Source: Alentia gelatinosa (Eukaryota; Annelida; Polychaeta; Phyllodocida; Polynoidae). From it: a DNA stretch of 64,000 nucleotides. The position numbers were made by a program, and so were the translations under genes. The notes under the pieces are model-generated. The model was given only the letters and a program-made list of their open reading frames with translations, made no database searches and was not told where the DNA came from. The DNA is taken from the NCBI GenBank assembly GCA_950022655.1, contig OX465590.1, positions 44,661,718-44,725,717 on the forward strand, read 5' to 3'. Below are positions 1-64,000 of this stretch, piece after piece; within the stretch, counting starts at the first letter, position 1, and each line of letters begins with the position of its first letter.

Positions 1-1132
1 GCAAAAAATACCACAAAGTTAGAATTATCGACTGCAGATCTTTACAATAGGAATGCAGCTGATGCATAGACCCTCCAGAGGTTACTAAACTCCCTATTAT
101 CGTCCCGGGTAAGTAAAAGTTCCGCTTGCGACAGACTGACCACACCACGACCGCATGAACCTCAGTTTTCCGATTTAGATTTGGAGAAACTGAATATAAT
201 TTAGGATTTCCATGTAGAAATAGCTGAAATTTCCATTTCTGGCATCGGATTTCCAATTGGATGATTCATAAAAACCGTTAAACTGCAATAATTGTGGGTT
301 ACTGTTCAAGGGTTTATCACCATACAATGTCGTCAACCAGCAAACACCGGAACTTGTAAATAGACTGAATTATGGGATACCTCAATAGGATCCATAGCGC
401 CCTCTACTGAGTTAGCATTTGACGGTGATGACGTCATAACGGAAACACCAAACCCGCATGCGCGTACATGGGTAGATTTCCGCTTATAGCTTACCTTCTC
501 TCATACCTCCAACGTCCCTTAAAAATACCACCAACTTCATTAAAAGACTGGCCATTCCCCAGCACTCTAAGCATGAATTCCATTGTTACGGAATTACAAA
601 AGTACACCACATCTAGGCAGATTCAAGCCCAGATATCACAATATTAATATAAAGTGGCATGGAAAATGTGTGTTTAGGACAGTTTCGTATAGTTTGAGTT
701 TTGCATTTCTGAACACTTTTATCTACTGCATTTATTACTGCAGGGGCAGTATAGGTGGGGAGACGGAATTAGTGCTGTGAAATGCAAGATTTAGGTTGAA
801 GTGTTGTCACTGATTTCCCTTACTCAAAGACATTTTAAGTCAATGAAAACCCTCTCTTCCATTACAGAAGACAACAAACAATCTCGGAATGTCTAGGACT
901 AGCAATATATCATGGATTTTTGATGAGCCACAGCCCAGGAGGCCATTTACCCCTTGTAAAGTCGTTACGTTTTGGAATTTCACTTGCTGTATATGGTAAA
1001 TCTGCACATACACAGCACTACAGCAACTATGAAATTTGGAATGGCAATAAGTAAAATTGGTGAGATAAAATTTCAAAGTATAAGTAAATGTAAACATATG
1101 TAATACACCTAGAAGCTATTGACTGGCTGCCT
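1..1132. other. Upstream flank, no gene recognised
   Basis: I see no convincing exon, RNA gene or repeat here. There is one CRE-like TGACGTCA near 430-440. The short open frames have no protein-like features. It may be 5' flanking DNA of the neuropeptide gene or the end of another element outside the window. Confidence 0.4.
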
Positions 1133-1200
1133 GTGTCATGTTTACGTGGATTTCACGTAAGGCACTACCTGACTGACACTGACCCACCCGCTGTCAATAA

Positions 1201-1488
1201 CTTCCCACCCTCCCTCCCTCCCTCCCTCCCTCCCACCCACCCTCCCACCCTCCCGCCCACCCACCCTCCCTCCCACCCACCCTCCCACCCTCCCGCCCAC
1301 CCACCCTCCCTCCCAACCACCCTCCCACCCTCCCTCCCTCCCACCCACCCTCCCTCCCACCCAACCTCCCTCCCTCCCTCCCTCCCTCCCATCCTCCCTC
1401 CCTCCTTCCCTCTCTCCCTCCTTCCCTCTCTCCCTCCCTCCCACCCTCCCACCCTCCCTCCCAAACTCCCACCTCCCTCCCTCCCACG
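1201..1488. repeat. Pyrimidine-only CCCT/CCCA tract
   Basis: About 290 bp of nearly pure pyrimidine on the + strand, made of CCCT and CCCA tetramers with a few A interruptions. It lies about 100 bp upstream of the putative core promoter of the neuropeptide gene. The proline-rich or glycine-rich open frames through it on both strands are low-complexity shadows. Such polypurine/polypyrimidine tracts can form triplex DNA; that is inference here. Confidence 0.95.
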
Positions 1489-1539
1489 CCACGCCCACGT
1501 GACGACGCCTACAGCGCCACCGCTGCTGCGTCCCATATT

Positions 1540-1600
1540 ATGCAAATGAGCTAGGCGGGGAGTTTAAAACGAGGCTGGCTCGTCGGAGAAGTTTCAGAGA
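1540..1600 (+). promoter_or_regulatory. Core promoter: octamer, TATA-like box, initiator
   Basis: An exact POU octamer ATGCAAAT lies at 1540-1547. A TATA-like TTTAAAA is at 1563-1569, and an initiator-like TTTCAGA has its A at about 1595, some 32 nt downstream of the TATA start. That is the usual TATA-to-start spacing. A CACGTGACGACG stretch (E-box and CRE-like half site) lies just upstream, around 1497-1507. The predicted transcript has a 5' UTR of about 130 nt before the ATG at 1728. The placement is inferred from motifs only. Confidence 0.55.
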
Positions 1601-1727
1601 GCGCAGAAGAACGCAAGAGAAGAGATCAAGATCACCCGCCGTACCCTGTCCACCACCAACCAGTCCGCAAACCAACCCGGCCCCACTTTTAGCATCACCC
1701 TCGTCCCCAGCATCAGTAGCAGCAGAT

Positions 1728-1853
1728 ATGGCCTGCCAACGGATCATTGCTCTTTTCCTAGCACTGGTTGTATGCATCGCTACCATCGAAGCGGGAGCCC
1801 TGACAAGAAAACGGTCCACTGGATGGAGCGACAACGAGATCCTATCCGAAAAG
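1728..1853 (+). CDS. AstC: Allatostatin-C-like precursor, coding exon 1
   Basis: This exon encodes residues 1-42 of a predicted 95-residue secreted neuropeptide precursor. Residues 1-22 form a classic signal peptide: a short N-terminus with Arg5, a hydrophobic core IIALFLALVVCIATI, and probable cleavage near IEA/GAL. A tribasic RKR (27-29) follows, then the acidic spacer STGWSDNEILSE and Lys42. The exon closes in phase 0 at AAAAG followed by GTCAGC, a usable but weak donor. The open frame continues 41 codons into sequence that looks intronic. It is paired with 30682-30843 because that is the only downstream exon in matching phase that supplies a mature peptide, and the total length fits the family (about 100 residues, one peptide at the C-terminus). 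The alternative is an unspliced 82-residue protein, which I think less likely. Confidence 0.75.
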
Positions 1854-1976
1854 GTCAGCAGTTCTTTTATTTCCCTTTTTCTTTTGCTCAAGTTTGTTCT
1901 TGACAACTTCTGGTCGCCAGAATGTGGTGTTTTTGCCCTGTTAAGGTTGTTGCGCAGCGCTGACGAGTTGGTTTAA

Positions 1977-2500
1977 AAGGGTGTCCCTGCCGTGGGATAA
2001 AAACACCCGGTTCTCCAAATGAATGCACCAAAAACTGATCCGCAAGTACAGAGCATGCTCTCACTCAACTTGTAATTACCGTTCAGCATGCCTTAACTCC
2101 AAAAAAAAAAAATCTTTTTTCAAACTGATCGAAAAAGAGATGGGTTGGATTCCCAAATATCCAGATAAACCCTGGAATTTGAGACTATAATCAACCACCG
2201 TATTCTCCGAGGGAATGGAGGCCATTAGTTTGTTAACTTTGTCTGGCCTTTAATTATGGGAGCTGCTTGTTCTATTATTGAGATACAAGTGAGTTATCGG
2301 GTACTTTGGGGACCCCGCGCTGGTGGTCGGGATGGTGTAATCAATAGAAGATTACTCCCGCATGAATTTACAATCAGTCTTGTTATCGCATGGGGTGTCG
2401 GCCATTGTTACTTTGACACCTCAGTGGTGTATTAACAATTCAGCGCGTTATCTCAGGCATTGTAAGGTGTCTAAATCATTGCTCTGTAAAGTTATCGGCC
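1977..2500. other. Start of intron, nothing recognised
   Basis: A short A-run at about 2101-2111 is the only simple feature. No repeat partner elsewhere in the window was noticed. Confidence 0.4.
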
Positions 2501-2507
2501 CCTTAGC

Positions 2508-3115
2508 GGGTACTGAAGAAGTCAACACCAAACCAACTCGAGTCGTAGTTGTCAGGAGAACTCGACCCATTCTGGAGAAATCTATTGGAGAAATCGGTTG
2601 GAGAACTCGACCCGTTCTCCAAGATACTTATGAGATACTTATGAAAAAGACATTTTTATGTATAAGGAAAGTTCTGAGTAGTTAGCTTTTAGACTTTAGA
2701 CAAGCGGATATTGAAAATAAGTCCAGTTATGTTTAGGTGTAGGGTTACGATTAGAAGGCCAATTTTAAAGCAGAGATAACATACTTACTGATAAATTTAG
2801 TATTTATCCACAGTTTTAATGAGAAACTTGAGTTGGGAAGATTCAAAACGGGTAGAGTTCGTTTTTGGTGTAGTCCTTCTAGGGGTCGAGTTCGCTACGG
2901 GTCGAGTTCTTAAAACGGGTCGAGTTGGTTACGGGTCGAGTTCTTTAAACTGGTCGAGTTGGTTACGGGTCGAGTTTGCTATGGGTTGAATTCTTAAAAC
3001 GGGTCCAGTTCTTCTAACGGGTCGAGTTTGCCACAGGTCGAATTCTTAAAACGGGTCGCGTTCGATACGGGTCGGGTTTTTTACGGGTCGTGTTCGCTCC
3101 GGGTCGAGCTCTCCC
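2508..3115. repeat. Dispersed repeat K with TCGACCCGT motif arrays
   Basis: Both ends carry many spaced copies of TCGACCCGTT or its complement, inverted relative to each other, flanking a unique core of about 250 bp. The core includes TTTATCCACAGTTTTAATGA and a single TAGGGTTA. The same arrangement occurs in opposite orientation at 57944-58410, so this is a mobile or formerly mobile element with terminal inverted motif clusters. Confidence 0.7.
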
Positions 3116-3395
3116 GTAGACCCCACACGGTAAACTCGCTATTCCCGGAATCTCGGGCCCTTACCAAGTTTTCTTCTGGGAAGTTTTCTCTGTTAACTTC
3201 CCTCGTGCGGCCCTTAATTCAATTAGATCAACGGAAACGAAAGGTCATGGAAAACCCGAGCCCAATTTAACACATCAGCATCGGTTCTTTTGAATCCTTG
3301 ATTCTGTTTTCGTGGAAGAGTTCTTTTGAAGTCGCGAATAATCCCCATTTGTTTGGAGAAAAAATGTTACTGTTTCTCTGGCACCTTCTCGACTT

Positions 3396-4008
3396 CCAGC
3401 CTCCCACCTTCCCGCCTTCCTGCCTTCCCACCTTCCCGCCTTCCCAAATTTCCAAATTCTCACCTTCCCGCCTTCCCGCCTTCCCAAATTTCCAAATTCT
3501 CACCTTCCCACCTTCCCGCCTTCCCGCCTTCCTGCCTTCCCAAATTTCCAAATTCTCACCTTCCCGCCTTCCCGCCTTCCCACCTTCCCGCCTTCCCAAA
3601 TTTCCAAATTCTCACCTTCCCGCCTTCCCGCCTTCCCGCCTTCCCGCCTTCCCAAATTTCCAAATTCTCCCCTTCTAACCTTCCCGCCTTCCCGCCTTCC
3701 CGCCTTCCTGCCTTCCCGCTTTCCCGCCTTCCCAAATTTCCAAATTCTCCCCTTCCAACCTTCCCGCCTTCCAACCTTCCCGCCTTCCCACCTTCCTGCC
3801 TTCCCACCTTCCCGCCTTCCCACCTTCCCGCCTTCCCACCTTCCAACCTTCCTGCCTTCCCGCTTTCCCGCCTTCCCGCCTTCCCAAATTTCCAAATTCT
3901 CACCTTCCCACCTTCCAACCTTCCCGCCTTCCCGCCTTCCCACCTTCCCGCCTTCCCACCTTCCCGCCTTCCCGCCTTCCCACCTTCCCGCCTTCCCACC
4001 TTCCCCAT
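3396..4008. repeat. CCTTCCCGCCTTCCCA minisatellite
   Basis: About 610 bp of pyrimidine-rich DNA built from CTTCCCGC and CTTCCCAC blocks, punctuated roughly every 60-130 bp by CCAAATTTCCAAATTCTC, giving a higher-order repeat. All long frames through it on both strands (Pro/Ser/Phe or Gly/Arg rich) are low-complexity artefacts. Confidence 0.95.
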
Positions 4009-4015
4009 TCCCTAA

Positions 4016-4782
4016 TGCTGCGTTTCCGCCAGACGATTCTGGCTTTTGACTCCTACCGCAGACTATTTGATACTTCTAGGGCCCATAATCGTCAGGTGAA
4101 AACGGGGATGAAAATATCAGGTCGAAGAATTTTATCCTTACATTACATAATTCGGCACCACCAAACGACTATTCGCCCGGCCGATAACTTCAAACCGGGT
4201 ATATGTAATCGGTGGCGGGTCGACGATTCTGTCGTATAGTGCTATGGAACATACTAGAAACCTGTACTACAGGAATCGGCGGCCATCTTCCAGTGGTCAG
4301 GTGGAAACGGTCTGTTTGTTCTGGGGTCGCCGATTATATGTAAAGATCAAATCTCAAGTGCCACTAACGACTGATTTAACAGTGATCCCATATTCGATGG
4401 ACATTTAGTCATCAGGTGAAAATGCGGCATTAGGACAGATTTCCTCCTGCCGACCGAGAATGCACCCGGGAAATTCGGGGAAATTAAAATCGGCCGGTGA
4501 TACTTCCCGATAAAATATCGGTATGGATAATCGGTGGTACTTCGGTTGGGACCGGTTATATAAAATTTGCGCTCCACATTTAGATGATCTTGCAAACGTG
4601 TCAGCCCTCATTCGCTTTGAAATAATCGGAGGCCGATTTTACAATATGTGCACACCGACTATTCACATTGAGATGACCCTCCACTGTTCTGCTAAATTTG
4701 CAAGTTCATCACCGACGATTTCAAAGCTCGTTGAACTAGTCGGAGGCCTAAAAAAACGGTCGGTGGTGTCGTGTCACGCAAT
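4016..4782. repeat. Diverged repeat related to element N at 48.2 kb
   Basis: The opening CCGCCAGACGATTCTGGC resembles the 48.25 kb element (CGCTAGACGATTCTGGC). Scattered GATCGG and CGATTTT motifs recur, as in other MITEs here. No convincing gene. Confidence 0.4.
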
Positions 4783-4988
4783 TTGAGGTTGAGAAGTCGG
4801 TGCACTTTATCGGTTACACTTACCGATATTTTATCGGAAATGCGTAATGATCGGTAGGCGGTGGCAGATTCTTGAAACTACTTGAGATTGAGAAGTCGGT
4901 GATCAGGTCTGCATTTCATCGGCTTACACTCACCGATATCTTATCGGAAATGCATAATGATCGGTCGGCGGTGTCAGATTCTTGAAAT
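4783..4988 (+). repeat. Two tandem copies of a ~100-bp unit
   Basis: Unit 1 (4783-4880) and unit 2 (4881-4988) both run from TTGAGNTTGAGAAGTCGGTG through CACCGATAT and TTATCGGAAATGC to CAGATTCTTGAAA. Unit 2 has a short insertion after the first block. Confidence 0.8.
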
Positions 4989-5544
4989 TTCATCTTGCGG
5001 GAAATATTTTGTCACCTGATTTTGGTATTGATATTGGTAGCTTAGAATGCTCTGTATAAGGACAATCCAGTTATCATGAAAACCAATGGGACTGTAGCTT
5101 CACTAGGTTATTTAAATGACACTGTTCAAAGTACAATGCGATCAAGGTTTTTTTATATATTTTTTTTGTATTCAGTATAAGACGTATGTCGGAATTATTT
5201 TATTACCCGTCCCTCATCATTTGTGACCAAACTTGTCTTATTCCTTTCCACCCAATCACGCCTCTTCTGCAGGATACATACTGCTTTACCTATCGCCGGC
5301 TCGGGACCGACTTCCGGATGCTTTCTTTGGTCTCACCCCGGGTTATTTACGAGGTTTTAAAAAGAGGAGGTCTGATCGGGGATAGTTCAGATGTCCATCA
5401 CTTATAGGTATAACACATTGAAATTTCATCCCCGATTCCCACTGAGCCTATGGTCTGGAAGAATCGGGAACAAGTATCGGTGTCTTATAGCATTTACGGT
5501 TTTTCGGAAGGAGTCGGCCGAGTGGTACCGTTTTTTCAGTATGC

Positions 5545-5955
5545 TACAACCTCCCGCACTGAATCCAAAATACATACACAATTTTACCAGGATTTCGATC
5601 TGAGTGGCCGTATTCTATGCGTAGTTGACGCGTAGTAAAACTCTGAGCGATAGCGAGGAGTTTTACGTAATGTCAACTACAAGGAGAATACGGCCACTCA
5701 AATCGAAATCATGGTAATGTTGTACTTATTACTTGCCTTTCAACTAATCATTAGGAAAACAATCTTGTAAATGATTAGAAATTCGACGCAAGCGCCGCGC
5801 ATAGTTTATATGAAATGGTTCCTATAATACCCGTCAGGTGGCCGGGCCGTATTCTCCTAGGAGAATACTGCTTTCCGTATTCCACTCAGTAGCGATCTGG
5901 AGGCTCCATAGGCTTAGTATGGAGTCTACGTATTGGGTGGGTAATAAATGTATAG
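5545..5955. mobile_element. Hairpin MITE (family E1), copy 1
   Basis: A near-perfect inverted repeat spans about 5585-5705, with arms containing GATCTGAGTGGCCGTATTCT and TAGTTGACGCG around a short centre. The flank carries GGAGAATACTGCTTT and CATAGGCTTAGTATGGAGTC. The same modules occur in reverse order and orientation at 28845-29255, which shows a mobile family. Confidence 0.75.
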
Positions 5956-6283
5956 AATCACTCATTCCCTGAAACGCAATAACGATAATCATAAGTGAAT
6001 TTGCAAAGTTAACTCAAGGAAGTCTTTGCATCGCCTCACATGTCGTGCCGTCGGCTTTGAGGACTTTCTTGATAATTCTGATATGCTAACTTAATTTGCA
6101 ATAACTTTTGATCTGATTTAAGTTAGCGAAAACTACATTTCTTGTTCTGGCTTTTGAAAATGAGAGAGGAAGGATGAATTACACAGCTACCTGCCCAAAT
6201 CATATCCTAGTATTGTGTATTGGTGATGGTCTTTTGCACTAACGCCGTATCATCATATACCTGTGCGCTAACCTCTCACACTT

Positions 6284-6830
6284 AAGCCCGGCGTCCACCT
6301 ACTACGATATGGCTCCGATATGGTCTGCGATGCACCTCCCGATAAAAAATCAAAATCGCGTCAGAAGGTCACCTAATATCGGGGCAGTTGACCACGTTTC
6401 TGCGATTAGACACAAAAAAACCCATACAATGCGTGGTGGATTGGCATGTCTAGACATATGTTTACGATTTTGCACCTTCCCGATATGTCTCCGATATTTG
6501 CTTTTTGTATCGGTGATATCGGTAGGTCTAAATTATTAGACACAGATAAAAACCCCATACAATGCGTGGTGGATTGGCATGTCTAGACATATGTTTACGA
6601 TTTTGCACCTTCCCGATATGTCTCCGATATTTGCTTTTTGTATCGGTGATATCGGTAGGTCTAAATTATTAGACACAGATAAAAACCCCATACAATGCGT
6701 GGTGGATTGGCATGTCTAGACATATGTCTACGATTTTACACCTTCCCGATATGTCTCCGATATTTACTTTTTGTATCGGTGCCATATCGGGAGGTCTAAA
6801 TTTCTATCGTGTTAGGTGGACACCGGGCCT
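6284..6830 (+). mobile_element. MITE family A, copy with internal triplication
   Basis: Terminal inverted repeats GGCGTCCACCTACTACGAT (left) and its complement at 6805-6828 (right) define the element. The usual length is about 285 bp. This copy is longer because an internal segment of about 133 bp (starting CACAGATAAAAACCCC, containing GGATTGGCATGTCTAGACAT) is present three times: 6411-6540, 6541-6673 and from 6674. No transposase frame; a non-autonomous DNA transposon. TA or TWA flanks suggest Tc1/mariner or PIF/Harbinger, unresolved. Confidence 0.85.
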
Positions 6831-7180
6831 TACTGGGCAGCTATAGAGGGAAACTATGTTCCGGTGAAAGGAAGTCAAAGTTACGAGGTAAGGCTTGGAA
6901 AAATTACTGCCCAAGGCCCTGGCCGCGGGCAGTAATTTTTCCAAGCCTTACCGAGTAATTTTGACTTCCTTTCACTGGTACTTGGTTTCCCTATTCCTAT
7001 ATACCTTCAAATGTGGTTTAATAAGAGACAATCTGATTGGTCTAAATGTCAACCTTGGGTAGTATACGGCAACCTTGGGTAGTATACCAACCTTGGGTAG
7101 TATCAGATAGTTACTCCACCCCCCAGAGCGTGGTGTAAGCATAGAGTGTACAGCCATAGGTATATAGGAATACGGATTTC
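6831..7180. mobile_element. Foldback element family F, copy 1
   Basis: A long inverted repeat (about 6843-7003) has arms containing AAGTCAAAGTTAC and AAGGCTTGGAAAAATTACTG, ending with TTTCCCTATTCCTATATACC. The outer right end (7150-7175) repeats GGTATATAGGAATA. Copies are at 25678-26103 and 38280-38590. The internal block AACCTTGGGTAGTATA is repeated three times (7050-7100). Confidence 0.75.
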
Positions 7181-7429
7181 ATACCGCACACTGTGCACGA
7201 ACTGATTGTACACTCCGTACCACGTGACTTGTTTAAAAATGGCTAATTTTCACACATATGATAATAAAGAGGCATGGTGAGTGTATCCAAATGGAATCTG
7301 TTCCCCCAGTCAAGCTACAGTCGCCACACGTTTGGCGGTTACACTAGCGATTTCTAGCCTTTTACGACTAAAAGACGTCAGGTGGTGCTGAATTAAAAAA
7401 TGACCACTCGTCACCATTGACGGTGCACC

Positions 7430-7860
7430 CCTCTCATAAGATCTCTCACTCTCTAAGTGGTATTCTGTACTCTCACTATGCTCTATAGGAGAATTTCTTT
7501 AACGAACTAGGCTTAGAGCCTTTAGAATCCACTGGCCTGCCTCTCTTGCTAATGACGTACAACAATGCAACCCAAAGTTTCCTATAATCTCAATGATGCC
7601 ACCTAGCGGGAATACTGTGTGCCTGTGGATTCTCAAGGTATACGTGGTTTCTGACAACTTATAAACTATAGATACCAGTTCAATGTAGCCCCATACATGT
7701 CCAAGTAGGTAAATGCCCTGTCTTATGGTTTCTGACAACTTATAAACTATAAAAACCAGTTCAATATAACCCTATACACGTCCAAGTCCGTGGATGCCCT
7801 GATCTTATGGTTTCTGACATCTTATAACCTATAAACAGCAGTTTACTGAGTCCCCATTCA
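7430..7860. repeat. Dispersed repeat O, copy 1
   Basis: Carries TCATAAGATCTCTCACTCTC, GGCTTAGAGCCTTTAGAATC and related blocks also found at 12985-13420. Two tandem copies of a ~75-bp unit (GGTTTCTGACAACTTATAAA) lie at 7650-7830. A T-run is at 7861. Confidence 0.6.
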
Positions 7861-7969
7861 TTTTTTTTTTTTTATTGTACGGAAACAGTGAAGTACATAC
7901 ATGGCCTCTCCAGGGCAGTTCTTATGGCCATCCGGCGATAGTTTACATAGATTTCATTCGTGAACGATT

Positions 7970-8310
7970 CTCAGGTATGTAATAAGAGAAAACGTGGTTA
8001 CTGAGCCCGAAGGGATGGCCATTCGAGGTCTTTTGATGCCATAAATACGTCCCGATGCCGCAGGCGGAGGGACGTATTTATGGCATCAAAAGGCCGAGAA
8101 TGGCATCCCTACGGGCTCAGTCACTACGTTTTCGTATTATTACATACCTAAGTATAAAAAAAAACCGCCATTTCATAAACTTATTATATGTACCATTTGA
8201 CCCGATGGTCACAGTGCGCCCGAATATTTACTACAGGCGCAGTGCGCCCGAACATTATTTATACTGTACCCCTAATAGCGGGTAGTATTTCATAGACGTT
8301 CGGCCATAGG
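7970..8310. mobile_element. Foldback element family G, copy 1
   Basis: Inverted repeat about 7985-8152 with arms GGTTACTGAGCCCGAAGGGA and GGGACGTATTTATGGCATCA. The 3' part holds the AGCGGGTAGTATTTCATAGA block. Matching modules are at 23141-23425 and 29431-29600. Confidence 0.75.
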
Positions 8311-8679
8311 TATGTAATAAATACAGATATGTACAATTGGTGGAATGAGATGGTACACGAGGGTTTCGTACTCGCTGGGTGATAAACCCGGCGACTGCTC
8401 ACGGCAGGAGATGCCATGCGATGTCCGGGGAGAGAGGCGGGGAGGGGAGTATATGTGATTATCTGCGGCCACTGTTATGTAGATTGAGGGACAAGGCGGA
8501 TCATTAACGAAGTACCCATACACCTTCTTGTCGGCTAATTGTATTAATTACCACCACGCATCATTAAGCTGCGCGGGCAGAGACTCGGGCATGCGCACAC
8601 GGGTATTGTCCTTCACGTAAACTGATTGGTTAATTGTAGCGGGCGGACGCTTAGTTAACAACGCATGCGCAACAGACAC
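8311..8679. other. No gene recognised
   Basis: Mixed-composition DNA. Short open frames only, none protein-like. TTAACTAAGCGTCCGCCCGC-type palindromic bits do not form a clear element. Confidence 0.35.
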
Positions 8680-9160
8680 AGCATGGAACCCGTGAGGTGG
8701 GGAACTTTATATGGAGACACAGTGTGAAACATGTGTGTATCTTTATAAATGGTGGAGACACAGCATCCAACACGTGAGGTGTGTATCTTTATAAACGGTG
8801 CAAACGCTAAAAAGATAAACCAACAAGTTTTGATCAAAGTCGTCGTTCTCCACCAGTTTGATGCGGAGTGATATGAACGAGGTTTTGGTTTGAAAGGCGT
8901 GTGAATATCACGAAGCATTCAAATATCGGTGAATATCACGAAGCCAAGTGAATATCACGAAGCATTCAAAGGAGCTGGATAACAACGATTTTGAGGAAAA
9001 CGAGTTGCTCTCAGTATTCATCTCACCCCTGTACACACTAAAGGAATAAACAACACACATGATATAGACCATGGGAAACAGATTGCAATACTCGTAGGGG
9101 TATAGAGAACGAGTTTCCAATGTTAAGCCTATGGGACAAAAATATCAGGTGTGAGAAAAA
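8680..9160. mobile_element. Dispersed element H, copy 1
   Basis: Shares GATGCGGAGTGATATGAACG, GTGAATATCACGAAGCATTC, GAGTTGCTCTCAGTATTCAT and ACTCGTAGGGG with 16425-16725 and 43601-43886, in both orientations. Two tandem ~60-bp units containing GTGAGGTGGGGAACTTTAT-like blocks lie at 8690-8800. Non-coding. Confidence 0.7.
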
Positions 9161-9405
9161 TAGCATGAATCCAATTTGGTTGTATCTTTAGAAATGGTGG
9201 AACCCAATTCTGACCTGTTTTATTTTTTCTTTTGTTATATATTTTTTTTGTTATAAGTTCTTTTCGTTGGCAGAGGCATTTTGTAATATATGGAAACAGA
9301 GTTGGAGTGTCTGCATGAAAGCTGTTCCGAGATCTTTTAGTGTAGTTTTTAGAAGCATCGAGTTCGAAGAACGAGGTACATCTAAACACTTAGAAACAAC
9401 AAGTT

Positions 9406-9960
9406 CCAGGGGCCCGTTTAATAATCTAGGATCGTACAAGAAAGCCCTTTTCTGTGGAATTACAAGTTACATAATTGGCCGATTTAATTTCTTTCTGTTG
9501 GTGCTCAGGGCTGTCGGCATGGTACAAGGCGAATTACAAGCTACATAATTGTCCGATTCTCCTTCTGTCTATCCTCAGAGCTCTCTGTATGCCACAAGAT
9601 GAATCACAAGTTACGTAATTGGCCGATTTAATCTCTTTCTGCCGATGCTATGGTGAATTTCAAGTTACGTAATTGGCCGACTCTCCTTGTTGATGCTCAG
9701 AGTTTTCGGCAAACCACAAGGTGAATTACAAGTTACATAATTGGCCGATTCTCTTTCTGTTGATGCTCAGATCTCCTGGCACCCCATAAGGTGAATTACA
9801 AGTTAGGTAATTCTCCGATTATCCTTCTGTCTATGCTCAGAGCTGTCTGCATGCCACAAGGTGAATCACAAGTTACGTAATTGGCCGATTTAATCTCTTT
9901 CTGTCTATGCTATGGTGACTTATAAATTACGTAATTGTCCGATTCTCCTTGTTTTCGGCA
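9406..9960 (+). repeat. ~70-bp tandem repeats behind an R-type transposon end
   Basis: It opens with GGGGCCCGTTTAATAATCTA, which is the terminal sequence of element R at 63.1-63.7 kb. About eight units follow, each with AATTACAAGTTACATAATTG and CCGATT plus a variable TCTTTCTGTTGATGCTCAG block, spaced about 55-75 bp. Confidence 0.75.
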
Positions 9961-10378
9961 CGCCATAAAGTCCACATCTCCGTTGCGGGTCGGGTGTGAT
10001 CCGTGATGCGCTGTGGACAGCGTAAGGCACAGCGTAGCGTCATGCCTGCGCTAAGCACGGCCGTATAGCGTAGCGCTGCGCTATCGACACCCTGACACCA
10101 CATTGTACCCGCCCCTCGTTAGCCACCCGAGACGACACCTGGTGGACACACACAGAACCAGGCACAAACATGGCAGGCAGACCAACGCGACGTGAGGGCG
10201 ACCGGCGGTGCGACCCGCGACTCAGTCGCACCAATTTGCTGCTTCTCGATGTCGCACGTGACAGTCGCATGTCGCTCCAGGACTCACAGGGTCGCGGGTT
10301 GGGGATCCTATGGATGTAGTTTATACTTACTGAGCCTAGGACATGCCTCATACACACTGCCTAGGTTAGGGAGAGGAT
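9961..10378. other. GC-richer spacer with recurring GTCGCAC, no gene
   Basis: Repeated GTCGCA/GCGACC pentamers recall MITE family B. I see no exon with both splice signals. It is followed by a dispersed block. Confidence 0.35.
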
Positions 10379-10560
10379 ATATAGGGCACATAGCTATGGT
10401 CATATGGACGCAGCCATCTGGGCCCTTGATGCCATCCAAAACATCAGGTGGCGGGACCAATTATCAAATATATTTTATCAAAAAATATTGTTTGGGCTTG
10501 CCACAGGGGAATTTTAGCCTTATCCTGATATTATCTATAGATTATAACAACTGATAACAC
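10379..10560. repeat. Dispersed repeat P, copy 1
   Basis: CACATAGCTATGGTCATATG, a CCATCT block, CAATTATCAA and ATCTATAGATTATAACA are shared with 17246-17425, so this is a repeated segment. A C-run follows at about 10564-10580. Confidence 0.6.
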
Positions 10561-10892
10561 TTGTTCCCCCCCCCCCCCCGACTTCAGTGGCGCCATCTTA
10601 CAATTTCCTGGTTGATGATGGCGGAACTAGCAATCACTCTGTGACCTACAGTATAGGTTATATAGACTTACTTTCAGCATTGGCCACACGCTCATATACG
10701 CTGCCTAGGTTAGGGAGAGGTTATATAGACTTTCATTGAGCGTGGGTCACATGAAATCTGACCTGCATCCGATCCATATCCACTGAAAAGTATGTCATTT
10801 GTTTTGGTTTACTAAGTAATATCCCTTGGCTTTGCCTCGTGAGATTACTTCACAACGAAAACTCATGGCATATTTTAAATAATTTTTTTTTT

Positions 10893-11130
10893 TTTAGCAA
10901 TTTTCAAGGGGATATTGTGTTACACAATCACAGAATTTGGCTATATGGACATTCTTCCACTCGGGCCCTATACCCTTACTCCTCATTCTAATGGCAGGTG
11001 TTAAGCCGAATGGGCAGTGGGTATCATTTTTTTTGTAAGTCTTTGGTATGACCCGGCCGGGGTTTGAAACCCCTGATCTCCCATGCTTGAGGCGAACACC
11101 CCTACCACTGGGCCACCGAGCTTGGGATCT
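10893..11130 (-). mobile_element. tRNA-derived SINE, copy 1
   Basis: Read on the - strand, the head (11130 down to about 11050) looks like a tRNA: A-box-like TGGCCCAGTGGTAGG, then GTTCGCCTCAAGCATGGGAG as the anticodon-arm region, then B-box GGGGTTTCAAACCCC. A body of about 150 bp follows with ACTGCCCATTCGGCTTAACA and GGGCCCGAGTGGAA. Related copies are at 18653-18965 and 21285-21453. It is a SINE remnant, not a functional tRNA, because the acceptor stem and 3' end are not completed. Confidence 0.8.
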
Positions 11131-11185
11131 ATGGATCTCGGTGCAGTTCCTTCTCAACTTTTCATCCGTTTTGCTTACATCACAG

Positions 11186-11229
11186 ACTTGAATGACCCGC
11201 GATTATATATTTATTTACATATATGTAAA

Positions 11230-11294
<65 letters not shown>

Positions 11295-11338
11295 GACTTG
11301 AATGACCCGTAATCATATATTCATTTATATATGTAAAC

Positions 11339-11377
<39 letters not shown>
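11186..11377. repeat. Two TA dinucleotide tracts in a tandem duplication
   Basis: The module GACTTGAATGACCCG ... ATATGTAAACA (TA)n occurs twice (from 11186 and 11296). The TA tracts cover about 11234-11290 and 11341-11373. Confidence 0.9.
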
Positions 11378-11378
<1 letters not shown>

Positions 11379-12120
11379 TATAACTCCGTTTATATAAATA
11401 TAAATTATTAACCAGTACGTGCTACAGTATTATTCACTGCGGTCCCTACTTGTTTGTTGGCGTCACAGATATTTTTCTAGGTAACCCGGTAACCTGATGC
11501 GGTTACCAGAGTTGACTTGGTGACGTTTACCACTTTCAAATAACATTCCGCTCGTTTCCGCTCGTTTCTCCAGACAACGTTGTTGAAAGGAATTTAAAAA
11601 TCTCATTTCGAAATCACTTCTCACGGAAAACTTTGCATGATTTATATCAAAATTAATCCTGAAAAAAAAACCGCGTTGAAGAGCTGGATAGTTTCTAAAC
11701 ATTCCCTTTCACGTTCACAATCAAGTAAATGTCACTGCTTCAAACACTATCTGAACTCGGATGTTGTAATGCTGACTCGGGACGACTCATGCAATTTGAC
11801 AAAAAAAAACACAACTGAAAGAATTGAGGAAATGTTACCTTGAGAACAGCGCTCTTACCCTCAACTATAGAGAGCCATTCATAATAGAACAAAGCTGCTC
11901 CTTGTGCTCCTGAATTAAGTGTCATTTTAGAGATGGGAGCGATGGTAAAACGGAACTGTGAGTGAGTGAAGCGTACAAAACGGAGCGTGGTACGCTAACG
12001 ATACGAGTACATCACATAGCCGCACAAAATACACCCCTCCTCTCCTCTCTCCGCGTCCCCCTAGCGGACAATGTCAGCGTGCGGGCAACGTGCTTCCGGT
12101 TCCTCTTTCCGGGAGTTCCG
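11378..12120. other. No gene recognised
   Basis: Short frames only; no splice-bounded exon or RNA gene seen. Some CCGGTTCCGGGAGT repetition around 12095-12130. Confidence 0.35.
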
Positions 12121-12760
12121 GTTCCGGGAGTAAGGATGTTCGAGACGATTCATATTAGCCACCTAAAGGAATTTATTATCCACCTAATACAAAGTGTCTA
12201 TAGAAAACACATAGGGAGTGTGTATCACCATACCTGGAGAATACAGATATATCCACCTAATACAAAGTGTCTATAGAAAACACATAGGGAGTGTGTATCA
12301 CCATACCTGGAGAATACAGATATATCCACCTGATACAAAGTGTCCATAGGGTTGACCTCAGAAGTAGACACGTAGTAATATCCGATAGTATGCGAAGATA
12401 TTGCATAGTGTCAACTCCGAGGAGCATAAGACTGCTTTTATCTGAAACCATTCAATATTGTATTTATTGTCCACCTGTCATATCAGTTTGTTTTAGTTGT
12501 GCACTTTTTTCTCCGGTTTTTGCAGCCGGAGCGTACAACATATCTGTATGCTCCAGGTATGTAGATACACGATTTTGTATTAGGTGGCTATGTCTATATG
12601 CTCAGGGTATGGTGATAGACACTCCCTATGTGTTTTCAATGGACACTTTGCACTAGGTGGGTATATCTGTATGCTCCGGGTATGGTGATACACATTTGGT
12701 GTGTTATCTATGGACACTTTGTATTGGGTGGATGATAAAAAATTGCAGAGCAGTGAATGT
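12121..12760. mobile_element. Foldback element family J with tandem-repeat arms
   Basis: The left arm has three direct ~72-bp copies of CCACCTAATACAAAGTGTCT ... GGGAGTGTGTATCACCATAC (from about 12178, 12250 and 12323). The right arm (12540-12730) has the same unit inverted. The centre is a hairpin with TCAACTCCGAGGAG. Related pieces are at 38867-38910 and 52250-52430. Confidence 0.75.
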
Positions 12761-12984
12761 TAGAAGGAGGTGATCAGAAGACTGCATGACGCTGAGATGC
12801 GGGTCACAGGCCATGCCTGGAGGTAGGAGACAGTGTGAGGTAAAATACTCGTTCAGACGATGTCCCGTGCGGAGAGACATGAGAGAGGCACGGCGCCCGG
12901 GGGTGGTCAGATACAGCCGAGATCAGCCGAGGTCGACGGAGGTGAGGCCCGCGCAGCAGGCAGGGAGAGGCGGGGGTTAGCAGG
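12761..12984. other. GC-rich unique segment, no gene assigned
   Basis: A GC-rich stretch with a 64-codon open frame rich in Arg and Gly. No matching splice pair or family resemblance seen, so it is not called coding. Confidence 0.3.
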
Positions 12985-13420
12985 CCACCCCTCCCATAGG
13001 ATCTGATACTCTCTACGTCGTTATCTGTACAGGGTTCTCACTGCGCTCTATGGGAGAGGAATTCTTAACGAACTAGGCTTAGAGCCTTGAGAATCCACTG
13101 GCCTGCCTCCCATGCTACACCACTCTCATAAGATCTCACACTCTCTAAGTTATATTCTGTACAAGGTTCTCACTGCGCTCTATGGGAGAAGAATTCTTAG
13201 AGCCTTGAGAATCCACTGGCACACAGAATTCCCGCTAGGTGGGATCATTGAGATTATAGGAATATTTGGGTTAGATTAATGTACGTCTTTAGCACGGGAG
13301 GCAGGCCAGTGGATTCTCAAGGCTCTAAGCCTAGTTCGTTAAGAATTCTTCTCCATAGAGCGTAGTGGGAGTACAGAATACGACTTAGAGAGTGTGAGAT
13401 CTTATGAGAGGGGTGCGCAG
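12985..13420. repeat. Dispersed repeat O, copy 2, inverted-repeat form
   Basis: CTTAGAGCCTTGAGAATCCA and CTCATAAGATCTCACACTCT are each present several times in both orientations, forming a long imperfect palindrome. Related to 7430-7860. Confidence 0.7.
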
Positions 13421-13480
13421 TAAGAATTTGTTTTATAGCACATCGAGAAATGAAAGACACTAATTCTGCAATTTTATTTT

Positions 13481-13666
13481 TGGAAGGACACCTAATATTG
13501 GGGCAGTTGACCACGTTCTTGCGATTAGGCACCAAAAAGAACCTTTACTATGCGTGGTGGATTGGCATGTCTAGAAATTTGTCTACGATTTTGCATCTTC
13601 CCGATGTGTCTCCGATATTTTCTTTTTCTATCGGTGCCATATCGGTAGGTCTAAATTTCTATCGTG
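13481..13666 (+). mobile_element. MITE family A fragment
   Basis: Internal part of family A (GGGGCAGTTGACCACGTT, GGATTGGCATGTCTAGA) without the outer inverted repeats; joined on both sides to repeat O sequence. Confidence 0.75.
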
Positions 13667-13719
13667 ATTGTGTGAATGTGAGATCTTATGAGGTGCACCC
13701 GCAGTCTAAACCAACTTAA

Positions 13720-14420
13720 CTGCTCATTAAACCTGCCTCAGATGGTACATGCATCCTCCACTAAAATATGAAAAGCAAATTAGTGTGGATTTTATTTGGC
13801 AGGTTAATTCTCAATGGTTTGTCCATGACTCCCAAATCGCGACCAGATATCGATTCCCGAACGACAGGTGGTATTTGCGCGCGCCTGATAGTTGGCAGAA
13901 GGTGCACATTTGGGGACGGTAATAGACCCACAGGTGCCTCATAAGTCTCTACTAAAAGGTGCTCCTGGGTTTATCTATACCTCACCAATTAGCTGCCGTT
14001 ATGGAGTGTGTTCGATCCTTACCACGTATCGTTAAGTTTTACGCGCTCAGGGTGACGTAATGAGCACTTCCTGAAACGTCATCATATTTGAACCCCTTAT
14101 CAGTGACGTCACTCCGCTGACCCCCCGTATTGATGACGTCAGGAGGGGTGAGTGATCTCTCCTCTCATATCAACGATTAATCGTCGAGATTATGACGATC
14201 CTGATATAATCGCCGTTTTATGAGCGGCACGGCTGTACTTTTCATGACGTCATTAAGGTTATTACCTGAGGCGAGGGGAAATACTCTCCAAGCGTTGGCG
14301 AACTTTGTGTTATGTACGGGTAAAGAGTGGAGTACCTGGGGGGAGATGGTTATACAGGATTAGGATGTGGTCTGCATTAGGGAGAGGTATTAGATTTCAC
14401 TCAGTCGTGGTCGACTTTAA
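13720..14420. other. No gene recognised
   Basis: Several TGACGTCA or near-CRE motifs at about 14100-14140. No exon, RNA gene or clear repeat boundary was found. Confidence 0.35.
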
Positions 14421-14935
14421 TCTTTAAAGACAAATGCTGGAAGTTATCGCAATGCCTTCTGTGACCACCCTCAGAACTACTATTTGACACTGGTGCTGTT
14501 GTCTGGTTTCATGAAATTATTGCAGTTTCCCATAGGCACCAATAGATAAGCACTTACCTTCTTCAGATGGCCTTCCCATAGAATTAAGCATGGTGACATA
14601 GTATTCTTTAGCATTTGACATAAATTTGTATATGTTCCCAACTATCAGAATCCAGAACTATTTGAAGATAACAATAGAACATCAGTGTCATCTTGCCACA
14701 TAGTCAAAATATTGCCGTTTCCTATAGACACCAATAGTTAAGCACCCACCTTCTTCAGATGGCCTTCCCATAGAAGTTAGCACCGTGATATGCCATGTTT
14801 TGCATTTTCCATTTGCTGATATATGGAGCTTATATCCTGAGTTATTTTACAAAATCACTAGAATTTAGAAATCACCCAACTACCAGCATTTGTCTTTAAA
14901 CTTCACTCAGTCGTGGTCGGCTTAAATCTTTAAAA
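14421..14935. mobile_element. Inverted-repeat element M, copy 1
   Basis: TAAAGACAAATGCTGG (left) and CCAGCATTTGTCTTTAA (right) form terminal inverted repeats. Inside, AGATGGCCTTCCCATAGAA occurs twice in direct orientation. A second copy lies at 44455-44935. The flanks also repeat TCGTGGTCGRCTTAAATCTT. Confidence 0.75.
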
Positions 14936-15540
14936 TTCCGCCCTGTACCAGTCAGCGCCCTGAAGCACCCACCCCTCCTCCCTCCTCCCCCTCTCCCCCA
15001 CTTTACCACAACTACCCTCAGGCGACTGCAGCGCTCCTAGCGGCTTCACGTCACGGATGACGCGCAGTGACGTCATAACGTCAGCGTCCGCCACTCAATC
15101 AGTGCTGACACCTGGGAGTCAATATTGGCACTTCCTAATGAAAAACCTCTGACAATGTCTCGGTCCGCGGGGTGTTGTATAGATCCCCGGAACCCCAGCA
15201 TGGTAATTAATGGCTCCTGACGATATCGATACGCAATTCTTTCCGAAGTGTGGCTCCTTTCATAATAACCTCCTTGGAAACAGTTGAGGCGTAGACGACG
15301 GTTTTTAAAAGAGACCGATTGGATTCATTGTACTTTCCACAGATTATGGCAAAGTCCTGAGGGTGATTATTTGATCGAAACGATCCAGATTTTCATGAAT
15401 TTCATGAATTTAGTTAGTTTTTATTCATGTAGATACATCTACATTAGTAGCATAACAGGAACAAGATCAAGTTTTTTGTAACTTCATAGTATATAATTAT
15501 GCAGATATTTGTTATTATCTTTCGTTTGGAATTGATTACA
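14936..15540. other. No gene recognised; pyrimidine patch and CRE-like sites
   Basis: A CTCC-rich patch at about 14970-15005 and a TGACGTCATAACGTCA cluster near 15070-15085. No exon supported. Confidence 0.35.
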
Positions 15541-15542
15541 GT

Positions 15543-15829
15543 TAGGCCTGGCGTCCATCTACTACGATAGAAATTTAGACCTACCGATATGGCACCGGTA
15601 CAAAAAGGAAATATCGGAGACATATCGGGAAGGTGCAAAATCGCAGACATAGGTATAGACGTGCCAGTCCACCACGCATTGTATGGGCTTTCTATCTGCG
15701 TCTAATCGCAGAAACCTGGACAACTGCCCCGATATTAGATGAGCTTCCGACGCGATTCTGATTTTTTTATCGGAATGTGCATCGTAGACCATATCGGAGC
15801 CATATTGTAGTAGGTGGACGCCGGGCCTT
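15543..15829 (-). mobile_element. MITE family A, full-length, reverse orientation
   Basis: Ends GGCCTGGCGTCCATCTACTA and its complement are both present; length about 287 bp. Flanked by TTA on both sides, one of the clearer target-site duplications. The interior matches the reverse complement of the other copies. Confidence 0.85.
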
Positions 15830-16025
15830 ACAGGAACAAGTCTTTTGTACATTCATAGTATACAAAAAGTCATTTTCTTTATTATCTTCCGTTTGGAATT
15901 GATTACAGTAAAAGTCGTTGTAAAGTAAGAAATTCTATGAGATGAAGCAAAGGCAATTTTCTTAATTAGCATCATAATAGTAGCATGGAAATAAATGCGT
16001 ATTTTGTCGAGAAACATGTAATTAA

Positions 16026-16229
16026 CCTTTCTGTAGGCTACATTTCAACAGTGCAGGGTGTCTCTGCGATCTACCTGATAATTTCTGAGACAAAAATCCC
16101 ATCAAGGGTTCCTGAATTTGGAGTTCTGAATAATTCTCAAATTCTACACTAGGCAGATCATATTCTGTAGAATGAATAGGTATATCAAAATAATCATTGG
16201 TTGTTTTGGACATACATTCAATCTAGTAG
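16026..16229 (-). other. Possible orphan exon or pseudo-exon
   Basis: On the - strand a 63-codon frame has ordinary protein-like composition (YFDIPIHSTEYDLPSVEF, then LMGFLSQKLSG). It is bordered by an acceptor-like CTGCTACTAG and a CAG/GTAGAT donor-like site. I do not recognise the protein. With no partner exon seen on this strand, it may be a chance frame or a decayed gene piece inside the AstC-like intron. Confidence 0.2.
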
Positions 16230-16424
16230 CAGTAGAAAATATTTAGATATTCTTCCACCTCGGTAAATGTTTCTGACTAAAACAACTCGGAACTGATTTC
16301 ATTCAGGCACACTAACCATGTCTCCATATAATATTCACACACTGTAAAAAGCTTTGATAACCAATCTCTTGTTACACTAATCCATCAGTGAGTTCGGCCC
16401 TTGTGGGGGACTTCATCTCTGCTC

Positions 16425-16725
16425 TTTATCTCACCCCTGGAATAAATGTCCAGAGGCTTAACATTGGGACTTGTTCTCCATTCCCCTAAGAGTATTGCAG
16501 TCCGTTCTCCATGGTTCATATTCTGTGTGTCGCCCATTCTGCTAGTGTGTACAGGAGTGAGATAAATACAGAAAGCAACTCGTTTTGGTCAAAGAAGTCG
16601 TTCTCCAACTCGCTTGAATGCTACGTGATATTCACTCAGCTGTCGCCTCGTTCATATCACTCTGCATCAAAGTCATGGAGACCGACGACTTTGACTAAAA
16701 TTTGTTGGTTCTTCTTTAATATTAC
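16425..16725. mobile_element. Dispersed element H, copy 2
   Basis: Inverse orientation relative to 8680-9160, sharing TCACTCAGCTGTCGCCTCG, CATATCACTCTGCATCAAA and GCAACTCGTTTTGGTCAAAG. Confidence 0.65.
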
Positions 16726-16975
16726 GCCAGGCATTAATATCAAGACTAATGGCTCCACCTTTTTAATAGGGGACTTTTAGATTATCAGTCAAGTACATCT
16801 TGCCTTAGGCGCTCTACTAGTTCGGTCGACCTGGCCTGAAGTGGAGTTTTTATACGTGGGTTCTAACCTGTCGTTAGTTATCACCGAATCAATCTCCTCC
16901 CACTCTTTTTCACATGTTACTTTCTCTTTTTTTTTTTTTTGGTTTCGTTTTAACAGATTTTGTTGCCGTTATGTT

Positions 16976-17245
16976 AAAGTCCAGCGTCCACCTACTACAT
17001 ATCCACCGTGCTTCGGTAGGTTTTATTTTTCAGTGCCTAATCACAGAAACGTGGTAAACTGCCCCGATATCAGGTGACCTTCCAACGCAATTTTGATCGG
17101 GAGTGTCATGGCATGTTGGGAGTGTGTCACAGAGGTCTACGATAGGAAATGTTGGTGGAGCGAGCACTTCCTGTCACGCCCGACAACACAATCGTAAAGC
17201 CCCCCTTCTTACGACAAGGCTGCGAGAAGCGCCGATTGGATCTGG
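16976..17245. mobile_element. Family A end fused to family B fragment
   Basis: 16976-17104 is a shortened family A piece (CAGCGTCCACCTACTAC, then GTGGTAAACTGCCCCGATAT). From about 17105 the text matches family B at 21905-22010 (TCACAGAGGTCTACGATAG, CTTACGACAAGGCTGCGA). It looks like a recombinant or serial insertion. Confidence 0.6.
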
Positions 17246-17425
17246 CTATAGTGCACATAGCTATTGTGTTATGGAAGTCGCCATCTTGACCCCCTTCACC
17301 AAACAAAACACCAGATGGCAGGTCCAGTTATCAATGAATTTCATTAAAAATATTATTTTTTGTTTGCCATAAAAGGCTTTAGCATCGTCTCAAGAGTATC
17401 TATAGATTATGACAGCAGAGAACTG
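17246..17425. repeat. Dispersed repeat P, copy 2
   Basis: Shares CACATAGCTAT, ACCAGATGGCAGGTCCAG and TCTATAGATTATGACA with 10379-10560. Confidence 0.6.
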
Positions 17426-17490
17426 TGGTGTGCACAGGGGTGAGCGAAGTACAGAAGGCAACTCCTTTTGGTCAAAGAACAAAGTGCCAG

Positions 17491-18051
17491 ATTATAGGGG
17501 ACAGAGCCATTGTTGGTTCATGAAACAGCCACTAGGTGGTGGGAGGAGAAAACCTGTATTATGAAATTCAACTGCCTTTCAATGTTTTACCATGGTTCCT
17601 TTGACTCTCTACACCCATCCCAGAGCAGGATGACATAATAATTAAACCCAAGACATGATATTTTCCGCATGAGACACTTTATATACTATGCGAGTAAGGC
17701 TAGAGTTGCGACACTTCCCAATTATCACTCACTTCTTTTCCACCTCTATTAGTGAAGAACAGCTACTTTTCCACCTCCATTAGTGAAGAACAGCTACTTT
17801 TTCACCTCCATTAGTGAAGAACACCTACTTTTTCACCTCCATAAGTGAAGAAGAAATACTTTTCCACCTCCTTTAGTGAAGAACACCTACTTTTTCACCT
17901 CCATTAGTGAAGAACACCTACTCGGGGGGGCGTCATGGCGCCAATGGATCATAGGCTATATGCCTTATAGATCTGTCCCCCCAATGGGCCTGCCATACTG
18001 CTGGCCACCTAGTGACTGCTTTATGAACTAACAATGGCTCTGTCCCCTATA
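17491..18051. mobile_element. TIR element with internal 31-bp satellite
   Basis: Terminal inverted repeats start TATAGGGGACAGAGCCATTG and extend through GTTCATGAAACAG and CACTAGGTGG (left 17493-17545, right about 18005-18051). Inside, six tandem 31-bp units of CACCTCCATTAGTGAAGAAC run from 17740 to about 17922. Non-coding. Confidence 0.8.
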
Positions 18052-18652
18052 CCCTAATAGCCATGAGACAAAGCGTATTGTCGTGCCGTATCCAGAGGCA
18101 ATGCCGTCTATTTCGCTTGTTTTAATGACGTTTTAATCATAGTTCTGCGCAGGGAAGGCGAGACCTAAGAAGATTAAATCAGTCTGTACGTGTGACTGCC
18201 GCCAGATGACACAATCTCAACCTGATTGTTCTGCTTAAATCGGATGAGAACCTACGGCCGACTTCAGGTGGAGATGAACAAAGGGCTTCATCAAATCACA
18301 AGCATTGTCTTTGATTCTGGACATGTGCACGGATAAAAAAAAGAATTAAAAACAAAAAAACTCAGAAGTCATAGGCCCGCCTCCCATACCCCCATGGGGA
18401 AGCGGTATAGGGCCTCTTCGAGACACAGAAAAGGATCTTATCACAAAGAATGTGCACGGATAAACGTTTGCATTGGGTTGTTCTGTCTCTGGAGATCCCC
18501 AATGGGATGAATGTTTCCTTTAATAATAGGGATTTTGTATATGATCTGTCTTTTATTCTGTCGTTAGATAATGAATCGTTCAATTGTATAATGGTGACTC
18601 GGCAAAATACTCTCGCCATGGGACCAATGCTTTCTGGGGAAATATAGATGTA
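18052..18652. other. No gene recognised
   Basis: Short frames on both strands without domains. No exon supported. Confidence 0.35.
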
Positions 18653-18965
18653 CTGAAGAATCAGGATATAATTAATAGTCTATACATAACCTTCATAAAA
18701 ATATGTTAGGCCCTCGAGAAGTTTATTGATATATCTTGTCTAGCAATTTTTACCAAGGGAATATTGTGTGTACAATTACCGAACTTGGCGATACAGCCGT
18801 TTTTCCACTCGGGCCCTAGCCCCTCATTATAATGGTGGGTGTTAAGCCGAATGGACAGTGGGTACCATTTTTGTGTAAGTCTTTTGTACGACCCGACCTG
18901 GGTTGGAACCTAAGACCTCCCATGCTTGAGGCAAACTCCCTTACCATTTAGCCACCAAGCTTGGT
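18653..18965 (-). mobile_element. tRNA-derived SINE, copy 2 (longest)
   Basis: On the - strand: tRNA-like head with A-box GTGGCTAAATGGTAAGG and B-box GGTTCCAACCC, the shared body, and a 3' part with TACACACAATATTCCC and CCTCGAGAAGTTTATTGAT. The last is shared with 21285-21453. Confidence 0.8.
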
Positions 18966-19194
18966 AATACAAAACAGCTGGACCGTTTGTAGAAAATCTT
19001 CTGAGGATATGATGGTAAAAATTTCATCAGGATAGAATATTTGGTAGCCATAATACTCGAAAAGACTATCAGAGATCTACACCATTAGACTAAAGTGCTG
19101 ATTCCACAAGTTTCTGGTCTCTTCGGATCTTAATGAATAATATTATATAATATCTTTTCATGGTGAATGTACTGTGCGATAATATGAAGAGACG
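18966..19194. other. No gene recognised
   Basis: AT-rich spacer between the SINE and a foldback element. Confidence 0.35.
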
Positions 19195-19480
19195 TCACGA
19201 GTTTGAGTTTGAGTTTATTTATGCCACGCATTTTGTTGGCTCCATAATTTCACGAGTCGAAAACGAGTGACATTTCGGAGCCAACAAAATGAGTGGCATA
19301 AATAAGCTCAAACTCAAAAGAGTGGCGTCTAGATTTTATCCTACCCCGTTTCCATATTTTTTCAGTATCAGAAAGTAGTGGCATAAACAACACTTTATGT
19401 CACGCCCGTGAAATAAACAAATCCCATGTTAAGCCTATGGCGTTTTTTATTAGGGGTAGGATAATGTATGTAACCCAAAC
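19195..19480. mobile_element. Foldback element (TATCCTACCCC family), copy 1
   Basis: Inverted repeat with arms GAGTTTGAGTTTATTTATGC and GCATTTTGTTGGCTCC around a short centre. The flank carries ATCCTACCCC, TTAAGCCTATGGCG and TTAGGGGTAGGATAA. A reverse-oriented copy lies at 55364-55612. Confidence 0.8.
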
Positions 19481-20400
19481 CTTTTAATTGTCAATGAGGA
19501 ACATACCATTTGCTCCCAGTTCTAGTCCCCATCACCTGGTCTCCTGTGGCTATAATTCATGCTTACAGTCTTTATACTATTCTGTACCACGATAAGATAT
19601 TACTGGTTAGCAGATCTGTATAATGCATCGAGGAATTAAGTCTGGCTCTGCTCGCTCCCGGCGTAGATTCTGGTCAGATTCTAATCTCTACAAAAGAGTT
19701 TCCCCTCAGAACCACGGGGGAGGTTCTCACCGACAGTGAACGGGACTCTAAAAGTTAACAGCTTTCAGCTTTCAATGAACTTCAGAATGGTGCAGATGAG
19801 AGTGTATGAATGTATAATTTAGACGTCTCTGTCTCTATTCCCATAAAGGATAATGCTACAGTTGTTCTGCTCCCAGATTAGGATTTCCAGTTGATATGAA
19901 ATAAGAATCTTGTCGAATTTCGATTGGACTCAACTGGTTTTAACATCCCTCTTAGTCCCCATTGAGAATGTAAAGTGGGATTCACACGGTGGGATTCATG
20001 TACCTCACAGTGTGTTTTTCTAAGACAAATCCTGCTAAGATTTTGTACTTGAACACAATTTCTTCGTCTAAATTATAGGGATTCATTTCCCTGAGACATG
20101 TTTTCCTTCCTGTAATTTTTAAAACATTTCCCCCTAAAAAGGAACAAAATCGCATGTGATTTTGAGCCCTTTGAGGTACATTAATCCCATCGTGTGAATC
20201 CCACTTAAGGGGACTCAGTAAACCCTTGCCCATTGTTTAAAACTGTCTGATACCACAAACCATTGTAAACTAATTTAAGACAAATCTGATGTGCTTTGCG
20301 ACAAAAGAAGGAGACAATATTTTATTTATTTAGAAGGAAACCCACTTGATTTGATCTGCAGTCAAACGAGGTGGAGTGCGGACCAAACTATTTTCATCTC
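19481..20400. other. No gene recognised; small inverted repeat
   Basis: GTGGGATTCA (19976) and TGAATCCCAC (about 20195) with GTACCTCA/TGAGGTAC form an element of about 235 bp at 19975-20210. A short fragment of the 68-bp satellite (GGACTCAGTAAACC) follows near 20210. No exon. Confidence 0.45.
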
Positions 20401-20560
20401 GTGGGTTTCTGATTTTATCTCACCCTGTATAACATGACTTATTGGTAATCAGCCAATCAGCCATTGAGTATTTGATACACGACCTTCATGGCCGTAGAGT
20501 ACGAGTTCCTAATGTTAGGCCTATGGAGGAAAATACCGGGGTGAGATGATCAACATATGA
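20401..20560. repeat. TCTCACCCC-type foldback fragment
   Basis: Carries TTTATCTCACCCTGTATA and TAGAGTACGAGTTCCTAATG as in the foldbacks near 23.6, 31.6 and 60.3 kb. Confidence 0.5.
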
Positions 20561-20587
20561 CCATACCGCATACAAATTGTAAGTCTT

Positions 20588-20868
20588 AAGGTCCGGCGTC
20601 CACCTACTACGATATGGGTCCGATATGCTCTACGATGCACCTCCCGATACAAAATCAAAATCGCGTCGGAAGGTCACCTAATATCGGGGCAGTTGACCAT
20701 GTTTCAGCGATTAGACACCAAAAACCCCATACAATGTGTGGTGGATTGGCTTGTCTAGACATATGTCTACGATTCTGCACCTTCCCAATATGGCACTGAT
20801 TTTGACATTTTGTATCGGTGCCATATCGGGAGGTCTTCGATTCTATCGTAGTAGGTGGACGCGGACCT
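20588..20868 (+). mobile_element. MITE family A, full-length
   Basis: Both ends (GTCCGGCGTCCACCTACTAC and its complement) and the standard interior are present. Confidence 0.85.
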
Positions 20869-21284
20869 AACACTGTACATTGTTACAGGAATCATCAATC
20901 TGTCTTTAGTTGGTGGGTGAGAGAATCGTTCTCCGTACCATTTAGTGTCTTTGTCTCAAATGAGGAAAGTCGGGAAACACCTCTGTTTATAAGGTACTTG
21001 CCTCGTAGCACATGAAGCGGAACTGCCTCCAAATTAAAACAAAATTTATTCAATTTTATACAATTAAGAATCCTTTGTATTTGGCCCAAAAGTAATTGCT
21101 CACCGGATAATAGTCCCCTTCTGCTGTAGAGCAAGATAGAAGTCCCTATTGTTATAACCTTTGATATGGGTTTAATTCACTCGAGAAGATGGATAATAAA
21201 TACAATAACCGATGTTTTTTTGTGGACAGGCTGCTCTGTAAACTAACGCTCGTGTATTACTATGTGTCAACTCTTGTGGTTTGA
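20869..21284. other. No gene recognised
   Basis: Short frames only. The end of this stretch resembles the hairpin flank GATGGATAATAAATACAATA seen at 56.5 kb. Confidence 0.35.
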
Positions 21285-21453
21285 AGAATCAGGATATAAT
21301 TAATAGTCTATACACAACCTTCATAAAAATATGTTTGGCCCTCGAGAAGTTTATTGATATATCTTTTCTAGCAATTTTTACCAAGGGAATATTGTGTGTA
21401 CAATTACCGAATTTGGCGATACAGCCGTTCTTCCACTCGGGCCCTAGCCCCTC
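21285..21453 (-). mobile_element. SINE 3' part, truncated
   Basis: Matches the body and tail of the SINE at 18653-18965 but stops before the tRNA head, as expected of a 5'-truncated retroposon. Confidence 0.75.
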
Positions 21454-21649
21454 TTGTGGCCCCTTGTCCACAAAACCATCGATATTGCCTATTTATTTAA
21501 TCAATATCCAGGATAAAAGATATAAAAGATCGCTGTACTATCGCTATACATAAACACATTACTGTTACTATCACTGCTATGCAACGTATGAAGCACTTCT
21601 TGGATTGGGGACTTTGCTAAATATACGGAGGACATTTACAGCAGTGTAA

Positions 21650-22075
21650 GGGGGTGCGTCCACCAACCACGATAAGGCTGCGACAACGGCTTTCCGACAG
21701 GGTCCACGACAGCCCTACGATTGGAAGCCTTTTCGTAGCCTTGTCGTGGTTGGTGGACCACAGTTCCCGACAAGAGGCTACGACAAGGCCACGACAGGCT
21801 GCTTGTCGGGGGCCTGTCGGGGGCCTTCCGACAAGGTTACGACAAAATCGAACATGTTCGATTTTGGAGCCGTGTCGTGGCGTGTCGTGGCGTGTCGGGA
21901 GGTTGTCGCAGAGGTCTATGATAGAATATTTAGGTGGAGCGTGGACGTCCCGACAGGCTGCGACAAGGGGTCACGACAGCCCCCCTTCTCACGACAAGGC
22001 TGCGACAAGGCTGCAATTGAAACTTTCTTGTCGGCGCGTGTCGCAGCCCTGTCGTGGTTGGTGGACGCACCCCCT
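21650..22075. mobile_element. MITE family B
   Basis: Terminal inverted repeats GGGGGTGCGTCCACCAACCA extend into CGACAAGGCTGCGACA motifs that recur more than ten times inside in both orientations. Length about 426 bp, no transposase. It shares the design of family A (GCGTCCACC near the ends) with a different internal vocabulary. A relative is at 47515-47906. Confidence 0.8.
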
Positions 22076-22327
22076 AAAGATCCTAAAACTTTCGCATACT
22101 TGTAGAAAGTCTTCCCTCCCTGTGTCCAGCAACATGGCAGAAAAAAGATACATATTTGGTGCTGGGGTCGAGCCTATCAGCAGGAGTCAATGAGGTCATT
22201 TCTCAGTCACTGTCAAGCCTCGTCTTCACACTCACTGATCACGTGACGGAGGAGGAGGAGGGCCCCGAACATGTGTAGGGAATTTACTGACAAAAGACCA
22301 ATCACCGCGGGGCTAGATTAGCTGTGG

Positions 22328-22770
22328 TCGGGGCGGGGTGGGAGGGGGTGTAGAGAGGGATGAGGGGGTGGGGGTGTAGAGAGGGGTGTAGGGAGGGTGG
22401 GTGGGCAGGGGGTGTAGAGAGGGTAGGGGGGAGGGGCAGGGGAAGACATGGGGTACATTGTCATGTCACTTGGGGTTGGGGGCTGGGGTGGAGAGAGGAG
22501 AGAGAGGAGGGTGTAGGAAGGGTAGGGGTGTAGTAAGGGGTGAGGGGGGAAGGGGGAGGTGGAGGGTACATTGTCAGGTTACTTGGGTGTGTGTGGGGGG
22601 GGGGGGAGGGTGGCGGGGGTGGAGAGAGGAGTGAGGAGGGGAGGGGGGGGGACATTGCCAGATTACTTTAGCGTCTTGGGGGTGGGGGGTGCGGGCGGTT
22701 GGTGTTGAGAGGGTGGAGGTGTAGTAGGGGGAGAGGGGAGGGGAGGGGGGTACATTGTCAGGTTACTTCA
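22328..22770. repeat. G-rich imperfect repeat
   Basis: Strongly G-rich + strand of GGGGTGTAGAGAGGG-type units, three of them punctuated by GGTACATTGTCANGTTACTT at about 22451, 22564 and 22749. Several runs of four or more G could form quadruplexes. Frames through it are low-complexity. Confidence 0.85.
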
Positions 22771-22849
22771 GCGTCTTGAGCCCGGTACTCGCCAGGAATT
22801 CACAGGGAACGCTCTCTTCTCCTCACTCCGCGTCCGAGAAGCGTCCACC

Positions 22850-23010
22850 CGGAAGATGCGCGCGCACCAGGCTATGACGGCGGTAATTGCGCATGCTCAG
22901 AGGTGGGATGGGACGCGCGGTGGACCGGAGAGCCAATCAGGAGGCAGGGACGGCCATGTTGAGACGCGGTGACGGCGGGCGGAGAAAGCGCGGGAAACCA
23001 GACGCCAAAT
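22850..23010. promoter_or_regulatory. CpG-rich promoter-like cluster 1
   Basis: CpG-dense segment with NRF1-like TGCGCATGCTCA (22888-22899), CCAAT box AGCCAATCAG (22931-22940), a near YY1 CGGCCATGTT (22951-22960) and E2F-like GCGCGGGAAA (22988-22997). This set is typical of TATA-less promoters. No first exon with a clear donor could be defined, so it may be a lost promoter or chance. Confidence 0.35.
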
Positions 23011-23140
23011 GTCGTCTGGGAAAAAATGACCGCCAACTTTGCCGCCAATTATTCGCCGTATTTAGGAGATGGGGACTGGAACTTTTGGCTGTTTCTGTAT
23101 AAAAAGTCACTGACCTCCGCTCTCGGACATCTTTCTGATA

Positions 23141-23425
23141 GAAATTATGGTTACTGAGTCCGTAGGGATAGACTTTTGAGGTGTTTCAGCCTTGAAATGC
23201 AGCCCCACTCTGAAGATGGAGGGCCGTATTTTACTGTTGAAAGACTGAGAATTACATCGCTACGGACTCAGTTACTACATTTCCTTATCATCATATACCC
23301 GAAACCATCAAAACCGTCATTTCAATGACTTACATGCTAGCAGTATTTAACTTTGGCTTCCAGGTCACGAACATTAATGATGGTGCACCCCTAGCAGCGG
23401 GTAGTATTTCATAGATGGTCTACCA
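23141..23425. mobile_element. Foldback element family G, copy 2
   Basis: GGTTACTGAGTCCGTAGGGA and CTACGGACTCAGTTACTAC form the inverted repeat. The 3' block with AGCGGGTAGTATTTCATAGA matches 8270-8295. Confidence 0.75.
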
Positions 23426-23599
23426 CAGGACTATAACGATAAAGTTCATTTATTTTTCAATGAATTCACATGATGGATCGAAATTGCATATATCTACGTT
23501 TGCATACATTGTTCCTATTTATGTAGTTACTGTCTTGGTTTATCATGGAGAATTATGGACAGTTTTAGAATATCCTTGGACAGCATGTCATACTCTCTC

Positions 23600-23930
23600 C
23601 TTTGATCTTATTACTCTCTTTATCTCATCCCTGGTATTTTCTCTCCATAGACTTAACATTGGGAACTTGTATCCAACGCCCATGAGATATTGAGAAAAAA
23701 TATTCAATGGGGATTTTGTCACAAATGTTAGCCCATTAGTCAATGTGAGGGGTGAGATATATTCAAAAGGCTATTCAAGTTTATGGTCAGAGCTCGTATC
23801 CCATCGAGTTTGAATCGTTACATAATTCACGCAGCTTCGCCTTGTGAATAACTCCGCTATTCCAACTCGATGGGATATGAGCTCTGACCTTAAACTTTCA
23901 TAGGTTTCCTCTATAGCATCTCGATTATCT
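23600..23930. mobile_element. Foldback element family I, copy 1
   Basis: AGACTTAACATTGGGAACTT, GGGTGAGATATATTCAAAAG, then a hairpin (TCATATCCCATCGAGTT arms) with a CGCAGCTTCGCCTTGTG centre. A diverged copy is at 60270-60545. Confidence 0.7.
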
Positions 23931-24689
23931 CATTGGATAACAATTGTACATCGTTGCCACAACTCCGTGTCACTTTCACTATACTACTCACATGAACTGT
24001 TTAATATTCAGCCATACCCACATAGATATATCCAGCATTCGTACTGTCATAAACAATGTGGACTCCAACCTTTATCTTACCCCTAATAAAAAACTCCAAA
24101 GGCTTAACATTGGGTCACTGTATTTGGTCTGATTCCGTCCATGTTTTACAGCTGCACGAATGTTTGCTCTACGGCCGGAACTATTTACACAGGTGAATAA
24201 TTCCTGATCGCTGATTGGTCAATTTTTCAATTTCTCTAGGTACATAATTTTTACTTTATGTCATGGCACGCCACATAAAATCTGCCTATGTTAAATCATT
24301 GACGTTTTTTTTTATTAGGGTAGGATAAAATAGAGGATTGGCACCTCGATATTTCGCTGGCGTACAGGAACCAGAGATAGATTTAAAGAAGAACATTCAC
24401 TTAACTTAAGCTGATTGCCAAAAAGTCTCGAGTCCGCTCGAATCACGGTGAGGACAGTTGTCTCAGCTGTCCACCAGGGCGGAGCCAGGATCGAGGCTTT
24501 TCAGGGCAGGGCGGGAGTAATCTTCGATTCAGATTGGCTGACACATTCTGGGTACGTGACCAATTAGGGGCAGGCAGAGAGGTCATAGACCATACTGGGT
24601 GTGTGCCTCGAGCGCCATGTTTACCCACGAGACACTGAATCGTGGGGGAATGGGTAGCATTCAGTTTGTATTTCGTAGTTTTATTTATT
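23931..24689. other. TATCCTACCCC-family fragments, no gene
   Basis: Contains pieces such as TTATCTTACCCCTAATAAAA with AAAGGCTTAACATTGGG (24070-24115) and TTATTAGGGTAGGATAAAA (24310-24330). No exon supported. Confidence 0.45.
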
Positions 24690-25125
24690 CTAACACTCAT
24701 ATAAATCTCCATAGACTTAACATGGTGTGACTGTATGCCATGGTCATTATCCTACCACTCATATATATCTCCATAGACTTAACATGGTTTGACTGTATGC
24801 CACAGTTATTATCCTACCCCTCATTTGTATCTCCATAGACTTAACATGGTGCAACTGTATTCCACGATTATTATCCTACCCCTCATATAAATCTCCATAG
24901 ACTTAACATGGTATAACTGTATTCCACGATTATTATCCTACCCCTCATATAAATCTCCATAGACTTAACATGGTGTGACTGTATGCCACGATTATTATCC
25001 TACCCCTCATATAAATCTCCATAGACTTAACATGGTGCGACTGTATACCACAGTTATTATCCTACCCCTCATATAAATCTCCATAGACTTAACATGGTGT
25101 GACTGTATACCACGGTTATGCCATA
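24690..25125 (+). repeat. 62-bp tandem array, 7 units
   Basis: ATAAATCTCCATAGACTTAA recurs with an exact 62-bp step (CTCC at 24707, 24769, 24831, 24893, 24955, 25017, 25079). The unit also has CATGGTGTGACTGTATGCCA and TTATTATCCTACCCCTCAT, so it derives from the end of the TATCCTACCCC foldback family. Confidence 0.95.
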
Positions 25126-25396
25126 TTTATATGCCACGGGTGACATTCAAAACATGTGACGGGGTAGGATAAAATCTAAACGTCACTCAATTTCATATAT
25201 TTGTTTCCATGGCATTCATTGTCTTCCATTACGGGTATCACTCAGTTCCATTTCGTGATATCATTGCGCAAAGACAACTCACGCCATATAAACAGTCCTA
25301 TCCAAGGACGGTTTTTAGATATAAGGATAATCCTAGCGGAGGACAGTCCCTGTGGACGATGCCCCGCAAAAAGGCTACAAAATGTTTAAAAGAAGT

Positions 25397-25677
25397 TAGG
25401 CCCGGCGTCCACCTACTACTATATGGCTCTGATATGGTCTACGATGCGCCTCCCGATAAATAATTAAAATCGCGTCGGAAGGTGACCTAATATCGGGGCA
25501 GTTGACCACGTTTCTGCGATTAGACACCGATTAAAACCCCATACAATGTGTGGTGGATTGGCATGTCTAGACATATGTCTACGATTTTGCACCTTCCCGA
25601 TATGTCTCCAATATTTGTTTTTTGTATCGGTGCCATATCTGTAGGTCTAAATTTCTATCGTAGTAGGTGGACGCCAG
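25397..25677 (+). mobile_element. MITE family A, full-length
   Basis: Left end GGCCCGGCGTCCACCTACTA and right end GTAGTAGGTGGACGCCAGG. Its right end abuts foldback family F directly. Confidence 0.85.
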
Positions 25678-26103
25678 GTGGGAATAGAGGTGGGAATAGA
25701 GGGAAACTATGTTCTGGTGAGAGAAAATCAAAGTTACTCGGTGAGGACTGGAAAAATTACTGCCCAAGGCGTCAGCCGCGAGCAGCAATTTTTCCGGTCC
25801 ACACCGAGTAACTTTGACTTTCTCTTACCGGTACTTGGTTTCCCTATTCCTACATACCTTCAAATATCGACAAAAATTGTTATTTCTTTACCTACGATAG
25901 CCCCCAAGAAAAGTAGCCACCCTTATCGAGTAACTGCAACAGCTATGCTTTCTTCCCGGCGCTCTTTATATCACGTGGTTAGCCCGAGACGAAAACGTCA
26001 GCCTGGGACGAAAACGTCAGCCTCGCTACCTAACTCATAATTACTGCACCCCTAGTAGCGGTCTGTAACTATAGAGTGTTCGGAAATGGGTATATAGGAA
26101 TAA
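25678..26103. mobile_element. Foldback element family F, copy 2
   Basis: GGGAATAGAGGGAAACTATG on the left, an inverted repeat with AATCAAAGTTACTCGGTGAG and AAAAATTACTGCCCAAGGCG, and an outer end GGGTATATAGGAATAACA. Confidence 0.75.
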
Positions 26104-27050
26104 CATCTACTGCTCAACAGCACATCTTATCTACTTCTTATCTTTGGTCTTTCATTGAAATAAAAAGCAGTCATTATTGACTGAGTCCATCGTCCCTTCA
26201 TTGATTCCAATGGCAACTTATACCTGTAGCAAATTGACTGGCTAATGTCGAATCAATAAACAAATGTACTGGTTTGTTTATTGATCAACAACAACAAAAT
26301 TCCTGATGGACAATGCTTATGCAATATTCTCCCTCCTGTGGTATATCACCATTACCAAGGTAGGTATGAAGTATGAAGTAAATGAAAGCTCTTACCTCAA
26401 GGCTGCCAGTAGAAGCTGCCTTCATTGATACACCATCTCTATTTGTTTATCACCTGAATGTCTTCTCAATCGTTTCTCTAAACCCACGGAGTAGATCTGT
26501 CTTTATCATTTGCATAGAATGCATGATATGAACGAGAGGACAGTAAATGGAATACACTGAGACTAAAGTCATTTCACTGAGATTAGTGTCTGTAATTTGC
26601 TGCAGTTGCTGCAGGAACTAGATGACGTCTGTGACTTTGATATCTGGGTATTAGTCTGGTTAAGTTAGGAGACGAGGGCATTTTATCTTCGGAAATTTTA
26701 CTTTTAAACTTTTTATATTTGGCGAGGATGCCAACCACAAAGTATGATTACAATTCTTTTTTTAAAGATTTTTAATTACATCTATGTATTAGCATTGTTC
26801 TTCCAACAAATCTTGATTGGGTTTTTGAAAAGATTAAGTAGTTCTAGTCTATCTTTATATTGTATATAACAAGAAAGTTGATGATAATCATTGGTCCTTA
26901 GATAAGTGTATTTAAACATTCTGCGTTACTAGTAACCTTGAATAAAAGGTCACAAAAAACAAGGATTTTGGCTGATAATGACTTTATAACCTTAGAAGCA
27001 CTATTGTATACTATACAACTCACGTAATCTAATATATTTTTTTCATGCTG
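26104..27050. other. AT-rich unique intron sequence, nothing recognised
   Basis: No inverted-repeat element, RNA gene or splice-bounded exon was seen. One of the longest stretches in the intron without repeat partners in this window. Confidence 0.4.
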
Positions 27051-27194
27051 TTTGGAAACTAGAGCTAAATTCCCACCTCGTTTCTGGTCGGTTCAAACCA
27101 CTAAAGAAGCAGCTTTCCCTCCGAAACAGGACGGAGCAGAACGAACAGACAAAGAAATATCTCTATTTCGTCGTCCCGTAATCCCGTTCCGGAT

Positions 27195-27420
27195 TTACGT
27201 TACGCCAGGACACTGTCCGTGGCACCACCTAGCGACATCAATTACAACTACATCCACTGTAAGCTTCACTCGCTGGTACCCCGAGTGCGCATGCGTCATT
27301 CTTGTCACTTCCGGCGGAAGTCTCAATGTCGTCTGCCCGCGTCCTTCTGACCTCAGTGACCTCTGCGGAAGGCAGCGGCCATTTTGGTGGTATAAACAAG
27401 ACGGGGTTATCAAAGTCAGC
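27195..27420. promoter_or_regulatory. CpG-rich promoter-like cluster 2
   Basis: An NRF1-type TGCGCATGCG (27286-27295), two head-to-head ETS cores in ACTTCCGGCGGAAGT (27307-27321), TGACCTC repeats (27349-27363) and a perfect YY1 motif GCGGCCATTTT (27376-27386) lie within 105 bp. This looks like a housekeeping, often bidirectional, promoter. Short ATG frames start on both strands: MSSARVLLTSV on + and MAAAFRRGH on -. I could not define a downstream exon on either strand. Confidence 0.45.
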
Positions 27421-27572
27421 ATACGAGAGGAGCTGCGCATGGACAAACCTGTGTGGTAGATTTAAAAAATATAGGTCTATTGATAAAAAAGTATATTTCA
27501 TTTATATTTGAGAACGAGGGGGTGAAATATTCTAACGCTGTTATCATAACAGGGAGAGCGAACGAGAAAATA

Positions 27573-27857
27573 AGGCCTGGCGTCTACCTACTATGATAGA
27601 AATTTAGACCTACCGATATGGCACCGATACAAAGAGCAAATATCGGAGACATATCGGGAAGATGCAAAATCGTATACATATGTCTAGACATGCCAATCCA
27701 CCATGCATTGTATGGGGTTTTTATCGGTGTCTAATTGCAGAATCGTGGTCAACTGCCCCGATAGTAGGTGACCTTCCGACGCGATTTTGATTTTTTATTG
27801 GGAGGTGCATCGTAGAGCATGTCAGAGCCATATCGTAGTAGGTGGACGCCGGGCCTT
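27573..27857 (-). mobile_element. MITE family A, full-length, reverse orientation
   Basis: Ends GGCCTGGCGTCTACCTACTA and GTAGTAGGTGGACGCCGGGC. It is followed at once by a family L block. Confidence 0.85.
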
Positions 27858-27985
27858 ACAGTAAAACCCCGCTTCTGGGACACCCCGCTTAAGGGAGTAC
27901 CTCGCTTAAGGAACACATCGCTTAAGGGGACAATTTGCTCGGGATGGAGGGTGTTCCCTTAAGCAGGGTTTTACTGTATTTTAAG
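27858..27985. repeat. Family L block (CCCGCTTAAGGGG)
   Basis: CAGTAAAACCCCGCTTCTGG, then CCCCGCTTAAGGGAG-type repeats and a closing AAGCAGGGTTTTACTGTAT. The ends are inverted, a small foldback. Confidence 0.8.
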
Positions 27986-28109
27986 TTTGTCTCACATACA
28001 TAGCCACTATGTGTAAATTTCAGATATTCCATTATCAATACTAGGAATGAATAATATGTTCATCATTGGTGAATGAAGGTGCAATCATAGATAAATAATA
28101 ACTAAAAGG

Positions 28110-28320
28110 TTTTGAATATGTAAAGTCTATGGATCCTTTCTGTAACCCACTTTCCTCTAGTCGACTTGCCCTTTCCGCAACTGCCTGAGTCTAGGATCCA
28201 AACATATCAAGCACCAGTGGGATTTGAGGTATTTCGGTATTGAATGATTGGTCATGGTCAGCTGGGCACGCCTATAAGACCCTGAGACACTGGTACCCTG
28301 CTCCTTTCACAATATCATCA
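28110..28320 (-). repeat. Dispersed repeat S, copy 1
   Basis: CAACTGCCTGAGTCTAGGAT, ATATCAAGCACCAGTGGG and GTCAGCTGGGCACGCC match the reverse complement of 49580-49785. Flanking DNA (27986-28110, 28320-28840) shows nothing recognisable. Confidence 0.7.
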
Positions 28321-28844
28321 TGAATAGCACGCAGTTAGTCACAGGATAGTATTTTTTGGCAGCAAGCTGGAAGTCCATTGAGCACTCTAACGTTTAGAGT
28401 GCGATATGCGGCAATGCATTTCATGCAGGAAATGCCACCATAAACATGTCAGTCCAGAACCAGTCAACACTCCATCACCAACCAGAGATTAGATTCGATC
28501 ATTGCCACGATCCGATGAACTGCAGTTAGCACTATTTATACACACCCTTATCAGATGTTATTCAACCTAACGAGAATACAATGAGGCAAAAAGGACTCAG
28601 ACTAAATGCTCCTGGATGGTAAAAGCACTGATCTGAATAGATCTCTCTTTAGCATCCTTCCTGTTTTCTGGTTCGGTTAGGTCTCGGATATGAGTTGCCT
28701 TTTAGGGAGATTGGTATCGTCCTGGGAATACACTATCAGCAGGTTTCTGTGCGTGTATCTTAATAAGCATCCACCAGTAAACATAATCACATGGATGATG
28801 TGTCATCAATGTCAATTTGTGCTACACGTGCTATGGAGGCTACG

Positions 28845-29255
28845 GATCGCTACTGAGTAGAATACAGCTTTTTGTTATTGTTCACCTAATACGGAGTCTC
28901 CATACTAAGCCTATGGAGCCTACAGATCGCTATTGAGTAGAATAAGGACCTCCGGAATCTCCTAGGAGAATACTGCTTTTTGGGCCACCTGACGGGTATT
29001 GTGGGAACTAATGTATATAAACATGCATGGCGCTTGGGTCGAATTTCTAATTATTTACAAGATTTTTTTCCTAATAATTACTCGAAAGGCGAGTAAGAAA
29101 TACAACATTACCATGATTTCGATCTGTGTGGCCGTATTCTCCTTGTAGTTGACATTACGTATTACTACTCGCTATCGCTCGGAGTTTTACTTCGCGTCAA
29201 CTACGCGGAGAATACGGCCACTCAGATCGAAATCTTGGAAATATTGTGTATGTAT
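28845..29255. mobile_element. Hairpin MITE (family E1), copy 2
   Basis: The same modules as 5545-5955 in reverse orientation: ATACTAAGCCTATGGAG, GGAGAATACTGCTTTT, GCCACCTGACGGGTAT, then the hairpin with GTGGCCGTATTCTCC and CTACGCGGAGAATACGGCC. Confidence 0.75.
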
Positions 29256-29430
29256 CCCCATACTTATAAATTAGTGACAAGACTGCCATACATTGAAACT
29301 TGTGATAATTATGTGGGCCTCATAAAACAATACATTGTTTTGGTTGTGGGTACTTAAATCCTAACCAGAATTGCTCGTTCAATACGTAAAAGCTTGGTAC
29401 GTGCTAGATTAGTAAGAGAGTGTTAGAGAG

Positions 29431-29600
29431 TAATAAGCAAAATCATCGTTACTGAAACCATAGGGATGGCTGTTTGAGTCTTTCATGACTCCTGACGATG
29501 GAGGAGGAGGGACGTATTTTATTTTACAAAACGGCATTTTTCAAGCTCAGTCACTACGTTTACTTATTATTGAATACGTACAAAACATTAAAAATGCCAT
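29431..29600. mobile_element. Foldback element family G, fragment
   Basis: GTTACTGAAACCATAGGGAT, GAGGAGGGACGTATTTTATT and CTCAGTCACTACGTTTACTT match families at 7970 and 23141. It lies just before the 89-bp array. Confidence 0.65.
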
Positions 29601-29633
29601 TTAATTTACTTAAATAGGCGGCATGCATTTCAA

Positions 29634-30681
29634 AGATCAGACATTGATGATATGAACCACCGCACATTATATAAGAGTACTATAGTCAAACTGTATGTAA
29701 ATGTCGGTATTTAACATTGCAGAGATCAGACAATGACTACACAAACCACCACACATTATATAAGTGTACTATAGTAAAACTATATGTAAATGGCTGTATT
29801 TAACATTGCAGAGATCAGACAATGAACCACCACACATTATATCAGTGTACTATAGTAAAACTGTATGTAAATGTCTGTATTTTACATTGCAGAGATCAGA
29901 CAATGAACCACCACACATTATATAAGTGTACTATAGTTAAACTGTATGTAAATGTCGGTATTTACATTTCAGAGATTAATGACTACACAAACCACCACAC
30001 ATTATATAAGTGTACTAAAGTTAAACTTTATGTAAATACCTGCATTTTACATTGCAGAGATCAGACAATGACTACACAAACCACCACCACATCATATTAG
30101 TGTACTATAGTAAAACTGTATGTAAATGTCGGTATTTTACATTGCAGAGATCAGACAATGACTACACAAACCACCACACATTATATAAGGGTACTATAGT
30201 AAAACTGTACCTAAATGTCTATATTTAACATTGCAGAGATCAGACAATGACTACACAAACCACCACACATTATATAAGTGTACTATAGTAAAACTGTACC
30301 TAAATGTCTATATTTAACATTGCAGAGATCAGACAATGACTACACAAACCACCACACATTATATAAGTGTACTATAGTAAAACTGTACCTAAATGTCTGT
30401 ATTTAACATTGCAGAGATCAGACAATGACTACACAAACCACCACACATTATATAAGTGTACTATAGTAAAACTGTACCTAAATGTCTGTATTTAACATTG
30501 CAGAGATCAGACAATGACTACACAAACCACCATACATTATATAAGTGTACTATAGTAAAACTGTACCTAAATGTCTGTATTTTACATTGCAGAGATCAGA
30601 CAATGACTACACAAACCACCACACATTATATAAGTGTACTATAGTAAAACTGTACCTAAATGACTGTATTTAACATTGCAG
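29634..30681 (+). repeat. 89-bp tandem array of 3' splice-site copies
   Basis: Twelve units begin at 29634, 29723, 29812, 29893, 29973, 30058, 30148, 30237, 30326, 30415, 30504 and 30593. Most are 89 bp; three that start at 29812, 29893 and 29973 are 81, 80 and 85 bp, and the one at 30058 is 90. Each unit starts AGATCAGACAATGACTACAC and ends with ATTTAACATTGCAG or a variant. The first 28 nt copy the start of exon 2 and the last ~60 nt copy the intron end, so each carries a TTGCAG/AGATC acceptor. The first unit lacks the AG context and the fifth has TTTCAG/AGATTA. The last six units form a near-identical block. Confidence 0.95.
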
Positions 30682-30843
30682 AGATCAGACAATGACTACA
30701 CGAACCACCTCCTGATGGCGTTGATCGACGCAGTCATCGCCGACGCCGAGGTTCGTGGCGCCAACCAGGAACAGCTCGGAGAACTGATGCGCAAGCGCAG
30801 TGGAATCCGGAAGTGCTTCTTCCACGCCGTCAACTGCTGGTAG
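30682..30843 (+). CDS. AstC: Allatostatin-C-like precursor, terminal coding exon
   Basis: This exon encodes residues 43-95 and the TAG stop. It begins Arg-Ser after TTGCAG in phase 0, continues with an amphipathic propeptide stretch (HLLMALIDAVIADAEV) and reaches a tribasic RKR at 79-81. The predicted mature peptide SGIRKCFFHAVNCW (82-95) has Cys87 and Cys94 six residues apart, able to form the single disulfide ring of allatostatin-C peptides. The C-x6-C ring with Phe-Phe and Ala-Val matches the family pattern, whose ring is often Y/F-F-N-x-I/V-S/T. There is no C-terminal Gly, so the end is a free acid. Such peptides act through somatostatin/allatostatin-C type G-protein-coupled receptors, usually inhibitory. 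Urotensin-like peptides were considered but their ring is shorter. Codon use is GC-richer than the surroundings, as expected of a conserved exon. Confidence 0.85.
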   Translation, partial: RSDNDYTNHLLMALIDAVIADAEVRGANQEQLGELMRKRSGIRKCFFHAVNCW

Positions 30844-31450
30844 AGCGTTCGTCCGGGGCGACACACAGACAGAGGATATTTTCCACACAATTTGTCGTTA
30901 GCGTGTCTTTAACAGCGAGCACGTAACGATATCAACGATCGACATCCATCTGAATGCACAATTTGTACAAAAGTTATCCCCATTTTGAATAATTCCAGAC
31001 GGAAGATTTCCAGAATGAACGGTTTGTAATATATGGATGATTTGACCATCGAATACCAGCAAATAATTGCGAGGGATTTATTGTTTGAAACAAAAAACTA
31101 TCGTCCGAAAATACGTTATCAGTTCAGTGTTGAACTTCGGGACAGCCACGGAAGATCTAAGGCTAATGACGAAAAACAAAACAATAATAAAAAGAAATCA
31201 CAATTTGTACTTACATGTGAGTCTTTACACTACTTTCCTTGCGTCTGTTTCAAAAACTGATTTAGAGATCAGAGCATCACCTATGACGTCACGGTGACAT
31301 CTCTGACGTCATAGCGATGCGTTAGAGAACCTTCTATGATGCGTGTTCCATCTAACGTCATTCACGAATAAAAAGAATTCCATGCATTGTAAATACTGTT
31401 CGAGAAAATCACTTATTCTTTTTACAAATAAAGTGAATAAAACACGTTGT
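30844..31450 (+). other. AstC: Putative 3' UTR with AATAAA signals
   Basis: About 600 nt without a known repeat follow the stop. AATAAA occurs at 31367-31372, 31427-31432 and 31436-31441; the last pair probably directs cleavage near 31455. Two TGACGTCA palindromes lie at 31284-31291 and 31304-31311. Confidence 0.6.
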
Positions 31451-31484
31451 GACTAGGGTTTTAGTCTTTTGGCAAAAGGATAAT

Positions 31485-31790
31485 AAGGAACTGCATCGAG
31501 ATGATTAGCCACTGAAAATATGCCATGAGTTTTGGTTATGGACTAATCTCACGAGGCAAAGCCAAGTGAGATTATGTACCAAAATGAATGGCATATTTTC
31601 AGTGGCTATGGATCGAGTGCGGTTCAGATTTGATCTCACCCCCTATCACTGACTAATTAGATACAATTTTCTTACATCATCCCCATTGAGTATTTATCTT
31701 CAATACTCCATGGGTGTTGAGTATGAGGTACTAATATTAAGTCTATTGGGGAAAATACCATGGGTGAGATAATATTTTGTATCAATCATC
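31485..31790. mobile_element. Foldback, ACTGAAAATATGCCATGAG arms
   Basis: GCCACTGAAAATATGCCAT and ATGGCATATTTTCAGTGGC form arms around a centre with CACGAGGCAAAGCCAAGTGA. A TCTCACCCC tail with CATGGGTGTTGAGTATGAGG follows. A reverse-oriented relative lies at 10785-10885. Confidence 0.75.
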
Positions 31791-32019
31791 GTTTTAAATG
31801 GATAGTGGATTTGAATTTAAACCACTACCACGTGGATTTACATTGTTAAAGATATATGCACATCCGATAGGGTCGTTGAATTAATAATGATCGAATCAAC
31901 GACTAGGACCAAGAGAGGATCGGGCAAGGAAAAAGATTTGAAGGAAGTCTCATTGAATAAAACATGTCCTTCAATGTTATCCTGATTGCTATATTCCCAT
32001 GCCGTATTTATATAGAACT

Positions 32020-32350
32020 GCATCGAGAATCATATAAATAGACAATACTCCACGAGTTTGGCTGGGCCGCAATCGTCATCGAGGCGAAGCCAAGTGACGA
32101 TTATGGCACATCCAAACGAGTGGAGTATTGTCTATTTATATGATTCTCGATTCGAGTGCGGTTCTGGATTTATCTCACCCCTTTCTATTGTTTAAATAAC
32201 ATCACAACTTCAGAATAATCAGAATATACTTAGCAAATCCACTATGCCACGGCCGTGGCGTAGTATTGTCACTTTACCAGGGTGATCGTTGAGTATATTT
32301 TTCTAATGTTATTCCTATGGCCAAACTTGTACCAGGGGTGAGATAAATAT
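32020..32350. mobile_element. Foldback, ATCATATAAATAGACAATAC arms
   Basis: A 120-bp inverted repeat at about 32033-32155 has arms CGAGAATCATATAAATAGAC and a centre CATCGAGGCGAAGCCAAGTG. It is followed by a TCTCACCCC tail and the closing GGGGTGAGATAAAT (32335-32348). A relative is at 39190-39350. Confidence 0.8.
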
Positions 32351-32359
32351 ATATACTGC

Positions 32360-32720
32360 ACCGTTTCGCCATGTAACGTAAAAATACCGTATGGAACAGT
32401 GTTCCGTACGGCAAAATACGGAACACCTTCCGGTACACATTGACTAAAATATCAGTTGCTAGGCCAATTTAAATTTAAAAAAGAATTTAATATCGGGTAT
32501 ATAGTAAATAAGCAACTCGCACAAACCAAGAAACTCGGTGATAATTTACGATTCGTACGGAACTCGGCTTAAACGCCTCGTTCTGTACAAACCGTAAATT
32601 CTCATTTTGTTTTATGGCTTGTACAGCAAGGTCAGGATGTTCTATATAATTATGACCTTTAGCCTTATATAGGATAGATTGGCCGCCACCTCTGTCTACA
32701 CTATGTTCCAACTAAGAAGT
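32360..32720. mobile_element. Foldbacks with CCGTACGG centre
   Basis: AACGTAAAAATACCGTATGG and GTTCCGTACGGCAAAATACG form one hairpin (32370-32425). A second module at 32525-32665 has CGTACGGAACTCGGCTTAAA and GGCTTGTACAGCAAGGTCAG. Both recur in similar form at 55243-55315 and 55660-55775. Confidence 0.7.
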
Positions 32721-33046
32721 TGGTATAGTTCAACTAACGAGTATTGAGAAAGCTCTATACTCGTTGGTTGAACCCAGGCCTTGTCCACGAAGTCTCACTC
32801 TCCAACCAAGATTGTTTTTTCATTCGTGGGTTCTGAGAGGCGAAATACTTATCAAGAAATATTCTCAGCTTACCAAATTGATAATTAAGTCTACCTTTAT
32901 GTTCTTTATATTCGAAATACAATCAAAAAGAAATAATGATATGTAAAAATGGTTTCAATAGTGAGATATATCTCACTCTCCGAGCATGGGACTAGGTCAG
33001 ATGAAACATCTGCTGGGAGAGTAACTGACCTCTACAGGTAGTGGGT
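32721..33046. other. No gene recognised
   Basis: An imperfect inverted repeat (GAAGTTGGTATAGTTCAACT / TACTCGTTGGTTGAACC) at 32705-32775. No exon. Confidence 0.35.
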
Positions 33047-33050
33047 CCAG

Positions 33051-33437
33051 GGGGCTGTTTTTAAAACTAAGAACGATATTGGCTGAACGATTACGATTAG
33101 GACTAACCTGAGGCGATAGTGACCACGAAAGGAGTGGTAGTCCGTTTTTAAACGTGGTCTGCATAAATCAAGGAGATCTTTTACAATTTATATTGTTTGC
33201 TTTTTGCCTTTCTTAGTGGAAGATGTTTTGTTATAAAGGATCAAACCTATCTAGAATCACACCTAAAAATGGTGAAATGTGTGATCTTTTCAAAAATTAT
33301 AATAAAAATATTTTCATTGATCGTCTTGTTAGACTGTCCTCTATAAAGACGGATCACTTTTGTGTAACGAGAACGTAACAAAGACGGCGATAAGATCAAT
33401 TCCTTTATCGTTCTTAGTTTTAAAATCACCTCCAAGG
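33051..33437. mobile_element. MITE family C, copy 1
   Basis: Terminal inverted repeats CTGTTTTTAAAACTAAGAAC and GTTCTTAGTTTTAAAATCAC bound about 385 bp. Subterminal ACGATTAGGACTAACCTGAG and CGTCTTGTTAGACTGTCC are shared with 41624-42009. Confidence 0.8.
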
Positions 33438-33504
33438 TGCCATAGATTTAACCCAACGAGAGCTAGCGTAGTGTAGCTCTGGCGGCCAGTGTATGCATAG
33501 GAGA

Positions 33505-33660
33505 GTTCATGATAAAAGCCACCTTGTGATTGGTTGCGCCTTGTGTCTGTCCCTGGTGCTGGTGGAAGTGTTCGGTATAAAAGACGGGTAATTATAGGGT
33601 CCTCAGTTCAAACACCAAACATGGTGTGCGAAGTAAAAGAACTTTTATCTCGGTAAATGT
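33505..33660 (+). promoter_or_regulatory. CCAAT/TATA module, copy 1
   Basis: ATTGGTT (inverse CCAAT box) at 33529-33535 and TATAAAA at 33576-33582, 47 bp apart. An ATG at 33621 opens MVCEVKELLS before a GTAAAT donor-like site at 33653. The module AAAGCCACCTTGTGATTGGT ... GGGTAATTATAGGGTCC is repeated at 34213-34315. It could be a real duplicated promoter or part of a mobile element. Confidence 0.4.
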
Positions 33661-34212
33661 GTAGGTGTGAGATTTCTATCGGAATTCATCACATTGATTC
33701 GACAACCCCCCTTGTGGTATAAAAGAACCTTGAGAAAGTGGTATGGACCTATAATGGTTGACTGGACATTAAATCAAAACAAAACAAACAAAAAAATCAA
33801 AGTAGCTTGATTGTTAAAAGGACTCAAGGTTTGTTTCCCAACATATATACTCATTATTTAGTGGTTTACCACCAAACTTTATTTTAGTCCTAACCAAAGA
33901 CATACCTTGTTTGAACAATGAGAATCGTATAAGGATTCTCCTAGGAGCAACAAGAAGTCCTGCGGATATTTAACAGGTATTGGGAGGTGCATATCTATGA
34001 CATTTTCTTTGAGTCATTAACAAAAATTCCTCATATTTATATATCTAAATTTAGAGCTGTGCAGCATGTGGCCAAAGCTATGATGCATTCAAATTTCTCA
34101 GTCTAATAGATTATAAGGGACATTAAATGACCCAAAGGACATAATATTTTATCGATATCTAACATTATTTTGATATTACTTATTTCTATTACTATTTCAT
34201 AAATGTAAAACA
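33661..34212. other. Spacer between duplicated modules, no gene
   Basis: AGGACTCAAGGTTTGTTTCC (33820) is echoed after the second module near 34415, so the duplication is longer than the promoter-like part. No exon seen. Confidence 0.4.
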
Positions 34213-34345
34213 TTTCATGATGAAAGCCACCTTGTGATTGGTTGCGCCTTGTGTCTGTCCCTGGAGCTGGTGGAGGTGTTTGGTATAAAAAATGGGTAAT
34301 TATAGGGTCCCGAGCACAAACCCCAGACTAGCTCAATTTAATTTT
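34213..34345 (+). promoter_or_regulatory. CCAAT/TATA module, copy 2
   Basis: ATTGG at 34237-34241 and TATAAAA at 34284-34290, with the same spacing as copy 1. The ATG frame seen in copy 1 is absent here. Confidence 0.4.
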
Positions 34346-34460
34346 TCGCATCTTTAAAAAAATAAGAAGATTTATCTACTGGACGATCTCTTTCAAAGAG
34401 ATTGTAAGAAAGGGCCAAGGATTGTTTTCCAATATGTATATTATGTTTCTTATGCTAACA

Positions 34461-34660
34461 GGGAGGTGTTTTTAAAACTAAGAACAATACAGTCTGAGCG
34501 ATTATGATTAGGACTAACCTCAGGCAATAATGACCACCGTGTTTTAAATGTGGTCCACATAATTCCATGATATATTTTGCAGTGTTCATCATTTACTGTT
34601 TCCCCTTCTCAATGTAAGACGTTTTGTGAAGGACCGAACCCACCTAGCAACAGACCTAGA
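34461..34660. mobile_element. MITE family C, copy 2, truncated by LINE
   Basis: GGGAGGTGTTTTTAAAACTA and the following text match the other C copies until CCCACCTAGCAACAGACCT (about 34637-34655), where the LINE begins. The other half of the element is not found after the LINE tail. Confidence 0.75.
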
Positions 34661-37289
34661 ACAAGTAAAACTTGGTGGACCGGGCTGTTATCTGAGCATG
34701 GATCTTGCACACCATGCCACCGTCGTTGGGCATCTCAATGTCAGCTGCTTGGAGCATGAAGTCATGGTAATCAGCATTGACAAACCTGGGCTAAAACGGC
34801 TATGCATTATTACTTGCTATAAACCACCACCACAATCGGCAAAAAAGTTATATGAGAAACTCAGTGAAATAGTGGATCACCCTGACATCAGTGGTCGAGA
34901 AATATGGATTGTAGGAGACGTCAATATAGATCTCATTAAAACTGGGACAGTGGATCACCAACTAGCCACCGCTTTCATTAGAAACACTGGTCTCCGACAA
35001 CTGATTAATGATATTACCCATCCCTGTCCGTCCGGAGGAACCCTTCTCGATCATATGTACACGAACTCCCCATTTGTAGAGCGGGCGGAGGTGCAGGATG
35101 ATTTCATTAGTGACCATTTTCCGACCCTAGCAATAAGAAAGAAATCTAAGGAATATCATAAAAAAACAGATTTTGTCGGCAGGAGTTATCGCCTCTACGA
35201 ACTAGATAAGTTAGAGAAATTTGTCAACATGCACGTGGAAGACCTGCCGACTGAACAGGACGGAGTTGACCGTATGTGGGATAAACTGCTCAATGTTCTG
35301 ACGGATTTCCTTGACATACATTGTCCTATCAAGGTCAGGAGTTTCCACAGAAGCAAACCTAATTGGATGTCTAAAGAACTTAATAACCTGATAGGGCATC
35401 GCAGGAACCTTGTGAAGCAATATAAAATTTCCCACAGTGTCACCGTACTTAGGGAACTTAGAAGGTCCTCAAGAGAAATTAAAACCAGGCTCCAGTCTGA
35501 AAAAAGTCTATACTGTAAAAACAAACTGGCAGAAACGAGGGGCTCACCGCAAAAGTTCTGGAGAGTCAAAAATGACCTAATAAACCCAGGTGAAAGAAAA
35601 AAGTCATGTGAGCTAATATCCGAAGGTGTTGCTGTTCCTGAAGAAAAAATTCCTTCTGTGGTAAATCATTTCTTTGCGAACTTTGGTAGGGAGCTGTTCC
35701 AGAAGCTAGATCCTGCTCTGTTCCAAAATTACATTGCGGAGCTTGAAGCGCCTGAAGACAGTCTGATTGGATGCTATAATATGAATGTAGACCCCATCCA
35801 TGTCCAGAAGCTAATCAGGAAAGCGATAATGTCCAAGTCATCAGGACTTGACCACATATCAACCCTGGTCCTAAAAGATTACCTGACGTGTGTACTAGAT
35901 AAGTTTGTATTACTCCTGAATTCTTCCATCAAGTATCAAAAATTCCCAACGAAATGGTCAGTTGCTAGAGTAGTGCCGATCTCCAAGTCAGGTGACACAA
36001 AAAACATCGAAAACTGGAGACCCATCTCCCTCCTTAATCTGCCCAGTAAGATTCTAGAGAAAATTGTCCACGGTGAACTCTATCAAATCCTAACCGGTGC
36101 AGATCTGCTAAATTGCATGCAATTTGGTTTCCGTCCAGGGAAAAGCACCTCTGATGCCATATTTACCCTTCTTAGGGATCTTTACATAGCTAGAAATGAC
36201 AAGGAGATCATTGCTGCCTGCTTTGTAGACTTCAAAAAGGCGTTCGATTCGGTACACCATGAACTCCTTATCCGCAAACTGGAAAAGGTAATGAAAGTTC
36301 CATTGAATGTCGTTACATGGTTAAAAAGCTACCTGCATGGCAGGCGACAATACGTTACCATAAATAACTCTAACTCAAGCATCGAGTCCATAGATTTTGG
36401 GGTCCCACAAGGTTCTGTACTTGGCCCTCTATTGTTCGTACTTTTTGTCAATGACCTTGGTTCCTGTTTTAAATTCTGTAGATATGTCCAATACGCCGAT
36501 GATCTGGTGTTTTACGTGAGTGGAAAGACCGAACACGAAGTGCAGCGGGCAATACAGAGTGACCTTAACTCGTTGACTTGCTGGTGCACCAAGAACGGGC
36601 TTATCATAAACGTTAAAAAGACCAAATGCATGTGGTTTGGCACCCAGCAGCGGCTCAGGAATGTCCCACCCTTGCAAATTCGTGCCAATGATCGTCCTTT
36701 AAGCTCCTGTCCTTCATACCCTTACCTGGGACTTATCCTAAACTCATCGCTAACATGGATACCACAAGCAAACGCCCTAAAGAAAACAATCAGCGGCTGT
36801 CTATTCAAGCTTGGCAAATTAAGATATTGTCTGACTAAAGAAGCAGCCCGAAGTATCTTCATAACGAATGTCCAAGCAATAGTTGAATACTGCTCATTTG
36901 TCCACGACAGCTTTTGCAAGATCGATCAGAGCGCCATAAGTAGACTGCTGATCAGGGGACTAAAGTTAATCCAGAGTTACAGGGGAGTATCCGGACTATC
37001 AGTCAAGGCTTTGTATGCCAAGTGTGACCTAGACAGTCCGGAGAGCCACAGAAAAACGCAATTACTCATGCTGATGCACAAGCAAACAAAAAACTTAACA
37101 TGGCTAGATAAGGTTGGATCCAGAACAAGAAGCAGCTCGAAAATCAAGTTCAAATTGCCATGTCCTAAGACTACCTCAGTCCTAGAATCACCGTTTTGGC
37201 GTGGAGTGAATGCATGGGACAAGTTGCCTGCAGAAATCCAATCGGTGGATAGTATGAAAGACTTCAAACATTGTGTGAAAAAGCTCTAA
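34626..37289 (+). CDS. LINE ORF2: AP-endonuclease (partial) and reverse transcriptase
   Basis: An open frame of 887 codons starts at GTG 34626; the first retroelement ATG is 34698. The first ~12 codons come from the host MITE. Residues 17-170 are the C-terminal part of an APE-type endonuclease: GGPGCYLSMD, the WIVGDVNIDL motif (94-103, Asp and Asn conserved) and ISDH (161-164). The N-terminal catalytic part is missing. The RT domain is complete: ARVVPISKSGD (447-457), NWRPISLLN (463-471), GFRPGKSTSDAI (501-512), FVDFKKAFDS (533-542), GVPQGSVLGP (592-601), catalytic YADD (623-626) and VKKTKCMWFG (663-672). The C-terminus has the FWRGVNAWDKLPAEI block seen in CR1/L2/Crack-type LINEs. No RNase H or gag. 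The frame is uninterrupted, so the copy is young but 5'-truncated. Confidence 0.9.
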   Translation: MKDRTHLATDLEQVKLGGPGCYLSMDLAHHATVVGHLNVSCLEHEVMVISIDKPGLKRLCIITCYKPPPQSAKKLYEKLSEIVDHPDISGREIWIVGDVNIDLIKTGTVDHQLATAFIRNTGLRQLINDITHPCPSGGTLLDHMYTNSPFVERAEVQDDFISDHFPTLAIRKKSKEYHKKTDFVGRSYRLYELDKLEKFVNMHVEDLPTEQDGVDRMWDKLLNVLTDFLDIHCPIKVRSFHRSKPNWMSKELNNLIGHRRNLVKQYKISHSVTVLRELRRSSREIKTRLQSEKSLYCKNKLAETRGSPQKFWRVKNDLINPGERKKSCELISEGVAVPEEKIPSVVNHFFANFGRELFQKLDPALFQNYIAELEAPEDSLIGCYNMNVDPIHVQKLIRKAIMSKSSGLDHISTLVLKDYLTCVLDKFVLLLNSSIKYQKFPTKWSVARVVPISKSGDTKNIENWRPISLLNLPSKILEKIVHGELYQILTGADLLNCMQFGFRPGKSTSDAIFTLLRDLYIARNDKEIIAACFVDFKKAFDSVHHELLIRKLEKVMKVPLNVVTWLKSYLHGRRQYVTINNSNSSIESIDFGVPQGSVLGPLLFVLFVNDLGSCFKFCRYVQYADDLVFYVSGKTEHEVQRAIQSDLNSLTCWCTKNGLIINVKKTKCMWFGTQQRLRNVPPLQIRANDRPLSSCPSYPYLGLILNSSLTWIPQANALKKTISGCLFKLGKLRYCLTKEAARSIFITNVQAIVEYCSFVHDSFCKIDQSAISRLLIRGLKLIQSYRGVSGLSVKALYAKCDLDSPESHRKTQLLMLMHKQTKNLTWLDKVGSRTRSSSKIKFKLPCPKTTSVLESPFWRGVNAWDKLPAEIQSVDSMKDFKHCVKKL

Positions 37290-37515
37290 GTCTGTAGCCC
37301 CCCCACCCTCATCGTACACATTTCTTCATCCTTTTCATCTCATAAATTAAATTCATAATTAACTACCGCCACCTAGGCATTATGTACTTAAAATTTCTTC
37401 TTTGACACTCAACGATAATCGATTGTTCAGAATGTTATAACAACGCTGTACCATGTTGGAACTGAAAAACATGCCTTGGTGAGAGTTCTCAATAAAAAAA
37501 AAACTAAAAAAAACT
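34660..37515 (+). mobile_element. 5'-truncated non-LTR retrotransposon (CR1/Jockey group)
   Basis: The element covers the ORF, a 3' UTR of about 200 nt and an A-rich tail at 37490-37515 (AATAAAAAAAAAACTAAAAA). AAACTTGG is found both near the 5' junction (34668-34675) and after the tail (about 37512-37519), a possible short target-site duplication. It inserted in a family C MITE. Clade assignment rests on RT motifs and the lack of RNase H; CR1, Crack/Daphne or Jockey cannot be told apart by eye. Confidence 0.85.
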
Positions 37516-38279
37516 TGGATACAAGGATTATCCGGACATTTCCCAGGTTTCAGCACGAAAAGACTTTTTTTTTTTTTTAGGTTTTTTATTTATACTGGAG
37601 TTTACTGTAAGGGACAGTCAGTCCCTATCTTCCACAGGCTCCAGTGCAACAAAGACCCTCGCAGTATACAACTTGCACAGTTGATGGGCTTACACACAAT
37701 GGAGGGTATCTCAAGTTTTTGTACGTCAATGTAGACATATATAATATCAAACATACATTTATTTCACAGGGTGATAGGGCGGGCTCACCCCCTTATACAG
37801 GACATATGCAGTTTTGTAAACAGCTCAGGAAAAATAGACTTACTTAATATCGTTACATCACAGTCATTGGATTCTAGTTATCCATAGTTTCGTGTACATT
37901 GATTTGGTTAGGTCAGGTCTCACACACCATCTGACTCTTTCCATTTTCGACACTGAGCCTTACTATAAATGTGTAGCAGAACGATGGCGTATTCGTTTCA
38001 CTTTGTACCTGACCTTTAGCATTGTGGCTGTACGTTTGAGTTTGAGGGAATACGTTTGAGTTTCACATCAACACAGATTCTATAGCATACAAACAACCAT
38101 GAGACTGGCATATTAGGACTAGTGTTAGGGTTTCATTATCCACCTAATACAATACTTTTCCCCGTGCTCTTTAGAATTTAGTTCAATGTCCACAACTGCC
38201 CACAACTAGATGATATCGTAACAAGATGCAATAATTTCATCCCCCAGATAAATATTCTCCCAACCCTCCCTGCTAATTT
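37516..38279. other. No gene recognised; T-run and repeat pieces
   Basis: A T-tract at 37566-37580 followed by AGGTTTTTTATTTATACTGG, which is echoed near 55998 (AAAGGTTTTTATTCATACTG). A J-type end TTATCCACCTAATACAATAC lies near 38135. No exon. Confidence 0.4.
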
Positions 38280-38590
38280 TCCTATCCCTATATACCCATG
38301 AGCGAACAACCTATGATTACCTAACGCTCCTGGGGGTGGAATAACTTTTGTTTACTGCCCAGGTTGACGTTCACTGCCCAGGTTGACGTTTAGTTCGGTT
38401 TTTATCGACATTAGCCGACAATTGAAGGTATAGGGAATAGGCAAACCACATACCGGTGGAAATAAGTCAAAGTTACCAGGTAAGGCTTGGAAAAATTACT
38501 GCCCAAGGCGTAGCCGCAGGCAGTAATCTGTCCAAGCCTTACCTCGTAACTTTGACTTACTCCCACCTGAACATAGTTTCCCTCTATTCT
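38280..38590. mobile_element. Foldback element family F, copy 3
   Basis: TCCCTATATACC on the left, then arms with AAGTCAAAGTTACCAGGTAA and AAGCCTTACCTCGTAACTTT around TACTGCCCAAGGCG, ending TAGTTTCCCTCTATTC. Confidence 0.75.
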
Positions 38591-38649
38591 TCCCGTGTTT
38601 ATACTCAACCGAGTATATCATGTGCTCATTTTGTTTACGACTTTCTGCA

Positions 38650-38890
38650 TTGAGGCTTTGATTTCAAACATTTTACATCTACCACCATCACCAAATCATC
38701 GGCATACAATATTGAAAAAACACCAGCGATAGAATAAGGTAGATTATTGATATATAGCAGGAGTAAGATAGGGCCCAGTATGGAACCCTGTGGTACCCCG
38801 AAATCCCCGAACCTCTGTGTTTGTGTTCTTACTTTCTTTTTCTTAAGGTCTACGAGGAGCATACGTCCGCTTGTATCTGAAACAAGTCAA
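38650..38890 (-). pseudogene. Reverse transcriptase fragment (LINE remnant)
   Basis: The - strand encodes RMLLVDLKKKKV, then GVPQGSILGPILLLLYINNL and, at the usual distance, FSILYADDLVMVVD. These are RT blocks 4 and 5 with the catalytic YADD intact. It is cut on both sides and followed upstream by family J end sequence (38867-38910). It is distinct from the 34.6 kb LINE in sequence. Confidence 0.85.
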
Positions 38891-39189
38891 TATCGTGTAT
38901 GTATGGGTGGATGCCCATTCGTAAGTTTTTCTTTGAATTCCTCACTCCCCTGGTACAAGTTAGCCATAAGAATAACAATAGACATATCTCTACGATCACT
39001 CCGGTAAAGTGGCAATACGATGCCATGGTCGTGGTGGAGTGAACAACAGATGACGTCCAATGCGAGTTACCAATCAGCAGCCAGGATTTCAGAAAGAAGA
39101 CAAGATATCCACATGGAGATCTAAATGTTCCTAACTGGATTTGAGAAGTAATTATTTTGATATTGCAATGCTATTCCGTTGTCCGTGAA

Positions 39190-39480
39190 CGGGGTGAGAT
39201 GAATCGAGAACAGCACTCGAATCGTAAAATAATCGTAATAATGAATACTCTACTCATTAGGATGCACCATAATCGTCACTCAGCTTCGCCTTGATGACGA
39301 TGGTGGAATATTCAAACTCGTGGAGTATTGGGTATTATCATAAAACCGGATGAATTTTAATCTGGGCTCCCGTATGCGACGACTGGAGTTTGGCGTAGTG
39401 ATATCCAGAGCCAAAACTCCAGGAGTCGCATACGGGAGACCAGATTAAAACGAATAAGGTTTTGATTTTATCCTACCCCC
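39190..39480. mobile_element. Two adjacent foldbacks
   Basis: 39197-39345 has arms AATAATGAATACTCTACTCA-like with centre CACTCAGCTTCGCCTTGATG. 39352-39460 is a second hairpin with arms TTTAATCTGGGCTCCCGTAT and CATACGGGAGACCAGATTAA. TATCCTACCCCC follows at 39471-39481. Confidence 0.75.
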
Positions 39481-40469
39481 TGTGAACGATATTTTTATGT
39501 GAGGATAATAACAAAGAACATGATAAAAACTTTCTGAAGTCCTCCATATAGCTCTCCTTGCTGCTCTGAAGGCGCTTGGAACTACTTTCAGCTGCTGATC
39601 TCTGATTGGTCCATTTTTTGTACACTCCTAGGAGGGATTTTTCATCCCTATGTGACATGCGGGCGCATGCGGAAAGTCAATGTTAAGCCTATGGGATTTT
39701 ATATTAGGGGTAGGATAACTATACGCTTCAATAGGCAGTTCTATATAAGTGCAAGGCGTACCCGGTATTTTGCAAAATTGACTAGAACTAGGGAAATCAA
39801 AATAGCTGCTGCTACAAGCGTGCAAATGACGTTTAAGTTATTATTATATACCCATGCAGTATATTTGATATATTTGGTACTGCTACTCCCTATGCAGTAT
39901 AGATTATATACTGAACCCTGTGCAATACACTGTTATACTGACCACCTTGAAATCAGCAGTGTATGAGCTTTTATGTAGACATGCCTTCTATACCAAAATA
40001 TGGTTAGATTTTATTAATTCTAATTGTAGACCTAAACAAATTTAACAGTTTCAAGTTTTTTCTCTCCACGAGAATCTCACTCTCGTGACTCTTCAGTCTT
40101 CGAGCCTCAGTCTGGTTCACTATGTCTCTATGTGCAGCAGAAACTCCAAGCATATCCTACCAGAATCATAGGTAGGTGGCCAGCGAAATGTTGTGATCTC
40201 ATTGCATTCTCTCAAGGAAAGGAGGTCAGAAAACTACAGTATACTAAACTTTGATTTGTCATAATTATCTCATTTGCCATCAGAAATCACTGTCATAACA
40301 TGCTTTGCATGCTAAAATCATGGGGAAATGTTGAACTACATTATTGGTGTAAGTCTACACCAAATTACTGCCACGCTTAACAGTGCTGTGGTGTCTGGAA
40401 CTAAATGTCTTGCAGAAACTTTTTATTGCAATAGATTTGCTATTTATATTGTAGGTGGTTAACAAATAA
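39481..40469. other. TATCCTACCCC-family end, otherwise no gene
   Basis: GTTAAGCCTATGGGATTTTA and TTAGGGGTAGGATAACT at 39681-39720 close the foldback family element. The rest to 40469 is AT-rich without recognised exons. Confidence 0.45.
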
Positions 40470-40740
40470 TAAAGACTGGTTTTATATATGAGTGGCGGTA
40501 ATCTCCTCGTAGTTGATGACGTAATATCCTCGCTAATCGCTCGGATTTTACTACGCGTCAACTACTCAGAGATTACGGCCACTCGTACACAAAACCAGTC
40601 ATTATTGTGTATGTAATCTCTGAGTAGTTGACGCGTAGTAATATCCTCACTAATTGCTCGGATATTACTACGCGTCAACTACTCGGAGATTACGGCCACT
40701 CGTACACAAAACCAGTCATTATTGTGTATGTATACGATTG
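40470..40740. mobile_element. Hairpin MITE with partial duplication
   Basis: ACTGGTTTTATATATGAGTG and GAGATTACGGCCACTCGTAC arms flank GTAGTTGATGACGTAATATC and TACTACGCGTCAACTACTC. The right two thirds (AGTAGTTGACGCGTAGTAAT ... CAGTCATTATTGTGTATGTA) is present twice. Confidence 0.8.
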
Positions 40741-40995
40741 CGTCTTTTCAGGGATTTCCTATTTTGTGTAACACGCAGGGTCAGGGTCTGTGAAGGATGA
40801 CCTGAGACAAGCCCCGCACTCGTTCCTCCTGATAAAGGCCGCTGTTAATTACTAATTACGAGTTCAGAGAGGGGCCTCGAGCAGAACGTAGGGGACAGAT
40901 GTAAGCCCGGGGACCAGGGGGAGCCGGGGTACAGGGTCCAGTAACTCTCACCGCCCACACCAGGCAGCGCCACTCACCACTCAGTACCCACTGAT
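40741..40995. other. No gene recognised
   Basis: GC-moderate unique sequence with no splice-bounded frame. Confidence 0.35.
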
Positions 40996-41623
40996 TCCTG
41001 GGCCCTGTTTTATTTTCAACTCTCCTTGCCCAGGAGACCCCACGAGGGATAGATCCACGGAGGATATATTTGAGGAGATTTCCTCAATCTCGTTCGATTT
41101 ACCCTGTCCTCGAGAGGTAGAGAAATCCTCGGATGTAGTCTCCTTTGAGAGAGCCCCAGGACAAAATAAACCTCTAGTACACTTTTGAGGACCTTGAAAG
41201 AGAGGCTGTGTATACTGCAGGTGGTGGCACATAGTGGTATTTTTGGGAACTAATTTCATCATTTATGAATGTATGTAAATCTAAGTAAATAGCACAGTGA
41301 TTCTCCATCTGAGATCCCCAGTTTTAATTAAAATCATAATGAATATATTTCCGATAGTTCAAATGAATTAATTAGCTTTTATTTGTTATTTTGAACCACC
41401 CATGATACCCCTAGAGTTGTCGCCCGCCAGGAGAGGTGCAGGACACTTTTCAGGAGCTCTCCCGGCCCGAGGATTGAAAATAAAACGAAATTTCAGGAGA
41501 TCTCCTAGATCGTAGCCCACAACTCTCCCTCCACACATACATTGAAATATCGAACCCAAACTCTCCTAGGACCTCTCCCCGGCCATTTCAAGCCTCCTCG
41601 GGCGAAAAATAAAACAGGGCCCT
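40996..41623. mobile_element. TIR element Q
   Basis: CCTGGGCCCTGTTTTATTTT at the left and AAAATAAAACAGGGCCCT at the right are terminal inverted repeats; subterminal AGGAGATTTCC and CCTCTCC motifs are also inverted. About 628 bp, no transposase frame. It abuts a family C element with no spacer. Confidence 0.8.
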
Positions 41624-42009
41624 GGGAGGTGTTTTTAAAACTAAGAATGATAAAGGATTCGATCTTATCGTGGTCTTTGTTGCATTCTCGTTACCTAACC
41701 GGATCTCTCTTTATGGAGGACTGTCTTACAAGACGATCGGTAAAATATCTTTATTCTTAGTATTTTGAAAGATAACAAATTTTAGCTTTTTTCAGGTCCG
41801 TTGCTAAGTGGGTTCGAATCTTCATAACATAAGATAATCTCCCTTAAGAAGGGAAATAGTATAGATAAAAACTGCAAAAGATTTCCTGGATTTCTGAGGG
41901 CCACATTTAAAACACGGACTGCCACTTCCATCGTGGGCACTATCGCCTGAGGTTAGTCCTAGTCGTAATCATTAAGCCAGTATCCTTCTTAGTTTTAAAA
42001 ACACCTCCC
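41624..42009. mobile_element. MITE family C, copy 3
   Basis: GGGAGGTGTTTTTAAAACTA and AGTTTTAAAAACACCTCCC are intact terminal inverted repeats of a 386-bp element. Confidence 0.85.
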
Positions 42010-42180
42010 AGGTCGCGTTAAATCGGGGCCTACTCTGGCCTCCATAGCTACACTACGCTACGCTACGCTTACTTGGGGTGTTCGCTTACACGGGGTTAAA
42101 ATAGACATCTAAAAGAGGGAACTGTTCCGAGCAAAGGCGTCCGTTAACGTGGGGTGCCCGCTTATGGGTTCTACTGATCT
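42010..42180. repeat. Family L block
   Basis: CTTACTTGGGGTGTTCGCTT, ACACGGGGTTAAAATAGACA and CCGTTAACGTGGGGTGCCCG belong to the CCGCTTACGCGGGGT repeat family. Confidence 0.65.
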
Positions 42181-42289
42181 GAATTGCCTTGACTTTCACT
42201 CGCCTAGCTGATATTATTTCTATCATAGCCAGATTCTCTGCTGGAAGAGTAAACCATTCTAACAGCAGATTTTTTGTGTCTTTTACAAC

Positions 42290-43535
42290 AGGCTATTGCC
42301 GTGGTTGGATATTGCAGTGCTCTCGTAGCCCCTTGTCCATGTAATTGTTTTCTCTTTTGTTTATCTTGATAAAGAGACCATGAAGTTAGACTTTGTTATC
42401 AATTAGTTAAGTTGGTAATAATTTGTAGTAAGTATTCATGGTTTATATTTCACATGTCCCAAAGTGTATTTTGTTTCGAGATAAATGGGTCGAGCTCTCT
42501 GGCCAGAAAGGATCGGACCAGACCAACCCCTAAATCGGAGACAGGGGTTGGTTACCAATCTAAGGCCACCAGAGCTCTGGGATCTGTTTCACTAGTTTTG
42601 TGACATGTCTAGATGGCGTCTAGATGGTGTGTTCGGTTTCATAAGAACTAGACATTAGACTTTGTTTTGTCCGTTCTTGCTTGCACTGGTCCATGGCGTG
42701 TAGATTTGTCTAATTCTTATGTTTGGGGTCTGTCTTTTCCTAAGGGCAGCTACTTGTGTTGTCACGAAACTAGACAACCCAAATGTCTGTATGGTGTCAC
42801 AAACATGTCACAGAACTAGTGAAACAGGTCCCAGGTTAAATCGGCGGCCACCTCCCACCATTAGCTGTAAGTGTCTGTAGCCCGGAAGCCTGGCCTATAT
42901 CCACACATATTAGGCCAGGTAACGCCCACCAATTTCTGGTGCATCATGGGTAACAGCCCCCATTTGTTTGGTGCTTTGCGGGATAGCATTCAGCTGGTAT
43001 CTCATAGATACTTGTTGGATATTGCACTAGTTGAGCTATGAACGCGCCGCCTGGTGAAAATTGCCCGCACTACAGTCCAGAAGGAGGTTGTGCTCTTTTT
43101 CCTTGCCACTGCAAATAAGGGAGGAACCAGCGCAAGTTCAAGGTCGCTCACACCTTGCCATCGCTGGGCGATACTTGTCCTATTGTCCATTAGGGCGAGG
43201 AACCTGTCTTTAAGTATCTGATACTCTCCTACCAGATCTTCCCCAGTGCTTGGAGAGTGTGTTTAGTCATAACATCGAAGGCAATTTACCATTTTTTATT
43301 TCTTTTTGTGTGTATTTTTTTTAAAGAATAAAACCACCATAAAGCTAGACTTCATTATCAATCTGTAAAGCTATGCCTTTATCTTATCGGGTATTTCTGC
43401 TTTAAGAACCTACAAAGAACAAAAGTATTTGGTTTGAGGCACACACAGAGTGATACCATGTGTGATTTAACCAGACCAACCCCTATATCTCAGACAAGGG
43501 TTGGTTGCTAAACTAACACACGCTCCTCTATTCAT
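42290..43535. repeat. Two diverged copies of one module, no gene
   Basis: GAAGTTAGACTTTGTTATCA ... GACCAGACCAACCCCTAAAT (42378-42545) and AAAGCTAGACTTCATTATCA ... AACCAGACCAACCCCTATAT (43338-43485) are copies in direct orientation. The sequence between has no supported exon. Confidence 0.55.
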
Positions 43536-43547
43536 TTTCCTCTACAA

Positions 43548-43563
43548 CCACTAGAGGGCAGCA
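43548..43563 (+). promoter_or_regulatory. CTCF-like site 1
   Basis: CCACTAGAGGGCAGCA fits the CTCF core pattern (CCAsyAGrkGGCrsy). CTCF is conserved in most bilaterians; binding here is inference. Confidence 0.4.
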
Positions 43564-43600
43564 CTGGCGTCCAACCATGCACGAAGGGAAGGACTAAAGA

Positions 43601-43886
43601 AGAAACCAACAGGTTTTGGTCAAAGTTGTCGTTCTTCACGGGTTTGATGTGGAGTGATATGAACAAGGCGACAGCCGAGTGAATATCATATAGCATTCAA
43701 ACGAGTTGGAGAACAATTTCTTTGACCAAAACGAATTGCTTTCTGTATTTATCTAACTCCTGTACACACTAAAAGAACGGACGACACACAGGATATAGAC
43801 CATGGAGAACGGAATGCAATACTCGTAGGGGCATGGAGAACGAATTCCCCTATGGGACAAAAATATCAGGGGTGAGATAAATTCAG
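43601..43886. mobile_element. Dispersed element H, copy 3
   Basis: GGTTTGATGTGGAGTGATAT, AACAAGGCGACAGCCGAGTG, CAAAACGAATTGCTTTCTGT and ACTCGTAGGGGCATGGAGAA match the copies at 8.7 and 16.4 kb. Confidence 0.7.
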
Positions 43887-44454
43887 AGATTGAGTTTGTC
43901 AGGGCTGCATCAATGGGACAATTCCCTCTATTAGGATCAAGATAAGCTCAAACATTGATTAAGGAAAGAGTTGGATCGAGTTATCACTGGAGGTATCACC
44001 GTGACGACTGACTGGCGTTATTTCCCAATACTGATTAGATAAGTAACTGCTAAAGGCACGATGAAATAGCCGTATCATTTCTATTAGCAATATAGCCAAG
44101 GAAAACAGAGATATTCTTTATCTTCTGTGAATACAATGTATATGAGTACTAACAAAATGGATTATAGTCTGGAAAACTAGGGTGTAGAAATCCCTTCTCT
44201 AACGCATTTATAAGTAGGCATTGGTGATTGTTAAAACATGTATTAAGTATGGAGGTAAAAGTCATGTATTGATAGTGCCGGAATACTTATTACGAAATAT
44301 TCAAAGCTCCCAAAATTGATAAAGTCAAGCTTCGTCGGTGTCAGTTTTCTTTAGAAAACAGCCTTCCCACTAACACCTTGAACCTCTCAGATGAAAATAA
44401 AGCGCTTCAGATTCAGATTCAGATTTTTGTGTCAAAGGCGACAAACGTGTGGGG
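43887..44454. other. No gene recognised
   Basis: AT-rich; a short AGATTCAGATTCAGATT stretch at about 44408-44426. No exon. Confidence 0.35.
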
Positions 44455-44935
44455 TAGTTAAAGACAAATGCTGGTAGCTGGGTGATTTCTTAATTTTATT
44501 GATTTTTTGCAAATAATTAAAATGATAAAATAATGATAATAAAAGTTCCATATATCAGCAAATAGAAAATGTATAAAAATTGGCATGTCACAATGTTAAC
44601 TTCTACGAGAAGGCCATCTGGAAATGTAAGGGCTTAACTATTGGTGTCTATGGGAAACTGCAATATTTTGACTTCGTGGCTAAATTACACTGATGTTCTA
44701 TTGCTATTTTCAAATAATTCTGGATTATAATAGTTGGGAACATATACATATGAGAAATGCTAAAAAAATACTATGTCACCATGCTAATGTTTATGGGAAG
44801 GCCATCTGAAGAAGGTAAGTGCTTATCTATTGGTGTCTATGGATAACTGCTATATTTTCATGAGACCAGATGGCAGCACCAGTGTTAAATTTAGTAGACA
44901 CCGCGATATCTACCTGCATTTGTCTTTAAAGGGAA
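44455..44935. mobile_element. Inverted-repeat element M, copy 2
   Basis: TTAAAGACAAATGCTGGTAG at the left and CTGCATTTGTCTTTAA at the right. Interior AGAAGGCCATCTGGAAAT and GGGAAGGCCATCTGAAGAAG are the partners of the 14.4 kb copy. Confidence 0.75.
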
Positions 44936-46470
44936 AAGAACATAAATGACTGAAAGTACTTTTACCTGAACTTGTCATGCAGAGAGCTTGGAGGACCTCT
45001 GGTGAGAAGAAGTGGTACTACTGTCTAAATGTTTCAGAGACATTTCAATAAGTTATCTTTCATCTTTTGAAAGGATGCCATTCCTTTGATTTGTATTACC
45101 ACTCATTTAACAAGTTTAACACCTTCACCTATAATTATGTAAACTAAAACTATACAGCTTAGACTCTGGACTATGACTTTTCTTTTTTTTTGTTTATTCC
45201 GACCAGTTGTGTCAAATCAGACAGATCTTCTACTATTCGCTGTAGCAATAGACTTTGTAAGGGAACAAAGTGAGAAAGCATATAGAAAATATATAAAATA
45301 TGTCTTGGGTTGTATCTAGAGGTGACCGATGTATTTTCATCAGAAGATCGAGATATTTCCTTGAGGTTCTCTCAGTATCACAGGAGAACCATGTAATACA
45401 GGTGTTGCCGTTCAGCGCCGCCTAACGGTCCACTGCCTAGTTACGCGGCCGCTCGGACAAACCTGGCCGAGGCTGACTATATATGCATAGAGAACACAGT
45501 TATCACACCTAAAGTGTGAACGGTGGATGTGATTACAGGAGCGTTGTTTTAGGACAGATTGGACTGCTAGAACAATTAAAGGCATTGTATCAACGGGTCT
45601 GGATTATCAAAACTTTGTAGTTGATAATTGTTTTGGTTTTAATTTGGAGAAAGATAAGCACATAATAGCTAGGCCTGCCAATGTATTAATGTATATTCAA
45701 TTTCGGTGATCCTTTGTTATCTAAGCTATATCTAAAGTATTATTGATGCGATATGCATGTATGAGACACCAAATTTGAGCTGGAATACCATAGAATGCGA
45801 TGCAATCATTATTATATCTCTGGAAATAATGTGAAAGGGTATTATGAACATATTACGCTCATACACTGAGTAATCCAATGGTAAAGAATAGGTTGCCAGG
45901 TGAATGTTTGGCTTCAGCCATGGGGTAACTAAGCAGATAAGGTGCGACACCGCCCTACGGAAAAAGGCCTATTATACCGACTTATAGATTGGTGTTAATA
46001 CCAACCGACGTCGGAGACGGAGATGTGTATCTTCACCGATCTAAAAGAGGTAACATGGAATCTCCTATCACTATATACCTCAAATATTCAAATTTTACCG
46101 TACCTCTCATGAGTTCAGTGTAGGTTCTGTATTACGAAAGGGTTTTCTCGTTTTACCCACGTTAAAACTATCCCATATTCTATGTATGTCTTTTCCTCCA
46201 AAAAAAAACAAGCAGCTATGAAATTCCTTATTATGTTGTGCACGGATAATTTTCTGTTGTATTGAATGTTAGTTCCATGTACGTTTGAGATGTGCCAATA
46301 AACTGCTTTAAAAAAAAGGACGAAAGGCGGCCCGTACAAGATTTTTTCATCCGGAAGTTGATTATCTGGCAACTCCAACGCTCTCCAAGCAGAGATTAGG
46401 TTTGCTCAACCTTTCCCCTATTCCCAGAGACTAACCCAGGAGAGTGTGACAAATCGGTATATAATAATGT
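44936..46470. other. No gene recognised
   Basis: Mostly AT-rich. A GC-richer patch at 45405-45475 and a TATATATG-containing stretch at 45478 show no exon. Short frames lack domains. Confidence 0.35.
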
Positions 46471-46474
46471 CGGT

Positions 46475-47060
46475 TAAGGCCCGTTTCCATTGGCCGATCT
46501 CCCGTCACCGATCTACAGTCAAGAACCACCGACGGACTTTTGGCACTGCTGACCCAAAATCGGTCAATGGAAACGACCCAGCTCGTGAAATGACCCACGA
46601 CTTTTTTGCTTTAATAGGTTATGTAGTGTTGCACCACCCACCACTGAGTGAAAGCTTGGTCACTGAGTGAATCTATTACTCTTCTATATTGACGCACACT
46701 CCCGGCGTCCACCTACTACGATAGAATCGTAGACCTCCCGATATGGCACCGATACAAAATGTCAAAATCGGTGCCATATCGGGAAGGTGCAAAATCGTAG
46801 ACATATGTCTAGACATGCCAATCCACCATGCATTGTATGAGGGTTTTATCGGTGTCTAATCGCAGAAACGTGGTCAACTGCCCCGATGTTAGGTAACCTT
46901 CCGACGCGATTTTGATTTTTTATCGGGAGGTGCATCGTAGACCATATCGGTGCCATATCATTGTAGGTGGACGCCAGGCCTTAGTGGCACCACCGACAGA
47001 CTTTCTAGGTAACTCAAAAAATCTACACTCTTTTCGTCGGGCAATGGAAATAGGTCTTTA
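46475..47060. mobile_element. Element D, split by a family A insertion
   Basis: GGCCCGTTTCCATTGGCCGA (46477) and GGGCAATGGAAATAGGTCTT (47038-47058) are inverted ends shared with 58411-58570 and 58912-59110. The family A element at 46700-46981 sits inside it. Confidence 0.75.
46700..46981 (-). mobile_element. MITE family A nested in element D
   Basis: CCCGGCGTCCACCTACTACG and TTGTAGGTGGACGCCAGGCC bound the element. The host D text resumes after TTAGTGGCACC, so A inserted after D. Confidence 0.85.
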
Positions 47061-47514
47061 CATGGAGGTAGCAATATGAAGTCGCCTTTCATGTGAATGT
47101 GTTGCATGCAAAGGCTGGTTATCGATCAATATGGAATACATTACCATTATACATGTACCTCCCTACTGTAATATTTACCATTTTCATTTACACTCCTCTA
47201 GCTTCCATACACATGTATGAGACTGTATGAGGAACGATTACATAATAACTAAAACCGTAATATATAACCGTGTGTCAAAACAACTCGGGTGGATTATTTA
47301 GCATGTCTTTTTATTCAACAATCACATTTATTTTGTGATGTGGGCATTTTATACCCATGAAATCATGTACTACTCAAAAAGTATATATACATGAATAACA
47401 TATGTATGACTGGGCTGCAACGTTTTTTCTGAGAGAATGACATCTCTCCAATTAAATTCGCAGAGAGTTGACAAGAGAAAAGTCACACCGAACCTATACA
47501 TGTATAAGAGGGAA
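47061..47514. other. No gene recognised
   Basis: AT-rich spacer with ATACACATGTATGAGACTGTATG-like microrepeats, no exon. Confidence 0.35.
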
Positions 47515-47906
47515 CCCCAACCTACCACGATAGGCCACGACATGCTTCCCGATCGCTACGATTTGAAATGGGGAAATCGTGACCTATCAGGAGGTCCCCG
47601 ATAGGTCCAACAGTTTGAAATCGTAGAGCGTGGCAACACCTTGGGAGGACCAATGACATAAACTATGGTCACGATAGCTCCACGACTACCCTACGACAGG
47701 CTATGGAATTTCCAACATGTTGGAAATTATCGGGACCTCTACGATTGGCGTTTTCATCGCAGCCTATCGTGAGCTGTCGTAGACGAAATCGCAGAAACCT
47801 GTCCCACCTACCATGATTTTGCCAGACCTCACGCTACAATCGGAATGGTGTCGGGAAGGGCGTCGTAAGGTCAATCGGGACCAGAATCGTGGTAGGTGGG
47901 GGCAGG
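47515..47906. mobile_element. MITE family B relative
   Basis: ACCCCAACCTACCACGATAG and GAATCGTGGTAGGTGGGGGC are the inverted ends. Interior CACGATAG, CTACGACAGG and GGGACCTCTACGATTGG motifs repeat as in family B. Confidence 0.75.
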
Positions 47907-48084
47907 CTTTAACACTCTGTGTGATAGAGTAATACTGATAGTGACATAGTAGTGCCATACAGAGCATATCATCTCAGTTTTATTATACAATACCTACACT
48001 CATAATTACAGGAAAACACAATAAATGCATCATACTAATTGGTGGCTCTATGAAATACTCAAGATTCATAAATATTAATTCTTA

Positions 48085-48745
48085 GTAAGGCCCGGCATCC
48101 ACCGACTACGATAGCAATTTAAGACATCCAGATGTACTACAATGAATAATGTCAAAACTCATAGATAATCGGGAACCACTTTAACTTACTCAGACATCTT
48201 AACTAGGAACATCGGCATGCATCGTAATCAGATTTTAGGTACATTGTAACCCGGCGTTTACGCTAGACGATTCTGGCATTTGCACCTCCTGACGACTTTC
48301 AGCAGTCTTTTTTTTTTTATAAAATCGGGGCCCCGATTTCCGAAATTTTATTTTGGATAAAATCGGGGACCGATTGACACAAATCGGGGTACCGATTTAT
48401 GCCAGAAAAGTTCCCACACAGACTTTCAGCAGTAAAATGATAGAAATCGTCTAATGTAAACGCCAAGGCATGTGGCGACTACAGATCATCTGAATTTGTC
48501 AGATGACACCATTTGGCACCACCTGACAATTATTCGACACGCTCTGACACCCACGACTATTTCTAGCCAGCTTGAATTAATCGTCGACACAGGCGGCGAT
48601 TCTGTGAAAACATATAGTCATCAGTGTAAACGCTCAAATACATTCTGAGGTTGGTGACTTTTGCAGTGGACATTGCCATCACCTGACAACTACTGGCTTT
48701 GACGATCTACAGTCACCACATATTTAGTCGTCTCGTGTAATGCCA
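48085..48745. mobile_element. Family A derivative followed by element N
   Basis: AAGGCCCGGCATCCACCGAC starts a short diverged A-like piece. From 48250, CCGGCGTTTACGCTAGACGA begins element N with repeated AAAATCGGGGNCCGATT and matching inverse AATCGTCTAATGTAAACGCC (about 48447). A third section to 48745 repeats AGTGTAAACGC and CACCTGACAA motifs. Confidence 0.55.
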
Positions 48746-49200
48746 GTTAAGGCCTATCACAGGAAATTCGTAGCTCAGTGGATGCTGGGCCTAACTATCT
48801 ATGCTACACTATACCAATGATTTCATACCAATTTGTGCTTTCTTTTTAACTGTTTCCAATAAGTGATATTCACTCTGTGCTATATTCACTTGGGGATAGG
48901 AGGTGCAGTCTACTGGGTGTTTTATCATAATGTATAGCAGTTTTAACATTTCTAATCTTCTTGCATGGAGTTGTCCCTATACCTTCACTGCCATATAAGG
49001 AATCTAGTAGACCAAGCAGCCACTTACTGTATTCTCAGCAAACCACAACCTTCACCCTGACCTCCTTACATGGTGTTAATAGTACTGTGCGACGGTTATA
49101 CGGTCTGTAGTTGACATGAATCTAGTGGGCCAAAACCACCCTAGTAGATTTTATTTCACACTGGAAAACATAGGTGACATTTTTAGCCATTGATGTCACT
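48746..49200. other. No gene recognised
   Basis: Unique-looking DNA with no supported exon. Confidence 0.35.
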
Positions 49201-49204
49201 TACC

Positions 49205-49335
49205 GGAAGTAGTACAGTAGAACCCCATCTAGCGGACACCCCGCGTTTACAAGTGTACACCCTGCGTTAACGGACACCTTTGCTTGGTATGGTTCCCTAT
49301 ATTAGATGTTTATTTCAACCCCGCGTTATGAATGG
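49205..49335. repeat. Family L block
   Basis: CAGTAGAACCCCATCTAGCG, ACACCCTGCGTTAACGGACA and AACCCCGCGTTATGAATGGA are L-type units. Confidence 0.65.
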
Positions 49336-49579
49336 ACGCTTGATAATGTTGATGACTAGTTAGAAAAAGGCTAGTTAGCCCCTCAAGGTCGTCCCATCGG
49401 AAAGGAGGACACATCAAAGCTCGGTTATATGAACTGCAGAGAGATAGAGACAATTAATTTCTTAAACCGTGTTCGTACGCACTATATACGTTGCCTATAA
49501 AAGTTTAGAGTGGTCACATACATTTTCAGCGTGCTGAGAAAAATCTATCCCTTCCCTATCTATGTCCTTTTCACTGTTA

Positions 49580-49785
49580 TATTGAGAACAGAGCAGGGAG
49601 CCAGTGTCTCAGTATCTTGGAGGCGTGCCCAGTTGACCATGACCAATCACTCAAGACCAAAATACCTCAAGACCCACTGGTGCTTGATATGTTTGGATCC
49701 TAGACTCAGGCAGTTGCAGAAATGGCAAGTTCACTGGGTGAAAGTGGGTTACAGAAAACTATCCATAAGCAGAGTTTAACTCAAA
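49580..49785 (+). repeat. Dispersed repeat S, copy 2
   Basis: Reverse complement partner of 28110-28320, sharing GGCGTGCCCAGTTGACCATG, CCACTGGTGCTTGATATG and CTAGACTCAGGCAGTTGC. The 89-codon frame through it is not conserved as a protein. Confidence 0.7.
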
Positions 49786-49967
49786 CCTGTTAATTGTTAT
49801 TCATATATAATTGCACGCTCATTCATCAATGATGAACAATCTATTTGCTCCTAGATCTTGTTAATATGTGAAGTGTTTCCTCAGGCCAATTTATTGTAGA
49901 TGTATAATTTCATAGTTATAAGGGTAATACAAAACTGATGTATTTCGTGTTTACTGGCTTCACCTTG

Positions 49968-50640
49968 ATGGCTAAATTTGATATTTCTGAGGAATTATTT
50001 ATATTGTTAATATAGTAAAGCCGGTTTTTTTTTGTATGGAATCTGTACCTTGTACTGTAAGGACTCATCATACTGTCTGACTAGCCGATGTCCTTGCTGG
50101 ATAAATACCGAAAATTAAAAAAAAATTAGAATAATAGAATAAAACTAAATAAAATAAAATAAGCAGACACTTTGACCCTGAACTGAGAGTGCCCACTTAC
50201 ACAGGGTTCTACTGTATATCGGTCGAATGGAAACTCCCGCAATGAATGATTTTCTTTTCCTTTCCTTTATCAACCCATTGTAATAAATGTGTGTAGTGTT
50301 GAGCTCATGTTTTGATGACTAATGTTTCTGAGAAATTATTTATATTGTTAAATAGTGAAGCCGGTGTTTTTTTGTATGGAATCTGTACCTTGTACTGTAA
50401 GGACACATCATACCGGCTGACTAGCCGATATCCTTGCTGGATAAATACCGAAAATTAAAAAATATATATAAAAAAATAAAATAAAATAAGCAGACACTTG
50501 ACCCGGAACTGAGAGTGCCCACTTACACAGGGTTCTACTGTATATCGGCCGAATGGAAACTCCCGCAATACATGATTTTCTATTCCTTTCCTTTATCAAC
50601 CCATTGTAATAAATGTGTGTAGTGTTGAGCTCATGTTTTG
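49968..50640. repeat. Tandem duplication, two ~330-bp units
   Basis: Unit 1 (about 49968-50314) and unit 2 (about 50315-50640) both run from a TTTCTGAGRAATTATTTATA block through GTATGGAATCTGTACCTTGT, CTTGCTGGATAAATACCGAA and an A/T-rich patch to GAGCTCATGTTTTGATGAC. Offsets of 326 and 340 bp reflect indels in the A-rich patch. It contains an L-type end CACAGGGTTCTACTGTATAT. Confidence 0.9.
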
Positions 50641-50676
50641 ATGACGTCACACTGCTCAGCAACATGCGTCCCCACA

Positions 50677-50870
50677 CTAGACCTTCTGATCGGCAGTTGA
50701 GCCTTTTGTGCTCCCCTTCTGTAACACTTTTTTAGCTGCGGCGACTTTCCTTGCATCCACGTTCGCTTTTTGGCGGGATTTGACGGCAAGAAAAATGGCG
50801 CCAATGACAAAGATGACGGAAGCGAAGACAAAAAGTCTGATCAGGACGTAGTGAGCGGTCGTCGGCTCGA
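50677..50870 (-). CDS. 3'-terminal exon of a single-pass membrane protein
   Basis: On the - strand a strong acceptor (pyrimidine-rich TTCTCTTTTCTTCTCGTTCC then AG at 50872-50871) opens a frame in phase 1. It encodes EPTTAHY, a membrane helix VLIRLFVFASVIFVIGAIFLAV, and a basic tail KSRQKANVDARKV...KGSTADQKV ending in TAG. The layout (short outside part, one helix, about 36-residue cytoplasmic tail) is typical of the last exon of a type I membrane protein. I do not recognise the family. Upstream exons should lie beyond 50870 on this strand, probably outside the window since I found none. The frame also extends upstream to an ATG at 50943, but the acceptor makes the shorter exon more likely. 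Confidence 0.5.
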
Positions 50871-50970
50871 CTGGAACGAGAAGAAAAGAGAACATGCATT
50901 CTGATTGTTCATATCCATGGGATTTACAGATTCCAAATGCCAATTAAAGGCAAATCCTACAATACACGGT

Positions 50971-50986
50971 GGCGCCACCTGGTGAC
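50971..50986 (-). promoter_or_regulatory. CTCF-like site 2
   Basis: On the - strand, TCACCAGGTGGCGCC fits the CTCF core. It lies about 100 bp upstream of the putative terminal exon acceptor. The palindromic GGCGCC is at 50971-50976. Confidence 0.35.
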
Positions 50987-50999
50987 TTTTTAAATAGTG

Positions 51000-51489
51000 T
51001 CAATTATTAGTCAAAACTGCTTTCTTGGAATTCATTCTAATTCTGCATGAGTTAATTTAACATCTTGTCCAGTTTATCAAATCTTAATAGGTAAAATATG
51101 CCAATTTACATTATCTTGATTTATAAATATAGGAAATGTACTGAAAATAATATCTTTTTATAATTCTTTCAAAAGCAAGGACGGTGACCTATGATTCTTA
51201 AAACATAAATAAGAAGTACTATACATGTACTAGATTCTGTGAAAGTTTGAAGAAAATGACATGGGTTTTACTATGTAAAAAAATACTTTTTATAATTTCA
51301 ATATATTCTAATATAACATTATCATAATATTGATCTATAAATCAAAATCTAGCACAGTGAACCCCGATTTTTAAGACAAATATGTCCTCTACAATACTAA
51401 GAGATCTTTTTAATTGTCATGCCAAATTGTTCGATATGCCTTTAAATGCATGCAATATCAAAGTTAATTTATTGAACTGTATTTGTTCT
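51000..51489. other. AT-rich, nothing recognised
   Basis: Possible intron of the - strand gene. No exon seen. Confidence 0.35.
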
Positions 51490-51785
51490 CAATATTAGGG
51501 AAAAGACATGAATTCTAAGTGTTTATACCCATGGGCTTTATAGATCCCAAATGCCAATTAAATGTATGTAAAACCAGAGTAAATTTACATATACTAATGG
51601 ACTATTTTGAAGTAATCAAGTCTAAACTGTATATGTTCCCAATAAGAGGGGAAAAATGCATTTTAAGTGTTTATACCCATGGGATTTATAGATCCCAAAG
51701 GCCAATAAAATGTATGTAAAACCAAAGTTAATTTATATATACTGATGATTCTAGCCTATTTTGAAGTAATCAAGTCTAAACTATA
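51490..51785. repeat. 148-bp tandem duplication
   Basis: GTTTATACCCATGGGCTTTA (51521) recurs at 51669, with ATGTATGTAAAACC and TTTGAAGTAATCAAGTCTAA following in both. A related CATATCCATGGGATTTACAG stands at 50909, so a third diverged copy borders the membrane-protein exon. Confidence 0.85.
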
Positions 51786-52249
51786 TTTACAATTAGCATA
51801 AGACGTATCGGAAAGAGAAATTGAAAATAGATAAAGAAAAAGAAACTACATCCTAAAGAAATAATTGAATGTTACCCAAGACCTTATTTAAAATATACAT
51901 AGTATTTTCAAAATCGATTTCCAGATTTTTCTCTATATAAAATTGTTGCTCAACCCTTGGAAGACTTTAAGGACGAGATATTTCGTGTCTCGATTCAATT
52001 TCAGTTCTTGGTCTATATCAATAATCTATTGTCAGGGTGAAATTCACTTTTTGAGTATTTACAATATTGCCAAACTGGTTTTAGAAAAGCACCCACCTAT
52101 TGCCCTGCACAGAATGAGCATGTGGGTTTCTTGATATTTACGCAATGGCGTAGATGCTCGTAAAGGCGGTATCTACTGACGTTTTCATGTATATACGCCC
52201 GCATTTCGACGTGTTTGACGGCTATCTACGTGGGCGTAATTGCAAATAT
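51786..52249. other. No gene recognised
   Basis: AT-rich spacer; short frames only. Confidence 0.35.
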
Positions 52250-52576
52250 ACATACACAATATTGTCTGGTTTTAGCTTCAAGTGGCCGTATGCTGCGAGG
52301 AGTTGACGCGTAGAAATATCTGAGCGCATGCGAGGATATTGCGTAGCGTCAACTCCGAGGAGAATACGGGCGCCTTTATCTGAAACCAGTCTATATTGTA
52401 TCTATTATCCACCTTTATCCAACTGGTGGCGTGCCAATTTTATTTCACTTCAGTTAAACACTATTTCTTCATACGCTATATTTTTCCGTTTGCGCGAGTT
52501 TTCTTTTGCAGCCTGGAGCATACAACATATCCGTATACTCCGCATATATAATATCCATATACAGAGTTCATATATA
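52250..52576. mobile_element. Family J-type hairpin element
   Basis: CAATATTGTCTGGTTTTAGC and CTGAAACCAGTCTATATTGT arms enclose GTATGCTGCGAGGAGTTGAC and CGTCAACTCCGAGGAGAATA. CATACAACATATCCGTATAC follows as in 12535. Confidence 0.7.
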
Positions 52577-53025
52577 CAGTAAAACCCTGCGTAAGCGGCC
52601 ACCCTCCGTTCCGGGCAAAAGCGCCGCTTACGCGGGGTGTTCGCTTACGTGGGGTTTTCAAGTTTCTTCCAGCCCAATATAAATGTGTTATATACCGATA
52701 AATAGGGAAGACAGAGGTGATAATAGATCTGAAATCCATTTTCTGATATCTTAATTGGGTCCGAAGTTATTAAACCTTGAATTACAAAATGTATTTTCTA
52801 TGAATATACCCACACACACTGGGTGTCCGTCGGAGGTGACCGCTTACACGGGGTTTTAGGGCTTTTCGTACCGAAATAACTGTCCGCTTACGCGGGGTAG
52901 CCTCTTACGCGGGGTGCCGCTTACGCGGGGTTAAAATAAAACTCCGTTCCGAGCAAAAGTGGCCGCTGACACGGGCTACCCGCATACGCGGGGTGTCCGT
53001 TAGGCGGGGTTCGACTGTATGTTTA
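52577..53025. repeat. Family L array (CCGCTTACGCGGGGT)
   Basis: CAGTAAAACCCTGCGTAAGC opens and GGCGGGGTTCGACTGTATGT closes. In between CGCTTACGCGGGGT-type units repeat at least eight times, interrupted by about 140 bp of unrelated DNA (52660-52800). Confidence 0.8.
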
Positions 53026-53244
53026 CTATGAACAATTTGCAGTGGGTGTATCATAGGAGATTGGATTTTGCAGATTAATGGCAAAGGGTAAAGTCATAGG
53101 TTCATTCTGTGTAACCTAATTCTCTAATTCTAATAGAAATTAACAGGGTGGTGCTAACAGCGATGAATTATTCAAACCCAATCAGGGTTCAGCGGAAATG
53201 CTAACGGGATCTGCCTCACAGTGATGGAGGTGGCATTTAAAACC

Positions 53245-53575
53245 GAGACTATGGAGAAACCAAACAAGAGTTAGTCGTGTTGTTGTTTATTGCATGACGG
53301 CAAGATCGCATATTACTACGCGAAGCGAAGCCGAGAGCAGTAATACGCGATCTTGCTGGAGTGCGATAAACAATAACACGACTAACTCGAGTTTGGTTTA
53401 GAATTTATCCTACCCCGCCCGTCTAAATTACTTCTACATTAACAAATGACGTCATTTGTCAAGTGTATCCCACTAGAGTGATATTTTTCATTTTTCTGAA
53501 CTCCAGACCGAATACAGTGACCCAGTATTAAGCCTATGGAGTTTTTTATTAGGGGTAGGATAATGCGGATTACTG
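53245..53575. mobile_element. Foldback with AGTTAGTCGTGTTGTTGTTT arms
   Basis: The inverted repeat covers about 53255-53403, with centre TACTACGCGAAGCGAAGCCG. A TATCCTACCCC start (53405-53417) and a TTAGGGGTAGGATAA end (53550-53565) frame the right part. Confidence 0.8.
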
Positions 53576-53754
53576 ACCCGCCTTGAAGACTGTGGTCGAG
53601 GAATCAATGGTCGACATGATGCCTGCTGTGTCCGCGTTTCAGTCAGAATACGTCCATAAAGTCACTCTGTCTCACGGGCAGAGTGCTCGACCATCGTCCA
53701 GTAAGCAAACCACACTCTGCTGCTGCAGGAAAAGGATGCATGCAGTTCAGTCAT

Positions 53755-54838
53755 TTTTATTATCCATCGTATACAAAGACCACATTGAGAATGTACGGGG
53801 ATTCAGTAAACCACGACCCATTGTTTGTTATCCATTGTATATAAAGTACCCATTGAGAATGTATGGGAACGCAGTAAACCACGACCCATTGTTTATTATC
53901 CATTGTATATAAAGTCCCCATTGAGAATGTACGGGGACTCAGTAAACCACGACCCATTGTTTATTATCCATTGTATACAAAGACCCCATTGAGAATGTAT
54001 GGGGACTCAGTAAACCACGACCCATTGGCTATTATCCATTATATACAAATTACCCATTGAAAATGTATGGGGATTCAGTAAACCACGACCCATTGTTTAT
54101 TATTCATTGTATACAAAGTCCCCATTGAGAATGTACGGGGACTCAGTAAACCACTACCCATTTTTTATTATCCATCGTATGCAAAGACGACATTGAGAAT
54201 GTATGGGGACTCCGTAAACCATGACCCATTGTTTATTACCCATTGTATACAAAGTCCCCATTGATAATGTATGGGGACTCCGTAAACCACGACCCATTGT
54301 TTATTATCCATTGTATATAAAGTCCCCATTGGAAATGTATGGGGACTCAGTAAACCACGACCCATTGTTTATTATCCATCGTATACAAAGTCCCCATTGA
54401 GAATGTACGGGGACTCAGTAAACCATGACCCATTGTTTATTATCCATTGTATATAAAGTCCCCATCGAGAATGTACAGAGACTCAGTAAACCACGACCCA
54501 TTGTTTATTATCCATGGTATATAAAGTCCCCATTGAGAATGTATGGAGACTCAGATAAACCATGACCCATTGTATATTATCCATGGTATACAAAGTCCCC
54601 ATTGGAAATGTACGGGGACTCAGTAAACCATGACCCATTGTTTATTATCCATTGTATATAAAGTCCCCATTGGAAATGTATGGGGACTCAGTAAACCATG
54701 ACCCATTGTTTATTATCCATCGTATACAAAGTCCCCATTGAGAATGTACGGGGACTCAGTAAACCACGACCCATTTTTTATTATCCATTGTATATAAAGT
54801 ACCCATTGAGAATGTTCGGGGACTCAGTAAACCACTGG
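53755..54838 (+). repeat. 68-bp satellite, about 16 units
   Basis: The unit TTTATTATCCATTGTATACA ... AAGTCCCCATTGAGAATGTA ... GGGGACTCAGTAAACCACGA ... CCCATTG repeats with a step near 68 bp. Single or double diverged units occur at 56270-56345 and 63165-63235, and part near 20210, each inside a foldback element, so the satellite grew from a transposon segment. The last unit runs into a distinct sequence at 54839. Confidence 0.95.
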
Positions 54839-55240
54839 TTCCACCAAAACATGGATTTGCCGTGGCATATCTTGGTATATCTTGTTATGTTTTACAGTGT
54901 TGTACCTCCTATGACGCAAAATGTAGCCGTTCAATGTCATGTATCTATTTTAGTGCTCCACCAACCCGCCGCCTCAAGACACATTGCGGCAAATATGCAC
55001 GCGATTATTCAAAACCTAGCAAGATTTAGCAAGACAACAAATCGTGACTAATCTCACTATATCTTGTGTGTTGATGGAATCACCACTTAAGATGGATAAT
55101 AAATGCACTCGCACTGGTATTGCACTCGCTAAGGGGTGTGTATTACTACACGTCAACCTCACGTGGTTTACAACTGCCTGTCCACAAAACCATAGATTAT
55201 TGTCTGTATATACCCATCACATTTACCGTAAATAGGCACC
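54839..55240. other. No gene recognised; hairpin pieces
   Basis: The end carries TACTACACGTCAACCTCACG and CTGTCCACAAAACCATAGAT, modules of the hairpin family at 56.5 and 63.4 kb. No exon. Confidence 0.45.
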
Positions 55241-55242
55241 GT

Positions 55243-55315
55243 TTCATCATATAACGTAAAAATACCGTACAGACCAGTGTTCCGTACGGCAGAGTACGGA
55301 ACACTGTTCTGAACT
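55243..55315. repeat. Hairpin with CCGTACGG centre
   Basis: ATAACGTAAAAATACCGTAC and TTCCGTACGGCAGAGTACGG as at 32370. Confidence 0.75.
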
Positions 55316-55363
55316 CATCTACTATGGCATGATTGTTGTGCCAATTCACTATACGATCTTTAT

Positions 55364-55612
55364 TTTTATCCTACCCCTAATAAAAAACGCCATAGGCTTA
55401 ACATGGGATTTATTTATGTCACGGGTGTGACATAAAGTGTTGTTTATGCCACTACTTTCTGATACTGAAAAAATATGGAAACGGGGTAGGATAAAATCTA
55501 GACGCCACTCATTTGAGTTTGAGCTTATTTATGCCACTCATTTTGTTGGCTCCATAATGCGTGGCATAAATAAACTCAGACTCAAACTCGTGACGTCTCT
55601 TGATAATCTATA
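55364..55612. mobile_element. Foldback (TATCCTACCCC family), copy 2
   Basis: TTTATCCTACCCCTAATAAA, CATAGGCTTAACATGGG and the TTTATGCCACTCATTTTGTT / GAGTTTGAGCTTATTTATGC arms match 19195-19480 in reverse order. Confidence 0.8.
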
Positions 55613-55659
55613 GTATATGATAAATATAAAGTAACCTACAATTCTTGTACAAGCTACAA

Positions 55660-55790
55660 TACTCAATGAGAATTCGCGGTTCGGTTGGAACTCGGCTAAA
55701 TGCCTCGCTCCGTACAAACCTAAATTCCCACCTTGTTTTGTAGCATGCACAGCATGGTCAGGCCGTTCTATATAATAACCTCTCGTGTTT
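55660..55790. repeat. Partner of the 32.5 kb module
   Basis: GGTTGGAACTCGGCTAAATG and CATGCACAGCATGGTCAGG match 32540-32650. Confidence 0.65.
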
Positions 55791-56260
55791 TCGCATTATG
55801 GAGCAGGATATTTATATCCTACAGACCGGCCATGCATTGTCCCGGTACAGACGTCACAAGAAGGATATTGAATATTCTAGTGACACTACTCGCTGCGGTT
55901 CTGAAGTACAATAAAACCAACTTGTTCAGCAATGCTAACATCAATACCTGCCTAATGCGGTATAGATATTACCTGGATTCAAAAACATGTTTTGTTTTTT
56001 TTAAAGGTTTTTATTCATACTGCAGTTGGCTATTAGGCATTGGCATCTTTCATAGTCCCCAATCTCGAAGGTTCATGCAAAGCCTTGTCCATATATGGCT
56101 TGTCCAAAATGGCTGAACGTGCTATTCAATATGGTTCTTAACTAACATATGAAGATACAGAGTAACAGGTTGCATTGGGTAGTTGCCTCCACATTATACG
56201 TTTATATTATGTTCCGTTTTTCTAATTATAAATGTCTTCAATATAACAACTAATAAAAAA
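55791..56260. other. No gene recognised
   Basis: A 127-codon frame crosses this region but has no signal peptide, domain or splice support. T-run with AAAGGTTTTTATTCATACTG resembles 37575. Confidence 0.35.
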
Positions 56261-56264
56261 TACA

Positions 56265-56650
56265 ATGATTTTATTATCCATCGTTTGCAAAGACCCCATT
56301 GAGTATTTATGGGGACTCAGCGAACCACGACCCATTATATAAACCCTTTCAGATACCACGACTGTGGTATACGGATTCGAATCCGTGGTATATGGCCACA
56401 AAGCCATGGTATACTGGAAAATAGTCCCATTGTACTATTCAGCAAAACTATAGTCCATATTATTTGATATGGCAATTCCTGGGTTAAATTTATGCGGAAA
56501 GGTGGATGATAAATACAATAAACGATGGTTTTGTAGACAGGCGGCTCTGTAAACCACTCGAGGTTGACATCCTAATTACTACGAGTCAACCTCTCGTGGT
56601 TTAAAGTCGCCTATCCACAAAACCATCGTTTATTATCTATGTACATAATG
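56265..56650. mobile_element. Hairpin element with satellite unit
   Basis: One 68-bp satellite unit (56270-56340), the GATACCACGACTGTGGTATA repeats, then a hairpin at 56510-56645 with arms AATACAATAAACGATGGTTT and CACAAAACCATCGTTTATTA and centre TACTACGAGTCAACCTC. The same order occurs at 63165-63555. Confidence 0.75.
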
Positions 56651-57943
56651 GTAAAATCATTTCTAAATTTTTAGAACCAAATTAGTTTTTCAAATCTTGT
56701 GTCTGAAAATGGATGTTTGGTATTCTAAAAAATATTTTACATTATAGTAACATGTTCATAGGCAAGAGCATGCGGTTGTGTCTCTCCGTATGATTTGTCT
56801 GTCAGATAACACGCGCGAAGCGTCATATAAGTTGGAGCTCCAGTCATATATCCCGGTTAATTCTCTTGCCGCTGCTTACAGCTAGTTGCGGTATAAATAT
56901 TGCATTTCGATACTGAATCTATCCTCCATGTACTTCCTGTGGGCATCAGAAACATATTGAGACACAGAGAATGTCTTACCTTGGTGTATTACAGTCCTGT
57001 GGAGTGGGAGAGAGAACGACTACTCTCACTCCATACCCAGATGGCACTAACGTATCGACCAACACTCAACATCACAGCAAACACTGCTCTACACTGGACA
57101 CCTGTACCACCAGATACACCTCGCCCACTGCGGAACGCGGCAACACAGGCGACTGCTTAGACTGGCCTCAGTCCCTGTGTCCTACCCCTCCACCCCTTCT
57201 GAGAGACACAGGGACCGGTCTCATCCGTAATCGGTCGTGTAGACTGGCGCGATTTTGCGCCACACTCCCCAAGCAGAGGTCTGGCTACTGGACAGGATAT
57301 CTGCTTGGAGATTGATACCCTCTCACTTTAATCTCAATCGAGACATAGTCAGGAGTAGGCGAAATATATTGCTATGACAACACAGGTGGACAGGGAGGAG
57401 GTATAGGATTATAGGGAGCGGCTTGGGGCCATAAATAGGAGATACTGTTCATAGTGGACAAGTCTTTGATCCATGGGCCAGTCAGAGAAGGACACATGCT
57501 ATAATGAATTGTATTCCGATTTTCTTTAATCATTTAATGAATGTTCATAATCAAAGACTTGAGCAAGTCTAGCGACTGCTGTAAGTCAGGTGTTAGTCAA
57601 TGTAATCACTTCTCTCAACTCAGAGCGCAATGCCCCCGGACTATGTGTACATAAGACAGGTCACGGCTTGTCCTGCTTACTTGGCACGGTCTCAGGATAA
57701 TTAATTCAGATTAGTTGTGTTGTCTGATTAATATTTACTTTGATGTGGGCTCAGCGGAAAATGGGATTATATCCTTGATCGCAGGGTAAAACGCTTAGAA
57801 TTAAGTGAGGTTCAATGGGGCTTTATTTTAGATTTAGAACTAGATAAATAAATAGGTTTAATTCCGCTGCTGAGATGTAAGGGTTATCCAGTCAAATAAA
57901 TTAATAACTACCCGAGTTTAAAGCTATAGGCAAGTTTCCATGA
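56651..57943. other. Largely unique DNA, no gene assigned
   Basis: Two overlapping + strand frames at 56900-57315 (86 and 114 codons) have no recognised domain, no signal peptide and no clear splice sites. The rest is AT-rich. It could hold flanking DNA of the - strand gene. Confidence 0.35.
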
Positions 57944-58410
57944 ATATTAGAGAACTCGACCCATAATGAACTCGACCCGTAAAAAACTAGACCCGTAACG
58001 AACTCGACCCGTTTTCAGAACTCGACACGTAAACAAGTCGACCCGTTTTAAATCTTCTCAATTCAAGTATCTTAACTGTGGATAAATGCTATACTGAGTA
58101 GTAAGTATGTTATCTTGGCTTCGAATTTGGCCTCCTCTGGGGAACAAGACAAACAGAAAATCAATCCTATCCCTAACCCTAACCCTAACCCTTTACCTAA
58201 CTCTATCACTAACCCTATCCCTAACCTTAACCCTATCCTTAACCCTAACCTTAACCCTAACCCTAACTAATCAGACCTTTCCTTCCATATGAAAATGTCT
58301 TATTCATAAGGATCTGAAACGGGTCGAGTTTTTCAACCGAATTCTCCAAAACGGGTCGAGTTCTCCTGACAACTGCGGGTCGAGTTCGTTTCGGGTCGAA
58401 TTCTCCAGTA
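57944..58410. repeat. Dispersed repeat K, copy 2
   Basis: Inverted TCGACCCGT motif clusters at both ends; inner TAACTGTGGATAAATGCTAT and GAAAATGTCTTATTCATAAG match the reverse complement of 2508-3115. It holds a telomere-like tract. Confidence 0.75.
58153..58268. repeat. Degenerate CCCTAA telomere-like tract
   Basis: About 115 bp of CCCTAA with CCTTAA, CCTATC and CTTTAC variants. It occupies the position where the other copy of repeat K has a single TAGGGTTA (about 2742-2749). It is an internal expansion, not a chromosome end. Confidence 0.9.
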
Positions 58411-58570
58411 ACCGTTTCCATTGGCCGACGGAAACGGTGTAGAGGCTTTGAGTTCTTTTGAGTGTTCATTTTGAGTCAGCAGTGCTTAAAGGTCCGTCAA
58501 TGGTGGAAATGGGCTTTGAGGGGAACTTAAAATCAACACTTTTCTCGTCGGCCAATGGAAACTAGGTTTA
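58411..58570. mobile_element. Element D, short copy
   Basis: AACCGTTTCCATTGGCCGAC and TCGGCCAATGGAAACTAGGT ends, about 155 bp, with CAGCAGTGCTTAAAGGTCCG inside. Confidence 0.75.
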
Positions 58571-58911
58571 TATCACAGTTTCATGAAGCCCAAAGACAGA
58601 TAATTTTTCATTGGACATACCTTGGTCTTCCATCATTCGCGTTGTTTGTGAAGTTATTATGTTAAACAAATTATCATCATATTGTCCGAGTCATTCAATA
58701 AATATATGCGTTTATTCTCATCTTTTTATGAAGATTTGTTTATTTACTGGAAAGAGGTAAATGTGGGATATTGGTACAGAGGCTCCAGATTATCTACAAT
58801 TTTGTACGACCTGCAATGTAGTTCATTAGGAGGTATTAAATGTCTATTGTAGTAGGTAGATGCCGGGCCTCAGAAATGAATGATATTTTCACTAATGAAT
58901 TAAGATAGGTA
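58571..58911. other. No gene; family A terminal scrap
   Basis: GTAGTAGGTAGATGCCGGGC at 58848-58867 is a lone right end of family A. Nothing else recognised. Confidence 0.5.
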
Positions 58912-59110
58912 TAAGGCCTTTTTCCATTGGCCGACAAACGCTGTGTAGATTTTCTGTGTTCTCCTAACAGCCTATTTCCATTTGGCGTCAGCAGTGCTAA
59001 GGTCCGTCGGTGGTTCCTGACTGTGTATCGGTGATGGCCAATGGAAATAGGCTATTAGGAGAGCACAAAAAATCTACACAATGTTTGTCGGCCAATGGAA
59101 ACGGGCTTTA
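58912..59110. mobile_element. Element D, copy 3
   Basis: AGGCCTTTTTCCATTGGCCG and GTCGGCCAATGGAAACGGGC ends; a second nested GGCCTATTTCCATT/AATGGAAATAGGC pair inside makes a double hairpin. Confidence 0.8.
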
Positions 59111-59159
59111 TCGCTAAATAATTGAAATTGAGAAACACAATGTTCAACAATCTGGAACT

Positions 59160-59990
59160 ACTAAGTACTACTATAACTACAACAACTACTACTACTACTA
59201 CTACCACTCCTACTACCACTACCACTACTACTACTAATACCACTACCACTACCACTACCACTACCACTACCACTACCACTACTACTACTACTACCACTAC
59301 TACTACTACTACTACCACTACTACTACTACTACTACCACTACTACTACTACTACTCCTACTACTACCACTACCACTATTACTACTACTACCACTACCACT
59401 ATCACTACCACTACCACTACTACTACTACTACTACCACTACTACTACTACTACTACCACTACTACTACTACTATTACCACTACTACTACTACTACCACTC
59501 CTACTACCACTACCACTACTACTACTACTACCACTACTACTACTACCACCACTACTACTACTACCACTACTACTACAACTACTACTACCACTACCACTAC
59601 TACTACTACCACTCCTACTACCACTACCACTACTACTACTACCACTACTACTACTACCACCACTACTACTACTACTACTACAACTGCAACTTGTACAACT
59701 ACTACTACCACTACGACTTCCACTACTACTACTACAACTACTACTACCACTCCTACTACCACTACCACTACTACTACTACTACCACTACTACTACTACCA
59801 CCACTACTACTACTACTACTACTATTACAACTACTACTACTACAACTGCAACTTGTACAACTGCTACTACCACTACGACTTCCACTACTACTACTACAAC
59901 TACTACTACCACTTCGACTTCCACTACTACTACTACAACTACTACTACCACTGCTACTATCATTACTACTACTACAACTACAACTGTCAG
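59160..59990. repeat. ACT/ACC trinucleotide microsatellite, ~830 bp
   Basis: Nearly uninterrupted ACT and ACC triplets with sporadic variants. Higher-order units recur, for example ACAACTGCAACTTGTACAAC at about 59679 and 59842. The poly-Thr and poly-Val frames of about 300 codons are artefacts. Confidence 0.97.
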
Positions 59991-60092
59991 TTGATCAGCT
60001 AATACTCTAAAGTATGATCTATGAGTCCCAGATCAGCTAGGTTTGAATGATAAAGACTGTCTGGAGGCATTCTCAGTAGTTCCCCTACTAAT

Positions 60093-60108
60093 CACCAGGT
60101 GGCAGCAC
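60093..60108 (+). promoter_or_regulatory. CTCF-like site 3
   Basis: TCACCAGGTGGCAGCA fits the CTCF core pattern in the same orientation as site 1. Motif evidence only. Confidence 0.35.
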
Positions 60109-60264
60109 AATGCTCACCGCTCAACTTGATCCGTGCTACGAGGGTAATCATGGAAAGTCAGTGGAAATAGGCCATGACGGTATCTTGTTATTCAGATACG
60201 TTAGGTTGAGCGCGATTGTTCTTATAAAACATGGGCATCGCACCCAATACACTGACAGATATAT

Positions 60265-60548
60265 CATGTACTGGTGATTTTTTACCATAGATTTAATATT
60301 GGGAACTCGTACTCAACGCCCGTTGAATATTTAGAAAAAAATACTCAATGTGGGATTATGTCACAAATGTTAGTCAATTAATCAATGTGAAGGGTGAGAT
60401 AATTCAAAAACCTATTCGAGTTTGTGGTAAGAGCTCAATCTTGAATCGCTACGTAATTCACACGGCTTCGGCTTGTGCATTACTATACGATTCACACTCG
60501 ATAGTATACAAGCTATGACCGTAAAACGTCATAGGTTTCCTCTATGCT
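60265..60548. mobile_element. Foldback element family I, copy 2
   Basis: ATTTAATATTGGGAACTCGT, AAGGGTGAGATAATTCAAAA, a centre CACACGGCTTCGGCTTGTGC and a closing TCATAGGTTTCCTCTAT match 23600-23930. Confidence 0.7.
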
Positions 60549-61009
60549 GGTAAGTCACACTTATATCGATCTCTGTTACGGTATTGGTAATATTGTCATA
60601 CGGCACAGTGTGCTGGTATGGAAACAAATACTCACATACTCTGAATACACAATTGACGCGAGTGAGTGTAGCAGTGTATGGCACGATCAATAACACAGAA
60701 CAACATGAAATATCAGCCTAGAATTGTGCAAATAATTATTGTAAGATATTAGCACAACATATATACATGTATTATGAAAATAAAATTATCAGATTCATTC
60801 TAATTTGAGAAACTGTACAAACTTCCGCTGTAATGGAAGACCACCAACTCTTGGTGAATTACTCGCTAATAAAAAATTAATAAATAAAAAAATCCTTAGA
60901 GTGACTTCTGCCATACCAAAACACATATTGGCTTGACATCGTTAGATTTTGGAAAACATTTCGATATTTATTTCAATTTGGAGGTATGTAATAAAAGGAA
61001 AAACATATT
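60549..61009. other. No gene recognised
   Basis: AT-rich spacer with no supported exon. Confidence 0.35.
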
Positions 61010-61140
61010 TAACTTATTGGGACGTTCTTTAGTACCTTGTTCCTTCCTATACAAATATTAAACTCGCTCTATGAGCTCGTTTGATATTTGTATAGAAATA
61101 TGATACGAGAGGACGTCCCAGCGAGGTGAGCACGTTTTAC
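61010..61140. repeat. Hairpin, GGGACGTTCT / AGGACGTCCC
   Basis: Inner arms CTATACAAATATTAAACTCG and CGTTTGATATTTGTATAG (61049-61097) around CTCTATGAG, with an outer GGGACGT/ACGTCCC pair. Confidence 0.75.
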
Positions 61141-61611
61141 TAGAATATGATGATCTCAAAGTGTGGGAGAACTTACCTCTAAAATTGAATTACAACTGAA
61201 CAATGCTGTATATAGTTTTTGAAGCAATCTATATTTGCTGTCGTGGAATCATGACTTCTTTTTTCAGCACCCTGAGGTTTTTTTCATTACTGATGCTTGA
61301 AATGACTGTATTGGACATTAAAAGATTATAGACTTTCACATGAAAGGTTAATTCATACCTGAATTACTGAACCGGGTGGCAATCTTCTCTAAGGCAATAA
61401 GAAAATGATCAGTTGGATGTTAGGTAAGTTTAGTTTCATTTTCATCATAAAATAAAAAAGGGGGCAAATCACTCTGATCACAGGTCTCATATTATGTTTT
61501 TAACGTCCATCTCAGATATTTGAATGTAATTTGAATGTAATTTGATGTCAAATGAATGAATAAAGTTTTTGCTCAAAAAAAATATTTTAAAAATGAATAA
61601 ATAAATTACAA
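61141..61611. other. No gene recognised
   Basis: An AACTTACCTCT near 61170 would be a strong donor on the - strand, but no convincing frame lies next to it. Confidence 0.3.
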
Positions 61612-61614
61612 CGG

Positions 61615-61815
61615 TTAAAAAAGGTAGTCTTGTACTTGGGTCTCACATCTTCAGACTGTATAACCCAATATGTCTATCGTGGAGTAACGATTGACGAAAA
61701 CAATATAAATTTTGAGAGAAATGCAAAGCATGTGGTGAGAAAAGTTACCAGGAAAATATATCCTAAACGATATTCATCGTGCATCGCCTCTGAGGTAACT
61801 CATCACCGCATACAG
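61615..61815 (+). pseudogene. LINE reverse transcriptase C-terminal remnant
   Basis: The frame YRGVTIDENNINFERNAKHV followed by VRKVTRKIYPKRYSS resembles the YLGVTIDENLxF...HI..V..KVSRKI block just C-terminal to the RT thumb in CR1/Jockey-type LINEs. The A-rich DNA just upstream and the family L block downstream cut it on both sides. Not functional. Confidence 0.6.
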
Positions 61816-62825
61816 TAACACCCCGCTTAAGGGAACGCCCTCCGTTCTGAGCAAGGTGCCCCCTAAGGCCCGGCGTCCACCTACTACGATATGGCTCCGA
61901 TATGGTCTACGATGCACCTCCCAATAAAAAATTCAAAATCGCGTCGGAAGGTTACCTAATATCGGGGCAGTTGACCACGTTTCTGTGATTAGACACCGAT
62001 AAAAACCCCATACAATGCGTGGTGGATTGGCATGTCTAGACATATGTCTACGATTTTGCACCTTACCGATATGGCACCGATTTTGACATTTTGTATCGGT
62101 GCCATATCGGGAGGTCTACGATTCTATTTTAGTAGGTGGACGCCGGGCCTTAAGCGGGGTTGGCCCCTTAAGCGGGGTTTTCAGTCTGTCGATGGTTGGG
62201 CTATGTGGTATAGATTGCCTTTATACAGGTGATATTATGGTATAGAGACACTGTTGTAACCACAGAAATACCCCACAAATGTCTACCTGACACCTACAGG
62301 AGCCTACACAGGCCGGTGCCTGGTGTCTGATCGTCTAGACATCAATCTACTTGCCTCACATACACACCATAAACAAGCAATCAAGATAATCTGGAGTGTT
62401 GTCCCCACTATAACCCGTCAGATTTGATAAGGTGTCGCTCCAAAGTGTTCAGAAGTGGGGTTAAGAATCATTTTGTACCAAAAAAAATTGTCCCCTAAAG
62501 CGGGATATCCTCTTAAGTGGGGTGCCCCTTAATTAGGGTTCAAATGAACTCCTGATAGAAGGAAAAAAAGGAAAAATCTCTGTTCTGAGCAAATCGTCCT
62601 CTTAAGCGGGGTGTCCCCCTTAAGCAGGGTGTACCCCTAAGTAGGGTGCCCCTTAAGCGAGATGTCCCCCTAAGCGGGGTTAAAATAAACACCTAATAGA
62701 TGGAAAACTTTCCTTTCCGAGCACATAGATCCCTTAAGTGGGGTTTTCCCTTAAGCTGGGTTTTCCTCTTAAGCGGCGTGTCCCCCTTAAGCGGGGTGTC
62801 CCAGAATTGGGTTTTACTACATATC
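61816..62825. repeat. Family L array split by a family A element
   Basis: CAGTAACACCCCGCTTAAGG opens and GTCCCAGAATTGGGTTTTAC closes. CCCCTTAAGCGGGGTGT units cluster at 62150-62180 and 62490-62805. A family A MITE occupies 61866-62150. Confidence 0.8.
61866..62150 (+). mobile_element. MITE family A nested in family L array
   Basis: Full-length, with GGCCCGGCGTCCACCTACTA and GTAGGTGGACGCCGGGCC ends, flanked by TA. L sequence continues on both sides. Confidence 0.88.
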
Positions 62826-63090
62826 TCATCGTCCAGCCCATGTATCGCTCCTTCATTATCAAACAGGCCCCTGGAGCGCTTATGACTGATGTATGGTATA
62901 CAGAACAACTGCTCATTGTATGGTTAATAACACGCTGAGCTGACAGAGAATCCGGCACCGCAGTAAAGCACCACCCTGTCGTCTGATCTAATGAGACACT
63001 AATTGACCATCAATCAAGCGGAGATCACAAACAATACTATTGTTCGGCATTCAGGAAACGTCTTGCCAATGATGAAGGTCATGCCAGATC
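62826..63090. other. No gene recognised
   Basis: Mixed-composition spacer between the L array and element R; no exon. Confidence 0.35.
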
Positions 63091-63092
63091 TG

Positions 63093-63687
63093 GGGCCTGT
63101 TGAATAATCTAGGATCGTACATGAAGACTGTACGCCAAGGAGACCCAGGGACGATTTGGGTGGACTTTATTATCCATGGTATATGAAGAACCTATTGAGA
63201 ATGTATGGGGACTCGGTAAACCACGACCCATTGTTTATAAACTGTCAGATACCATAACTGTGGTACATGGATTCAAAACTGTGGTATACGGCCTCAAAGC
63301 CATTGTATACGGGGGGAAAGTCCTTATACAGGAAAAGATAGTTCCTAGTGATATAGCCGTAAATATTGGCAATTCCTGGGTTTAATCTATTAGAGAAGAT
63401 TGTTAATATTTACAACAAACAATGGACAGTCGGCTCTGTTAACCACTCGAGGTTTTCGTCGTAATACACTCGCTAACTTCCGTGTATTACTACGCGTCAA
63501 CCTCTCGTGCTTTACGGCCACCTGTCCACAAAACCATCGATTATTGTCTATTCATTCAAAACCTATGGACGATCCTATGCACGGTTAATTAGCGAACGAC
63601 CATAAAACTTATTAAACGATAACTCCTGTACGAGGTACAGAAAAGGGTCTACATGGACTATCTTAGATTATTAAACGGGCCCCAAGT
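63093..63687. mobile_element. TIR element R
   Basis: GGGGCCTGTTGAATAATCTA and TAGATTATTAAACGGGCCCC are terminal inverted repeats about 590 bp apart. Inside are a 68-bp satellite unit, ACTGTGGTACATGGATTC repeats and a hairpin with TACTACGCGTCAACCTC. Its left end also starts the array at 9406. Confidence 0.8.
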
Positions 63688-64000
63688 CATAAGAGTGAAC
63701 ACATAAATATGACACACATACTTGCTAATTTACTTAACCAGCCTCTACGCTATCCGCTACGAATAATTTTCTTTTATGAATAATATTTTAACAAACAATC
63801 TTTAAGAAGAATTCTCGAAAATTGAATGACAAAATTTGACGCTGCTGATTCTGTATGTTGAAATTGGAAAGCAAAGAAGTAACCACTCATAAAGTAAGAA
63901 AATTGAGCCAAGGCCTAAAACAAACATTTCTCAGTGATAGATATTTGTTTTGCGTCTCTTGGTTGCTTTCCACTTCAATATCCCAATTAATTTACCATCA
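63688..64000. other. AT-rich, nothing recognised
   Basis: No repeat partner or exon was noticed. Confidence 0.35.

Follow-up and report, generated by a model that had tools for sequence, protein, structure and literature searches.

A minisatellite made of copies of a predicted 3' splice junction precedes the allatostatin-C-like terminal exon of a predicted neuropeptide gene in Alentia gelatinosa

In the annelid Alentia gelatinosa, the last coding exon of a predicted neuropeptide gene stands at the 3' end of a tandem array in which a splice acceptor recurs from unit to unit. This arrangement raises the questions of what the units are copies of, which of the acceptors would be used, and whether the array needs a selected function. 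The stretch of DNA analysed here (the window) comprises 64,000 nucleotides of a 54.6-Mb contig, in a genome of 1.23 Gb assembled into 101 contigs. An earlier note, made from the letters of the window, had claimed that an 89-bp array consists of copied 3' splice junctions in front of an allatostatin-C-like exon. The TRF annotation, the in-frame join of the two predicted exons and the comparison of a unit 20-mer with shuffled sequence bear this claim out (Table 1).

The plus-strand gene is predicted to start at the ATG at 1728. The predicted donor that follows exon 1, AAG/GTCAGC (the slash marks the exon border), has a score of 7.42, the 98th percentile of all GTs in the window, on an approximate generic matrix; the donor and acceptor matrices used throughout are generic approximations, not fitted to Alentia gelatinosa. 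Exon 1 and the terminal coding exon (exon 2) join in frame to give a predicted precursor of 95 residues, which reads MACQ...SEK/RSDNDYTNHLL...MRKRSGIRKCFFHAVNCW and has an N-terminus that is hydrophobic as judged by eye. The G+C content is 0.58 in the coding sequence of exon 2, 0.32 in the array and 0.41 in the 5 kb preceding the array.

Table 1. Coordinates of the gene, the array and other features in the window
Feature	Position	Strand	Basis or remark
Exon 1, coding part	1728..1853	+	42 codons; hydrophobic signal-like N-terminal stretch and first propeptide residues
Predicted intron, 28.8 kb, array at its end	1854..30681	+	Inferred from flanking exons
Minisatellite, 133-bp unit	6405-6802		TRF
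Minisatellite, 73-bp unit	12177-12349		TRF
Minisatellite, 31-bp unit	17735-17922		TRF
Minisatellite, 62-bp unit	24685-25119		TRF
Minisatellite, 89-bp unit, 12.4 copies	29626..30709	+	TRF, unit alignment
Leftmost, most diverged partial junction copy, acceptor AG lost (CATTTCAA/AGATCAG)	29626..29661	+	
Eleven complete copied acceptors, all upstream of the true acceptor at 30682	29723..30681	+	First base after AG: 29723, 29812, 29893, 29973, 30058, 30148, 30237, 30326, 30415, 30504, 30593
True terminal coding exon, ending KR-SGIRKCFFHAVNCW-stop	30682..30843	+	Homologues P0001-P0008
First AATAAA past the stop codon, candidate polyadenylation signal	31186..31191	+	343 nt 3' of the stop
Non-LTR retrotransposon, uninterrupted frame of 887 aa	34626-37289	+	Reverse transcriptase PF00078, E 5e-37
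Minisatellite, 68-bp unit	53752-54835		TRF

Precursors of the allatostatin-C type have an N-terminal signal peptide, and a six-residue cysteine spacing together with a dibasic site is typical of the type. The peptide KR-SGIRKCFFHAVNCW, with its two cysteines, sits at the C-terminus of the predicted precursor, and both the cysteines and the position fit this type. Specifically, allatostatin-C genes are described in excerpts of PMC8851493 as encoding a two-cysteine peptide in the C-terminal region of the precursor, as is the case here. An FXP motif is described there as a feature of "some" protostome members and hence is not strictly defining; the peptide of Alentia differs from those members in having FHA at the aligned place. 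Allatostatin-C is also among the peptides listed for the annelid Platynereis in an excerpt of PMC3890597.

A search of about 5.8 billion proteins at E <= 1 returned nine candidates, eight of them relatives of the precursor. One relative, P0004, is a protein of the annelid Paralvinella palmiformis. Another, P0003, has 94% identity to the precursor across the matched 54%, and the highest identity of any full-length match is 59%. The segment GIRKCFFHAVNCW is identical across all nine aligned sequences. In Pfam, the precursor has no family above the cut-off, the best being PF00214 (E 0.019, 15.9 bits versus 22.3); a PDB search with the precursor gave a single match, with an E-value of 8.3. The strings FFHAVNCW, CFFHAVNCW and KCFFHAVNCW have no occurrence in the open-licence literature searched.

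The array was aligned as 12 units, each cut from acceptor to acceptor and 80-90 bp long. A unit combines about 60 nt of intron end with the first 28 nt of exon 2, so that exon and intron sequence of one predicted junction lie together in the repeat. This composition had been proposed in the earlier note and holds overall, with the full 28-nt exon segment present in only 8 of the 11 complete copies; 8 nt are lost at 29812 and at 29893, and 4 nt at 29973. All eight full copies have A at exon position +21, where the true exon has G, a silent difference. The true exon separates from the units after AACCACC, as had been said from the letters alone. The 20-mer AGATCAGACAATGACTACAC occurs nine times with zero mismatches (in eight copies and in the true exon), versus an average of 0.00 per shuffle over 100 shuffles with up to three mismatches allowed. 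Equivalent acceptors stand in series, namely 11 copies and the true site. AG is kept in all 11 copies. About ten intact TTGCAG acceptors had been counted in the earlier note; ten of the copies are indeed TTGCAG, each followed by AGATCAGAC, and the one at 29973, which is TTTCAG, brings the number to 11.

Divergence is graded along the array, the 5' units being more diverged and the 3' units more uniform. The last five copies (30237 to 30593) are only two or three bases off the true junction between -45 and +27. At the other end, the segment at 29634 has CAA in place of the acceptor AG, and positions 29401-29633 show no resemblance to the unit beyond that of random windows (alignment score 20.0, mean of random windows 20.25). 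The six units from 30148 to 30593 have ACCTAAAT where the 5' units have ATGTAAAT, a change from TG to CC that perhaps represents a recent spread across half of the array. It lies upstream of the next acceptor, where, by the general consensus, it gives a slightly better branch-point-like site. Tandem arrays are difficult to assemble, and either the copy number or the array itself could be false; the point changes and indels of the units follow the graded order just described, and the genome is in 101 contigs, the largest among those listed being 181 Mb, which makes an assembly artefact very unlikely.

The exon is the source of the array and not its product. In the exon-start region, P0003 reads RGIDNDYTNRLLMAL, Paralvinella P0004 reads RDYTNKL and the window reads RSDNDYTNHLLMAL, with DYTN at the aligned place in both relatives. 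Because these residues recur in relatives, the direction is from exon to array; the exon-start residues predate the array, as judged by these alignments, and the exon fed it. The converse, in which the exon would owe its splice site and opening residues to a mobile or pre-existing satellite that inserted there, accords with the many further minisatellites within the window. Apart from the recurrence of the exon start in relatives, it is opposed by the genome search, in which repeat counts are lower bounds and very common words are skipped: unit DNA has at least 13 matches in the genome, and all 13 listed lie at the array locus. We consider a landed satellite extremely unlikely. A dispersed satellite or mobile repeat was likewise rejected as the identity of the array, copies elsewhere in the genome having been absent from this search with its lower-bound counts.

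P0003 offers a further view of the junction. Against the genome at E <= 10, it has a single match, which is exon 2 itself. Judging from where the similarity starts, the frame of P0003 is apparently open through intron sequence and on into the exon. Its 19 preceding residues resemble the array only slightly more than they do random windows: of 57 bases, 27 are codon-compatible at the true junction and 27-29 at the copies, and random windows in the same comparison have a mean of 23.3 (sd 3.2), with 16% reaching 27 and 6% reaching 29. This comparison suggests that the source of P0003 has no unit adjoining its exon.

Taken together, the data support the reading that the units derive from the predicted 3' splice junction of exon 2 itself and are not an unrelated satellite. 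As the anatomy of the locus, the genome search and the relatives show, an 89-bp stretch across the predicted junction of the intron and exon 2 was tandemly multiplied into a minisatellite at one locus, with the original exon retained at the 3' end of the array. Growth would probably have occurred by unequal exchange or slippage.

As the earlier note had proposed, all acceptors were scored. On the approximate generic matrix, which is not fitted to the species, scores range from 4.84 to 7.16 among the copies, against 5.01 at the true acceptor; nine of the 11 copies score higher than the true site, one is equal to two decimals and one is lower. Because ten copies equal or exceed the true site, a model based on local sequence alone would not pick 30682. 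Local scores give no reason for the copies to be passed over, a point against the reading in which the last acceptor dominates. The downstream context differs: the copies enter the A+T-richer array, while the true site enters the G+C-rich exon and then AATAAA. Most likely, 30682 stays the main acceptor, because it alone opens the full G+C-rich terminal exon with its stop and polyadenylation signals. The copies would then be intact decoys, locally about as strong as the true site, and splicing would leak to them to some degree at most. A single unit has no unusual RNA structure (z = 0.08); the stretch 30237-30843, namely the last five units and exon 2, folds with z = -2.46, and one of 20 shuffles is as stable, a result given no weight because repeats pair with each other.

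Leakage to a copy is predicted to yield a secreted protein that lacks the peptide. The earlier note was right in that splicing to a copy loses the peptide, since all 11 predicted products stop before it; its product of 26 in-frame codons follows from six of the copies, and the remainder give 10, 20, 37, 46 or 56 residues. Junction-dependent decay, in its classical form, is not expected for a stop in the last exon, and hence not for the copy-spliced mRNA. The predicted copy-spliced product retrieved no homologue in a protein search, a weak test because the normal precursor also has no full-length near-identical entry (its best full-length match being the 59% noted above).

The 26-residue open frame from six copies might be read as a sign that copy splicing makes real isoforms, namely secreted proteins with an intron-derived tail such as RSDNDYTNHHTLYKCTIVKLYLNVCI and a role of their own. 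Such products would differ from one another in length and sequence, the tail is exact in only two of the 11 copies, and the search just mentioned gave no homologue. Furthermore, variable columns are more frequent in the exon-derived part of the unit (14 of 28, partly from deletions) than in the intron-derived part (18 of 62), so the copied coding letters show no sign of being kept. Real isoforms are a highly improbable explanation.

We also considered cassette-exon use or recursive splicing of the copies, in which each would be joined on and subsequently removed in splicing to the next. The five 5' complete units (29723-30058) and the leftmost segment do contain a weak donor-like GTATGT or GTAAAT. 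The best donor in the array scores 3.66 versus 7.42 for the predicted real donor on the same generic matrix, and unit-to-unit splicing looks unlikely because the array donors are weak. In addition, the change from TG to CC deletes the donor-like sites in the units from 30148 to 30593, one of which keeps another weak one (2.6), and the acceptors read AG/AG rather than AG/GT. Such use of the units is scarcely plausible.

Is selection needed to explain an array of intact acceptors? Among the 12 units, one of the ten columns of the acceptor core is variable versus 32 of 90 overall, and 5 of the 90 ten-column runs, the core counted, are as low in variation. As a hint of constraint this is borderline; in a young array, homogenisation would likewise preserve the acceptors. 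The density of minisatellites provides a neutral expectation. In 20 stretches of 10 kb at chosen places, two of them adjoining the window, 23 arrays with a period of 30-300 were found in 199,600 non-N bases and cover 6% of them. The sample is uneven, with 11 of the 20 stretches free of arrays and seven of the 23 arrays in one stretch adjoining the window; with the two neighbouring stretches excluded, 16 arrays in 179,600 bp are left. If arrays are placed at random and their period averages 84 bp, some 1% of splice junctions (range 0.6-1.5%), or about 600-1,500 per 100,000 acceptors, are expected to fall inside a founding unit before selection. An array across a splice junction therefore needs no special cause, and with minisatellites so dense some junction-spanning arrays are expected without selection. 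This density suggests that minisatellites may have enclosed many other junctions of the genome as well.

The window itself holds 11 arrays of period 30-300 in 64 kb, the 89-bp array counted. Other repeats are present as well. The retrotransposon frame at 34626-37289 also has a match to the endonuclease-reverse transcriptase family PF14529, below the cut-off. At 40468-40732, inverted and direct repeats are nested in one another, their arms 34-56 nt long and 84-97% complementary, possibly a foldback or MITE-like element, and about 830 bp of ACT/ACC trinucleotide-type repeat occupy 59157-59985.

The array is most likely an accident of a repeat-rich genome. We regard as probable, on balance, the reading that a local minisatellite arose neutrally over a splice junction, the last acceptor staying dominant and the copies being decoys; no selected function is needed for it. 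The competing proposal with the most to recommend it is that the 11 decoys compete with the true acceptor, so that array length sets the share of peptide-making transcripts and more units mean less peptide. The local match between copied and true acceptors and the predicted truncation ahead of the peptide from every copy accord with it, as does simple arithmetic: with 5% taken per copy, 57% would reach the true site, and with 20% only 9%. The length of the array is known from one assembly, and we rate such competition as possible but rather unlikely. The stronger version, a selected length-dependent attenuator in which a variable decoy bank sets the amount of neuropeptide and differs between individuals or species, is more doubtful still.

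Under either reading, the array is a natural experiment in 3' splice-site choice, with 12 near-identical acceptors in series of which one is peptide-making, and it bears on what governs the choice: order, exon context or local strength. In vitro work by Reed and Maniatis in 1986 reportedly showed that the selection of one among identical duplicated splice sites depends on exon sequence and on proximity. If the copies are used, the length of a minisatellite would set the level of neuropeptide output; if unused, the array would show how well the context of a terminal exon overrides local signals.

The nearest natural case is in human CBS, where the insertion c.844_845ins68 is a 68-bp duplicated portion of the intron 7/exon 8 junction, as stated in excerpts of PMC2630376 and PMC4479818. 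The excerpt of PMC2630376 prints "donor" for this site, and we read the intron 7/exon 8 junction as an acceptor. As in the array, a splice site is present more than once within a short distance. Unlike the array, which has 12 acceptors before a terminal coding exon and is known from sequence, 844ins68 has two copies at an internal exon, and use of the distal site is reported: splicing strongly prefers the distal copy and normal mRNA results (PMC2630376, excerpt). Because the distal junction copy is strongly favoured there, we count 844ins68 in support of the neutral reading; the same dominance speaks against competition by decoys.

Two repeat polymorphisms offer partial parallels. The title of a 2001 study by Lievers et al., cited in PMC2630376, ties the 31-bp VNTR of human CBS to reduced CBS activity. 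In an excerpt of PMC2630376, the unit of this VNTR, c.1444_1467+7(16_21), crosses an exon/intron boundary in 16-21 copies. It is, like the array, a minisatellite whose unit spans such a boundary, but its coordinates indicate that it spans the donor, its unit is shorter and population data exist, whereas the array spans an acceptor in one assembly. In human TERT, at least nine repeats of the 38-bp VNTR of intron 6 are required for the minus-beta isoform (PMC3948165, excerpt). Here intronic repeat number alters splicing, the effect considered for the array, which lends the decoy proposal some support. The TERT repeat acts by RNA pairing more than 1 kb from the junctions and, in the excerpt, is not described as a copy of a splice site.

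Finally, tandem duplication that multiplies splice motifs has been described by Lehmann et al. 2010 as a route to intron gain (PMC2891723, excerpt). In that route, an exonic AG/GY is duplicated and a new intron arises; in Alentia, the array multiplies an acceptor that was already there and creates no good donor. No copied 3' splice-site array appears in the titles and abstract openings of the open-licence literature on the searched topic. Within the reach of these searches, some twelve copied acceptors in front of the last exon of a neuropeptide gene make a novel form of duplicated splice junction, set beside the two copies of CBS 844ins68, the donor-spanning CBS VNTR, the distant TERT repeat and the intron-founding duplications of Lehmann et al. 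2010.
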